Origin: Branchiostoma floridae
Taxonomy: Eukaryota > Chordata > Leptocardii > Amphioxiformes > Branchiostomatidae
Reading direction: 5' to 3'
Assembly: GCF_000003815.2 (NCBI RefSeq)
Contig: NC_049995.1
Span: 3,541,154-3,605,153, forward strand
DNA: 64,000 bases
The notes beneath the pieces are model-generated. The model was not told where the DNA came from. It searched no databases and worked only from the letters and a program-made list of their open reading frames with translations. The position numbers and the translations under genes were made by a program. Positions 1 through 64,000 of the stretch are shown in pieces (the stretch's first letter is position 1; every line of letters starts with the position of its first letter).

Positions 1-809
1 AGCACAGTAACTCCCAGGCTTAGTTTATTTACTTTTCCTTCGACTATAGCCAGTCATTTCTACAACACTTATAGTGGCTATCAGTTATGGTCCTGCATGA
101 GAGAAACGAATAACACAAACAACATGACACATCATATACAACCCCCTCCCCCCCACATACATTTTGACACATTTAAACACATAACATACATCCATTCCTG
201 CATCCATGCTCACTGACACTTGATGTTTGAGGCATCTGTTTCAAATTCGAAGTTTTGGCAAACAGCCCTCATCCTAGGGGACCAACTGTTGTCTTGGGTT
301 ACCACTGACCCAGTTTTTCCACAAGGAAATTTCATAAGAGGCCCAACCATCCTTTCTGTAGGCCTGACTGGAAGTCTAACCAAAGAGAACATAACTGTGT
401 TCATATATCAAAGAACTCTGGATGCTGGTTGTTCATTGATGTACACCCCTCCCCTGTGACCTAATGTGAAAAACAGTTGCCTTCTGTACCATGCCCCCAG
501 CAGCACCAGCAGCAGTTGTCGTTTACCCAGTTTTATCTTTAAAAATCCATTAGGCGCTAAACCCCCATTCATAGCCTTGGGGCCCAAAAAGGATCTCATG
601 AAAGTCTGCAGACTAGCCTGCTGGGCCCGGGGTTTTCCGTAAACCCCTGATTGGCTGGCATCCCGGTGTGTCAATAGCCATATCATCTCAAATGTTTCTT
701 GGGCCATTGACCCACTCAGTCTATATTTGCAAATGTTACATAATGGAAAATGAATGGAGCTTTGAGATTACTAACCTGAGAATGTTCTAATTAAACATTA
801 TCTTTGCAG

Positions 810-1057
810 CTTGGATTCCCGGGCCGGTCCTCTTCGGCTACATCATTGACCAGGCTTGCGTGTTGTGGCAAGAAGAGTGTGGGGTCGTGGGCGCCTGTGT
901 CGTTTACGACAGCGGCAAACTGGGCTTGTACCTGCTCGTTTCGTCGGTGTCCATCAGGCTGGTGTCCATGGCTCTGTACTTACTGGCATACTGCCTGTAC
1001 AAACCGGTGGCAGAAGAGAAGGCAAAGGCTACCCACGGAGATCAAACAATGATATAA
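810..1057 (+). CDS. Gene A: OATP/SLCO-family transporter, last coding exon only
   Basis: Final exon of an organic anion transporting polypeptide; the rest lies to the left of the window. It begins after a pyrimidine-rich acceptor (tctttgcag, ending at 809) and runs open to TAA at 1055-1057. The peptide starts W-I-P-G-P, continues with the family's D-Q-A-C..W...CG..GAC..YD block (the end of the last extracellular loop), then one hydrophobic helix (TM12) and a short cytoplasmic tail. It aligns by eye with the last exons of genes B and C, so it belongs to their subfamily. The protein ends Q-T-M-I, which fits a class I PDZ-binding motif (S/T-x-hydrophobic), a feature known on some mammalian OATPs. 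Gene A points toward gene B, so the two are convergent. No upstream exon was found in 1-809. Substrate unknown. Confidence 0.9.
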
Positions 1058-1065
1058 TCTTCAAG

Positions 1066-1352
1066 AAGTAGTTACTCAAGAAACTGGATATCGTTTTGGA
1101 AATGGTCGGACATTTCAAATACTACTACTATCCAGTAGTTTTCGTCAGTGAAACTGAAGAGATCTTGTAGGCTGATATGCAAAAGAGATCTAGTTGAAAA
1201 ACAGGTTTATCCTAACTATGAATCAAGATGCAATATCTATACCCTCTCTTAAGATCTCTTCATTTTCACTGACGAAACCCACTGGATAGTAGTTGAAACG
1301 TCTGACCGTTTCCAAAACCATATCCAGTTGCTTGAGTAACTACGTTTCTCCG
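1066..1352. mobile_element. Foldback (inverted-repeat) element, MITE-like
   Basis: Two arms of about 100 bp in inverted orientation (about 1066-1170 and 1250-1352) flank a short AT-rich centre. The left arm reads GTAGTTACTCAAG followed by a CTGGATAT block, and the right arm carries its reverse complement. A diverged single-arm relative lies at about 27286-27385 in intron 1 of gene C, so this is a dispersed family. No coding capacity, so non-autonomous. Confidence 0.7.
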
Positions 1353-1415
1353 TATCATATTACCTGGATGTCTAGTTACCTTAACATCGACGTATAATCT
1401 TCATTTTTTTTCCTA

Positions 1416-1452
1416 CCAACGTTTCGGTGTCTATCAGAGACCATCGTCAGGG
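1416..1452 (-). ncRNA. Hammerhead-like core motif (degenerate, Penelope type)
   Basis: Read on the minus strand, the sequence has CTGACGA, then a hairpin of about 18 nt (GGTCTC pairing with GACACC with one mismatch, loop TGATA), then GAAACG. This is the CUGANGA / stem II / GAAA order of hammerhead ribozyme cores, a motif known from Penelope-like retroelements. Stems I and III are weak, so self-cleavage is doubtful; it may be a relic. Confidence 0.35.
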
Positions 1453-2429
1453 TAGAATGGCTGGATCTACTTCTCACTGCTAGTATAGCCGTTGTAGGTG
1501 GCGCTGCGGTAGTGAGAATGTCGTAATAATATTTGGTTGTGTTGGAAAAACATCTATATGAGTATTCATGTCATACCTGCGACGTGAAAAAGTTCGATAC
1601 GGGTGTTCCGGACCGGGCCATAACTTCTGTATCGCACAGGTTCGAAAGGCGTATCACACAGCCTTCCTTCGAGTAAATCGAACCATTTCAAACGGGCCAA
1701 ATACGGCACGGTTGGCAATTCGAATACCTGATTCGGACGTTGGAACATTGCTGTTGCAACACTTTTTGTTCGAGGGCACCAAATTTGTTCAACTTCTGGC
1801 GCATTTCGCATCAAAACATGGGTTTTCTCAGGTGGGTATGACATAAATAAAACCGGTCCCAGCCCTCCCGCGGGTCGGGCTGATACCTCGGGTGATACGG
1901 AGTACACCGTGTTGTATTCTATATTAACCAACCTGATGAAAGTATTTACGAATGATGATTTTTTTGTTGAAATCGGTATAAATAATATACAATAACGAGG
2001 TATGATTATTGATATGTCATGTAGTGTTTAAGTTCATTGTATATCTTTTCTTTACTAACAAGGATTCGGGCAATAATTTTCAATAAAGTACTTAAGTAAT
2101 TATCGTTACTAAACGCATTATTTTACGTTTTGGAAATAGAATATCTGATTGAATTTTATTCTACATCTATTCTTCCGTCTATATGTAAGGTTTGTCTATG
2201 TATTATGTTTACAATTTTTGTGGTGTGTGCTTGTAGCTATTCGAATACGATAGAGTGACGGATCCGGAATGTAAGTGAGAAGATGGTGTCCCAACAAAGG
2301 TTAGACTGGTGGGAGTGACAGGGTGTTTAGTTCAAAGGTAGTAGAAATAGTCATTTGTTAAAACTAGTCATTTGTTAAAATCTGTTATATTTTATCTGAC
2401 CCTTAACTCCCTCATGACCTCAATGAAAA

Positions 2430-2502
2430 GCGGCCTGTTGGCCGATTTCAGCTTCTCATTAATAAATAAAGGTTCAAACAAACAAACAAACAAACTTACA
2501 TT
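2430..2502 (+). mobile_element. 3' end of a non-LTR retroelement or SINE (CAAA tail)
   Basis: A segment with a small palindrome (GGCCTGTTGGCC) runs into AATAAATAAAGG and a (CAAA)n tail. A similar AATAAACAAAC tail occurs at about 25735-25762. The shape suits a retroposon 3' end; the family is not identified. Confidence 0.45.
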
Positions 2503-3687
2503 TTAGGTCATGGGGCCAATGAAGTAGGCTACCTTGGAGGTATTGTATTTGATCCGTCTGCTTTTAGCAATTCTGTATTATTTCCAGCTAGTTTATTTTG
2601 TTACTGTTGGTGTTGTGAATTTCATCTTAGATATTGTGAATGAAATGGGAATTTGAATAAAAATTGAAACATAACAATATATGGTGGTTTTATCCCCTGA
2701 TTTATTCGCCTTACATTTTAGATACATTAATTGGTTAAATGATGCAATACATTATGGCAGCCATTTCAAATCATACAGTGGTTAACATTAATACGAAAGA
2801 CCGTTTTACAGTAAAAAAATATCTTGATGATTTCTAACCTTGTTAGGAGCAACTCTTCAATATGCCTCACTTTTCCTGATTTCATTAGATTTACGTAATT
2901 ACCCAGAATATCGTTTTCCCCTGAATCATATATAATCTTAAGTAATAGGTTATAACAGGTTGATATACCCTTTAAACAATCACACCTTATACTTTACGGT
3001 AGCCTACAAAGACAAGATTCGTCGTACAGGCCAACAGTTGTCTTTGTGGGCCACCGTCAAACGTAGCTTACGACACCAAGCGTGAAAGGCATCGTTATCT
3101 TTACTATTGAAGGATATATCCTATATGTTAGTCGAATATCTACAGAAATGTCAGGTTCAATGGCCTATAGTTACATTTTATCGGAAATGATATGTTTAAG
3201 GATATGATAAGCTTAAGAGCATATGAATTGCAGCCAAGGTGATGAATTGTAGCCAAGGTTTGGAGCGTATTTGAGATTGACAATTTACAACTATCCTGTA
3301 ATGTTTATATGCACTTTGGCTTGGCCTTTTCAATTAGTCAGACTTTAAACTAAATGTTTTATATATGATAGTATATAGAATATATATCTTATAGTATATA
3401 GGATATATTTTGTACTCCTATTGGAGATTGCATAGTTTCACATATCAACGATCAATAAACAAGCATCTCACTAGCATATATATATATTCCTGACGCATCA
3501 GTTTGAAAAATTACACTTGAGCTTTGTAAATGGCGTTAGATGCTACCCCTAGTAAAACAACAAGCGTAAACATACATGCGTATATGCTTGTATCAAACAT
3601 GTAGCTATGGTTCAAAAGTTGTTATTGTGTATAAAGTTGTTCATTTCAAATTGAAAATTTAGAATCAATATGCGAGAAGAAAAACAA

Positions 3688-3693
3688 TTTTAA
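3688..3693 (-). other. Candidate poly(A) signal ATTAAA for gene B
   Basis: ATTAAA on the minus strand, about 75 nt after the gene B stop codon. It is the nearest canonical-variant signal; use is unproven. Confidence 0.35.
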
Positions 3694-3768
3694 TGCGAAA
3701 CAACTCAGTGGAAAAATGCAATCAAAACACTGGTTCGACGTCATCAAATGACACTTATGTCAAGCTAC

Positions 3769-6700
3769 TCAAGCTTTAACTTCTTTTTCTAGTTTTAGAC
3801 CATTTTTCTCTTCATCATTTTCGGGTCCGTCTTCAGGTGTTGGTTTGCACACTAAGTAAGACAGGAAACATAAAGCCACGCCCACAGTTCTTAGCCCAAA
3901 TCCCAGCCCAAACACGAACAGGCCCACTTTTCGGCTGTCGTAAACTAGACAGGCACCCCGTTGGCCACAGGACGTCTGCCACTGTAGGCACGCGTTGTCC
4001 ATGGCGCGGCCGTAAACAATGGGTCCGGGAATCATACCTGTAAAGTGTCGTGAAAACACTCGGTCAAAACATCGTCATGCCTGTTTTCGTAAACGACGTT
4101 GAATCAATTATTTTCTTATTGAAAGATGTGCTGTCTGACATCGAAAATTTGGAGGTTTGTACTAACGTTAACAGTCACTGTAGGAAGAAAATTGGTAGTA
4201 ACTGTGTACATGCGTGGCTGATGAACCTCTTCAACAATTATTTTCTTAATATCAACGACAGATCATTCGAAGATATCAATTGGCGCAAACGTGAGTTTGT
4301 AGCTTTCATCATCTTGCACATATAAAACATGGCTTCATTGCAGTGGTATGTACCAAGTGCTGCATTTTCTCATAGACAAATATTAGGGGCAATAAAACCT
4401 GATGACGTCATCCATATGACCCCCAAAAATCAGATTTAGAATTCTTTCATGCCCATCTATCAATGTTCGTTGCGGCTCCATTCTTTCGTAATTCATTAAT
4501 GATAAAAAATTAGCCAATTTAAATTTAAATTTGCCAATTTAGCCGACTAAATATCTTAAAAGAGAGTTTGAAACTTCGTTTAGGAGTTACTTACCAAGGA
4601 TTCGCATGAGTGTCCACTGCATCCCAAGTCCAAACGAACGTAGCTTTGGCGGGACAAGCCTGCATTGGAAAACAAATAAATGAAACCACATTACATAAAA
4701 AGCCGCTTTAGCCATTCAATGAAACTATGGCACTAACAAGGGGGAGATGTGAACGTCATAAAAAGCCATATCACATTTCCAACTGCACATGCGGAGTGTG
4801 ATGTATTGTGGTCTACTATTACAGTTTAAAACCCTAACTTGTAAACCATCACATGCTAGCCACTGGATATTGTTGGTACAGTCAGGGAACGACCTTACCT
4901 ATAATCCCTTCAATGTAAGGTGGCTTATCTATATTTATCAAGCACATTTTATTCAACTTTGCACCCTAGCCTATGCAGCAAATCTACCAGGCGTTGTATC
5001 AAATCTAAAGGGGATTTTTTTCAAGTTTATGGTTACGTCTTTCAATTACAATTTTAAAATTAGAGAGAATTGTTTATTTCTATAATTACCTCAATGTCAC
5101 CGCCGTAAAGGGCGGTCCGGCGGTTGAACCGATGAAGCCCATGACAAACAGGGAGACAAAGAACACGGGCAGGACGTAAGATTCACACTTCCTCGCGCAT
5201 GCGCCTTGGGCAGCAAATGACGTCACGTCTGTAGTGAAGTTGCTCTGCATCCCACCGGCTGGTATACAGCTGCAGTCGGAGTAAATCTGATGGACAAAAA
5301 AGAACAAACATTTAAACAAACAAACAAGTACAATGTTATCCATGACACTGCAATCTTACCTATATTATCAGTTTGGCAAGAAAACATTCATTGGGCAAGA
5401 ACGATTGAGCACTTTTTAAGATCAATAGCTAAACAAGAGACAAGTTGATAGAATGTTACCAATCGATGATAAATGAAACGTTTGAAAATATTTCAAGATA
5501 TGCTAATTAATTAAATGATTAAAGTATAGATAATTCAGCTAAATTTAAAAGCCTTCGCCACTTCTTTAACCAATCAATATGGCGGACTATGAATGACGTA
5601 ATACTCACGTGACTGTAAATTGATATACAACAGCGCGTACTCACCATGGTACCATGGTAGTATACTAGTAGTTAAAAGCGGTACAGACAAGTGGAAATCG
5701 CTTACTGGCGAATGGATATTGAACTTTGACCTAGACCACAATGTATCACGACAGCACATCCTCACCATGAACCTTGATATGGATTGAAACAATGAGAACT
5801 CACCATGGTGGTATAGTTCAAAGCGGTACAGCCGGCATGGCAGGGAGACTGGTACTGCACACCGTTCTCTCCGCACACCGGGTCGTGCAGACTGTCTGCG
5901 CAGGCGCAGGAGCTAGAGCAGGCCATGCTGGAGAAACAAGATGGCGGTAAGGTTAGCAAACTTAGTTAGCGGCACGTGTTCACGTGTTAATAAGATCACG
6001 TGTCCGTAACTATCACGTGCACGAGTTTATTTTTTGAAGTGATTGGACTTCACTATTGATCCAGAAGAGACGACATTGGTCGTTGAAAATTTGATCTTTG
6101 TGTACTTTTGTGCTAAAAGAAAGTTTAGGTTTGTACTAATGATTACTATACCAACACAGACGAGCTTCCATATGATCGATTATAATGATTGTTCATCATA
6201 TTATCTCATCAAGGATTGCACCTGTTAGAGGAAACTAAGTCGTCACAAATGTACACCCCTTTACATTCATATGTCTGTATATTAGTTTAGTTATTTTTCA
6301 CAGTTTTGAAAAGCGTACATATGCATTGTGGTCCCAAATCATAGTCTAAGGCCGGGTGTGCCTAAATACCACAAACTACCACAAACGACTCGGAAATACC
6401 ACAAACGACCACAAACGACTCTAATATGCAGTGTATATGGGTCAAAGACCTTGTTCGGCGCTCTGGAGACATTTAGAGTCGTTTGTGGTCGTTTGTGGTA
6501 TTTCCGAGTCGTTTGTGGTATTTAGGCAGACCGTCTAAGGCCCCTTGCTGTGCTTTATCTCCTCCGACCACAACATACCACAACTGCACATGTGCACATG
6601 GCCACTATATTTCAGCCTGAAAATCAACTTACCAACGATTACCATAATCAATCCAAAAACAAATAACCAAGAAACCGTTGTATATTTGGAAGTCTCTTTG

Positions 6701-9700
6701 TACCATACAAATGGTTTGTAGCTCACCTGTTAACGTTGTCTATGCTGACATAAGCCTTGTGCGGCTCTGGACAGTGCATCAGGAACACAAACGCTGGTAG
6801 GCTTGAGACCACGAAGCTGACGAAAACATACAGCAACAGCCTCTTACTGTTCACTCCAATCTTCTTACTGATGAACCCGCCAAGCAAGGAGCCAAGCGCC
6901 GCTCCGGGGACCATGGACAACCCTACAAGTGAATATCGATAAATCATATAGTTTTGCACTAATCACCTCCGTGTTCACCTAATAGTTTTTCTTTTTTGCA
7001 CTGTGTATGAACATGTATGCGGTCACAACATCAGCTATACCTATCTCGGATTGTTGATAAGAATTGAAGAACTTTAAAAACGTTATGCCCAAAGTCCATT
7101 ACCGTATATTGTCAAGCTCTTGAACAGCAGTAAATAACTTTTATTTAGCATCTATGTGTAATGATTATTGTATCTTATAATGTTGTAAATTGGCAACAAA
7201 TGTGTATAAGTTGATTGATGTATTTTACCTGTAGTGTTTGTAAAAAGAAAACTTTGTAATTGTGAATCTTACAATTCAGCCTTTTGGCTGCCAGGAGTTT
7301 TTAATCAATAAACCAGTCTATAAGAATCATTTGAGAAGATGGCGCACGTGTAGGGCACTTACCAAAGTACGTAGAGGATGACATGACGGAAAGGCCGAAA
7401 AGCAGCTCGCACACTTTTGGTGCGAAGGCGAAAAGTCCCATATATGCCAAGGCGTCGATGGACACTGAAACAACAAGAAACATCATCATTCAGATTGAAT
7501 CATTCTTTAATGTATGTTAAAATTGCGCTATATTGTACAGATGAGCGTTGTGTAGCACAGGGCTAGCTATCTAGAGGTCATGGCAATGGTTCCTTTTGCT
7601 ATACGTTTTCTGTGAGGTTCAAAACAAATTCCTACATCCACCTAAAATGCTGTAATATTTGAAAAAACAAATAATGGATTGCATTGATCTAGATGATAAC
7701 AGATCCACGATTGGGTATTTTTAGCATTGCATATACAACCATAGAAATAGCTAAGAATAATATCTACAAATTTGTGTCGTTCTGATCAAATTTGAAAAGG
7801 AAATCTTATTATATATATTAATATATATATAAGGTCAAAGAAGTCTCTTACCTCCGAGGGTGAGTAGAGAAAAGGAGTAACTCTTGATAAGATCCATGAT
7901 AGATCTTAGAAGGTCCTTTAAGCCCTCTACGGTCCTTCCCTTGGAGCAGACGCCTCCTTCGTCTTCTTCGGCCTTGATCAAGTCAGCTTTTGTCGGCAGC
8001 TCCTCTTCTTCTTCTTCCAACTCCTCAGAACCTAAAAGCATATTCAAGTAAAATTTAGAAATGAGTACCACTAACGACCTGACAGTATTAGTTATTAGTT
8101 ATTGAGTGGCCCCACTACCCTCTCTTCGCAGCCTAGCCAGGGACTGAATTGCGAGGAGATTACGATAGGCGGGGCTAATTCGCATGGGTCTGAAGCTAGC
8201 TGCCATTCGGCGCCACTCAGGTAACCTCAATACGATATTAATTGTCCCAGGTCCGGCCACAGGACTGTGAGGTTTGAACCACTCACACCGGGAAGGACCC
8301 CCTCTTTTTTTGATAAATGGGGTGGGATCTTTAACAATTTAACGTCCTATACGAGGTAGGGCCCTAACCGAAGCTAACTCAATATTCATCTGAGTGAAGT
8401 GATGAAAATCGTGTTAAGTGCCTTTCCCAAGGGCACAACATGGTGAAAAATCAGCGGTTTCGAACCCGTGACTACTGTGTGGATGTAGCCCAGAGTCGTC
8501 AAATCATACTTCATTCACCCGAGAGCCATCCCTCCTTGTCTACAACATTGAACCAAGGCCAAAGCAAGCTTCCAATTCTTCAAGTATCTAACAACATCAC
8601 TAAGACAGAGAATCCGCCTAACACATTGTCATTTTGCAATATTCACACAACTGATCAGGGCGGTAACAGGTTGCTTCGCAACAATGTCAGTTCGCAACAG
8701 TCAGTTCGCAACAAGGCAAGTCTTTTCGCAACAAGGTGCAAATAGTTTCGCAACATTTGAATGCAATTAATCTTGATAGCCTAATATTGTTAGAAATCGT
8801 ATTCCTAACATAATTATACTCCTTCCGCATAAAAATCTTACCGGATGCGAAAGACAACCCCGGTGGCCGCGGGCAGAGGAACATGGTGGCCGCATGGACC
8901 TGACAGCCCGCTGATTTTCATACGCTGGGCGGTAGAGTTTCATACGCGTGCACAGGTACGAGTATGATTATGTTAGGAATATGATTTCTAACACTATTAG
9001 GCTATCAACTTTAAGATGAATAACATTCAAATGTTGCGAAACGACTCGTACTTTGTTGCGAAAAGACTTGCCTTGTTGCGAACTGACTGTTGCGAACTGA
9101 CTGTTGCGAACTGACATTGTTGCGAACTGACATTGTTGCGAACTGACATTGTTGCGAACTGACATTGTTGCGAACTGACATTGTTGCGAACTGACATTGT
9201 TGCGAAACAACCTGTAACCATCAGGACGCTCAACAAGGCAAACAAACACGCCAATTTGTAACCAACAATACATGTTTTTCGTGCGTAAGAAAGGTTGACC
9301 TCAGCATAACCAACAATTTATAATGCACAAAAATAAGTTATTGTGTGTAGTTAGACCAAATCGCACATACCTGGCAGCTTCTTCGGAAAAGCCAATAGTG
9401 GAATTGCGACGAGGATAGCCAGAACACCCAATACAGGGAACCCAAGCCACCAGTTTCCTACCCACCGTGGGTCCCAGGGCGTAAGCCCGGCCCTGAAATA
9501 AATGAAATGGAACCGAATGAACAAAAAAAAAATCTTTAACATCATAAGCACATGTTAACATTAAAGAAATGTGCGCTGCTTAGGCCTAGGCTAACGTTAC
9601 ATTTTAAACTGGGGTCCTGCCGGGCTGTTTGTTGAAACGAAAGTATAGACATGTTTACGTAAAATTATACACAAATAATGCCCACGACTATTCTCTTTAG

Positions 9701-10529
9701 ATCTTGTATAGTTTAGTGTCTTTTTTTGTACTTTTCGTTCTCGAAAGCTGGCCGGATGGGCCCTGGTCAGTGAGTGAGAGTCGGGGAGACGGGGAGAGTT
9801 AGTTAGTTAGGCCACGTTGATTTGATTATATGGATGACATCCGCGCTCGCACCAATTTTCGGCCATTTCCAAAAAAAAAAAAAAAGTTTTCGACCACACA
9901 ATAAATTGTGCAAAGCAGCTGTAAAATGAGCACAAATATTCCGTAGATTGAAAAAAAAGTATCAGAAAACAGATAACTAATGCCATATATAGAATGTCAA
10001 AATGAATCTAAAGTCAAAGAATAAGATGTGAAAGGACGGAAAGAAGAAAAAAATCTATTGTTGGTTGGGGGAGGTACCAGTACAGAAAATTCAGGTCCAG
10101 AGGATCATGGTATACCATACTATGTGTGTTTAGTCCTATGTTCAACCTTCCTGGCCACTTTGATTTCATACTGAAGGCAACTTTTTTTTTTTGGCCAAAC
10201 TTTTTTTTTATTCGCTCGCTCGCATCAGTTTTGGAGTTCCCGGAGGACGTCATCCATATAATCAAATCAACATGGCCTTACTTGGAATCCGTGAAACCAA
10301 CGTACGTCTGACGACACACATAAAAAAGATAACCATGATTTTACATCCTGACATCTGCTCGATGGAAAAATTGACTTACGAATATCCATCCTCGCTGGGC
10401 CACTCCACATACAGGCTCAGGAGTTGGCCGATCACAAGAAAGCCGATAGTTGGGCCAACACAGGCTACTGTGTACAGGACAGCTGTGGAATGGGACAAAA
10501 CATGGTACGTTCAAGACTTTAGATATTTC

Positions 10530-10563
<34 letters not shown>

Positions 10564-13500
10564 GGATGGATAAATATATAGAAATTAGGTAGATAATAGA
10601 TGGATATCGCTAGATAGATAGCTAGATGGATGGACATGTAGCTAGATACAAGTGTGATTGAGTGAATGAGTGGTCGAAGGAGAGTTACTGAATGCGTGAG
10701 TGAGTGAGTGAGTCATTAAAAGAATGAATTAAATGAAGAGGTACAGGGCAACGGTGATATAGGACAAAGAAACCTATTCCACTTGGGGGCGACCTCGCTG
10801 TAATCAATGTGCATACAGCCTACACTTTAACAGACCGCATAACGAATTCCATACATATGTATAAGAAACGAGTCTTAATGCGCTTGTTGTCTTTTCTGTC
10901 ACATTTTCACATTTCACATTATATGATATTCCAATCATAGACCCTGGGACTACACACTTCCTATTTGTAGCGATGTCGCAGAGCGATGGTTATCTGGTAG
11001 GATCTTACTGTCTCTGTCACATTTGGCGAAAATCGATCGGAGGACGATTCTGCGGCAATCGCCTGAGCCTTATAATGATAACTTTATTGCACAACAATTT
11101 TTCAAGATTAAAAGTTTGGATTACATATGTGGCAGGGATGGTTATCAGGTGAAAAATACGCGCAACCCTCTGTTTGTCCCGATCTTCCATCGATACGCCC
11201 GAAGATCGTGGATAATGTGACAGGTTTATTAGGAACACGACTTACCAACATAAAGTCCAGAAACCTTCTTCTTGACGTTCTCGTCCAGATAGGCGACCCC
11301 CACAGTGAACATGGGGCCTCCACACAGGCACAGGAAGAACTGAGCCACCACGAACACGTACAGGTAGTTGCTCAGGTTGCTGTAGCTGTAAAAATATTCA
11401 GAGGAACTACCGTCAAAACTTTCCAAGACGATACAGTGCAATCAATGCAGAAAATTGTTTCAGAAGAAACATATGAATGTTATTCCTGAACACAGGTATA
11501 TTAGAAGCCAATAGATCAGAAATTCTGGCCTCCCGCTTCCATAAAAGGTACGCGTTCCCCATTCATTCATTGATGATTATAAGTATGAACAATGCTGGTT
11601 TATGTCAACCGACCTTTGGGTGGATCCTCCACATTGTTCAGGAGAGCTGCCATTGGTCGAGGATTGGCACAGAGTGTTGGGCATCGTCGATGACGTCATG
11701 TTCATGACGTAACTTCCACCAGGTGCTTTGTACGGTCCTAGTAAGTAAGATATCACGGACTTAAACATTTATTCTACACAGTACACCAAATAACGGATAT
11801 CGGAATACACCTTTCTCACGCGGCGGCCATGATAGATCTAAAACGAGTTCAATGCGGCAAACAAAAGACTGTCCATCATAATTAGAAGTCAATGATAACC
11901 TGCGAATTAGGAAAGCGACCAATAAGTGAATGGATGCAAACCCGTCAAAAATTTTCATTATTATGTTTTTGTTTTGCATCTCCCACGGGACTATGAGATC
12001 AGTGTACACTACTCTAAATTGCTACATCTTTCAGTGCATAACACTACTTGTAATATTTATTATTCCATCTTGTATTATAAAAATTGTGTGGTTTGGGGGA
12101 AAACTAAATGGGACCTGATTTTAGAAATAAGTTTTGTCTGTTTGCCTCATTGACCTCATCTTCGATCTATCATGGCCGCCGCGTGAGAAAGATGTATTAC
12201 ACAGCAGAAATGCTATTGTTGTAAGGTGAGAACATTTTGGTCATGTTGAATAGAAAAATAATATTTCAGACGAGTCCAATAGTAAGAACGTGCTTACTTA
12301 CTATTTGTTACCAACACAATTTTTAGAATGTTGTCATCTTCCAGATAAAAGGAAACCACCCAAATTGTCAAGCATTGATTTAAATACAATCCATAAATAG
12401 TTATTGATGGAGTTCAAGATAATTTAAAGGCGCCCAGAGCAGTTTTTGAGTCTTTTGAAATTTAATTTTCAAGACATTTTTACACACAGTAAGGTTAAAT
12501 AACACTATCTCATTGCATATCGACATTTATTGAGCAAAGATGAGACGTCGTTGGGTGGTGAGAACTTATTGAAAATCTGAGCGCTACACGTGCCATTATT
12601 TCAAATTTTCGGAACGCACGCGAACATGACAAATGAATCCCGAACGCTTCCGGAAATGTCGTCACTAGTTCGAATAAAGTTTCGATTTGCGAACGGGCGA
12701 ATCAGATTCAATTCGCTCGATGACCTCATGCGTTCGAAAATCTCCGAAAAGTACCGACGGGAAACCGTCAGTGGCTCGATCCTGTGCTGATTTATTGTAG
12801 GATATAATAAATCAAAGGGGTCCGTTTGCGGCATGTTTGTGCGTCCTTTTAAACGCTGAAAGTACGAAATAATGACACAAATGTGGTAGAATGGTGAAGT
12901 AAATGTCAATATCGTACCGATTGTCTCATCCAGAATATCCCCAATTTTAATGCACTAAAAACTGCTCTGGGCGCCTTTAACGAATTATAACTCAATCAGC
13001 GCCATGTTGGGTCAGCTGGTAAAGAGGTCAGCTGATCGGTGCAGGTACAAAGGTCAAACGTGGCATGACAGCAAAACGTGACTACGTAGTGATACAATTA
13101 TGATATAGACGAACCTTGTTCTAACATCGTGCCTTTACTCTCGTTGTTTTAAAAAAACGATAGATATCATTACTGTTAACATTTTGATTTTAAGTTATCG
13201 TTGCACAAAACTCTAAACGATGGCAGTACAGTTACGCTGCATTAGTTACGTTACTGTGCGGTCAATCTGTACCTAATTTGAACGGGATGGCGCTAAAAAG
13301 GCATTTTTGAGGATGGGCATGGGCTGCTGGCATTGTTTCTTCGCGCTGTTGGTTGACTATTAAAATCCTCAATCAACGTACCAGAGCGAGATTCGGGCCT
13401 AACTGCAAACGGTAAGGCTTTTCTCATTTTTTGAGTGTGTTTGATGCTGTTATGCTGTGTGGGATGGGGAGGGGGGCTTCGAATGATCGTGCACAGTTTT

Positions 13501-16022
13501 CTCTATTTGCCCGATCTGCTTGCAGAAATGATGTATGCTCAACATGATTCTGTTACTAGTATTTTTGCCGAGTTAAATGGGCTACACCTGAAACACGCTG
13601 CGCCTCAGGCTTTTTGTTTCATGTTAGTCACATCAATGACCCGAATGTTTTCCCTCGTCTACATTAGATAAACGCAATTTGGTAGCAAATAATTATGTCA
13701 CGGCAGGCTTCTAAGAGCTTTTCGTGCAAATTATTCAGCCTTTTACTAGGTAATTAAGAAATAAAACAAAGTCCAAAATAGAATTTTCTAAGATTACCTG
13801 TCCAGTAGTGTGGAGATGCAAACAGAAAGGCACCAATCCCGAACATTAAGACTCCAATGCCGATCAACTTGCCCTTAAAAAGTGAATGCGAAATGACATT
13901 AGGAACACAGACAGACATAGAAAGCTATGCTGCAGTACCATGAAAAGTCGCTAGGAAGTCCAGTAATACATATAGTTTTTTTTTTTTGCTGACAGCTTTG
14001 TACTCGCCAAATTCTATATAAAATATCCATTGACAACTTAAATAGTTATGCTATCCACCCTCAAACAAACTTGCAAACAAACAGATGAGCAACGCTGAAA
14101 TTCATTAACAAAGGACACGTAACCGTCTTTTTGATGGTAACTATACAAAGTAGTGAAATTTTCGTTGTTGCAATACACAGTTGTCCCCTAAAGTGTTGCT
14201 AAGCTTTCTATATATCCAAAAGACAAATCCTGAAAATGTCTAGATTTGGACACACAGTAAGTAATGTATCAGTCTAGCTGTGCTGAAGAACAGAACTCAG
14301 TTTTAACATTCCTCATGATCTCCTAATGGCTTGGTACAACTAACATGGCGGACAGTAAAAAATACATCACAATCACGTGACTACAGACAACCAATAGGGG
14401 CCAACCTTATGAGCCTTCCCGCCGATGTGCGTGATGATTGGCACCGTGATGAGCGCGAAGATCTGTGAGGAGCTGATAATGAAGCCACTCTGAGAACTCG
14501 ACATCTCGAATCGTTTCTCCAAGGTAGACACGATGCCGGGGATAAACGCAAAAGTTGTGCACTATGGAAAAGAGTTTGCAGTACTTATAGTTACCGAATG
14601 GTGGCGCTGTTGTACGTTTTCTGGTTTGATACTGGGAAAAGGAAATAATGATGAAGCCGCTCTGAGAGTTGGACATCTCAAACCGTTTCTCCAAGGTAGA
14701 CACGATGCCGGGGATGAACGCAAAAGTTGTGCACTACGGAAAACAAGACAATGCAGTACTTATAACCACCAAAAGGCGGCGCTATTGTACGTTTTAGTGG
14801 TTTGATGCTGGTAAAAGGGATTGATGATGAAGCCGCTCTGAGAGCTCGACATCTCGAATCGTTTCTCCAAGGTAGACACGATACCGGGAATGAACGCAAA
14901 AGTTGTGCACTACGGAAAACAAGAGAACGCAATATTTGTAACCACCAAAGGCACTGTTGTAAGTAACTTGTTTGATACAGGTGCTAGCTATAGGTAAAAG
15001 GGATTGATGATGAAGCCACTCTGAGAACTGGACATCTCGAACCGTTTCTCCAGGGTCGACACGATGCCGGGGATAAACGCAAAAGTTGTGCACTACGGAA
15101 AACAAGACAATGCAGTACTTATAACCACCAAAAGGCGGCGCTATTGTACGTTTTAGTGGTTTGATGCTGGTAAAAGGGATTGATGATGAAGCCGCTCTGA
15201 GAGCTCGACATCTCGAATCGTTTCTCCAAGGTAGACACGATGCCAGGGATAAACGCAAAAGTTGTGCACTACGGAAAACAAGAGAACGCAATATCTGTAG
15301 CCACCAAAAGGCGGCGCTGTTATGTTGTAGGTAACTAGTTTGATACAGGTGCTAGCTATAGGTAAAAGGGATCGATGATGAAGCCGCTCTGGGAACTCGA
15401 CATCTCGAATCGTTTCTCCAGGGTAGACACGATGCCGGGGATAAACGCAAAAGTTGTGCACTACGGAAAACAAGAGATTGTGCTACTTATGTAGTTATAG
15501 TACCAAATGGTGTCGTAGTTTTTACTCGTTTGATACTGGGAAAAGGGGATTGATGATGAAGCCACTCTGAGAATTCGACATCTCGAATCGTTTCTCCGGG
15601 GTCGACACGATACCGGGGATGAAAGCAAAAGTTGTGCACTACGGAAAACAAGTTCTTATTTTTACCAAAAGGCGGCGCTGTTGTAAGTTTCACTTGTTTG
15701 ATACTGTGGAAAGGGATTGTAAGATTGTGAGGTGTCTTTTGCAGTATTTTCAAGGATTTTTGACTATCACAATAAATAGACTACTCACATCCACATAGGC
15801 AGCGATACTCATGAAAAACAGCAGCCATCTTGAAGTGTTGAAGAACTGTAGGAAGTCAGGCGTGAAGCCGAACCAGCCGAACCGAAGACTTCCCTGCTTC
15901 TCCTTCAGAACTTGGTCCGTAGTCTGGAAGGGCTCGTATCGAGGCGTGGTGTCGAGCAGCGGCCGGGCTGTCTGATTTAGCGCCGCCTGGCGAAGATCTG
16001 GTAAACTGCTGAACATTGACAT
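3769..16022 (-). CDS. Gene B: OATP/SLCO-family organic anion transporter, complete
   Basis: Sodium-independent plasma-membrane transporter family for amphipathic organic anions. Coding exons in order: 15789-16022, 14406-14561, 13798-13873, 11614-11737, 11246-11385, 10380-10482, 9371-9492, 7852-8031, 7363-7464, 6727-6922, 5804-5927, 5090-5286, 4595-4659, 3769-4037. All have GT-AG edges and sum to 2088 nt (695 residues plus TGA), a normal family length. The protein starts M-S-M-F-S-S; TM1 and a T-L-E-K-R-F-E-M motif follow. An acidic cytoplasmic loop (E-E-E-E-E-E-L-P-T-K) lies in exon 8. Exon 11 (about residues 478-519) carries the Kazal-like module (P-V-C-G-E-N-G..C-H-A-G-C). The last exon has D-N-A-C..W..S-C-G..GAC..YD and TM12. 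ATG at 16022 is chosen because an acceptor lies 2 nt upstream and gene C starts identically. Its second exon has been partly amplified (see 14650-15638). Specific substrate unknown. Confidence 0.93.
5641..5695 (-). pseudogene. Degenerate partial copy of the gene B Kazal-exon 3' end
   Basis: The intron after the Kazal exon holds TCACCATGGT ... TAGTATA ... AAAGCGGTACAG, resembling the donor end of the Kazal exon itself (5800-5840: TCACCATGGTGGTATAG ... AAAGCGGTACAG). It looks like the remnant of a tandem duplication of about 160 bp that copied the exon end with its donor. It lacks the cysteine-coding part and is not a usable exon. Confidence 0.45.
5701..5803 (-). promoter_or_regulatory. Intronic block next to the Kazal-exon donor, shared with gene C
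   Basis: The 103 nt directly downstream (in transcription) of the gene B Kazal-exon donor match 22055-22157 of gene C with about nine differences, including an uninterrupted identical run of more than 40 nt. Other introns of B and C are not visibly alike. Either a recent gene-conversion tract spanning the exon and its flank, or a constrained splicing element. Part of the block (TAGACCACAATG) is a motif seen elsewhere in the window, so shared repeat ancestry is possible. Confidence 0.6.
5970..6156. repeat. Interspersed repeat with CACGTG cluster, copy 1
   Basis: Similar over most of its length to 59070-59282 in gene E: both run from CACGTG-rich sequence through AAGTGATTGG, TATTGATCC, a GACA.TGG.CGTT block, AAATTTGATC and GAAAG to GATTACTA. 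This copy has four CACGTG sites within 47 bp (5973, 5981, 5997, 6014). Unclassified; lies in the intron preceding the Kazal exon of gene B. Confidence 0.6.
6344..6544. mobile_element. Foldback element built of ACCACAAACGACT repeats
   Basis: Left arm (6344-6425) carries tandem ACCACAAACGACT-like units and the right arm (6474-6544) carries AGTCGTTTGTGGT units, with a loop of about 50 bp. Hairpin-forming, non-coding, in a gene B intron; MITE-like. Confidence 0.65.
8110..8500 (-). mobile_element. SINE-like element with Pol III B box and conserved metazoan core
   Basis: On the minus strand there is a B-box-like GGGTTCGAAACC (8456-8467), followed by the core GTTGTGCCCTTGGGAAAGG at about 8420-8439 and a body of about 300 bp. 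This near-palindromic core is typical of SINE families in aquatic animals. A second diverged core lies at about 37855-37995. Located in a gene B intron. Confidence 0.55.
8656..9224. mobile_element. Large foldback element with 16-bp internal tandem repeats
   Basis: Inverted arms (about 8656-8820 and 8960-9224) share GGTTGCTTCGCAAC-type ends, AAGTCTTTTCGCAACAAGG, and an internal TAGGCTATCAA/TTGATAGCCTA block. The right arm has about eight copies of TGTTGCGAACTGACAT, against two or three in the left arm, so one arm expanded after insertion. A GC-rich centre (about 8860-8960) is unrelated to the arms. No transposase is visible. In a gene B intron. Confidence 0.7.
9811..10278. mobile_element. Terminal-inverted-repeat element, family 1 (copy 1)
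   Basis: Ends GCCACGTTGATTTGATTATA (left, 9811) and the matching reverse complement ATCAAATCAACATGGCC (right, to 10278). Subterminal GGATGACATC...CGCTCGC is mirrored too. The interior is A/T-homopolymer rich and non-coding. The same subterminal block (GGATGGCATCAGCGCGCGC) recurs in the element at 18026-18565, so these are one dispersed family. Confidence 0.7.
10528..10640. repeat. GATA microsatellite
   Basis: Seven to eight GATA units followed by degenerate GATGGATG and GATAGCTA units, in a gene B intron. Confidence 0.85.
11811..12192. mobile_element. Terminal-inverted-repeat element, family 2
   Basis: Ends CTTTCTCACGCGGCGGCCAT and the exact reverse complement ATGGCCGCCGCGTGAGAAAG at the right, extended by GATAGATC / GATCTATC. 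The AT-rich centre has no coding potential. Lies in a gene B intron. Confidence 0.75.
12424..12980. mobile_element. TTAA-flanked MITE (piggyBac-like target site)
   Basis: Bounded by TTAA at both ends (12424-12427 and 12977-12980), with perfect 20-bp terminal inverted repeats AGGCGCCCAGAGCAGTTTTT just inside. TTAA duplications are the hallmark of piggyBac-class transposition. No transposase is encoded, so non-autonomous. In a gene B intron. Confidence 0.75.
14650..15638 (-). repeat. Six tandem truncated copies of gene B coding exon 2
   Basis: Between coding exons 1 and 2 of gene B lie six extra copies of the 5' part of exon 2: 14650-14733, 14823-14909, 15004-15092, 15181-15268, 15373-15460 and 15550-15638, spaced 172-192 bp apart. 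Each keeps the acceptor (TAG before TGCACAACTTTTGC) and about 85 nt of coding sequence through the F-I-P-G-I-V..L-E-K-R-F-E-M region to G-F-I-I, then diverges into a shared non-exonic sequence. None carries the second half of the exon or its donor; only 14406-14561 is complete. They are exon relics or decoy acceptors in a minisatellite-like array. Confidence 0.9.
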
Positions 16023-16333
16023 GGCTGGAAAAAATGGACGAGAGTACTGTAAGTCTTTACATGTTCGTCGCTGTGCTTTTATTTTCACAGTCTAAAATCG
16101 CGCTCCTAGCGGCCGGCCTTACCATTGCCACCACCTAGTAGGGGGTCATTAACCCCAGCCAGCGAGAGATTGTGTAAACACAGGCTATGGTAATTCTATG
16201 ACGCTGCGAACATGCATCTAGTGCATCACTACTGTACTTAAGAATACTATTGGTACAATTACAGATTTAAAACAACGCGAAAAACTCTTCCCTCCACTAT
16301 CGTGAAATTGGACCCACTCTAAAATAAACGAAT

Positions 16334-17011
16334 TTACGGTATTTCAAATGTCTGACCTTGAAAATCCAATCCGTTCATTTTTTTTTTCAGAAAACGAAGT
16401 AAATCATTACGTACAATTCGTTCGATTCGATGTTCGATTCGACTTAGTTTCATGAACACAAGATAAGAAAGCCACTGGAGAGGGAGGTGGCTATCGTCAG
16501 CAAGATTTGAATCACGAAAGCTAGTAACAGCAGTAGAACAAATTCGAATCTTGCATTCTTTACATAGGCTTAGGTGGTTATACCGGTTGTGCGTTAAACA
16601 TGTAGAAAATCCTTGTGCACTCAACCTGAGATAAGAAAACATCGAACCAGAATAAATTACAACAAAAGATTGGCTGTGAATGCCAAAATGCTCGTCAAGT
16701 ATTTCAAAACTCTTCGGTGGAAAACGTGGGAGGAAAAGATAAAAGAAGTCGTCATAACTTAAACATGTCCACCGTCGTCGTACTGTTTTGCTTTGCTCAA
16801 TTTCACCGATTTTAGGAACATGTAGCTCATAATATGCTATTTCGATTCTTACGAAAGAGAGTAAGATATTGAATTTGTTTAACATACAATGGCAAAGAGA
16901 ACTAAGCGTGAGAGGAATACTGATTAATTCTGCCCTAGTCCTGTAAATATCTACATGTCCAAATAACGTTTTAAAAGCAGGTAAGAAGTTTTCTAACTGA
17001 ATAAACAACAA
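16334..17011 (-). CDS. Orphan open frame in the gene B 5' intron, unrecognised
   Basis: A 225-codon uninterrupted frame in AT-rich sequence, the longest open stretch not explained by an OATP exon or tandem repeat. The peptide is rich in Leu, Phe, Ser and Ile, with a Lys/Arg-rich end (R-F-L-K-K-K). I recognise no domain. It lies upstream of gene B coding exon 1, on the same strand. It may be chance, an old transposon fragment, or a lineage-specific gene; no splice or promoter evidence was found. Confidence 0.15.
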   Translation of the reverse strand: MLFIQLENFLPAFKTLFGHVDIYRTRAELISIPLTLSSLCHCMLNKFNILLSFVRIEIAYYELHVPKIGEIEQSKTVRRRWTCLSYDDFFYLFLPRFPPKSFEILDEHFGIHSQSFVVIYSGSMFSYLRLSAQGFSTCLTHNRYNHLSLCKECKIRICSTAVTSFRDSNLADDSHLPLQWLSYLVFMKLSRIEHRIERIVRNDLLRFLKKKMNGLDFQGQTFEIP

Positions 17012-17820
17012 CTAAAGTTCACTGCCCTGAAGACATTTAACAAACAAAACAATGACTACATGAGGTCTTTCCACAGCTGTGCACACGGACTGCTTGTTTA
17101 CCCGTCTTTCAAGGTATGTCACAAATCATGTGTCATAGGTTTAAAGCCCAGTGTGTTAACAACACACCACATGGCGGTCATTTTATCTAGAATCTCACCC
17201 GAATCTGTCACTTATGAATTCATATTAGTCTAAAACAGTTTTAACTGAGGAAATCTGATGAAAAAACGATGTGATTCATATAGGAGCTAACTAATAACAC
17301 TTTCTGTGACAAATTTACACAAATTGTGCGTTCAACGGTTTAAAGCAAGAATGCATGGCAAGGAAAAATTGCGATTTAGGACCACAATGATCATGACTCG
17401 TTTTTCTTAATAGCAAAAGTAAATGTTTAACAACAGTTAACGGCTCAGGAAACGTACCCCAAACAATTGAATTATGACCAGGCAATTATGATATTAAAGT
17501 ATTGTGAAATGATACGCACCAATGTGCATTGAACAAAAGTATATATCTCTGTGACATAAAACAAAGAGAGCATTTTTAAAATCACCACCTATACATCTAT
17601 CGCCATTGTGAAAGATAATCCCTATTCGATGACCTATAATCACTGGATCCCTAAACAAGACAACTTTTACTTTTAGTACGTTTACTACCAGTAAAGTGGA
17701 TGCAATGAAGGGTAACTTACATGTTTGGCTATCACAAAATGTATATTCTAACCATGAAAATACTCATAATCCTATAAGAAATCACGTACGATAAAGAAGT
17801 GAGTGTAAGAGAGACCTTAC

Positions 17821-17870
17821 CTTGAACACCTGTGCAAAGACTACTGTAGGTTTTACCTTGGGCCCGGGCA
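17821..17870 (-). other. Candidate non-coding first exon of gene B
   Basis: Minus-strand CAGGTGTTCAAG followed by GTAAGG is a good donor. Gene C has the matching CAGGTGTATAAG with GTAGGA at 29205. The first coding exons of B and C both begin with an acceptor at or within 2 nt of the ATG, so an upstream 5'UTR exon is required in each. The upstream end is a guess. Confidence 0.45.
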
Positions 17871-18025
17871 CGCACTCTTGTAGGTAGAGAATACACGGGT
17901 CAGCAGTTGAGGTCAACGTCCTGTTGGGCGCATCTTTTTTGGACGTGACATCATATCTTAGTCATCGAATACATCAATTAAAACTTTGGATGTTATTTTC
18001 TTTCCTGAGTCGGCCAATAATGATA

Positions 18026-18565
18026 AGGCCACAGCAAGTAGATTTTATGGATGGCATCAGCGCGCGCATTAATTTTTGCCTGATTTCAGAAAAAAATAAC
18101 AAGATTTTTTTCTTCTGCAGGGATGGTCAACGTGAAGATAAAGTACCAAAATGAGCAAATGTGTTGTGTTGTAGCCTAATAATTGTACTTGTAGAAGTGA
18201 CACTTGCGAGGTAGCCAGGACTGTAGTTGAAGAAATGCAACTTATTGGATCGTTGTAAAAGTGACACCAACATGGAAGCTATGAGTGTGGTTACCAACTT
18301 TGTTGGTGATGCCAGTCTACCACACTAGTGTCACTTTTACCACACCAGTACATGTCTTAGATACACAAATAAATTTCTTGTTGGCTCTGATACCACCTTT
18401 TGTCCCTTTAATTCTTTTACATCAGTCATCACAGCTTTATGGTGCCTATTTTTGAAAATGTAGCCATCATGTGTTTTTTTCACCCATCTTGTTTTTTTTC
18501 GCCCTATCGAACTATTTTGGCAGTCTGCAGAGGATGTCATCCATAAAATTTACTTGCTGTGGTCT
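18026..18565. mobile_element. Terminal-inverted-repeat element, family 1 (copy 2)
   Basis: Ends GCCACAGCAAGTAGATTTTA (left) and TAAAATTTACTTGCTGTGG (right), with mirrored subterminal GGATGGCATC / GATGTCATCC. It shares this layout with the element at 9811-10278. A second internal inverted repeat (AAAAGTGACAC / GTGTCACTTTT, about 18257-18345) is present. Confidence 0.65.
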
Positions 18566-20309
18566 AAATACATACATCGTATTGCTACCGCAAGAATGGT
18601 TGTTTAAAAGTCAGTGACCTTTTAGTAACTTTTCCTCTTGAGCGCACACATGTCAGTGTGCGATATCAATCACAATGGTTCTCCATTTCTGGCCCGGAGC
18701 ATCTTTAACTCAAAGGACCCCTTGTTGTATGAAAGGGCTCGAAATTCATTGTTTGTACCGTACATTATATACAAACGTGTGTGTCCTCGATCACGGTGCT
18801 TCAAAGTTCTGCTCTTGGTGTCTTTATTATGGTTCCTTATTTTGGACGACAGGGCTCGAAACTCACTGTCTCTATCGTATACGATATATAATTCATGACA
18901 ACACGATTATTCGTCTTCAATGTATGAATATTATATTAATGTCTTATATGATTGTTTCAATTATCGAACGGCAAGCACCGCAGTTGAAAAAAAAACTCTT
19001 ATTTCCTTCTATCGTGAAACTAAGTCCCGCGAAAATAAGAGACCCAACATTGTGTTTGTTAAAATGTAATGTCTTTTCGAGCATGTAGACACAGAGTCAC
19101 AAAGAGACTGAGGTATGTATACCAGTTTTAGACTAGAGTAGACACCTTTGAAATTGTTTCTTATTCTTTATCTGAATCTCTCATGTTACCTGCAATTAGC
19201 CCAGGGCAAGAATTTGCAACAAACTTTATATATAAGGCTCTGATCTCGTTATCCCAAACCAAAGATAGATAAGCATATTACTAATAAGTACAATGTAGTA
19301 TGAACAGGTCATCTACCACGAACAACCTCTGTTTTCAAAATAAAGAACATTTAGTTGTCAAACATTAGAGGACCAGCTATATACACATTCTATACATAAA
19401 CAATCATTTGTTACGTACAAATATCTCCTTCTTACCGGAAAAAAATTATTAAGACATCAAGTGTTGATTAGTTCAAGCACACCTCTAGTTGTAACACCAA
19501 ATAAAACATATGTCGTATTATGGCCAAATAAAAACAACAACAACGTAAAGATTGATACACAGTTATGCATCTATATACAGATTGCTAACTGAGTTCTATG
19601 AAGGTCTTTAAAGACAAAACGTGCATGAGGAATACTACATGAAGATCTGGAATAGGGTATCCTTAGACTATCAATAAAAATGTGAGAAGAAAGAGGGTTC
19701 AATAGTTACACTAATTCAACGATATGCATTTCATCTGAAACCTTAAATGTCCCTTAACTATCATATTTCACATGTAAAGCAAAAGTAGTCCATTGTTTAT
19801 AATATACATATATCATGTTCAAGATATGGCATGATTATTAAATATACTGTAAAGTCAATATTTTTTGTTCCTGCATTTATCCTGTCAAATAAACAGTTAA
19901 AATGCGAATCATACAACGATTACGTTATCAGAAAGTTACTGAATACGTAAATAAGGTTGAATACTGCAATTTGGAATCGTTTGATAATTGAATAAAGTTG
20001 CATCCAACTATTGCTTTCGCTTACTGATTCGAGTTATATTTGAATAAGCGCGAAAAATCATTTAACAGTCTAATATTCTAGATTACAAAGGAACACACGG
20101 ATCATAGAACAGAACTTCTGTTACTTCTAATCTAGTGGGAGGGTGCCACAAGCTATCTGCTACGTTTGATATCCACAGAGCCACATGTTGGAAATCTGCA
20201 TAATGTTGCGTCGTAGAAAAGTCTATTAATTGCTTGGCAAATACTTCTGTAGTATCATAGTCAAAACTTTTGGTAAGGCCATTTTTTGTGTTGTCAACTG
20301 CACCTTTAG

Positions 20310-20394
20310 TCTCTCTCTCTCTTTTTCCCTCTCTCTTTCTCCCTCTCTTTTTCCCTCTCTCTCTTTCTCCCTCTTTCTCTCTCTCCCTCCGTTA
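20310..20394. repeat. CT-rich microsatellite
   Basis: Polypyrimidine (CTCTCTTT)n tract directly after the gene C stop codon, purine-rich on the transcribed strand. Confidence 0.85.
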
Positions 20395-20395
20395 G

Positions 20396-20401
20396 TTTAT
20401 T
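20396..20401 (-). other. AATAAA overlapping the gene C stop codon
   Basis: Minus-strand reading gives GTG AAA TAA AC: the TAA stop lies inside an AATAAA hexamer. If used, the 3'UTR would be only about 15-30 nt and would run straight into the GA-rich microsatellite. No better signal was chosen. Confidence 0.3.
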
Positions 20402-23285
20402 TCACATCACCATTGGTGAGTTTAACATCATCTGCGTTATCATATTTCTCTTCTTCAATAGCAGCATTCGGCTTGTATACCAGATAGGCGAGAGAAATGA
20501 AAGTTGCACCCACAATTCTCAGCCCGAGAGCGAGACCGAACACGAACAGGCCCACTTTGCGGCTGTCGTAAACTAGACAGGCGCCTCGTTGGCCACAGGA
20601 TGTCTGCCACTGTGCGCATGCGTTGTCCATGGCGTACCCGTATATCATGGGTCCCGGGATGGTGCCTGAAAAAAAAAACAATGATAAGAAAGAACAGTTG
20701 GAATTTTCTCCTGGACTTATAACACATGATTTCTTTTAAAAAACAAACAGTTCATTCATTTAGAAGTTATACAGAATCTGTATATTTTACCGTATTTACA
20801 ACCATCCAAAAACAAGCATTATACAGAACAAAATAGGCGCAAGATTACATTAATTTCAAGTTGGTGATTTGAATGCCATTATCACATAACTCTTGAAATC
20901 TGTCGTAGCTATTAGAAAGACCAAAAGTAAATTCAACTAAGGAATCGTTGACATTGAAAAACAGCCAGGTACAAGCTATAATAAAACCAGTTTCCAAACA
21001 AGCACAAGAACTGATTACAATAATTATAACTGCTTTTTTATAAGGGTGAAAAAATCTGTAACATACCGATGATTCGGACCATACACCTTTGCATCCCTAG
21101 TCCAAAGGATCTTTGCTTGGGGGGAACAAGCCTGCCGAAAGAAACAAAGACGTAGTAGTTACACTGAAGAGCAATTTCCATACCATGCATAGAAATGATG
21201 CTTACTCTAAACAAAGCATCGAACCATGCAAGCCCCTAGTATCAGCATGTTGCTACGTTAAGAGTGTTAGTCGTTATTGTCCTTGGGGTGACAAACATGA
21301 AAGATAATCAACATAGGCCTAAAGAAACACCAAGTCTGCTGGAATAAATTTATTTTTAAGATATGCTTCAGATTGGGTTTTCTCGTACCTTAAAAGCTAG
21401 GAAAATGGTCATTTTGTATGAAAACAACTTACCTAAGAATAGCAGCCATATAGGAAGGTGCCGCGAAGGCCCCCAACATTCCCATCAAGAACAGAGTAGA
21501 GAAGAACAGGGGCACTCTGTAGGCTTCACAGTCACGCGCGCATGCGCCGTGGGTAGCCAATGACGTCACACCTGAAGTGACGTAAGCAGTAGAATTTTGC
21601 TGCATCCGGGAACTTGTGATGCAGCTACAGTTTGAGTAGACCTGGAGAGGAACATAAACATTCTATGTGGAGGCAAAGATATATAAATGGGTGAAATTGT
21701 CTTTCACAGCAACATGTGACCTTCATACGACATAATTGCGAGGTTGCGGCTGCCTTCGTTACAGAATTCCTCAAGTACAAAAAGTAGCAAAATTACTACG
21801 ACTCACAGTGCTTGAACATGAGGAATTGAACAATGCTGTAAAATAGGGCATCTTACAGTTCCATGTGCGCATGTGCAGTCAAGATGCATTATGGTCTAGG
21901 TCATAGCACAATATTTGCTACGTAAACAAATTTCTCGCCTTTTTTTGACGTTTGTATCAACACGAAATATGATTAATGTTAAACGTAAGATGAAAGGAAG
22001 ACAGAAAGTGTAGTCTTTCGTTAGGTCTTTTCATGACAAAACGTTGGGAAACTGCTTAGTAGCGAATTGATATTGAACTTTGACATAGACCACAATGCAC
22101 CACGACAGCACATCCTCACCATGAACCTTGATATGGATTGAAACCATAAAAACTCACCATGGTTGTATGGTTCAAAGCGGTACAGCCGGCATGGCAGGGA
22201 GACTGGTACTCCATACCGTTTTCACCACACACCGGGTTATACAGATTGTCTGCGCAGGCGCAGGAGTCGGCGCAAGTCATACTAAAAAACGTTATCAGCA
22301 CGTTAGCATAACGGTGGGCAAACGGAGAATGTTACATGGTCAGTGTGCTACTTGTAGACATTTCATGATAACTTTAAATTTGTGCTTAAAGTGCACTTAG
22401 AATTATAGCCATAAACATTTTGTGACTGCAGTTACCTCTTGCATCTCATTCTTAAAATAAAAAAGCATGCACTCCTGAGGCGTTGGCAAAAAAAAAAAAC
22501 AGCATAAAACATCAGCTGGAAAAAACAGCAACATACTTGTTGTTTAGCTGTCCGTAAGCCTTCGGTGGATCTTTGCAGTACATCAGATAAACACAAATTC
22601 CCATTCCTGATATTGTGTACATGATGAGGATGAACCGAAGCAGTTTTTTGCAGTCTACTCCGATTTTCTTGCTAATCCAACCGCCCACCAAGGAACCGAT
22701 CGCAAAGCCGGGGATCATGGATAACCCTGTAAAGAAACATAGTTATTAGTTTGTATGTTTTTGGCGACGCGTCAGTGGCGGAGGCATCTTTGTAGGTACT
22801 CATGAACATGGCTGGTGCCGCCATGTTGGACGGATCCAAAATGGCGACGGGAAAGTTGACACGCATATATAGCACTACTACTTTTAAAAAAACAACTACT
22901 AGTACATATCTACTTAAAAACAACTGCTAGTATATATTTACTTCAGAATTCTATTGGATATCAGATTATTTACAAGTAATTATTATAATTTAAAGACTGA
23001 CATCAAGAAAATACCAAAGGATGCTTACCAAAGTACAATGCCGATGACGTCACAGGAATGCCAAACAATATCTGGCAAACTTTTGGTGCAAAGGCGAACA
23101 TGCCAGAGCTGGACATATTGTCGAAAGAAACTATAACATAAAAATGTGAAAATGAGATAATGTAAAAATAAAAATGAGTTTTATGAAGTTCATACGCATT
23201 CTATTCATTTACGTATGATAAAAGCTTTCTTTCTTATCTGATCCAACAGAAAAACTACAGCACTAAAGATGTGGAAAGGCTACAT

Positions 23286-23330
<45 letters not shown>

Positions 23331-26300
23331 TACATACATACATACATACGTACACACATAATATATACATACATACATACAAAGTCACATACAAAACACA
23401 AACTCGGGCAAACAAGGCGATATCAACACTTCGCTTCTTTGTGGACGTTAAGGGTGGACCAACATATAATATGGAAGTTTAAAATTTAGTTTTGCACTTC
23501 AATTGTAGTTGACCAGACGAAGATCACTGCACTTCTGTTTACATATATTTACCTCCGAGAGTCAGCAGTACATAAGAATAAGACCTTGCAAGGTCCAGCA
23601 GCGACTTCAGCAGGTCTTCCAGGGCTCCTCGGATCCTCTCAATGATCGACTGGATTTGAGCTTCTTCGTCGGCCTTCGTGACGTCACTCTCGGCCGCTTT
23701 CGTAGGCAGCTGTGCCTCGTCGTCATGCAACTCTTCGGAGCCTTTCGGAAAAATCACAAAATACACATAGTGAGAGAAAGAGGAATCCAAGTAAATGAAA
23801 TAGAGGGAGCAAAGGTCTTCACACCAAGGATTAGGCAGAAACTGTAAACGAAAGTTGAAGGAATAACTAAAGATTAAATGACAAGGGCTAATATGATTAT
23901 AGAAACATGTCTTTGTAGACGCTGATGACAAAGATGACTGAGCAAATGGTTACTTTTTCGTTATTCTTAGAGATATGAACATGAAACATGGCATATTAAG
24001 TTATATTTGCGAACGCTAAACCTTACGAAAAGGTCACATTTGTGTTTTCGTTGCCTTTAGTAAATCTTTCTCCACATTTAAAGGCGTTATACGTATCTCT
24101 AAAACTGTCCTGTTTTGTACTGGGGATATTCCTTTTTTTTCATAGACTTCGAGGATCCTACAGTCATGTAATACAGCTTACCTGGTAGCTTGCGCGGGAA
24201 CCCAAAGAGTGGAATGGCGACCAGGATGCCGAGTGTACCCAGTACAGGGAAGCCGAACCACCAGTTCCCGATCCATCGTGGATCCCATGGCGTCAAACCG
24301 GCCCTGGGTTCAATCAAAGATGTAAGAAATCAATGCACTTCCTGTCACTCTATGTAAATGTGACTAGTATACGAAAAATATAGCTGCAAAAACATAATGA
24401 ATAGGTAGACCAAACACAATAACCCCCGTGTATTAGTAGTATAATTATTCATCGACCCCATGGCATATGTCTGATAGACGACTATTTCTACTAACTCTGA
24501 ACGCTACTTCCTGTCGCTCCTGCAAGTCTGATGGTTACACCATCGTCCAACACACTTCCTTCCCTCTCTACTGACAGTATATTCAATCAACTACACCACA
24601 CAAGAGCATAAACATCGAGACACACTGAAACATATCGTTTGTACACAAAGGCAATCAATCAATCAATCAATTAGTTAAAAAATGATGGAATCGATGGATT
24701 AAAGAAGGCATATCCCATATTTTGTAGTTACAAATACAAATTCACTTTGCTAAAATGTTCTTATTGTTACATGTCTAATCATTATTACTTACGAGTATCC
24801 ATCCTCGATTGGCCACTCCACATACAGACTGAGAAGCTGCCCGATCAGGACGTACCCGATAGTTGGACCAATGCACACAATTGTGAACATTATAGCTGGA
24901 AATGTAAACAAACACAATATGATTGTGAAATAATTTCATGACTAAGCTATCCCTGTTGTTCAAGATGCAGGAGAGGTAATAAAGTTACGGGGGATGATCC
25001 ATTAGTGTGAAATCATCTTCCAGCCAGGGACCTAATTTCGAAAATTTCATTAAAGGGATTGAATTGTACACTTGCAATTGAGAAAAGTTGCACAAAATAA
25101 ATTAGATTTGCATTGTGACATTCCGAAGGCCCACAACCACAATATCGCAAGCAAATCCTACGCAATTTGTCGTTGTGGGGCTTCGTACAACTTACCCACG
25201 TAGAGGCCAGAAACTTTCTTCTTGACGTTCTCGTCCATGTAGGCGATCCCTACGGTAAACAGGGAACCTCCGCACTGACTTAGGAAGAACTGAGCAACCA
25301 CGAACACGTACAGGTAGTTACTGAGTGCGCTGAAGCTGTAAAAAGATATCAAAGAATTATCATGAATGCTAGATTCCATTTGATTTCATTGATCACACAT
25401 TTTCTTTTTTGTATTACTATAACATATGACTGTGTTAGTACTAGTTACTTCTCCTTTTTATTGATTCACTGATCATACCTCTTTTGTTGTATTATTATAA
25501 CATATGATTGTGTTAGTTACTTATGTTTGTTATTTATTGATTTCACTGATCGTACATCTTTTGTATTATTATAACATGTGCAGTTCTTTCTTTGTTAATT
25601 ATTATTCCATTGATCATACATTTTGTATAAGCATAGAGGAGGAGGGCACAGCATAAACCGTTAAGGTTTTTCCCTCCTCCTGCACCTTTTATATTTTATT
25701 CTCTTCTGTATCTATTATCATTTTGTATGTGCAAACTGAATAAACAAACAAACAAACAAACATTTCAACGATATCCATAGGCTGTACCAAAACAGAAAGA
25801 CAACTTCCAGGATATGAAAGTGAACTTGATAGACACATGTCCATAACTGGGTGAAGATCAGGACCTTATTTGCATAATTAAGTTATAAATTCCATAATTC
25901 CAGTGTTTTCTAAAATGATTGACTTACTGACTTGACTTTCCATGACATCATCATGATAGCACATATGTAATCAATGACAGGTGGAACACATAGATAGCAA
26001 GTAAGGAGCTAATGGTCTTAATTAATACGAAAAAGTTGCAATCTCTATCAGTGGTAAATGATGAGAATTTGACACGTGACTCGTGTAAGCAGGTTGCGCG
26101 TGTATTTCCCCGTGCATGGATTACCTAAATGTGATTTGCATTATAGGCAATGAACTGTTGTAACATTTCTAAATGCTCTAAACGTGTTAGGGAGGCACTG
26201 CGCTATTTGTTAAATGTTCAATAATACAAATGTGTAATCACTGACCTTTCGGTAGTTTCGGTGGTGCATTGTTCAGTTGAACTGCCATTGTTGGAGGACT

Positions 26301-27876
26301 GATGGCACATCGTGTTGGTCTGCTGGGAAGAGGTCACGTTTGTTGCGTAACTGCCGGGTGCTTCGTAACGTCCTGGTAAGAAAAACACAAAATCATATCC
26401 ATAGGGTCACATGATAAGTTAAGACTCAGTGGGTCAGTATTGCTGAAGAAGACCAAATGATTGGTTGGTCTGACCAAAATGATTGGTTGGTCTACATTTC
26501 GATAAGTGTTGGTAATTTGCAAATTGCAAAACCTTAATATTTTTTCTGTTCTTTTTCTTGAACAAAAACTTTGATAACTTTTTACAACGAAAAGTCTGCA
26601 TAGAACACATTTGTTATATCTAACTCAGTGTAGATACTGCCACTGAATTACCTGTTAAGAAGTGCGGCGAGGCGAACAGGAAACAACCAACCCCATACAG
26701 CAGCGTTACCGCTCCAAGCCACTTCCCCTGGAAAAAAAGGGAATGAAATGGAATGATTTACTCATGATACCGCATTTAAAACAATCAGGATGGCCAGATA
26801 CAGGTAATTGTGCAACATGTTGAATAGGACTACTGAGACCTTGTTGACACCAAGACTTGCGGTGTGCCTGTTTTAGTTGGCGTGACAGGAAGTGGAATTC
26901 AGAGGTGGTAGAATAAGTCGTTCGTTGGACATGAAATTCCAGACTAAAGGAATTATCGAACAAGACATCAGTTCAACAGGACGTATGACAAACTAAATAT
27001 TTGTCGAAGAATCATACCATGTTCTAACAACTCCTACCTTATGCGTTTTGCCGGCGATGTGTGTTACGAATGGCATCGTGACAAGGGCAAAGATCTGGTA
27101 GGAACTGACGATGAAGCCACTCTTGGAGCTGGACATCTCAAACCGTCTCTCCAATGTAGATATGATCCCAGGAATGAATCCGTAAGTTGACGTGCACTGA
27201 CGGAAAATGAGGAATAAGACGCAACGATTACTTTAATACATCGATAAAGGTTAGACATCTAGGTATGTATTAAGATACGCCAAAAACCAGTAACTCAAGC
27301 AACTTGATATGATTTTGAAACGGTCAGACGTTTTAGAGAGCATTCACTATCTTTTGTCAGTGACACTAAATATTCTAAGGTTCAGTTGTATGACAAAGTA
27401 ATAAAAAGTCAGGCATGCAGTTAAAAAGACAAATAGGGTAAATATGTCATTTTTTTTATATCTGTACATTTACATTATTCTATAACTATCGGATGACCAT
27501 AGCCTAGCTTATAGCCATATTTGCTAGATTTGTGAGTATACACCCGCCATTTTGAATCTGTCGCCATTTTGAATCTGCCGCCATTTTGATTCTGAGCCAC
27601 CTTGCGGGGGACGCCTAAAGTTACAATGACGAGTCTCCTTACCTCAAGGGCACCAGTAAGACCCACGAAAAAGAGCAGCCATCTTGAAGTGTTGAAGACT
27701 TGAAGGAAATCAGGTTTAAAGCCGAACCAGCCGAATCGAAAGTTTTTCTCCTTCTCCTTCTGGATTTGCGCCGTTGTGTTGAAAGGCTCGTACCGAGGGG
27801 TTGTGTCGAGCAGGGGGCGGCCATTTTGGTGATGGGCCAGCTGGCGAAGGTCGGGTAAACTGCTGAACATGGACAT
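20397..27876 (-). CDS. Gene C: OATP/SLCO-family organic anion transporter, complete
   Basis: Close paralogue of gene B in tandem. Coding exons: 27643-27876, 27038-27196, 26652-26727, 26246-26372, 25196-25335, 24793-24895, 24182-24303, 23553-23741, 23029-23130, 22537-22726, 22158-22281, 21433-21641, 21067-21131, 20397-20665. They sum to 2109 nt (702 residues plus TAA). Exons of 76, 140, 103, 122, 102, 124, 65 and 269 nt are the same size as in gene B. ATG at 27876 follows an AG acceptor immediately and gives the same M-S-M-F-S-S-L-P-D-L-R-Q start. The Kazal-like module is at about residues 481-522; a 65-nt penultimate exon codes for R-S-F-G-L-G-M-Q; the last exon holds the D-N-A-C..W motif and TM12. 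Exon 2 is single copy here, unlike gene B. Predicted membrane importer of organic anions; substrate unknown. Confidence 0.93.
22055..22157 (-). promoter_or_regulatory. Intronic block next to the Kazal-exon donor, shared with gene B
   Basis: Counterpart of 5701-5803. It contains a second donor-like CATGGTGAGG about 40 nt downstream of the true donor CATG/GTGAGT, conserved in both genes, which could act as an alternative or decoy 5' splice site. Confidence 0.55.
23285..23400. repeat. CA then TACA microsatellite
   Basis: About 20 CA units followed by TACA units in a gene C intron. Confidence 0.9.
25381..25762. repeat. Short tandem array with retroposon-like CAAA tail
   Basis: Four degenerate units of about 65-90 bp (TGATTTCACTGATCATACAT...TTGTATTATTATAACATATG) run into a segment ending AATAAACAAACAAACAAAC. 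The layout suits the 3' end of a retroposon with internal tandem repeats. In a gene C intron. Confidence 0.55.
27286..27385 (-). mobile_element. Single-arm relic of the 1066-1352 foldback family
   Basis: Contains CAGTAACTCAAGCAACTTGATATG, AAACGGTCAGACGTTT, and TTTTGTCAGTGACACT in the same order as the arms of the element at 1066-1352, with scattered differences. Lies in intron 1 of gene C. Confidence 0.55.
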
Positions 27877-28654
27877 CTATGGAAAAGCGGTCGAAGAGTG
27901 AGATTTTACGTCAAATCAGGGCACAGACATCACACTTTGGTTTCCAAAGAGTTCTTTGTTTCTTCTTCTACCTCTATATAATACAAGAAAAAAGGCCTCA
28001 CGGCACATCGTATACTGGGGGAGTGCAGCTGATGTGGTAAGTGGTGGGGCACGAAAAAATAAGACATAAACGAACGAAAAAGTGCGTAAAATGAACTGAA
28101 CTGTGGAACTACAGTATGTACAACTGCCATGCCTCGGCTTACAATATGGTGATTGTCAGCAAGCTCTTTACACATGAATCCAATGTACTATTAATTTAAA
28201 AGTTTGAGTTCTGATCAATGTTGACATAGATTTATTTTTCATCGATTGGTGGGCAATGGATGCTTTGTAGGAATCGCTAATGATGTAAAAGCGCTACTAC
28301 ATTTCGTTGCAGACAAAATGTAATAGCATATGGGTAAGCTAAGGGAAATGAGTAACGCCTTGTTCTTGTTCTTCTTCTTCTCGGTTCAGCACTCCTGCTA
28401 TACTCTTTGCCAACGTCATTTCGCAACTCGATACCGTAAACAGAGGCGAAGCATAAACAATGCGAAGTAAGTGAAGAATTCTCCAAGTTGATGAAACAAT
28501 AGCTAGTCTATACTCCGCATTTACTTGTGTGCTGACCACGGTTACACCAACTGGCTGCCAATCATTAATTTTAGATACAGAAAGTTCCTAACAACAAGAT
28601 GAAAAGTGGATCGTATGAGATATTCAAAGGTGATACAATCGGTCTTTAAACCAC

Positions 28655-28860
28655 AGCGCGCGGTAACATTCGTCGCGTTGCAGACAGTCGTACGATGTTA
28701 ATCTCGCTTGATTTTCAAGCACGCTGTGACTGAACTAACCCCCGAATACGTTATAAGACAGTCTTTTCCCAAACAACACAGCTGAATTTTGTTCAACACT
28801 TGCAAGCATATTCCAAGAATTCATTCAGTTGACGATCGTAAGACGACCTTACCACAATGG
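28655..28860. repeat. Dispersed GTCGTACGAT-containing repeat, copy 1
   Basis: Shares GTCGTACGAT, TGATTTTCAAGCA, GCTGTGACTGAACTAAC and TAAGACAG in order with 30235-30325, each with small changes. Palindromic TCGTACGA words recur in both copies. Unclassified. Confidence 0.4.
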
Positions 28861-29204
28861 TGACTTAGATGACGATCTTTACAAAAATGTTTGATTAAAA
28901 TGCTACCTTGCTTCGATGCGCATCCCCTCCAAAATGATCTTATATATCCACTGATAACTTGTCCGTCGTTCGGCCGACGAAATCAACAAACAGCAAGACA
29001 TCGACAAAATCTTGGTAATACATTTCAACTATTGCATCATTGTGTTTTCCAGCATCTTTTAAATGAAAAAAAGGCAAAGATTGAAATATCGAGTAGGGTT
29101 TTTTTTTTCGAGATAAGAATATAATTAGATATTAGAATATGTCTCTTTCTACTTAGAGATAAAATTATAGATTAGTCTAATAGAATTTCTAGAATGGTTC
29201 CTAC

Positions 29205-29260
29205 CTTATACACCTGTTGTCAGCCGGACGGTAGAACAGAAAAGTGAGGTTGTGTGTCGG
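29205..29260 (-). other. Candidate non-coding first exon of gene C
   Basis: Minus-strand CAGGTGTATAAG/GTAGGA donor, matching the candidate gene B leader exon at 17821. About 1.3 kb upstream of the first coding exon. Start undefined. An octamer-like ATGCAAAT (minus strand, 29285-29292) lies just upstream and could be a POU-factor site. Confidence 0.4.
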
Positions 29261-30174
29261 CACGGTCGCCTTTGGGCAAGGTGTATTTGCATCTGGGCCT
29301 TTCGCCAAGGGCACCTCTTCATTTGTGATTGACACAGCCCTCCTCTTGTGCAACGCTCAGCACAAACGTGTTACTACGTAGGTATCATGTGTAGCGCGAT
29401 GTGAGAATCTCGAAATATCTGTCGAGTTCATTTTTAAATGTCTCGTTTATTGTAAAACCAAATGAAACTTGTTCAGTTAAATTTTAAATCAAGTAATATT
29501 TTATGCTCTCAACGATTGGTGTAAATATGCTACTGTAAAAGAATAATTATGCTAAACAAAGTTTAATATAGACAATATCTTAAGAAGCATAGTTGATTTT
29601 AAATAACAGCAAGTAGATAAAAGATATAATGTTGTAATGTAGTAAGGCTGTCAATGACAGTCAACCTGATTGTATGTTCCAGTGCAATTCAGTGCATGTG
29701 TTTGCGTGCAATGCGACACTGTAAAACTTTGTGTGTGAAATAATAAACAAAATCATCAGCATCGTCATCATCTCCATGTAAAATGGAGGTACGGTGTGTC
29801 TGTCTGACTGTCTGTCTGTCTGTCTGTAAGATACCATGATAATAAGGGTAGATCCTTTTTAAATTTTACTCCAAAAAAACTTAAGCTTCAGAAATAAATT
29901 GCATTTGTACATATACATTTGTAACGCACTTAAATCTGTCTTTCTAGTCTTCGAATCATCCTTTAAATAAACATTCATTAAAATGATCAATAAGAACGCT
30001 AAATGTGTATGAAAAGTCACCAACAATAGAACTATTTTTGATAAATTAAATCCCTCCTGTTAAAGGGCCCTGACTTTTTGTTGACCTTTCTCCTCTTGCA
30101 GGGATCCCACTAATAGGCTATTTGTCATCCTTGGTTTGAAGTTGCGCCTAAGGCATCTTTAGACACTCGTTGCA

Positions 30175-30425
30175 TCATTGGTTGCACACGCGACTTCGCC
30201 ACCTTTTGACTACTCTTACTCGATGGCGACGTTGTAGGTGGTCGTACGATTGTGTCATTGTGATGTTATGAATTTTCAATCAGGCTGTGATAGAACTAAC
30301 CAGTGATAAGGATCTAAGACAGCATATTTCGTAATAAGGCAGAAAAAATTCGTACAAATGTGCACGATCATCCCTGGATCGATTCGCGATCGTACGACTA
30401 TCGTACGACGCATGTTACGGGATCG
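30175..30425. repeat. Dispersed GTCGTACGAT-containing repeat, copy 2
   Basis: Diverged relative of 28655-28860. Its right part is dense in palindromic words (GATCGATTCGCGATCG, TCGTACGA). Confidence 0.4.
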
Positions 30426-32223
30426 TAAAGGTGCGGTTAACAGGTTGCATGCATTCTTGTCTCCTTGTGCGATTTTAAGCAAAGATTATGGTCTAATCTG
30501 CCGTTGACAAGGTTTTACAACAAGGTCCTTTCGTCATCATGAGACAGTTTGATTTTATAGGACACATGTACACTCACGAGGTCTCAAGACTTTCCTGAGG
30601 TTCTGTCCTACATCTGTTGTAAGGAAATTGTCAGTTTGTTATAGACTGGCAAACATTATTCTCACAAAGACCCTCAACTACAAGTCTATTCTTTGTTAAC
30701 TTTTGTAACTGCATTACATCACTGAATAGCACGTTTTGTTTGGCAGGTAGGTTCTCTATTAAATCTTAAGAAATGCGATGTAAAATTCATTTCAACCGAG
30801 ATGCCACAGTATATACTAACAAACGTTTTGCAAAAACATAATTTAACATCTGTCAATCAAGCTATCAGTTACGACAGATCCACTTCTGTTTGACCATAAG
30901 TGGGGTGAAGTCAACGCCAAATCCTTCTGGTCGCTGCTGTTTTCAGAAGCCAGTTTGCAGAGAATAAATTTTGAAAAAGCTTTCGACCACGAAACCGTTA
31001 TTGGTAACTGCTGACAGATAGGTGGCTATTCAAAACAACATGCAGTAGGTGCGTTAATAAGACTATATAAAAGAATAAACAGTGACATGGAGACATCGTT
31101 GTCATGTTGTCATGTTTGTAATGCCCACTTTTAATACAAAATGTTGATTGCACTGATCTTGCTTGGTTGGGGAGGGGGCGTTTTAGAACGTAGAGTTGTG
31201 ATATGTATTTAGAAAACAGCACAAAAGCGTTCTCAATATTTTGTATGACGATTCGCTGCCCTTTCCTTGACTTATTTGTAAAACCACAATTGACAGCCCG
31301 TGTCAGTACGGGTCATGTACCCTTTTAAGACTTCAGGATCTGCCTAGGGCTTCTTCAAACAAATCACACTCATTTTACCTGGGCTCAAAACAGAACCAAT
31401 CTTACAGTGCGGCTCTACACTCGTTTGTGGGTGATGTTTACATATATTCCTACACTGTGCATGTATAAAGTATGCGAGGGCAGTAGTAGTTGACAGTAAT
31501 ACGTGTCCTGTTTGCTTCTAGTACTACAGATGCACATGCTCGGTCCCTCTTCGGGGCGTGCGTTGGCATATCCCACCTGTGATGTAAGGCATTTTGACAT
31601 GTTCAGTACCCTCCGGCTAAGGCACTTACCGACAGAGACGGACCATTGTCCCTTTTAGTAAGGCACCTGTGGAGCTTTAGGCGTTTTCCCACGAACACGA
31701 ATGCTGGCAAGAGTCCATTTTTGGTCACAAATATGCTGACTTCTGGCCTATGATTGAACTGTGTGGTAGCTTGAGCTGTCAGGTGTACTATTAGTGGTCA
31801 TTTGAGGAGCGCAAGGCGCTTGCTGTATGATATAAGAAGTAAAATATGCTGTATATTTTATATGATACTTTTGTATGAAATATTCACTAAAGGTATCAGA
31901 ATGGTGCATAGAAATGACATCTTTAGGGAGTCATACTTTTCGCTACCATTTGTTCAAATCGCTAGTTATTTTCAATTTAACCATTATGTGATTCGCGTAG
32001 AGGTATCATGGAAAAGAAAGTCTATAGTCTACTTAGAATTCGTATAAATTTTGCATCAAAATGTTTTTTATTCTTTAAATTAAGGTTGAAATCTCAGTTG
32101 CAGACTTTTAAAGTTTACTTCTTTAATGAGAACAGATTCACCTCTGATCGTCATACAAATAGAAGAGGTTGCTTCTACTATGCAACACCTGTATGTCTTG
32201 AGTAACGCAAACAAACGCCACTC

Positions 32224-32588
32224 TAGCCTCCTTCACCGGCCTCTCTGGGAAGCTTGGCGATTTTTTTTTTCGGGGAGTAGGTCGATTCGCGATTTTTAAC
32301 CGGGAATATCATGCCGGTAAAGGAATATATGCCGGGAAAGGAATATGCACCGGAAAGCTTGTACGGGCTAGGCGAAATNNNNNNNNNNNNNNNNNNNNNN
32401 NNNNNNNNNNNNNNNNNNNNNNNNNNNNNNNNNNNNNNNNNNNNNNNNNNNNNNNNNNNNNNNNNNNNNNNNNNNNNNTGCATATTCCTTTCCCGGCATA
32501 ATATTCCCGGTTAAAAATCGCGAATCGACCTACCCCCCCGGAAAAAAAAGATCGCCAAGCTTCCCAGAGAGGCCGGTGAAGGAGGCTA
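32224..32588. mobile_element. Foldback transposon with perfect 8-bp target duplication (hAT-like)
   Basis: Element ends TAGCCTCCTTCACCGG and CCGGTGAAGGAGGCTA, flanked by the direct repeat CGCCACTC at 32216-32223 and 32589-32596. Arms of more than 100 bp mirror each other (CTCTCTGGGAAGCTTGGCGA; TCGATTCGCGATTTTTAACC). An assembly gap sits at the centre of the palindrome. An 8-bp duplication is typical of hAT-class elements; no transposase is visible. Confidence 0.8.
32380..32478. other. Assembly gap (about 100 N)
   Basis: Run of N at the centre of the hairpin element at 32224-32588; probably a palindrome-induced assembly break of placeholder size. Confidence 0.95.
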
Positions 32589-33779
32589 CGCCACTCAAGC
32601 ACTGCACATAATATGCAGTTGCATGTCTCAACTTAATATATGCAGGGTATGGTACCAATCACTGACTGTAGTTTGCGGTCATCTGTTTTTTATTTGTCCA
32701 AAAACAAAAAACGTACGTCATTAAGAAAACAACGCACTGAAGGTCAGATTTAAACGTCAAACAAATAGGGTCTAAGCTGTCATTTGTCTTTGACACGTGC
32801 CCAACCATTTTTGTGGTCAATGTTTTTACTTCAACCGATAGGATGTTGACCTTTGCTTTTTCGGGCTCACGAAATATGGGTGGTCGCTTCTTAGCTGGTA
32901 CCGATGCTGAGTTTACATTCATTAACTTCAAAATGTTCTAGATGTATTGAAACGTGCGTTTCCATGCTAATTATATCCTTCCAATAGTCACTTTAAAGGA
33001 CTATCGCTTCTTTTGAAGTCGGCGAAGGCACGATCACAGTACAAGCTTTTCACTTCAGTTTAGATTGATTGTGGTGATACTGTTTTGATATCCTGTGGAC
33101 ATATATGGAGAAATGAAACCCTTAACAGAAGTGCATTTTGTTGTATTTTATTTCACCATAGAGAGAAGTTTCACAAAATAGTGTTTTGCATAGACCGATA
33201 AATTTCTCGGATATTATAATATACATGTGTACATAAAAGTTATAACAGTATAACTCTAAGGGTTTATTTGTGTATCATTTTGTAAGTATAGACCCACATA
33301 TGAACAAACATACCGACCGATATGTCATATCGTCTGATTTACATAACGTCCTTCCGTTACATAGCAAATATATGCACCTTGTTTTTGTTTATACGAAGTA
33401 GAACAATAACATGTTTAAAGAAAAACGTTATAATATTCAAATTCTATGATGCATCTTTTTCTTTCACATCGTTTGGACCCAAATAATTCATGCTAGATCC
33501 GCTATGTCTTACCTACACCATGTACATATTGAATACAACTTTTCTGTATTTTTAAATAACTTCATCCGAAAATTTTGAAGACCTGTCATTATTCAACATA
33601 ATAAAAGTGTTTTCACTTACTCTTGGTTAGGTCATTTAAGGCTGGAATCTATTAATAAAGCATAGAAATATTGTACATTTTCTACTTCTCGGGTAATTTT
33701 TCTAGACCAAGTTCGACACACAAAGAAATGTGCTCAGATCTGTTTATTACACCCATATAGAAAAGTTATTCATCCATTA

Positions 33780-34380
33780 TCTGTGTAAAAGAAAAGATAG
33801 GCCCTACGTACAGACCATTTATTATCAAAGGCTTATCGTATTATAATAATCGTATTACAAGATTCCTTATTGGACATAAGCGTTTTCTTTTACACAACCA
33901 GTTCTTCTCACCTGCTGACGTTTTGATGTCTGTCAGACATCTTCCTCAGCTTCTAACAGGAGTTCTGGCTTCTGCTTCTCGCCGCTATTTGTAGCCGATG
34001 TCAATGGCGCTTTCGCCAAAAGAAAACTCTTATGTCCTATGATCTACCAACCTGATAGAAATATTTTCGCAAGATTCCTTATTGCTTTGACCTGGATATT
34101 GCTCTTACATACTGGATGCTGTTGCATTTTTCCTTCATGTTGCAGAAGTCAAAGACACTACAACCGTCCTTGCGTGCCACAAAATAAGAGATAGGCCCTA
34201 CGTAAAGACCATCCATCATAATTAAAGGCTTTAATATCGTATTACAAGATTCCTTAATGCTTTTGACATGGGTCATGGATATTGGTTTAACATACAGGAT
34301 GCTGTTGCATTTTTCTTTCATTTTGCACAAGTCAAAGACACAACAACAAGCCTTGCGTTCCACGCTTGAAAACTGAAGTG
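33780..34380. repeat. Tandem duplication in the gene D 3' flank
   Basis: GATAGGCCCTACGTA.AGACCAT and TCGTATTACAAGATTCCTTA occur near 33798 and again near 34190. A ~185-bp unit with GGATGCTGTTGCATTTTTC is found at about 34115 and 34300. A 166-bp inverted-repeat element is inserted at 33872-34037. The unit is open on the minus strand and gives two similar peptides (C-x-V-F-D-x-C-x-M-K-E-K-C), but nothing else supports coding. Confidence 0.55.
33872..34037. mobile_element. Small inverted-repeat element carrying a hammerhead-like motif
   Basis: Ends GGACATAAGCGTTTTCTTTT and AAAAGAAAACTCTTATGTCC (about 20 bp, one difference). Inside, on the minus strand at about 33908-33960, CTGAGGA is followed by a perfect 6-bp hairpin (GATGTC/GACATC) and AAAACGTC: the order of a hammerhead core with GAAA changed to AAAA. 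Resembles terminal regions of Penelope-like retroelements; likely non-autonomous and inactive. Confidence 0.45.
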
Positions 34381-34398
34381 CTTACCACTTGAGCAAAC

Positions 34399-37300
34399 TC
34401 AGATATGATGGTCGTCATGGTGTTTCTTCCACAGTCCCGTGCGCATGTCTTCAGTGTCCCTCGGCATCATGGGCTTGTCCGTGTCACCAATCACGTCCAG
34501 GGAATGCCGGGAAGCGTTCAGGGAATGCCGGGAAGCCCGCAGGGAATGATGGGATGCGGTGAGTGACCCCATGGACACGGCAAGCTCTCCCAGTGTAACG
34601 CCATCTTTCTTTGGCGGCTCATTCGCTTCTTTTTCTTCTTGCTTCTTGAATCGGTAGGCAGCGCAGAGTACCAGGATAAGGCTCATCACACGGAGAACGA
34701 GTTGTCCGCCGATGAAGACGTAACGGTTCAGCGGAAGGTCGTAGAGGAGGCAGGAGCCTCGTTTGCCGCAGACGGAGGACCACAGCGTGCAGGTCGCGTC
34801 GATCATGGCGCCGAAATACACAGGAGACGGGATAAAACCTGTGACAAGACATGTCAAATAGATAGAATTATTGGAAATACAGAGTGAACGCAAATAGCCT
34901 TAATCATTAGCCAGAGGCCATCCTTCCCTGGGCATTTCGTTCCTAATCTCTGGTACACCCTCAGATTGGTGGGGATACAAGGGGGACGTCTCCCCCTTGC
35001 CTCACTGCTACTCCTGCCTCACTCCTAAGCTGTTTTTCTTGCCTCTCTCCTTTGTATAATTCTAGAATATCATCCACCTACCCAGCCAGAGCCGAAAGTG
35101 CGTCGTATACGACCTTTTAGTTAGTTGTGTCTCAGATCTGCTTTTTTAGGCTTGGTTGTTCACTTTTGGTGACGTGGACACTAACCATCATGTCAGCCAA
35201 TCAGAGAATTGCCCAACAGTTTTCTTTAGGTTGAGCATCGATTTGCAAATAAGGGAGCTCAATGGTATTTGTGACTAAGACGTTCAACGTACACAGCGAT
35301 CAAAGAGGTGCGACAATCCTTTCTGCGCCCAAACTTGTTCTTGATCAAATCTGTCTGATCCGAGGGAAGATGCAACCACCACAATGCCGAATACTGACTG
35401 AATGCATGGAGCAATGCATTGTACAATAACATTGCTTACTTACATTAATTTTCACTTAATTTTTGTATAGGTCCATTGTACTTACCAAGAAGCCTCAACA
35501 TCAGCTGTTGGACACCGAATCCGAAAGACTTGGTTTCAGGCGTCAGAGCTCTGCAATGGACAAACAAGGTATTCACGGTGAGTGTCTCACTTGTGTTGAA
35601 ACAGAGCTCAAATTGTATAACTGCAATATCAGTATGAAATATTGTTAAAAGAACAGTTGGTTGGAGGGTTGTATGTGCTTCTATGTGTAAGTGTATGATA
35701 GTTATAGTTTGAGCAAAGATGTTTTACTCTAATTGTTTAATCCCTAACCATTTGACTTGCTGTATCAAATTAGTGTTTCCAGTATCTAAAATCCTTGTCC
35801 TGCTTTAACCAAGGAGCTTTATCCTTGCTTTAACCACTTACCGGAGTGTCCCTATGATCACCGGAATGAATCCAAACGATCTCGTCAAGGCTGTTATAAA
35901 GAAGATGCCGACAAAGACCGGCCACTTCCCACAAGGTGGTCGACACGGCTTTGATATCGCGAAGTTCATGGCTCCACCATTCGTATTGTCTTCCTCCATG
36001 GCATCTGTTGGTTGTGGATTATACATGGTGGAAGTATCTGCTATACCGTCTTGTCGTGTTGTGGGGTTGGACGAGGTAGTTGTTGAGTCGTTGGCATCTC
36101 GTTTTTGTCTACCCGGGACAGAGGTTCCCGGCATACCTTGCGTCCACATACATCCACAGTTCGAGAAATTCTGCAGTAATATGAAATGAGATGGAAAATG
36201 TTAGAATGTGGCTGTTTGGCATATCCGTGTATGAAAGAGACCCTTTATGCAGTAAGGGTCCGTTTATTTTATTGTTTACGTATACGTACAAGATAACGAC
36301 AGGCAAATCTTATCTTTATGTTGCAAGGTACTTTCCTTTCCTTTATTAATTCAACAACAGATATACACAACATCATTACCATTACGTACCCATCATTACA
36401 AACTAAGTGTCTGTACAGATTGTGTGCTAAGTCGACGTAGTCTTGAATGTGTATGGTTGTTGAGTGTAAAGTTTATTGATTCAAATTCCTAGCAGGACCC
36501 AGTGTTATGGTCTTAGGTAGGGTATCTATTCGTTATCCTCCCTTGATTTAGGTGAAAATGGGTGCATATTATAGTAAATAAAACTAAAGCCAGAGATCAC
36601 AAGTTTGAGGAAAGCCACACTTCGAGCACAATAAAAAAACACCATACAAAAAAATTAGGGTCTTGCACAGCTTGTACCTATTGTGCAAAACTGGAGTGTT
36701 GCACCTAAAGGTGACTCACTGACTATAGGAAACTTACCGAGAAGCTGAATCTGCCGGGCCCCCGGATGATCTGTTCCTCGGTGCACCCTGCGTGGCAGCC
36801 CGAGAAGTAGGTGACGCCGTCCGGTCCGCAGACAGGCTTGTACTTATCCAGGGGACAGTTGCAGTCAGAGTTGCAAGATGAGATCAAGCTGATGCCTTGA
36901 AGCGTTGTCGGTTCGTTTGGATTATTCGGGCTAAAAGAAGAACATCGATCGACAATAAGCAAACGTTTTAATACAGTTTAATGATAATTTTCTGTGTATC
37001 AAGTTACATCAACTGTATCATTAGTTTTAATAAACAATATACTATGTGTAACATGATCTAAACTCTCTATCTTTTGTATGGAAGAACTTGTTATCTTTTT
37101 CTTGGTATAGGAATAAAAACGTTAACTTAACATGATGTTAATTAAAAGAAGCAAACAGCTTGTGATCAGCTAATTCCTAAGATCAGCTAAACCCAACTCT
37201 CGTGAGAGGATAGCCAGAATGAGACCACGCGAGAGTTGCATCGTTGAGGATCATGGGGATTTGTCCCATATTTGAGAACATACTTGTATCCATATGGGAC

Positions 37301-39041
37301 CGTCACGCCTGCCATAGGAGACTGCGGACAGGTGATGAACCTGAGGGGGACNNNNNNNNNNNNNNNNNNNNNNNNNNNNNNNNNNNNNNNNNNNNNNNNN
37401 NNNNNNNNNNNNNNNNNNNNNNNNNNNNNNNNNNNNNNNNNNNNNNNNNNNGAGGTACATGCAGCTTTCGGGGAAAGTTTCATCTTCTGAATGACGATTC
37501 CAGATCCAAGGATCCCGAGTACAGAGGATGGCAGGGATATCATACATGAAAGTTGTACACACACAATAAATGCAAATGGCGATAATGGCCCCGAATTATA
37601 TTTAAAAATTCATGCTACAGCTTTCATACGATATTTCTATTTTATGTGCTATTAATTCTTAGTAAAATATTGCATCGGTTCTTGACTTTTTTTACAATGC
37701 AATGTAGGTTAAATGTCTTCATCTTTGTTTTTAGACAGATAAAGACAATGTGGCCCTGCACTCAAGTTAGTAACTTATTTTAACAGTACCACATACAAAG
37801 TACAGACAGAAGGTAAAGATAGTCCTAAGTTCTATATACTTTTTGAGGCTGTATTAAAGGGTATGATATTGGAATGCGAAGCCTTTCACCACCTTTTACC
37901 TTCACAATCGAAGTTAGGTACTCATTTTTACACTTTAGTAGAGCGAGGAAAGTCATGTTAAGTGCCTTTTCTAAGGGCACAAGATCGGTGATATAATATT
38001 TCACTTTGTTTTTAGGACGAAGGACAGGGTAAAATCACGTAGCTAAAGCATCCGCTGCAACAAAGAGGTGCCTCACCTAGAACAAAGTTGGCCTTGGATT
38101 TGGGGATGCCAAACTGCATTTCCAGGTACTTGGGCATGAAGGAGAAGGCCCCGATGCCGGACACGGAGCAGACGGCCGTCATGGCCAGCAGCATGAACGT
38201 CCAGTTGGTCAGGATCGTCTTCAGGCTCTTAACCATCTCTGGAATGAATGGAGTAATGAGGGAATGAATATCAAATGAATGAAGAATGAACAAATGAACA
38301 AATGAATGAATGAATGAATGACTTCAATGAGAAAAAATTAGAAAAAATGAATGAATAAACGAATGACTTCAATGGCAGGTTCTTGCCACTAAAAGGCTAT
38401 CTAATTTTTGTTGGACAGTTCACTCCCAAACCAAGCATGTTATTCCAGTCAAGAACCATGATAGGCGAAAAGCCTTCAATCAAATATATGGTCTAACCAA
38501 TCATAGATGAAACATTACAAACCACGTGATGCCTCATGACAAAAACACGTGATATATCATGATGTAAACACGTGATGCATCATGATGTAGCCACGTGATC
38601 AATCATGAGTCACGTGTTATCCCACTAACCTTTGATTTGCTCCAGCAGCCCCCTGGCGGGATCCAGAAGCGGCTTTTTACCGCCGTCCATCCCCATCCCG
38701 GGGATCATCCTCTTCTTAGCGTTCAGAACCGCGGTCTCGTCTTCTTCTGGCGGCGCCTTTAGCTCTGCAGTGAGAAAAAGTTTCCTTAGAATTAGTTGCT
38801 TTAAAAAGGAATGAATGATACGCAATGCTACCAGACCTCTTCTCCATCTATTGGAGAGTTTTACACCTGCGCAGTTTTTTAGACCGATCTGTAAATAGTT
38901 GCAACTTTGGAGTTCTGCATTTGCACTGTAAAATACAAATGCACACACACACACACACATACGCACGCGCGCACACACAATATGCACACACACACAAACA
39001 GCTATACACACATACATACACACACAGGCGCGCGCGCGCAA

Positions 39042-39074
<33 letters not shown>

Positions 39075-42000
39075 TGCACGCACACACACACAGACACACA
39101 CAACACACGCACACACGCTCACACATACAACACACACACACCTCAGTTAGAAGTATATAAAATCCTTACTGTAAGGAAACAGGAACAGGGGCAGCGCCGC
39201 AAAGATGAGGAGCGCCCCTCCGATGAAGTACCCTAGCCACCACGCGCCCACCCACAGCGGGTTGTCCTGGCTCAGTCCGAAGGTTCGAGGGTCGATGTTC
39301 TTGTCGAAGTCCACGTAGAACTGGACTGTGTAGGCGCTCAGGATGAAGCCGAGGGGTGGACCGAGACCAAACACGATGTAAGAAGTCCCTAAGAGAAAAC
39401 AGAATGGGAAAAGCACATTCAAAACTATTCCATAGTTTCAAGACTCCCGGGTTTAGTTTTCATCACGAAAGAGCAGAAATATTCATTTTTAGGTAAAGTT
39501 AACAGACTAAATTTTTTGACAGATTAACTACAGCGCTCTATGTTGATTACTAGATGTATGTGTACCATAATTGTTCAAACTACATTGGGAACTCAACCAG
39601 ATATAAGAAATAGCTTAAAATGCTAGAAAATCGCACAGGGGTTAAAAATTGAGATGCCAAATCTGGTGTTTAAAAAAAACACTAAATTGCGTAAATTTTA
39701 GAATGACAATCTTGGTGCCTTTAAATAGATTTGCAGAATTTTTAAGCCTACATGCCACTGCACTATACGACATTTGAAATAAATTGCTTTTACGATGGAA
39801 ACATATTTACCGATGTAAAGGGGTGCACTGCTCTTCATCACGTGATCGTCCAGGTAGGTCGTTCCCAGAGCCATGATGGGTGTGGAGCCAACCCCCATAA
39901 TTATCTGGGGAGAGAGCACAGTGTGGCTTGTTATTGGGTGGCAAAAGAAGGCAACAAACTGTGAAAAATGCCGAATCCTGTAACTTTAGTCTGTGGTAAA
40001 ATTTAGTTCGTCTAAAATCTGTATCTGTATCTGTATATAGCCGGTATAACCGCCGTTTGGCGTAACACACCACAAATGTGACCTATTCTACCCCCACCAG
40101 AGGCAATGGCATTATGCAAAATGATATAATACAAAATTGAAATTGCCACAAACTGGGATCCCCCCCCCCCACACACACACGCATATCCATGGGAGAAAGC
40201 TACCATTTTGATGGCCATGCCTTGTGGAGTAAAGAAGATACTAGTATCATATGCGCGAAGTTCTACAGTGACAAGGGGTACCATTCCATGGTCATGCAAG
40301 GATGCTTGCTGCATTTCTGATGTTCCTGGGCTATATAGGATAGAAATAAAGCCACGAAGCAACACTCAGCGATGACGTTGATACAATGGGAATCAGCCTC
40401 CGGGCATAAGTTTTGCAATAAAGGTAATCACTAACCTGCGCAAACACCAGTAGCGCGTACCAGCCGCCCTTATTAGTGGACTCGGTCGCTTCCTCAGCGT
40501 TACAAGTGTCATCCCTAGTTTGATTGGCAAGACACACACCCTACATGAAAATAACGAAACAATTTCATTAACCACGCAACGGCAATTAGTTCTTGTTAAC
40601 AAGGATATACAAGATCACGTGTTAGCCATGTCTTCGTTTGATGGTAGCTTCTTTATGTTTTGATGTTATGGTACCGTTTCCTTCAGGCATTGTTGTATAG
40701 CTTTTATTTCAGGCATATTTTTACATCTTCGATTATTCCGTTGCGTTTCAATGCGAATTCTACGCTTTATCTGTTATGTATATATACATGTATGTTTGCG
40801 CTGTATACGCTGTTTATCTTATTGATCGAACCCTGGTAGACGAAATAGGGCTAAAAGGTATCGGAATAAAGGAATAAAGGAAAGCCTAATCTACGTGTTC
40901 GTTGGTTAGCTACAATCTCTCAATCTCCTTTACGTTGCAATGAATCTAAAAAAAGGCGGTCGCCGCCATTTTTGAATGCGCATTGCATTTAGGGAAATTG
41001 CAGACAAGATGGCGGCATCCCTGAAGTCATGACTATAAAATCAGTGACGTGCTTACTATAGATTTTATCTGAGTGGCGTTCTGCACACTTTCCGTGTCCA
41101 CCTCGTACGCAGGGGTGACGAAATGTGGCATCCCAGACAGGAAACTCCCCACAGCTACAAGTAAGACTCCTATGCCTGTTGTAGCAAACATACAAACGTG
41201 TGAACTTCAAACTTGATACACGTAGCGTATAGAGATCAACTGCACTGTAGAGTTACATGTATGACAACAATATAGGTTTTGCTGCATGTAAGATAAGATA
41301 TGTGCCTCTGGGGTCACTGATATTCAAAGATTCCCTTCAACCTTTCTCTATGCATTACAGNNNNNNNNNNNNNNNNNNNNNNNNNNNNNNNNNNNNNNNN
41401 NNNNNNNNNNNNNNNNNNNNNNNNNNNNNNNNNNNNNNNNNNNNNNNNNNNNNNNNNNNNNNNNNNNNNNNNNNNNNNNNNNNNNNNNNNNNNNNNNNNN
41501 NNNNNNNNNNNNNNNNNNNNNNNNNNNNNNNNNNNNNNNNNNNNNNNNNNNNNNNNNNNNNNNNNNNNNNNNNNNNNNNNNNNNNNNNNNNNNNNNNNNN
41601 NNNNNNNNNNNNNNNNNNNNNNNNNNNNNNNNNNNNNNNNNNNNNNNNNNNNNNNNNNNNNNNNNNNNNNNNNNNNNNNNNNNNNNNNNNNNNNNNTGTT
41701 GACTCCCATTTTTCCTCCGTAGTAGGTGACAAACAGGACAGTCAGGGTACTCCCAATGTCAGCAGCGCTGGCGATGGTGCCCAGGTCCTTACTCTGTAGT
41801 CCAAACCTGAAACATGAAAAAGAAAAGAATAGGTGTAATTTAGAGGCATCATTCAGTCTAAGACCCTTTCTATCTCCAGCAGTGACGTCAGGAAGACACC
41901 ACTTTTGAAGGAGGGGGTCATAAGTATAAGAAAGTCTATGTCGTCCCCCGTCTCCCCGTCATAGAATTTCTGATACTTATGACCCCCTCCTGCAAAAGCG

Positions 42001-42488
42001 GTGTCTTCTTGACGTCACTGCTGGAGATAGAAANNNNNNNNNNNNNNNNNNNNNNNNNNNNNNNNNNNNNNNNNNNNNNNNNNNNNNNNNNNNNNNNNNN
42101 NNNNNNNNNNNNNNNNNNNNNNNNNNNNNNNNNCCGACAATTTAGGGGTTAAGTTTTACAGTGTTGGAAGGAACGTTTGGCAATTTTTCTATAATGTATT
42201 CCACCAACACAGATGAACTTTCATGCTAAATCTCAATCCTTTTCCCGACCTCTTCTCAAGACTTGTGAGGATCCCAATGAGATACGCGCCGACAAGGATG
42301 TTGGAGAAGATCGTGATGCACCAGAACACCGCGAAGACCTTGGAGTTGGCTAGACGGGCTGCCCACCGTGGCTTGCAGGGGCCGATCCCGCACAGGATCT
42401 CTTCATCATCATCATCCTCCAGCTTGTGTGCGATGACGTCAGGATGTGAGGTGGGTGGCCCTGAGCCGTTCACATTCCCGTTAGCCAT
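34399..42488 (-). CDS. Gene D: OATP/SLCO-family transporter, second subfamily, gapped
   Basis: Exons: 42250-42488, one ending at 41806 with its left part lost in a gap (visible from 41697), 41057-41175, 40436-40540, 39811-39904, 39170-39388, 38630-38764, 38077-38238, 37284-37545 (with an internal gap), 36738-36930, 35842-36170, 35486-35550, 34399-34838. Expected length about 807 residues. Start ATG at 42488 opens an acidic cytoplasmic N-terminus (E-D-D-D-D-E-E) before TM1. Exon 10 is the Kazal-like module (P-V-C-G-P-D-G..C-H-A-G-C). Exon 11 carries a Ser/Thr/Asn-rich linker of about 60 residues with R-Q-K-R-D. The C-terminal tail repeats S-L-x-A-S-R-H. Six of its exons match gene E in length (119, 94, 219, 162, 65 and a Kazal exon within 3 nt). 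The acceptor of the gapped exon reads AT instead of AG. Predicted organic anion transporter; substrate unknown. Confidence 0.88.
36093..36110 (-). other. Candidate furin-type cleavage site in the gene D extracellular loop
   Basis: Codes for R-Q-K-R-D-A, matching R-x-K-R. It lies after the Kazal-like module in the long extracellular loop, within a flexible Ser/Thr-rich linker absent from genes B and C. Confidence 0.4.
37352..37451. other. Assembly gap (100 N) inside a gene D exon
   Basis: Comparison with the 199-nt homologous exon of gene E implies that about 37 nt of true sequence (about 12 codons) are missing, so the 100 N are a placeholder. Confidence 0.9.
37855..37995 (-). mobile_element. 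SINE fragment with the same core as 8110-8500
   Basis: Minus-strand CTTGTGCCCTTAGAAAAGG, then CACTTAACATGACTTTCC and a GGTAAAAGGTGG block. Diverged, without a clear tRNA-like head. In a gene D intron. Confidence 0.45.
38523..38616. promoter_or_regulatory. Array of five CACGTG sites at 23-bp spacing
   Basis: CACGTG at 38523, 38546, 38569, 38592 and 38611, separated by ATCATGATG-type sequence, so a 23-bp tandem unit with an E-box in each copy. It lies 14 bp beyond the donor of a gene D exon. CACGTG is bound by bHLH factors such as USF, MITF, MYC and CLOCK/BMAL. A chance minisatellite is the alternative. Confidence 0.5.
38938..39141. repeat. Long CA-rich microsatellite
   Basis: About 200 bp of CA repeats with GCGC interruptions, in a gene D intron only about 30 bp from the donor of exon 39170-39388. 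Confidence 0.9.
40016..40075 (-). repeat. Dispersed ATACCGGCTAT repeat, copy 1
   Basis: Minus-strand GGTGTGTTACGCC, GGCGGTTATACCGGCTATAT and AGATACAGATACAG. Same order at 44695-44810 and 57480-57602. Unclassified interspersed family. Confidence 0.55.
41361..41696. other. Assembly gap (336 N) truncating a gene D exon
   Basis: Removes the donor end of the second coding exon of gene D. The homologous gene E exon is 125 nt, so about 15 nt of coding sequence are lost. Confidence 0.95.
41868..42033. mobile_element. Foldback element abutting a gap
   Basis: Arms TCTATCTCCAGCAGTGACGT (left) and ACGTCACTGCTGGAGATAGA (right) pair over about 65 bp, including GGAGGGGGTCATAAGTAT and its complement, around a C-rich loop. 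The right end runs into the gap at 42034. In intron 1 of gene D. Confidence 0.7.
42034..42133. other. Assembly gap (100 N)
   Basis: Placeholder gap in intron 1 of gene D next to a perfect hairpin arm. Confidence 0.95.
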
Positions 42489-42674
42489 GCTTGGTGTGAG
42501 CCTGTCAACGACAAAACGTTCAAATGTCAAAATACATAATGACGGTCTGCATGGGTGGTCTTGGCAACTCTTGACGATGAATTCAAGAGGTACAGATACG
42601 CTTAACGGGTCCTTAACGGTTACGTCAGGAAGCCTGGTAACGCCGGTAAGATTCATAATCTTTATTTTTCTTGG

Positions 42675-43190
42675 AAGCGCAATGTAGGGGAGGAAATGCA
42701 ACAATCCCAACATTCCTTGCAATACACGTTCCATAACACATTAGAAATGATGAGGACATTTCGGAAAACGAGTCAACTACGTTTGCTTTGAGCCTATCAA
42801 CGTCCAGATGTTAAAATGCAAAATCTTATTTTCTTGGTAGCATTGTTACTTGGTAACTTGGTAACAAGTTAAAGTTAAAGTTAAAGTTGAAGTTGCCCGT
42901 GCATCTATAACAGATGCTCAGTGGTAGTTCCCATCTCCATTTCTGTAGCCATTGGGCCACACATTTGTGCAAGCCACTACAGCAGAGGGCTAGTCCGCTG
43001 GTAGTGATGTGCTTCCATACTCTTCCTCATTAGTGCTGAATGCAAGGCAAACACTCTACCCAATCGGCCATTGCACCGGTTTGGCGGCACAAGGCATAGG
43101 AGGAAATTCCAGCATTCCTTGTAACACACATTCCATAACACATGAGAAATGAAGAAGACATGTTGGAAAACGATTCTATCACGTTTTCAT
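42675..43190. repeat. Duplicated 110-bp segment flanking a SINE
   Basis: Both copies contain GGAGGAAAT, CATTCCTTG, ACAC.TTCCATAACACAT, AGAAATGA and GGAAAACGA in order. The upstream neighbourhood (AGCCTGTCAACG at about 42498 and AGCCTATCAACG at about 42790) is duplicated too, so the event spans more than the segment. Confidence 0.55.
42866..43078 (-). mobile_element. tRNA-derived SINE with AACTTT tail
   Basis: Minus-strand head carries an A-box-like TGGCCGATTGG (43060-43070) and GGTAGAGTGTTTGCC; the 3' end is an (ACTTTA)n tail (about 42866-42890). The B box is not clear. It is flanked by two copies of a segment of about 110 bp (42675-42785 and 43084-43190). Confidence 0.6.
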
Positions 43191-43574
43191 CGCTCAACTA
43201 TCAGATCTAAAATTCCTGCCCCTTGCCAAACTCACCAGTTTTCGTTCAGGCAAACGGAGGCAAAGTTTTGAGGCCTTATAGGTGCTCACATTCGAATCGA
43301 TTTCGAATGCATGCATGCTGCAATGGCGTGATATGACCATCGGTTCTTTGCTGTCTTAAAATGACTTGCAACCACTAGACCTCAAAGACGACAATACTCC
43401 TGAGACGCATACCAAGATCATAGAGCTTCTTCTTTATCTGACATTCTATCACTAGTACTGGGACAACGCGTCGCCCAGGGTTCCGTGTCATGGCATATCT
43501 ATAAGGTTAGCCCAACATCCTCAGGGACTTTTAACCATTTTCCTTCAACATGGATGCATTCCTATTAACTTTGC

Positions 43575-43790
43575 TAGAAGGTTATATTTTGAGCGTGTTT
43601 GTCTGTCTGTGTGTCAACAGTGCAACATAACTTTCAAGTAGCCTTGGATGGATCCTGATGATATTTGGTAGGTGGGTAGCGGTGAGGAAAACATAGGTCA
43701 AGTTCAAGAAGTTGAACCTGTGAATACTAGTATAGTTTAGACTTTGTAGTCTCACTAGTAGAGATATCACACCCTAGTAGATTGTACTTA
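43575..43790. repeat. Unclassified dispersed repeat beginning near GTCTGTCTGTGTGTC
   Basis: The GTCTGTCTG start, AACATAACTTTCAAGTAGCC and GGATCCTGATGATATTTGG phrases have the look of a widespread invertebrate interspersed repeat. A GTCTGTCTG start is also seen at about 29800. No coding potential. Confidence 0.35.
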
Positions 43791-44694
43791 GAATCACTAG
43801 GAGATGTATCCTATTCACCCTGACCTGTACTTAGCTTGTTCGACAGCAAAAATGTACAATAAGAATTAAAGGTCTCCATTCATTAATGGGCGATTTTTGT
43901 ATCTCGTGTTTTGAAACTGCTGTGATTGTTACGTGGTAGATAGCCCTTGTTCTTCAATCTTTTATTCATTTGGTTATTGATTTGTAGTATGTTATCAAAA
44001 TTCATTTTATTGCATTATCTTTTAATCGTTATTGATGAATCATATACTATTATTTGCACTCTATTGAACAATATATCAGATTATTTTTGCAAAGCCTATG
44101 TTCTTATCTATCTGAGAATTATTTCATTAGTATATTTTGATTGGTGTCTGTTGAATTCACAGAAAGATGGCACAGCACGTGCTTTATAAAGCTCATCATG
44201 CACATTTTGTAGACTTCAATACTTCGCAGTTTATATATGTGTACACAAAGAAACAAACAAAAGAAGTTCTACTTATGAAAGGCTCTTATGCCATTATTTT
44301 GTATGCAAAGAGTTACGCAAGACCTTTGCATGTTGTGTAACTTTGGATGTTACACAAGGGGAGCGAACTCTTTTTTTCACATGTCGGAACTGACCTGGAA
44401 CACTTTTGCTCCAGGCTATGTGGCAGCCATATTATTCCCTATAATTATAACGAGATCTTATCAGCTTGGACAGTTCCAGGTAGTTATTTACATGCGCTGC
44501 CGACGGGCAATCCTTATATAAGTATGCCAGACCAAGTGCTATATCCGATTGTTTCATTTGATACCATTGTGTAACAGCGCGATCTCTTTCGCCATACGAT
44601 CATCCTATACTACGGTTGCAAACTGAGGACATTCTTTCGATGGCCGTGCATACATGTACTTCGCACAAAACTTTACTTTCCTGTGACGAAAAGG

Positions 44695-44810
44695 TGTGAC
44701 AAGTCGTTCAGTGTAATAGCTGCTGCCGATCCGCGTGCCTGTGAATTGGGTTACGCGTATAGGTCGGTACGCGTGCGGTTATACCGGCTATAGATACAGA
44801 TTCAGAAGGT
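44695..44810 (+). repeat. Dispersed ATACCGGCTAT repeat, copy 2
   Basis: GTGTGACAAGTCGTTCAGTG, CTGCTGCCG, GTACGCGTGCGGTTATACCG, GCTATAGATACAGAT. Matches 57480-57602 over more than 100 bp. Confidence 0.6.
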
Positions 44811-45841
44811 TGTCTTGGATCCTTCTCAGCAATTAGTTCTGTCACTGTCTGCTTGGCAATTCCACGTGCATTAAAGGGCAAGCTGGTTATTTTTGAACGT
44901 TCCGTATACGATTTTCATAGACCCATAAGCCCAAGCATTAACAATACTTTTTTAAAGTGGCTACCTGTCTACTTATACCGTTTTCACCAAGCTCCTACTA
45001 CAGATACGCTTGACTGTGTTGTTTCTTTTTCTTCTTATAATGCTTGAGGAAGGTTAAAGACAAAAGTATGACGTTTTTCAATAATCAAAGTTTCAGTTCA
45101 GCTGCGAAATAGAACGTACGTTCTATAACCCGAGGCAAAACATGTGTTAAGCCATGTTTTTAGTCCTATTGGCACTTTGTGAACAAGCTTATATACTTTA
45201 TATGTCACCGATCGAAGATAAACAACGATATATCAAATTAGCGAATGTTCCTAGTTCCATGCTAATTTCTTAAATGAGACACGACCATAAGATTTCGTTT
45301 ATGAAGTCTGTGAAACGAAACATTCTTGTTGTTCTTGTTGTTGTTGTTGTTGTTGAGAAGGATTGGCACCAATTAAATGACACCCTCATTATAGCTGCAC
45401 TATAATTAAATCCAAATACAATTTGTTGAAAATGCTTTAAATGCTTACGTTAATGTGATCCATTCGTCGCTAGTTCTTTTTGCTAATTTTGCCCGTGCCG
45501 AAACTATCACGGCTGCAATGTACCAGAAATATGATACAGGGGTAGAACTTCGTGCATTTACAAGGAGACTAATATTTTCTAGAGCATACATTCTTCAAAT
45601 GCCGTTACCATTTATCCCTCAATACAAAGTTTGGTAGCATCTAGAAAAAATCTATGTCCATAATTTCAATCTATAGGATACGACCAAAGGGGCGCTACCT
45701 TTGTAGGTGTCACAGTAAACATTGGGATTCGGGGTAATCGCGGATTATTCAAGGACATATATATTGGAAACGGAGTCTTTCCTATGGCAGTTTGGAATCG
45801 GGATATTTCTGGGACGGTCTGTGATTCTACAACATATTGAG

Positions 45842-45875
45842 TTAGGGTTAGGGTTAGGGTTAGGGTTAGGGTTAG
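45842..45875 (+). repeat. Interstitial telomere-type repeat (TTAGGG)
   Basis: Five perfect TTAGGG units plus a partial one, inside unrelated single-copy-like sequence. Confidence 0.9.
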
Positions 45876-48394
45876 TAGAGTTAGGTTTACCCCAACTCTG
45901 ACACAACCTGTACTAACACAATAGTCTATTGACTTAGGACAGATCTCAATCGCAATCAGATACAAATAAACTCTAGCTTGTCATAGGACAGATTGTGAGC
46001 ACAAAAGTCAAGTAGATTATCTGATTGTCCTAGGACAAATCTCAGTCCCAATCCGCCCTAGGAGAGACCCCCATTACAATATATTCTAGGACGTTCCGCG
46101 ATTGCCCCAAATCCCAATCGCTACTGTGCCAATAGACAACAACAAAGGAGGCGTGGACATTCCGTTTGACTTCAGAAAGCATTTAAGTAGGATCAAAAAA
46201 CTGAATAAAGGCGGGCGATTCGGAGATTAGCAAAAGCCACTGCATCTGTTATTCGCAGATTGCTATAGTGGAAACGCTGATCTCATTATTTACACCTGTC
46301 CACTAACCAACATGTGTTAAGACAACAACAAGACTTTTCCTCGGACCAAGGTCATTTGAAGAAGGGAAAGACTGTCAACAAAACAGCTTAAAGAATGCAA
46401 ACACACGTAACCTGTTTTTTTTTTTAAATTCAAGAAACTGTAATCTTTAATAGTTGGTACAGTTCACATTTTAACAGTTAAATACTGTACCGTTTAAATT
46501 GATGGGAAGTGAAGACTTCATGATTACAGAAGTTCATTATTTACACATCTCTGCACACAAAAACAACAGACGAAGAAATCTGTTTTAATATCTGTTAAAA
46601 AACTATTTTTTAACCTAGCGTACTGAAGATTTTGTCATGATTTTGGACAAAAATATCTTCATCTTATGGGGATTGACGGACTGCTCTAAAATCTAATAAA
46701 TAGACATCGTCGTAGCTACATGCACGGAACTTTAAAAAAACTCATACACATTGTAGAACTCGACTTGATGATCAAGCACTAACGTATTAGTTGGCAATGC
46801 CCTTTCTGGCAGACTTAGATACGAATGCACGTATGAGTTGGCAATGTCCTTTCTGGCAGACTTAGATACGAATGCACAAGCATTGCTTGATTGTATGCCT
46901 TGTCAATCCGCTTAACCAAGCCAATGATTCGAAATTACAACTGTGGAGTCAAGAGCTTTTTCTACATCAATTATTGCAGAAAAATAAGCCCGAAAGTCCT
47001 TGAAGACTGAAAGAGTTGTGGGCTATATATGTCATATAGAAGTTAGGTGAGACAGGATGATAGTTTGCGCTCTCGTAATAAAGAAAAGAAGACACAGGTA
47101 GCTCACCTGTATTTCTGACTTGTCTGCCTCGTGTTGTTTCTCACAGACGAGTGGCACAAAATACTAAGTGGAGCTCACTGTTCAACCTGCTCTGCCGCCT
47201 TATTAGCATATCTTGTTACGTCAGACAAGATTTAAATATTCCGGTCGACCGATTATCACTGGTTGTAACGACCTAGTCTAGACGCCCGGGCCAGCAAAGG
47301 TGACTTAAAAGGCCGGTAAACTATTATTACGATGCTAAACTGTGTCACACTTCAATTTCACAGACTCATGTTTGTCATGTGTGTCATGAAAGTTGCAGTT
47401 TAGTTAAAGCGACTGAATTTTTCACAAAAAAATGTCTGCATGTGTTATTTTTTTTTCGTGATTAGAATGTCTTGTTTTGCTTTGATTTTTTTTTAGGGCC
47501 CAGTTACATGTGTCGCGTCAATTGATTGGGATTGGGATTTTTGTGCATATGTTCAGCTGGAAAAATGTGACTGTCTTGTTATAAAAAAAAAGTATTAGAT
47601 CCTTGTCGATGGTTGGTCCTCTCTAAGCCAGAGTTATAGCCTGTCATAGTGAACACCACATAAAAATGAAAGACCTACGACGAAGAAGACTGCGCCATAA
47701 CAGACATTCTGTACTCGTTTTGTTGTCCGACATCAAAAACACTATCGGCTACAATAAACTCAACAAACTCAATAAACTAAACTCTACAAATGTGGGGAAA
47801 TCGTCATAAAGTTTCATTTTCGCTTGTCAGTGTATGGAAGGAAAACCGACCTTTCAAAAAGAGATTTGCAGCGATAAAGCGATGTTCACCGTTTTCCGCC
47901 ATTTTGCTTACATTAATGCTTTGGCGATTGTTTATTAATCTAAAAATTTGCAAGTTCAGGCGAAAAATTGCGCTGAATGCAATTGGTGCCACTTTGCAAA
48001 CACCAGGCGCAACTTGGCGCAGTCTAATGAGATACCCTCTTTACTTGACCGCACGTACTTTCCGTATGACCTCTCATTGACGCTAAGTACAGTACATAGT
48101 TCTACCTCACGTCCCACCTCCCACGACGGTGGCACACACCAACACTGGCGTTCTTTGTTTACGGCGGAATTTCTGCAGTGTCATCCTGATCAGCACCTGG
48201 CACCACCACTGTCACTTTACCCGCGAGCGTGACATAGACAACGTTCAACCCAGTGGAATGATGCGTGCATCGCTGTGTCATCCTTACGGGCATTGACCCT
48301 TTAATTAGAGTTACCTTTTAAATCTCTAACCCACGTGTTGTAGGACTGATTTGGTCATATCAAAAATCAACTCTCATTTTTCCACCACGTGCCA

Positions 48395-48910
48395 CAATAG
48401 ATAGATAGATAGATGGTTTATTGCGCAACAATTGCATCAGTGACAATGTATGCCTATATAACAAAAGGTACAGACTTATACTACACATGAAAACATTACT
48501 AGATAGAGGTACTTCTTAAGATTGTCTTGAACACCCAAATATCTGAAGTGTCTATATAACAGGATTACTGATGCTGTATTGGTATATCTCTTTAAGGCAC
48601 TTAAAACGACATTTTGTGGTGCTATTACGGCATCCGATGGAATTATTTAGAGACTTAGTGTAACTTCATTTTGTACTTAGAAGCAATTGTTATTAATAAT
48701 GCGGGCTTGTTTGGTCCCGAAGCCAGAGTTCCTGGGTTGTAATCCTGTCATATTACAGAACTTGTGCTCTTGAGAATGGCACTTGACATGACTTTTCTTG
48801 TTCCACACAGATGTTAAAAGGGGTACATGATTTAGGTTGGGGAGATTAAAAGAGGAGGGGGTGGGCTCCACCTTCCAATAATGTGCCCCAGACACAACAA
48901 TGTTTAACAA
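48395..48910. mobile_element. Retroposon-like segment with GATA-rich end
   Basis: Begins with (TAGA)n then ATGGTTTATTGCGCAACAATTGC. A related ATAACTTTATTGCACAACAATT occurs at about 11076 in gene B. The short-repeat end and recurrence suit a retroposon 3' terminus in reverse orientation. The interior is unclassified. Confidence 0.4.
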
Positions 48911-49325
48911 CTCACTGTCCCTATAAATATATAGCTACGGCATCAAAAGGACCATAGGACTACCAGTACCTATTTAAGCTATACTGATTAAGCCATGATT
49001 GCTCCGGAGTTTGTTTAATGATATGCGAGCCAATACTTCCAAAGCAGATAAAAAGGATAATATTCTTTGTTGTAATGACTTCATTGTAAACATAACAAAA
49101 TATACTTCTAAAGCATGTTTTGTGCTAATTCATCGAAATTCTTCATCAAATATGGTACTGTGATCAAAAATGATATAAAAGTTTTACATGGTGTTATGAC
49201 TGCTTTAAAACAGAATTATAATTATATCTACTGTGTGGGTGATGTCTGTGATAAAGCAAGATAACAACCCTTATAATATCATTGAATTATGTATCTTAGC
49301 AGGTATTTTCGGTAACAGGTATTCT

Positions 49326-50945
49326 ACGTTTGTTGACCTATGCTTTACATTTTGTAGTTACATCATCTAAAATCTGGACGTACCAATTGTCTTCGCGAAA
49401 TTAGTTTTGTAACATCTTTTGTGAGTAGCGTTGACCCTACGTTTGTTGACCTATGTTTTACCTCTTTGTAGTTACATCACCTAAAATCTGGATGTACCAA
49501 ATATATTCGCGAAATTAGTTTTGTAACCAATCTTTTGTGAGTAGCGTTGACCCTACTTTTGTTGACCTATGTTTTACCTCTTTGTAGTTACATCACCTAA
49601 AATCTGGATGTACCAAATATATTCGCGAAATTAGTTTTGTAACAAATCTTTTGTGAGTAGTGCTGACCCTACGTTTCTTGACCTACGCTTTACCCCTCCG
49701 TAGTTATATCACCTTTAGAAAATCTGCATTGATGTACTAAACATCTTCGCGAAAGTAGTTTTGTAACCAACCTTTTGTGAGTAGTCTTGTCCATACGTTT
49801 GTTCACCTATGTTTTACCACAGTCTGTGTAGTTACATCATCTAAAATCTGGATGTACCAAATATCTTCGCAAAAGTTAGTTTTACAACCAATCTATGGAT
49901 GGCTTTCTAATGGTGAATAGTGTTGACCCAACGTTGTTGACCTATGCTTTACCTCTGTGTAGTTACATCAGCTGAAATATGGATGTAACAAATATCTTCG
50001 CAAAAGTATTTTTCAACCAAAGTTGGGTTTCTTGTAGTGACCATACGTTTGTTGACCTATGCTTTACCCCTCCGTAGTTATTACATCACATAAAATCTGC
50101 ATGGATGTACCAAATATCTTGGCGAAAGTAGTTTTGTAACCAATCGTTTGTGAGTAGTCTTGTCCATACGTTTGTTGACCCATACTTTACCCCTCCGTAG
50201 TTATTACATCACCTAAAATCTGCATGGATGTACCAAATATCTTCGCTAAAGTAGTTTTGTAACCAGACTATTGTGAGTCGTCTTGACTCTACGTTTGTTG
50301 ACTTATGCTTTACCCCTCCGTAGTTGTATCACCTAAAATCTGCATGGATGTAACAAATATCTTCGCAGAAGTATTTTTCAACCAAAGTTGGCTTTCTTGT
50401 TGTGACCATACGTTTGTTGACCTATGCTTTACACCTCCGTAGTTATATCACCTAAACTCTGTATGTACCAAATATCTTCTCAAAAGTAGCTTTGTAACCA
50501 ATCTAGTGTGAGTCTTCTTGTCCATACGTTTGTTCACCTATGGTTTACCTCTGTGTAGTTATATCCCCTAAACTCTGGATGTACCAAATATCTTCGCAAA
50601 AATATTTTTGTAACCAGTCTATTGTGAGAAGTCTTGTCAATACGATTATTGACCTATGTTTTACCTCTGTGTAGTTACATCACCTAAAATCTGCATGGAT
50701 GTACCAAATATCTTCGCAAAAGTATTTTTCAACCAAAGTTGGGTTTCTGTAGTGAGCATACGTTTGTTGACCTATGCTTTACCCCTCCGTAGTTACATCA
50801 CCTAAAATATGCATGGATGTACCAAATATCTTCGCGAAAGTAGTTTTGTAACTTAACTTTTGTGAGTAGTGTTGACCCTACGTTTGTTGACCTGTGTTTC
50901 ACCTCTGTGTTGTTACATCACCTATAGAATGTGGATGTACCCATG
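49326..50945 (+). repeat. Satellite of about 14 tandem units of about 118 bp
   Basis: Units begin near 49331, 49444, 49560, 49676, 49800, 49935, 50050, 50172, 50296, 50414, 50531, 50648, 50764 and 50884 at TGTTGACCTATG, followed by TTTACC, TAGTTACATCACCTAAAATC, GGATGTACCAAATATCTTCG and AGTTTTGTAACCAA. At least two subtypes alternate (TTCGCGAAAGTAGTTTTGTA versus TTCAACCAAAGTTGG). Non-coding. Confidence 0.9.
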
Positions 50946-51174
50946 CGCACGTGTAGTGTACAATGGTGACCCGAACCGTATGCCTCCCAGTCAAACACAG
51001 CCAACTGTAGCAGAACGACCCTCCGAACTATATCGTGTAAGCATGTTAGAGAGTCTTGGACACGCATAAGATGTTGACGAAGAATGCACTCAGACTGTAA
51101 TCTTACACGTGTGTCCTTGATATTTTGGGTTCGACCTTTTCGCCGTCTTCTGTTGATTAGGGGGAAGGCGGTGA

Positions 51175-51477
51175 ATGAATGTGTACTCGTTGGCTCTACT
51201 CGTGTGTACAGAGTTTCTAGTCGCTAGAGGAATTCCTCGCCACAGTAAAGAAAAGAAAACTAAAGTGTTTGGTACCACGTCACCGTCATCGAAACTAGCC
51301 AATCAACAACTTCATCGACTCAAAGTTAAACTTTATAAAAAGGAATTAGATAAGTTCATCGAAGTAAGCGCCGGAATATTGATATTACCGGTATACCATG
51401 GTCCATCATGGTCCATCAGGAGACTACCCCACCTGTCACCAATTTTTAGAAGTCATTCACTTTTGACCTCTAAGTGA
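51175..51477 (+). CDS. Short open frame with a signal-peptide-like start, unrecognised
   Basis: A 100-codon frame whose first about 18 residues are hydrophobic (Y-S-L-A-L-L-V-C-T-E-F-L-V-A) and are followed by a basic stretch (R-H-S-K-E-K-K-T-K). A GAA/GTAAGC donor-like site at about 51362 would cut it after residue 62, which could make it the first exon of a secreted product. No homologous domain and no downstream partner exon were seen. Probably chance; listed because nothing else explains it. Confidence 0.15.
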   Translation: MNVYSLALLVCTEFLVARGIPRHSKEKKTKVFGTTSPSSKLANQQLHRLKVKLYKKELDKFIEVSAGILILPVYHGPSWSIRRLPHLSPIFRSHSLLTSK

Positions 51478-52423
51478 CGTGTGTCATCCCAGAGTCTACC
51501 TTACTTCACCACTGTCTTGTCATGCATATCAGATGACCACTAGCGAATGTAGGTGGAAATACAAGCTCGGACATATAAATAAGGACCAGAAGGGATAGGG
51601 GCATGCCGATACGAATTTCTTAGGCCACCAGTTCACGTATTTTTCCCTAAGACTCCTCTAATAAGGATTTTGTAAAGTTTGCTCTGTTTTATACACCAAG
51701 TCGTGTATAAGAATGTTTAAAGAGAAATGACAACAGCCATTCATTGACATCTAGAGGCAATTCAGCGTTAAATGAATTTATTTAGATCGATACTTATGAG
51801 CTTCTCATAAAATCTAATATGGAAGGTATAACAGCTCACTAAGAATTATTCTAATTCATAAACAATCATCCTAGAATATATAGATAGATATGCGATCCTT
51901 ACTTAAAACTATCATAATTCAGAGGGAATGATATTGATATATATTAGAACGTAATCTTTAGAACTATGGTTGAAGACAGTTACGACATAAGTAACGTTAA
52001 ATTACATTGAAATAATGCCGCAAGTAGTTTTAAGAGCAGGTATGTTAAAATGGTGAAACCTAATAGTTACCTTATTTTGAACGCCCGTCCAGTTCTAGTC
52101 CCAGAGTATTAAACTGAGGTGAAGGACAGAATGCCAGTAGACGCTATATGAACTGAGGTTTCAAATAAAAAAAAGATTACTTTTTTTTACTCAATGGTCA
52201 CCACGTAACAAGGCCATGAAGGCCACTTATCAGATATGTGATATAGCGATCCAAGCAGTAAATGATATCCATTAACCAATAGTAGACAACGATCTTTATG
52301 CAGGGAGTATTAGCAATATCAATATATATCTATGTCAATAATAGGTAAATACATCAAACTATAGATTTAAAGTTATCAATGATTTATAGATTACTAGAAT
52401 ATCCCTAAAGACTTAAAGCTACT

Positions 52424-52543
52424 ATATTCTATAGATAGATAGACTATACTCTATAGATAGATAGACTATATTCTATAGATAGATAGACTATACTCTATAG
52501 ATAGATAGACTATATTCTATAGATAGATAGACTATATTCTATG
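52424..52543. repeat. 22-bp tandem array (CTATAGATAGATAGACTATA)
   Basis: Five units, alternating in a near-dimeric pattern between TATACT and TATATT endings. Confidence 0.85.
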
Positions 52544-52727
52544 AATTAAAAATAACTTAATATTCGGGACTGAACAGACAGTAGCCTACTTTTTAAGACT
52601 GATAAATAGATAGATAATGGGATTAAAATGTTATCATATTCAACAACCAAAATTGTTAGCGCTTAATGTTAACGTTACACAGATTACTGCATTTTACTAG
52701 TACTATAGAATCAAATGTACGTATTGT

Positions 52728-52733
52728 TTTATT
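52728..52733 (-). other. Candidate poly(A) signal AATAAA for gene E
   Basis: AATAAA on the minus strand about 195 nt after the gene E stop codon. Confidence 0.4.
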
Positions 52734-52927
52734 GTTTTTCAAGTCAAACTCTTCAGTGCCAATTCGTATCTTTAACAATTCTATGGCTTAAAATTTGAAT
52801 TTAAGTTTAGATCAACTTCAAGGTAATACTCTTTAGGGAATGATGATAAATATAGATCAATTTAACAACTAGGTTATTACATACATGTATTTCTATCCGT
52901 TGCAATTCTTCTTATCTACGAACTCCT

Positions 52928-55900
52928 TCAGACAAAACGCATTTTGTCGCTATTTTCTTCATTTTCTTCACTTACGGTTTGCTGCCCTTCGGCAACCTCA
53001 TCATCAGCAGACTCATCTATTTCGTCTGAGTTCACTTCATCATGTTGGTTTTCATCCGGAATGGTGGAGTGATCCGGGTGGACTTCGGCCTCCACAACTT
53101 CCGTCGGTTTGACAGCATTTTGCGGACTTCCTGTATCGGCTTTGCTGGACCCTGGATCCGATACTGCTGCTGGAGCCTGCATCTCTTGGTTGTCGTCATC
53201 TTGAGGATCTCCGTCGACTGCCCGCGTGACTTGGTCATCTGCAAGCTGCAGCATTTCCTCTACAGCATTTGCTTCGTCGTTAGCTTCATTAGCTGGTTGC
53301 TCTTCATGATCATCACTTGTTGAAGTTTCTTGAAAGTTAGTAACCGTTTGGGAGCTTTCGGGTTCCACGTGCTCTTCAAGGCTGGAGGTATTTCTTGACA
53401 TGTTGTCAGGCGTGTCGTCATTTACAGCACTCGTCTCGTCGCTGGTTCCATTACCATTGGCCAATTGCTTTTCGTGACCTGTTTGGATCTCTTGAGGGTG
53501 GCTATCTTTCTGGGAGGTTTCATGTTCCGCATTCTCTTTCATACTGGCGGTATTTGTTGAAATGTTGTTTGGGTTGCCGTCTTGGACTTTTGGAGATGCG
53601 TTTTCGTTTGCGGGTAGTTGTTCATCAGTCTTCGGAGCATCCGAATTTGAGGTTTCAACTTCTGCACGCTCTTCCTTGATAGTAGCATTTGTTGACTGGT
53701 TCTTTGGAGTTGCGTTTTCGTTTTGAGATAGTTTTTCGTCAGTCACCAGAGCATCAGAACGGGACGTTTCACGTTCTGCAATATCTTCCATGCTGAAGGT
53801 ATTTGGTGACGGGTTGTTTGGATTGTCGTCTTGAACCACAGTGACTGGAGTTTCGCTTTGTGGTGGTTGATACTCCTTGATGTCGGATGTATCTGCAGAA
53901 AGGTTGTTTGGATTGCCGTCTTTGACTACTTGGGTTGCATTTTCGTTTTGAGGTACCGGTGGCTGTTCATCGGTCTTCAGGGCGTCCGTATATGCTGGTG
54001 GGTCGACATTCGGTTGGGGGGTGTTCGGATTTTCGCCACAGGCTACTGGGGTTACAACAGTTACTTCAGATTGCTGAGACACTTTGGTGGGTTGTTCCGA
54101 GTCTCTCGCAACGTTGTTGTCTGAAGCTTTATGCGAGGTGCTTTGGATCACACCAACCATCCTCAGCGATGACATTGATGCTGCGAGTGACCCCATGGAT
54201 GTTGCGATGTCTCTGGTCGTGAGTCCACCGACTTTGCTCTTCGGATCGCTCCTCTCGCGTCGCCGAAACATCCAGGCAGCGAATAGCGTCATGACGATCT
54301 GCACGGCCTGGATGCCCTGCAATAGCCCGAAGAAGCTGGTTCGTAACTTGCCGAGGTCGTAGAGAAGACAGGCGCCCGTGGAGCCACAGATGGAGGACCA
54401 GAGCGCGCACGTGCTGTCGATCATAGCTCCGAAGTAGATCCCTCCAGGGATAAAGCCTGCGCGGAAGGTAGAAACATATGATTATATGAATATATGACAA
54501 ATAAACCAATAAAACAAAAACAATGATTCATGATCTGGGACAGACAACAACTAAACGCAACATAGTTAACTTATCTTTCTCCTCTACAAACGTCTCAACA
54601 ACTGTCTGCTGTCTTAACTGATCGCTACAAAAGGGCAACTTTACTTTTCACTGATAGGAGACAAACACGTTGTCGAATCGTCTGTAGACAAGAAAAATCA
54701 TGGTTTGTATCCATGAAAAGTATGTAAAATTGATGTCAACCCGATAAAATAATTGATTGACATTTGGTTGTAAAAAGTAACAAGTTTATATCACACATTC
54801 TGTTTTACTAAATATCTCATGTATACTCATAGCGCGTATGTTGCTTTACATGAACTTACCCAAGAGTCTCATCATTAACACAGCCACTCCCATCCCGAAT
54901 GATTTGGTCTCAGGTGTAAGGGACCTATTGGGAGAAACAGCAAAAAGAATGTTGTTACAATGCTAAAACGTTGTCTTTTACAACAAACATGGTGGCGATC
55001 CCTAATTACGGTCACGAAGACACAAAAATCAATTTACATTTTCACAAGTGAAAACAAGCTAAAGTGTATCTTTTACTAGTAGCCTTGACTGAAATTAAAA
55101 TAATTAAAATCATTACACGATCGATTGAAACATAATTCAGATACCACCGTATATTAACCATGCATGCGCGGACATTGCAGAAATACCTCTGGCCTGAATG
55201 CGTCGCCAAAAACGTACCTTAAAGTCGCAAGTAGCAAGGGAACCAATGCAGAGCTGGCGAGAAGAACGTAAGCGGCGAAAGCAGGAACGAAGCCAGTCAT
55301 TAGCTTTTTGCAGTTCTGCGGGCACGGGACTCCAATTGCGAAGCTGGGCATCTGTATTTGTGGCATTCTTTTAGGAGGGGGACCTGGTGGTTTTCCGGGA
55401 CCCTTGTCACCTGACGCTGGGTTGCTGTCTTCCGTTGGATTGCCACCTTGCGTTGGGTTGCCACCTTGCGTTGGATTACCATTTTGCGTTGGATTGCCAC
55501 CTTGCGTTGGATTGCCATTTTGCGTTGGGTTGCCACCTTGCGTTGGGTTGCCACCTTGCGTTGGGTTGCCACCTTGCGTTGGGTTGCCACCTTGCGTTGG
55601 GTTGCCACCTTGCGTTGGATTGCCATTTTGCGTTGGGTTGCCACCTTGCGTTGGGTTGCCACCTTGCGTTGGGTTGCCACTTTGCGTTGGGTTGCCACCT
55701 TGCGTTGGGTTACCACCTTGCGTTGGGTTGCCACCTTGCGTTGGATTGCCAGCTTGCGTTGGATTGCCATTTGGCGTTGGGTTGCCACCTTGCGTTGGGT
55801 TGCCACCTTGAGTTGGGTTGCCACTTTGCGTTGGGTTGCCACCTTGCGTTGGGTTGCCACCTTGCGTTGGGTTGCCACCTTGCGTTGGGTTGCTATCTGA

Positions 55901-58900
55901 CGTTGGAGTGTCACCTGGTCTTGGGTTGCCACCCTCTGTTGGGTTGCCACCTTGCGTTGGGTTGCCACCTTGCGTTGGGTTGTCACCTTGCGTTAGGTTG
56001 CCACCTGCTGTTGGGTTGCCACCTTGTGCTGGGTTACGACCTTGCGTTGGGTTGCCACCTTGCGTTGGGTTGCCACCTTGCGTTGGGTTGCCACCTTGCG
56101 CTGGGTTGCCACCTTGCGTCGGGTTGCCACCTTCCGTTGGGTTGCCACCTTGTGTTGGGTTGCCACCTTGCGTTGGGTTTCCACTTTGCGTTGGGTTTCC
56201 ACTTTGCGTTGTGTTTCCACCTTGCGTTGGATTGCCACCTTGCGTTGGATTGCCACCTTGCGTTGGGTTGCCACTTTGCTTTGGGTTCCCACCTTGCGTT
56301 GGATTGCCACCTGGTCTTGGGTTGCCACCTGGTATCTTTGCCCCATCCGGTTTTCCTGGTCTTCCAGCCTTTTCAGCAATCTTCATCAGAACTTCCAATG
56401 GCAGACTTGCAAGGCAGCTGCAACTCGAGAAGTTCTGTAGACAATGATGGGCAAAATACGTCTTTGAGAACATTTGTCTACAAATAAAAGAATAAAATGC
56501 ACCAAGCAATCTTGTGGCTATAAACGTTTAAGAAATTTACGGATGTTTCAAGGACTGTACTAAAAGAGCAAAAATTTATTAGAGTGCGGCATAAAGCGCT
56601 GTGTGTAAAGAAATTGTAATACAATTGTAGCAAACAAATGTAAGCCCTACATGTTTTAACAATTTATGCCTCTGTGGCCGATCGGTAATGCAACCCCACA
56701 GCATGGCCATCTGGATCCAATGCCATGGATCCATTGGCCTGAGTTCGATCCCAGGGTCGGCTGAACTCGGACATATTGTAAGGGACCGCATTCGTCTGTT
56801 TGAGGGAACGTAAAATGGGGTCCCGTGTTGGAGGAGGTGCCTCATTACTCATAAAAATACCTATTTGGCTACAACTATACACTATTTAAAGTCTAATACT
56901 TATCCAAGAAGAAGCTGCTCACCGATAGACGGATCCCCATCGGGTGCACGAAGGTCTGTTTGTCGGTGCAGCCTGCGTGGCAGCCCGAGAAGTAGGTAAC
57001 ACCGTCTATCCCGCACACCGGGCTGTACTTCTCCAGGCCGCAGCTACAGTCTGAGTTGCAGGGGGACAGCAGGGCGATGTCTCCGGCCGTGATGTTGGGG
57101 ACGTTCGGCATGTAGGGGCTGTGGTAACGACAGAAGGAATGGGGATGTGAATGGAATGCCAGAGACGGCGGAGGGTACCGACTTCGAAGCATGTCTGACT
57201 AGCTACCAGATCCACATGCCATAAACTCCAAGGTTATTTTTCTAAAGTTTGTCAAAAACATTACCTCTTCTAAAAGGAACAATGCATGGTCGTAACTTTT
57301 TCTCGCCTCGACATGTGAACATTGCCCATGGTGCATGATAATGGGTACCGTATGATAATGGATAGCACTGCGTTAGAAGGTTTGAATTCGTACGACGTGT
57401 TTGTTATCACCAAATAGGAGCATCTTCTCTGGATAGTTTTAAAGAACGCTTGCAGATAGATGTGTAAAAGCTAGGTGTGACAGGTCGTTCAGTGTAATAT
57501 TACCAACTGCTGCCGCGCGCCGCGTACCTGTGAAGCTGGACCGGTGTGTTACGGCGAAGGGCGGTCATACCGGCTATATTGCTAGAAATAGATACAGATA
57601 GAACAGTTACCTGTAACCGTATGGTATGGTGACCCCTGCCATGGGAGGTTGTGGACACTTGATGTAGTGTAAGGCGATACTGGGGATCAGGGACAGAGTG
57701 GTGTACATCGCTGCCAAGTACAGACTCTGGCGAGCTGTGAGCTTGAACTTCCTGATGACGAGTCCCGAGCCCAGAATACCAACAATGGTAGATGGTAGGA
57801 GAATAACAGCTGCAGAATAAAAAGAAAACTGACGCTACATCATTTTCAAAAAGTATAATATTTTTCAACGATTTTGGCTGATCAGAACTTAACAGAATAG
57901 TAAGGTTTTCATTCACAAGCAATACATATGTATAAAACACAGTCGACGTACGTTCCGGTGACTGATTTAATCACAAGACGTTTGGGACCGCATTGTAAAC
58001 AGCGACCCCTAGCTGCAGTTCAAAGTAGAATGAGTCAATATTGCCTTGAGAATGTCGAATGTGATTGTGAACATATTGCAGTGTATTGGTTGTGAATATT
58101 GTTATCCAATTATACATCTTTCGTTACTCTACTTTGCATCATCTTTCGCTGCTATACTTAACACAGATAAGGTGTTTTAAGCAAGTTTCTGGAAGACTGT
58201 TTTTCTTCTTTGGTGTGTTGGTATTAGGCAATATGCATACAGATCATATCTAAAATGACTTGTATCTTCATTACCGGCTGAGGAAATAGAAATACATTCG
58301 TTTACCGATCAGAAAGTTGGCCTGGACTTTGGGGATGCCAAACTGAGTCTCTATGTACTTGGGCGTGAATGACGATCCTCCCCAGGAGTTGATGTAAGCA
58401 ACGAGAGCGGTGGCGGAGCACAGGAACGTGGAGTTGGTGAGGATCACTTTTAGGCTAGACATCATTTCTGGATAAGAAAAAAAATCATAAAAATGAAATT
58501 CAATATGGAATGCATAAAGAAAACCTATCAATACAAAAAAATAGACAGACAGGCCAAAAACTGCACCTCCCCGTGCCTTTTTCACAGACCCCATACCCTG
58601 GAACGTCTTTTATGTAATATGATAAGGACTAGTTCTGCCGCCTCTGGACTTTACTTCCTCTTACTTCTGCTATTCTTACATTTGACATTTGCTATCGTTC
58701 CACTTGCTTCCTGTCACTCTATTGACGGACAGCATATTCAAATAACAAGGACAGAAGAAGGGTTATGATACCTTTCAGCTGCACCAAGAGACCACGAGTA
58801 GAGTCTATCACTGGCGGGCCGCCTTCCAGCTCGGTGATTGACAGCATTTGCGTCGTCTCTTCTGTGTCGTCATCGTCGTCACTCTTAATGTTTGATCGTG

Positions 58901-60743
58901 GTTTCTTCATGGCTATGGGGTTTGAAAGGCAACAAGTGCAATATACAGAGTTTGATAATGTCAATAGATAAAGAAATGCAGATGGAAGAAAGCATCAATT
59001 TCCATTTTAGATATCTCTTTTGTATGGAAGGTTTCATGTGTAGAAAAAACTCCTGGCACTTTTGACCATTTGCTGACGTCACGTATCCGCAAGATCACGT
59101 GTTACCAAAATCACATGTCTGTAACTCTCGCGAGTTTACGTTCTAAAGTGATTGGTCATCAGTATTGATCCGGAAGAAGGCGACAGTGGCCGTTGTGAAG
59201 GCGACAGTGGTCGTTAAAAATTTGATCCATGTTTACCCTTGTGTTGAAAGAAAGTCTAGTATTCTGTTGTGATTACTACCATCACATATGAGCTTCCATG
59301 AAAAATTAAAGATGTCTGTAAAGCACCAGACAACATACCAGGAGGGAAGAAGAAAACGATACAGGCCGTGACGAGCATGGCGGCTGCGGTGAGGAAGAAC
59401 CCCGTCCACCAAGCTCCCACCCACAGCGGGTTGTTAGGCGTCAGCCCTAGATACGAGGGGTCGATGCCCTTGTCCACGTCCACGTACATCTTGAGGAGGT
59501 AGGAGCTCATCAGCATCCCCACCGCTCCTCCGGCGACAAGGATGCTGTAGCCTATCCCTGAAAATGTCAAAACATAAAATATTACTTATTACCTCATTGA
59601 AACGGCAGAAACATTAACAAGATGATGGTGGCCACCTAACACGAATGATTAGAGGGGTGGGGGTATTGTTTTCGGTCTGTGTATCTTTTTGTTTGACTTT
59701 ATGTCTGCCCTTATTTATTTCAATGTGTAGAGTGACAGGATGCAAAGCGGAAGATGGACTGTGACTGGATATTGGAAGGTTGGGTTGGCTCGGGATCAAA
59801 GTTGGTCCCACAGATTGAAAGGAAAATGCATAGACGGAATGAGCCAGGATTCCACGAGGAATAAAACAGTAAATGTAGTGTATTCAATGGAAGTATGAAA
59901 TCTTGCCATGTCCAGACCTGTACTGTCCGTGTCTCAGAGACCTTGAACTTTGACATTTTACCCACAATGCACTGTACAGCGCATGCGCAGCTGGAACCAT
60001 AAACAGCCTGATATACAGGCAAGTGAACTCACCAAAGTACACAGCCGTGCTCTCCTTCCTCACGTGATCATCGATGTACGTCGTTCCCAGGGGAAACAGA
60101 GGAGCGGATCCCATTCCGAAAACGATCTGCAGTGATACGAGAGACCGCTAGGTTATATGAATTGGTTGTAATACGTTCATCATATGATTTACCCATAACC
60201 AGTATGGCTAAATTAAAATGGTTCTCGGCATGATTCTAACTAAACAATTTTCTCCCCGTCCCGATAATTTTTCTTTGATGCTTTGAGGGTTTTGGTGATC
60301 GTTCGAAATAAATTTACACATATAGCATAATATAATTTGGCACTATAATTTTTACCATAGCTATTACAAGTTTGTTGTTGTTGTCGGAGCAACGCGCCGA
60401 AATTGTAAATCATCAGTTCCCTTCTTCTAGGCATTTTACAATTATAAAGCAGAAATCATTAGTTTCCTCCTGCTGCAGTAGAATTTTTTGTTTAAAAATC
60501 AACAATAACACACCGTGACCAGTGAACAAGGTTAACAGTTGTTGTGGTACGTACCTGACCAATCAGAAGAAGCACAAACCAGCCGCCCTGTGCCGATACT
60601 GCTGCGGCCTGCTCAGCTGTACAGTCCGATCTCGTCTCGTTCACAAGACAGACGTCCTGGTAAATTTTAACAAGAAATGTACAGCTAAAGGACTGTGTGT
60701 ATCATATAATCACTATGAAACTTTTGCACAAACACAGGTACGT

Positions 60744-60805
<62 letters not shown>

Positions 60806-63260
60806 CCGTCTCCAAAAAATGGTATTCGATTTAAAAACGTATATGACATGAATACATAAAATTCATTTTCATTTTAATGTTCAAGCAGTCAAGAAAATAA
60901 ACAAAGAGGTGGTGATATGAAATGTAGCAATCTAGCAAAATTTGTTCGAAAAATTACAGCAACAGGTTTTAAGAAACAGATCGATGTAATCAAAACTCCA
61001 GGTATTATTTTATTATGTTAAGGATCAGTGACAGCACTATCAAGTGCCCGGTAGTAAAATAAAATGATTGACAGGTCGTACCTTTGGTGTCTGCATGCTC
61101 TGATTGGCTACGCTCTGAGGGTCGATGTCGTACGCAGGCGCAATGAAGTGAGGCAGGCCAGACAGGGCACACCCAACCGCCATGACTAGCAGACCCACTC
61201 CTGAATGTTACAAACAAATCAAAGTACTATTATTAGATAAAAGACCACAAAAATCACTAGTAATTTGAATAAATTACAGCACGAAACCTATCTTGTTATG
61301 TATGATCTAAATCTTCTACATACAACGACGCGGATATAAAGAATGCCAGATGCTTATGTACGAGGCAAATGTACCGCTAGTTCACTTTTATCCGCCGGGT
61401 AACCTATATCCGTTGGATTAAAAAACAGAGTATTTAGGGAAGTCGAATTGTGGTTTCAAATTGCAACATTTTCAATACAATGCAGTTTGAAACCACCGTC
61501 CGTCGACTTGATATCCCTAAATACCCTGTTTAAAAATACCTTGTTTTTAAACACAACGGATATAGGTTGCTCCGCGGATAAAGGCGAACTAGCGTTACAC
61601 GTGAAAAAGTAAAGTGACACGGATATACGCGAACACCACTGAATGAAACAGAAAGAAATATGAAAAATCCCACAGATGAAAAGGATCATCTACATGTATC
61701 ATAATTATTCCATGACAATTGTGGCAACCATGTGGTGTAGATTGGTTATACATAATAGGCTGTATAAGTACATGAGAGAAATGCTTATATAGACAATGAT
61801 ACTTCTTCCATGCGCATTACCTATTGTGTATTTCACTAGTACTTCAAATTACTCCATGTACAATAGTAGCTTAGATACTCTGTTGTTGACAAATGTATTA
61901 TTTGTTTTTTACTAATAAAGCCTTGAAAAAAAAAATCTTTTAAGAAAAGTTCTATCATAATGAAAGGTATAACCCTCACATTTAAAAACTTGCCAAAGAA
62001 AGAACGTCTATAGACTTTTGGAAAGGAGATAAAGTCGTACCTATGTATTTTGGCCTGCTTGCCCCGGGTTTGCCTCCATAGTAAGTGACGAACAGCACAG
62101 CCAGCAAACTCCCCGCGTCAGTGCCTGCCGCTAAGATGCCCAAATCACTGCTTTTCAGTTCAAACCTAGAGATATAAAACGTAATAGTTAGGTGACATAC
62201 GCAAGTTGGTATCTCACCGCACTTGGGACACCGGTGCGGCACTGCGGGGTTCGTTCACTGTGGCACTGTTGTGTTATTTTATTTTCGAATTTTATAGTAT
62301 AAGAGATAAAGAGACCTCTAACCTTTTCTCAAACAAACATATTTGATGTATTCTGCAACTAAATCTTCTATTCTTTTGATATTTCAACATCTAACTGTTC
62401 TTTCGCCCTGTCACAACTGTTAAAAACTCATTCTATCTGAGGATCTAATAGCAGTATTAGGTCCCTGAATGCATCAAAATAAAAGAAATAAAGAGGGCTC
62501 TAACCTTTTCTCGATGGTGGCCAGTACCCCGTTGAGGTAACCTCCCCCTCCGGCTGTGTTCAGCAGCAGCCCGATGCACCACACCACGGCAAACACCTTC
62601 GGGTTAGCCAGGAACGATGCCCACCTACGGAAAAACAATATTATATTCCGTCAGATACATTAATGACATCAAAACAAAACATACTCCCAAAGTCTAAAAC
62701 TAAATATAGTATCATTTTCTCGTTTGAAGAGATTAATGATTAAATGTCCATGATGATTTTCAATATCTATTGCTTTTCGATTAAGAAACATGAGTTTGAA
62801 AATATTCATTGTCGCTAGACTTAAAAATAGTACATTCTGAAAGTAGAGGTGTATATATAGGCCATCATAAATGAATGAGTACTACTAGTATTCAGCCTTC
62901 GATGTAAATCAAACGAAATAGACTAATTGAACTAATTTGAAACCATGTAGGACTTGAAAAAATGAAATACAGGCAAATCAAAGGAAGAAAATTTGAACTT
63001 TATATAAACCATATTCTCCAGGACCTGAAGAATACCACATTTTCTTACCTTGGTTTGCAACACAAAACCCCACACCTCACGTCCTCCCCTTCCTCGATCT
63101 CTACTACTTCCACATCCGGGACAGGGCTGCTCAGGGCTTCTGCGGCTGCGCTGTGTGCCGCGTGACTCGTGACGTCATCAGTAGGACCCGGATGATAATG
63201 GTGGACGATGCGGGGAACATTCCGATCGCCACCTCTGACCCATAGTTTTTCACTCTCCAT
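52928..63260 (-). CDS. Gene E: giant OATP/SLCO transporter with repeat loop and long tail
   Basis: Exons: 63049-63260, 62505-62624, 62041-62165, 61082-61200, 60555-60656, 60033-60126, 59339-59557, 58772-58912, 58306-58467, 57611-57809, 56923-57118, 55218-56434, 54860-54924, 52928-54456. All junctions are GT-AG and the sum is exactly 4500 nt (1499 residues plus TGA), about twice the family length. ATG at 63260 has a strong Kozak context (ACGCCATGG). TM1 begins in exon 2; the Kazal-like module (P-V-C-G-I-D-G..C-H-A-G-C) is at about residues 499-563. Exon 12 inserts about 51 hexapeptides (residues about 599-904) between the C-S-C and the closing C-P-Q-N-C of the same loop. After TM12 the tail (about 1056-1499) is acidic, Asn/Thr/Glu-rich and repetitive. 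Gene D is the nearest relative. Predicted surface transporter with a mucin-like or stalk-like ectodomain; substrate unknown. Confidence 0.93.
53000..54080 (-). repeat. Degenerate protein repeats in the gene E cytoplasmic tail
   Basis: About five diverged units of 45-65 residues sharing D-G-N-P-N-N, S-M-K-E, E-T-S-x-x-D-A, T-D-E-Q-L-P and N-E-N-A-T elements. Strongly acidic, without hydrophobic helices, so probably disordered. They follow an S-M-G-S-L-x-A-S motif shared with the tail of gene D. Confidence 0.75.
55412..56329 (-). repeat. 18-bp coding minisatellite (about 51 units) in gene E exon 12
   Basis: In-frame tandem array; plus-strand unit TTGCGTTGGGTTGCCACC, coding on the minus strand for G-G-N-P-T-Q. 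Position 1 varies among G, S, N, D and A, and a few units read N-T-T or N-L-T. No stop or frameshift in 918 bp. It is located wholly inside an extracellular loop. Confidence 0.93.
56657..56845 (+). mobile_element. tRNA-derived SINE with A and B boxes
   Basis: A box TGGCCGATCGG (56675-56685) and B box GTTCGATCCC (56743-56752), about 57 bp apart. The body does not fold as an intact tRNA, so this is a SINE head rather than a tRNA gene. Sits in the gene E intron beside the Kazal exon. Confidence 0.65.
57480..57602 (+). repeat. Dispersed ATACCGGCTAT repeat, copy 3
   Basis: GTGTGACAGGTCGTTCAGTG, CTGCTGCCG, GGTGTGTTACGGCGAAGGGC, GGTCATACCGGCTATATTGC, AGATACAGATAG. Ends 8 bp from the donor of exon 57611-57809. 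Confidence 0.6.
59070..59282. repeat. Interspersed repeat with CACGTG, copy 2
   Basis: Partner of 5970-6156. It has one CACGTG and one CACATG, and an internal duplication of GCGACAGTGG.CGTT. In a gene E intron. Confidence 0.6.
60742..60801. repeat. CA microsatellite
   Basis: About 28 CA units in a gene E intron. Confidence 0.9.
61329..61630. mobile_element. Foldback element, MITE-like
   Basis: Arms of about 145 bp read CGCGGATATA, GTACCGCTAGTTC, CCTATATCCGTTG, TATTTAGGGA and AGTCGA, mirrored in order after a short centre at about 61478, with small indels. Non-coding, in a gene E intron. Confidence 0.7.
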
Positions 63261-64000
63261 GGCGTGTTTGCGCACTCGGGTATCTCTTCAAGACACCTCT
63301 CGTACAAACTCTCTGTAGAGCAAACAAGCAATTCTTGAGTTATTCTTTGTCAAATTCTGAAACAAAATTGAAATTTGTAGTTCCAAAATGTCTAGGGAGC
63401 AAAAATCTACGCGCATTACTTTTCCTCACAAAAGCTTTCTGCCAAACACAAACCGTGACCATAGCATGTCCAGGACACGAGATACGTACAAAAACCCCAT
63501 GTTTTTCTGCAGTACCATATCAAGCCGCTATAATTAAAACATAAACAAGGCTTTATAATGACCTACCCAGATACCAAATATCGAAACATTCTATCCAAGT
63601 AGTCATTACAATACCTCCGTTTCAAAGACCTCTTATCTTATTTATTATTACCTCTTATTTATACTGAATGTATATATGCAGAATAACAGCTAGAGTTAAC
63701 TCAGCGACAAGCACCTGGGTATGTGATACCGTTAACACAACTTCGGAGTGCACTTATGAAAAACCGTGAGAATGTTATGTTACGGACCTAATAAAAGAGA
63801 GCTTTGTCTCATGAATAACTACAAAATCATACAGAATGACCACAAAAAAATTTCAGATGAGCTACGTGTTTCATAAACTTTCTAGTTTTGCATTAGAATG
63901 ATTAAATCTTTTTTGAGAGCAACGGTTTCTCAGCTGTGTATAGCCTGTCGTTAACGGATAACTTTGGAACCCCCCCCCTTTTCATATGCACTCATGGGAA
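63261..64000. other. Upstream flank of gene E
   Basis: A possible acceptor (minus strand, TTTGCTCTACAG) just beyond 63312 would give about 52 nt of 5'UTR in the first coding exon, implying a further upstream leader exon. No promoter motif, exon or repeat family was recognised beyond it. Confidence 0.4.

Follow-up and report, generated by a model that had tools for sequence, protein, structure and literature searches.

The 64,000-nucleotide stretch of Branchiostoma floridae DNA analysed here (the window; contig NC_049995.1, positions 3,541,154 to 3,605,153) contains a gene of the OATP/SLCO family, modelled on the minus strand as 14 exons from 63260 to 52928 with a predicted product of 1499 aa. 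All 14 exons join with GT-AG sites and matching phases. Splice sites were picked by a simple score together with paralog comparison, the GT/AG check was made by script for exons 1-11 and read from the printed contexts for exons 12-14, and the start ATG and the transcript are predicted. Exon 1 (63049-63260) carries the predicted start ATG and is followed by exons 2 (62505-62624), 3 (62041-62165), 4 (61082-61200), 5 (60555-60656) and 6 (60033-60126). Exon 7 (59339-59557) contains the OATP signature region, PLWVGAWWTGFFL (the signature itself being that of PMC10507018). Exons 8 (58772-58912), 9 (58306-58467) and 10 (57611-57809) probably cover a cytoplasmic loop, about TM7-8 and about TM9, respectively. 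Exon 11 (56923-57118) carries the Kazal-like module, which ends in exon 12 (55218-56434; acceptor ACAG/AACTTC, donor TTTAAG/GTACGT), which encodes NFSSCSC, a long linker that includes a tandem array, the motif CPQNC and TM10. Exon 13 (54860-54924) probably supplies TM11, and exon 14 (52928-54456) encodes TM12 followed by about 400 aa of cytoplasmic tail.

Family membership was assessed with profiles and motifs. The Pfam OATP profile (PF03137) matched both halves of the predicted protein, with 362.9 and 102 bits (E 3e-108 and 3e-29; cut-off 25.8). This profile is not fully specific: of 14 control genomes from bacteria and archaea, 9 gave a match and three a match above the cut-off, and single matches were therefore not trusted without the cysteine motifs. 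Kazal_2 (PF07648) matched aa 519-570 in the TM9-TM10 loop with 29.4 bits (E 8e-7; cut-off 22.8). The family signature, D-x-RW-(I/V)-GAWW-x-G-(F/L)-L, has been placed between ECL3 and TM6 (PMC10507018, in excerpt); the corresponding region here reads N-P-L-W-V-GAWW-T-G-F-F, in which WV-GAWW-x-G-F is kept and D, R and the final L are changed. The closest solved relatives by sequence comparison were OATP1C1, 1B1, 1B3 and 2A1. Judged by its sequence, the gene is a member of the known OATP/SLCO family with a partly kept signature, and organic-anion transport by its product is a prediction only.

The array lies at 55412-56329 on the minus strand and corresponds to aa 599-904 of the predicted protein. 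Tandem Repeats Finder reported an 18-bp period with 50.7 copies, 88% matches and 0% indels at 55418-56330 (913 bp). When cut in the reading frame, from 56329 to 55412, its 918 bp make exactly 51 units of 18 bp, in agreement with the first-pass annotation of about 51 in-frame hexapeptides. The consensus unit is GGT GGC AAC CCA ACG CAA, encoding GGNPTQ, a peptide found in 25 of the 51 units; altogether the units take 17 different forms as peptide and 26 as DNA. Position 1 of the unit is G in 39 copies, S in five, N in four, D in two and A in one. The 306 residues comprise G 85, N 54, P 52, T 47, Q 42, S 9 and 17 others, with only 11 charged residues, S and T together making up 18% and P 17%. There are 43 P-T steps and two N-glycosylation sequons (NTT and NLT), and a composition of this kind (S+T 18%, 43 P-T steps) would permit O-glycosylation of the predicted loop.

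A single open exon holds the array, between ...NFSSCSCLASLPLEVLMK... and ...PSFAIGVPCPQNCKKL... (TM10). It is positioned after the last Kazal cysteines (CSC) and before the CPQNC motif that precedes TM10. The claim that a coding array lies in extracellular loop 5 of an OATP gene was borne out, all exons of the gene having been found; its placement in a Kazal loop held for loop 5 and failed for the Kazal match itself, since the array (aa 599-904) comes after that match (aa 519-570). A genome search with the array DNA recovered the array itself alone, a weak result because the search skips simple repeats. Kinship to known repeat proteins was sought with phmmer using the array exon against PDB and was rejected: four sequences were returned up to E 10, three of them through low-complexity alignments and the fourth being FLVCR2, a transporter, at E 0.14.

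The coding frame of the array contains no stop, and the first-pass annotation was right about this and about the spread of S, N, D and A at position 1. As an argument for coding constraint, both observations proved weak. One plus-strand frame (frame 2) is also free of stops across the whole array, so the open coding frame says less than had been claimed. In a spectrum-matched simulation, the chance of meeting no stop was 0.04 with all 70 substitutions and 0.48 with the 24 distinct variants placed once, and the stop-free frame was rejected as strong proof of coding. Synonymous differences from the consensus unit numbered 28 of 70, against 17.1 expected under random placement of the same base changes (P 0.003); among the distinct variants the same simulation gave 9 of 24 against 6.2 (P 0.13). 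The 24 distinct variants are the fairer count, because a single variant is copied along as the repeats multiply. The zero indels of the coding array are a little more telling than the stop or synonymous data. The window's two long arrays outside the gene model (14474-15652 and 49325-50941), about 80% identical, show 6% indels, compared with none at 88% in the coding array. The contrast is not uniform: three short arrays elsewhere in the window likewise have 0% indels, two with units of 22 bp and 47 bp (95-96% identity) and a third at 38523-38608 (23 bp x 3.7, 80% identity). The firm evidence for coding in this sequence is position: a single open exon with conserved OATP sequence on both sides and, in a paralog, a second repeat that is in frame at the corresponding place.

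The window is part of a tandem OATP cluster. A six-frame profile search of the genome (513.4 Mb, 431 contigs) placed OATP pieces between about 3.51 and 3.72 Mb of the contig that carries the window; five last OATP exons fall inside the window, and further OATP clusters lie elsewhere in the genome. At least 26 last-exon matches to PF03137 were counted by eye; the linker was measured or visible in 20, TM10 was not found in two (L041 and L046) and four were unfetched. TM10 exons were gathered with a profile of the CxxC-TM10 flank, and the linker was measured from the last Kazal CxC to the CxxC. This profile found no TM10 exon in the fetched stretches L041, L046 and L050. The 23 measured rows represent 22 distinct exons, L028 and L040 being one exon. 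The measurement excludes L051 and L033, whose cysteine spacing was unmatched by the script and which are both visibly short. Fragments from L044 and L032 (one each), two chance frames of the window and, in L039, the partial repeats of the TM10 piece were left out as well.

The linker lengths of the 22 exons split into two groups, with 15 exons at 10-26 aa and seven exons, from six genes, at 68-363 aa. The longest, at 363 aa, belongs to the array gene, followed by 251 aa in the neighbouring paralog L034, 99 and 78 aa in the two TM10 exons of L035, 92 and 90 aa in L047 and L049 on another contig, and 68 aa in the next paralog in the window (TM10 exon at 35841-36170, minus strand), whose linker has no tandem repeat. 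For comparison, minus-strand open frames with the TM10 exons of two more distant paralogs in the window have linkers of 26 aa (21432-21662) and 22 aa (5089-5355). The two repeat-bearing linkers contain only 16% and 12% S+T. The presence in the cluster of paralogs with a lengthened linker, one of them with a different repeat, had been missed at first pass. That different repeat, in L034, occupies the linker site of the GGNPTQ array and is built of about 13 copies of a 42-bp, 14-aa unit (GQRPGTGAGMPDSG); its frame stays open, and the one irregular unit is longer by two whole residues.

A tree of 24 rows and 132 columns, built from blocks at the Kazal module, the TM10 flank and TM12, split the seven long-linker rows from the 17 others with a support of 90, and branching inside the long-linker group was poorly resolved (supports 22, 45 and 74). 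One row of 25, L046, was left out because its TM10 was not found, the two L035 rows share their Kazal and TM12 blocks, and the rows for L047 and L049 each lack one of the three blocks. Since the long linkers group apart and L034 has an unrelated repeat at the same site, the linker was probably lengthened once, after which different in-frame minisatellites would have expanded in it twice. One early lengthening with two later expansions of different units is the simplest account, its single origin of the long linker being drawn from a 132-column tree with one block missing from the L047 and L049 rows. Since nearby paralogs have long or repetitive inserts of their own at this point, the linker looks like a site where one OATP group grows floppy outer segments. 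That linkers in this clade reach 68 to 363 residues, compared with 10-26 in other paralogs, suggests that the point between the two cysteine pairs is free of folding constraint.

These observations are best accounted for by a passive or tolerated loop. In a tandemly duplicated clade of OATP/SLCO genes, the linker that joins the Kazal module to TM10, short at first, would have turned long and of low complexity, and in the array gene an 18-bp unit would then have expanded to 51 copies, perhaps by slippage or unequal exchange. Whole units can always be gained or lost without a frameshift, their length being a multiple of three, and in a linker that was probably long and tolerant already, copies could collect without harm to the transporter. 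If translated in vivo, the array would form a flexible, probably disordered and nearly uncharged loop of ~306 residues, both ends of which would be held by the disulfide-rich extracellular domain. Such a loop would take no part in transport itself; any function would be that of a passive spacer or of a shield covering the extracellular mouth. The first-pass description of the array as a stalk is not supported, since the Kazal CxC on one side and CxxC-TM10 on the other anchor its two ends in the same extracellular region and it must be a loop; the predicted structure should resemble a bristle or canopy fixed to the outer face at both ends. This passive or tolerated loop is the most likely reading, held with rather better than even confidence and placed ahead of a selected, glycan-bearing shield.

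Selection of the array and the other long linkers as a glycan-carrying protective or binding ectodomain, a mucin-like shield, would fit the confinement of long linkers to one clade and the presence of two unlike Gly/Pro-rich repeats at a single site. The 43 P-T steps, the S+T content and the two sequons of the array are consistent with it as well, as are the one to three sequons found in six of the seven long linkers. Yet S+T amounts to 18% of the array, is lower still in the two repeat-bearing linkers taken whole, and the main NPT unit of the array supplies no sequon, as NPT does not count as one for N-glycosylation. Eight of the 15 short linkers also hold a sequon, so glycosylation would be no novelty of the long ones, and the synonymous and stop simulations gave no sign of strong constraint in the array. 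N-glycans have been reported in the same Kazal-bearing loop of OATP1B1 (PMC10709409 and PMC10507018, both in excerpt), which would favour the shield; on balance we regard it as possible but unlikely. A broader form of the idea, somewhat less likely again, is that in one OATP clade the linker is a fast-evolving, selected extracellular segment, giving each copy its own disordered and probably glycosylated shield, in two cases by means of different minisatellites. If so, transporters with like cores would differ in what reaches or binds their outer face.

Alternatively, the array might be transcribed and then wholly or partly removed by internal splicing, leaving most of the protein with a short loop. 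The array contains 38 donor-like [CA]AGGT[AG] steps that share one phase, and the frame would be preserved by several of the AG acceptors found at its end or beyond. Splice choice at the linker is also thinkable from paralog L035, in which two TM10 exons lie behind a single Kazal exon, but a search of the array gene with the TM10 profile found no second TM10 exon. The acceptors themselves argue against removal. Among 14 AG sites examined between the array end and the exon end, the most pyrimidine-rich, at 55367 (fraction 0.71) and 55253 (0.79), are in frame with none of the GT upstream of the array and out of frame with 47 of the 49 inside it, whereas the in-frame AG sites have pyrimidine fractions of 0.29-0.57. 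Splicing out is thus not favoured, and we consider it improbable. Least credible, and very improbable, is a dead copy or assembly artefact, with the gene unexpressed or the copy number wrong: the copy number of repeats is hard to assemble and the loop and tail of this gene are both long and unusual, but one frame runs open through its 14 exons, which have GT-AG sites, paralog L034 shows a change of the same sort, and with 26 distinct DNA units the array is not one unit multiplied by an assembler.

The family itself is known, and the predicted insert would be a new form of OATP loop 5. No tandem repeat in an OATP loop was found in open-access titles and abstract beginnings among the matches listed, and subscription journals and genome annotations may differ; within the open-access literature, and among the matches listed, the first-pass view that such an array is new to described OATPs was upheld. 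Coding minisatellites in general provide a known parallel, as they vary in copy number in human proteins and, like the array, consist of in-frame units, a multiple of three in length and variable in number (PMC1273636, in excerpt). The main text of that source contains neither 'transporter' nor 'solute carrier', and on this ground it is no precedent for a transporter loop. Another counterpart is paralog L034, which resembles the array gene in loop position, in having an in-frame tandem repeat and in its similar flanks (LPPEVLMKIA... and PSFAIGAPCPQIC), and differs in its 14-aa unit, about 13 copies and 251-aa linker. Mucin-type PTS domains are repeated, contain Pro and Thr and are nearly uncharged. 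The array shares these features, but its S+T content is moderate and it would form an internal loop of a multi-pass transporter rather than a free ectodomain.

In OATP1B1 and 1B3 the largest extracellular loop is the Kazal-bearing one, with several disulfides, and the role of this loop in OATPs has been called unknown (PMC10507018 and PMC10709409, in excerpt); the long-linker clade offers a natural series with which to probe it in transport, glycosylation and interaction. The solved structures (OATP1B1 8phw, 1B3 8pg0, 1C1 9dxp, 2A1 9qzo and 6C1 9ubw) are similar to the array gene in sequence, with E down to 5e-69, and share with it the Kazal-like module in extracellular loop 5 and alignable CxC and CxxC flanks. 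Their linkers, measured by hand from the alignment ends, are about 12 residues in 2A1, 19 in 1B3 and 21 in 6C1, and the Kazal-side and TM10-side matches leave no space in the solved OATPs for an insert comparable to that of the array gene.

The OATP genes of the window form a tandem cluster, with five last exons found across positions 1-64000, near 797 on the plus strand and near 3928, 20556, 34738 and 54350 on the minus strand. Two long tandem arrays, each with 6% indels, lie outside the model of the array gene (the predicted OATP with the hexapeptide array), one at 49325-50941 with a unit of about 116 bp and the other at 14474-15652 with a unit of about 176 bp. The array gene encodes a low-complexity cytoplasmic tail of about 400 aa (52928-54260, minus strand), with about two copies of a 114-bp repeat (53589-53822) and a PPAY motif of the PPxY type, known as a binding motif for Nedd4-type ligases. 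The open frame past TM12 is far shorter in the next paralog, whose linker before TM10 (in the exon at 35841-36170, minus strand) contains SSNPTTRQ and YNPQPTD; speculatively, these are possibly kin to the source stretch of the N-P-T-Q unit.

In the long-linker paralog L035 (C17:3633950-3637500), one Kazal exon is followed by two TM10-type exons (1089-1511 and 2238-2675, minus strand) with unlike linkers of 99 and 78 aa. These are candidate mutually exclusive exons, in which case a single gene would give two outer loops. Two further OATPs, L047 and L049 (C14), have linkers of 90-92 aa with 31-32% Ser/Thr, a composition closer to that of mucins than the hexapeptide array has.
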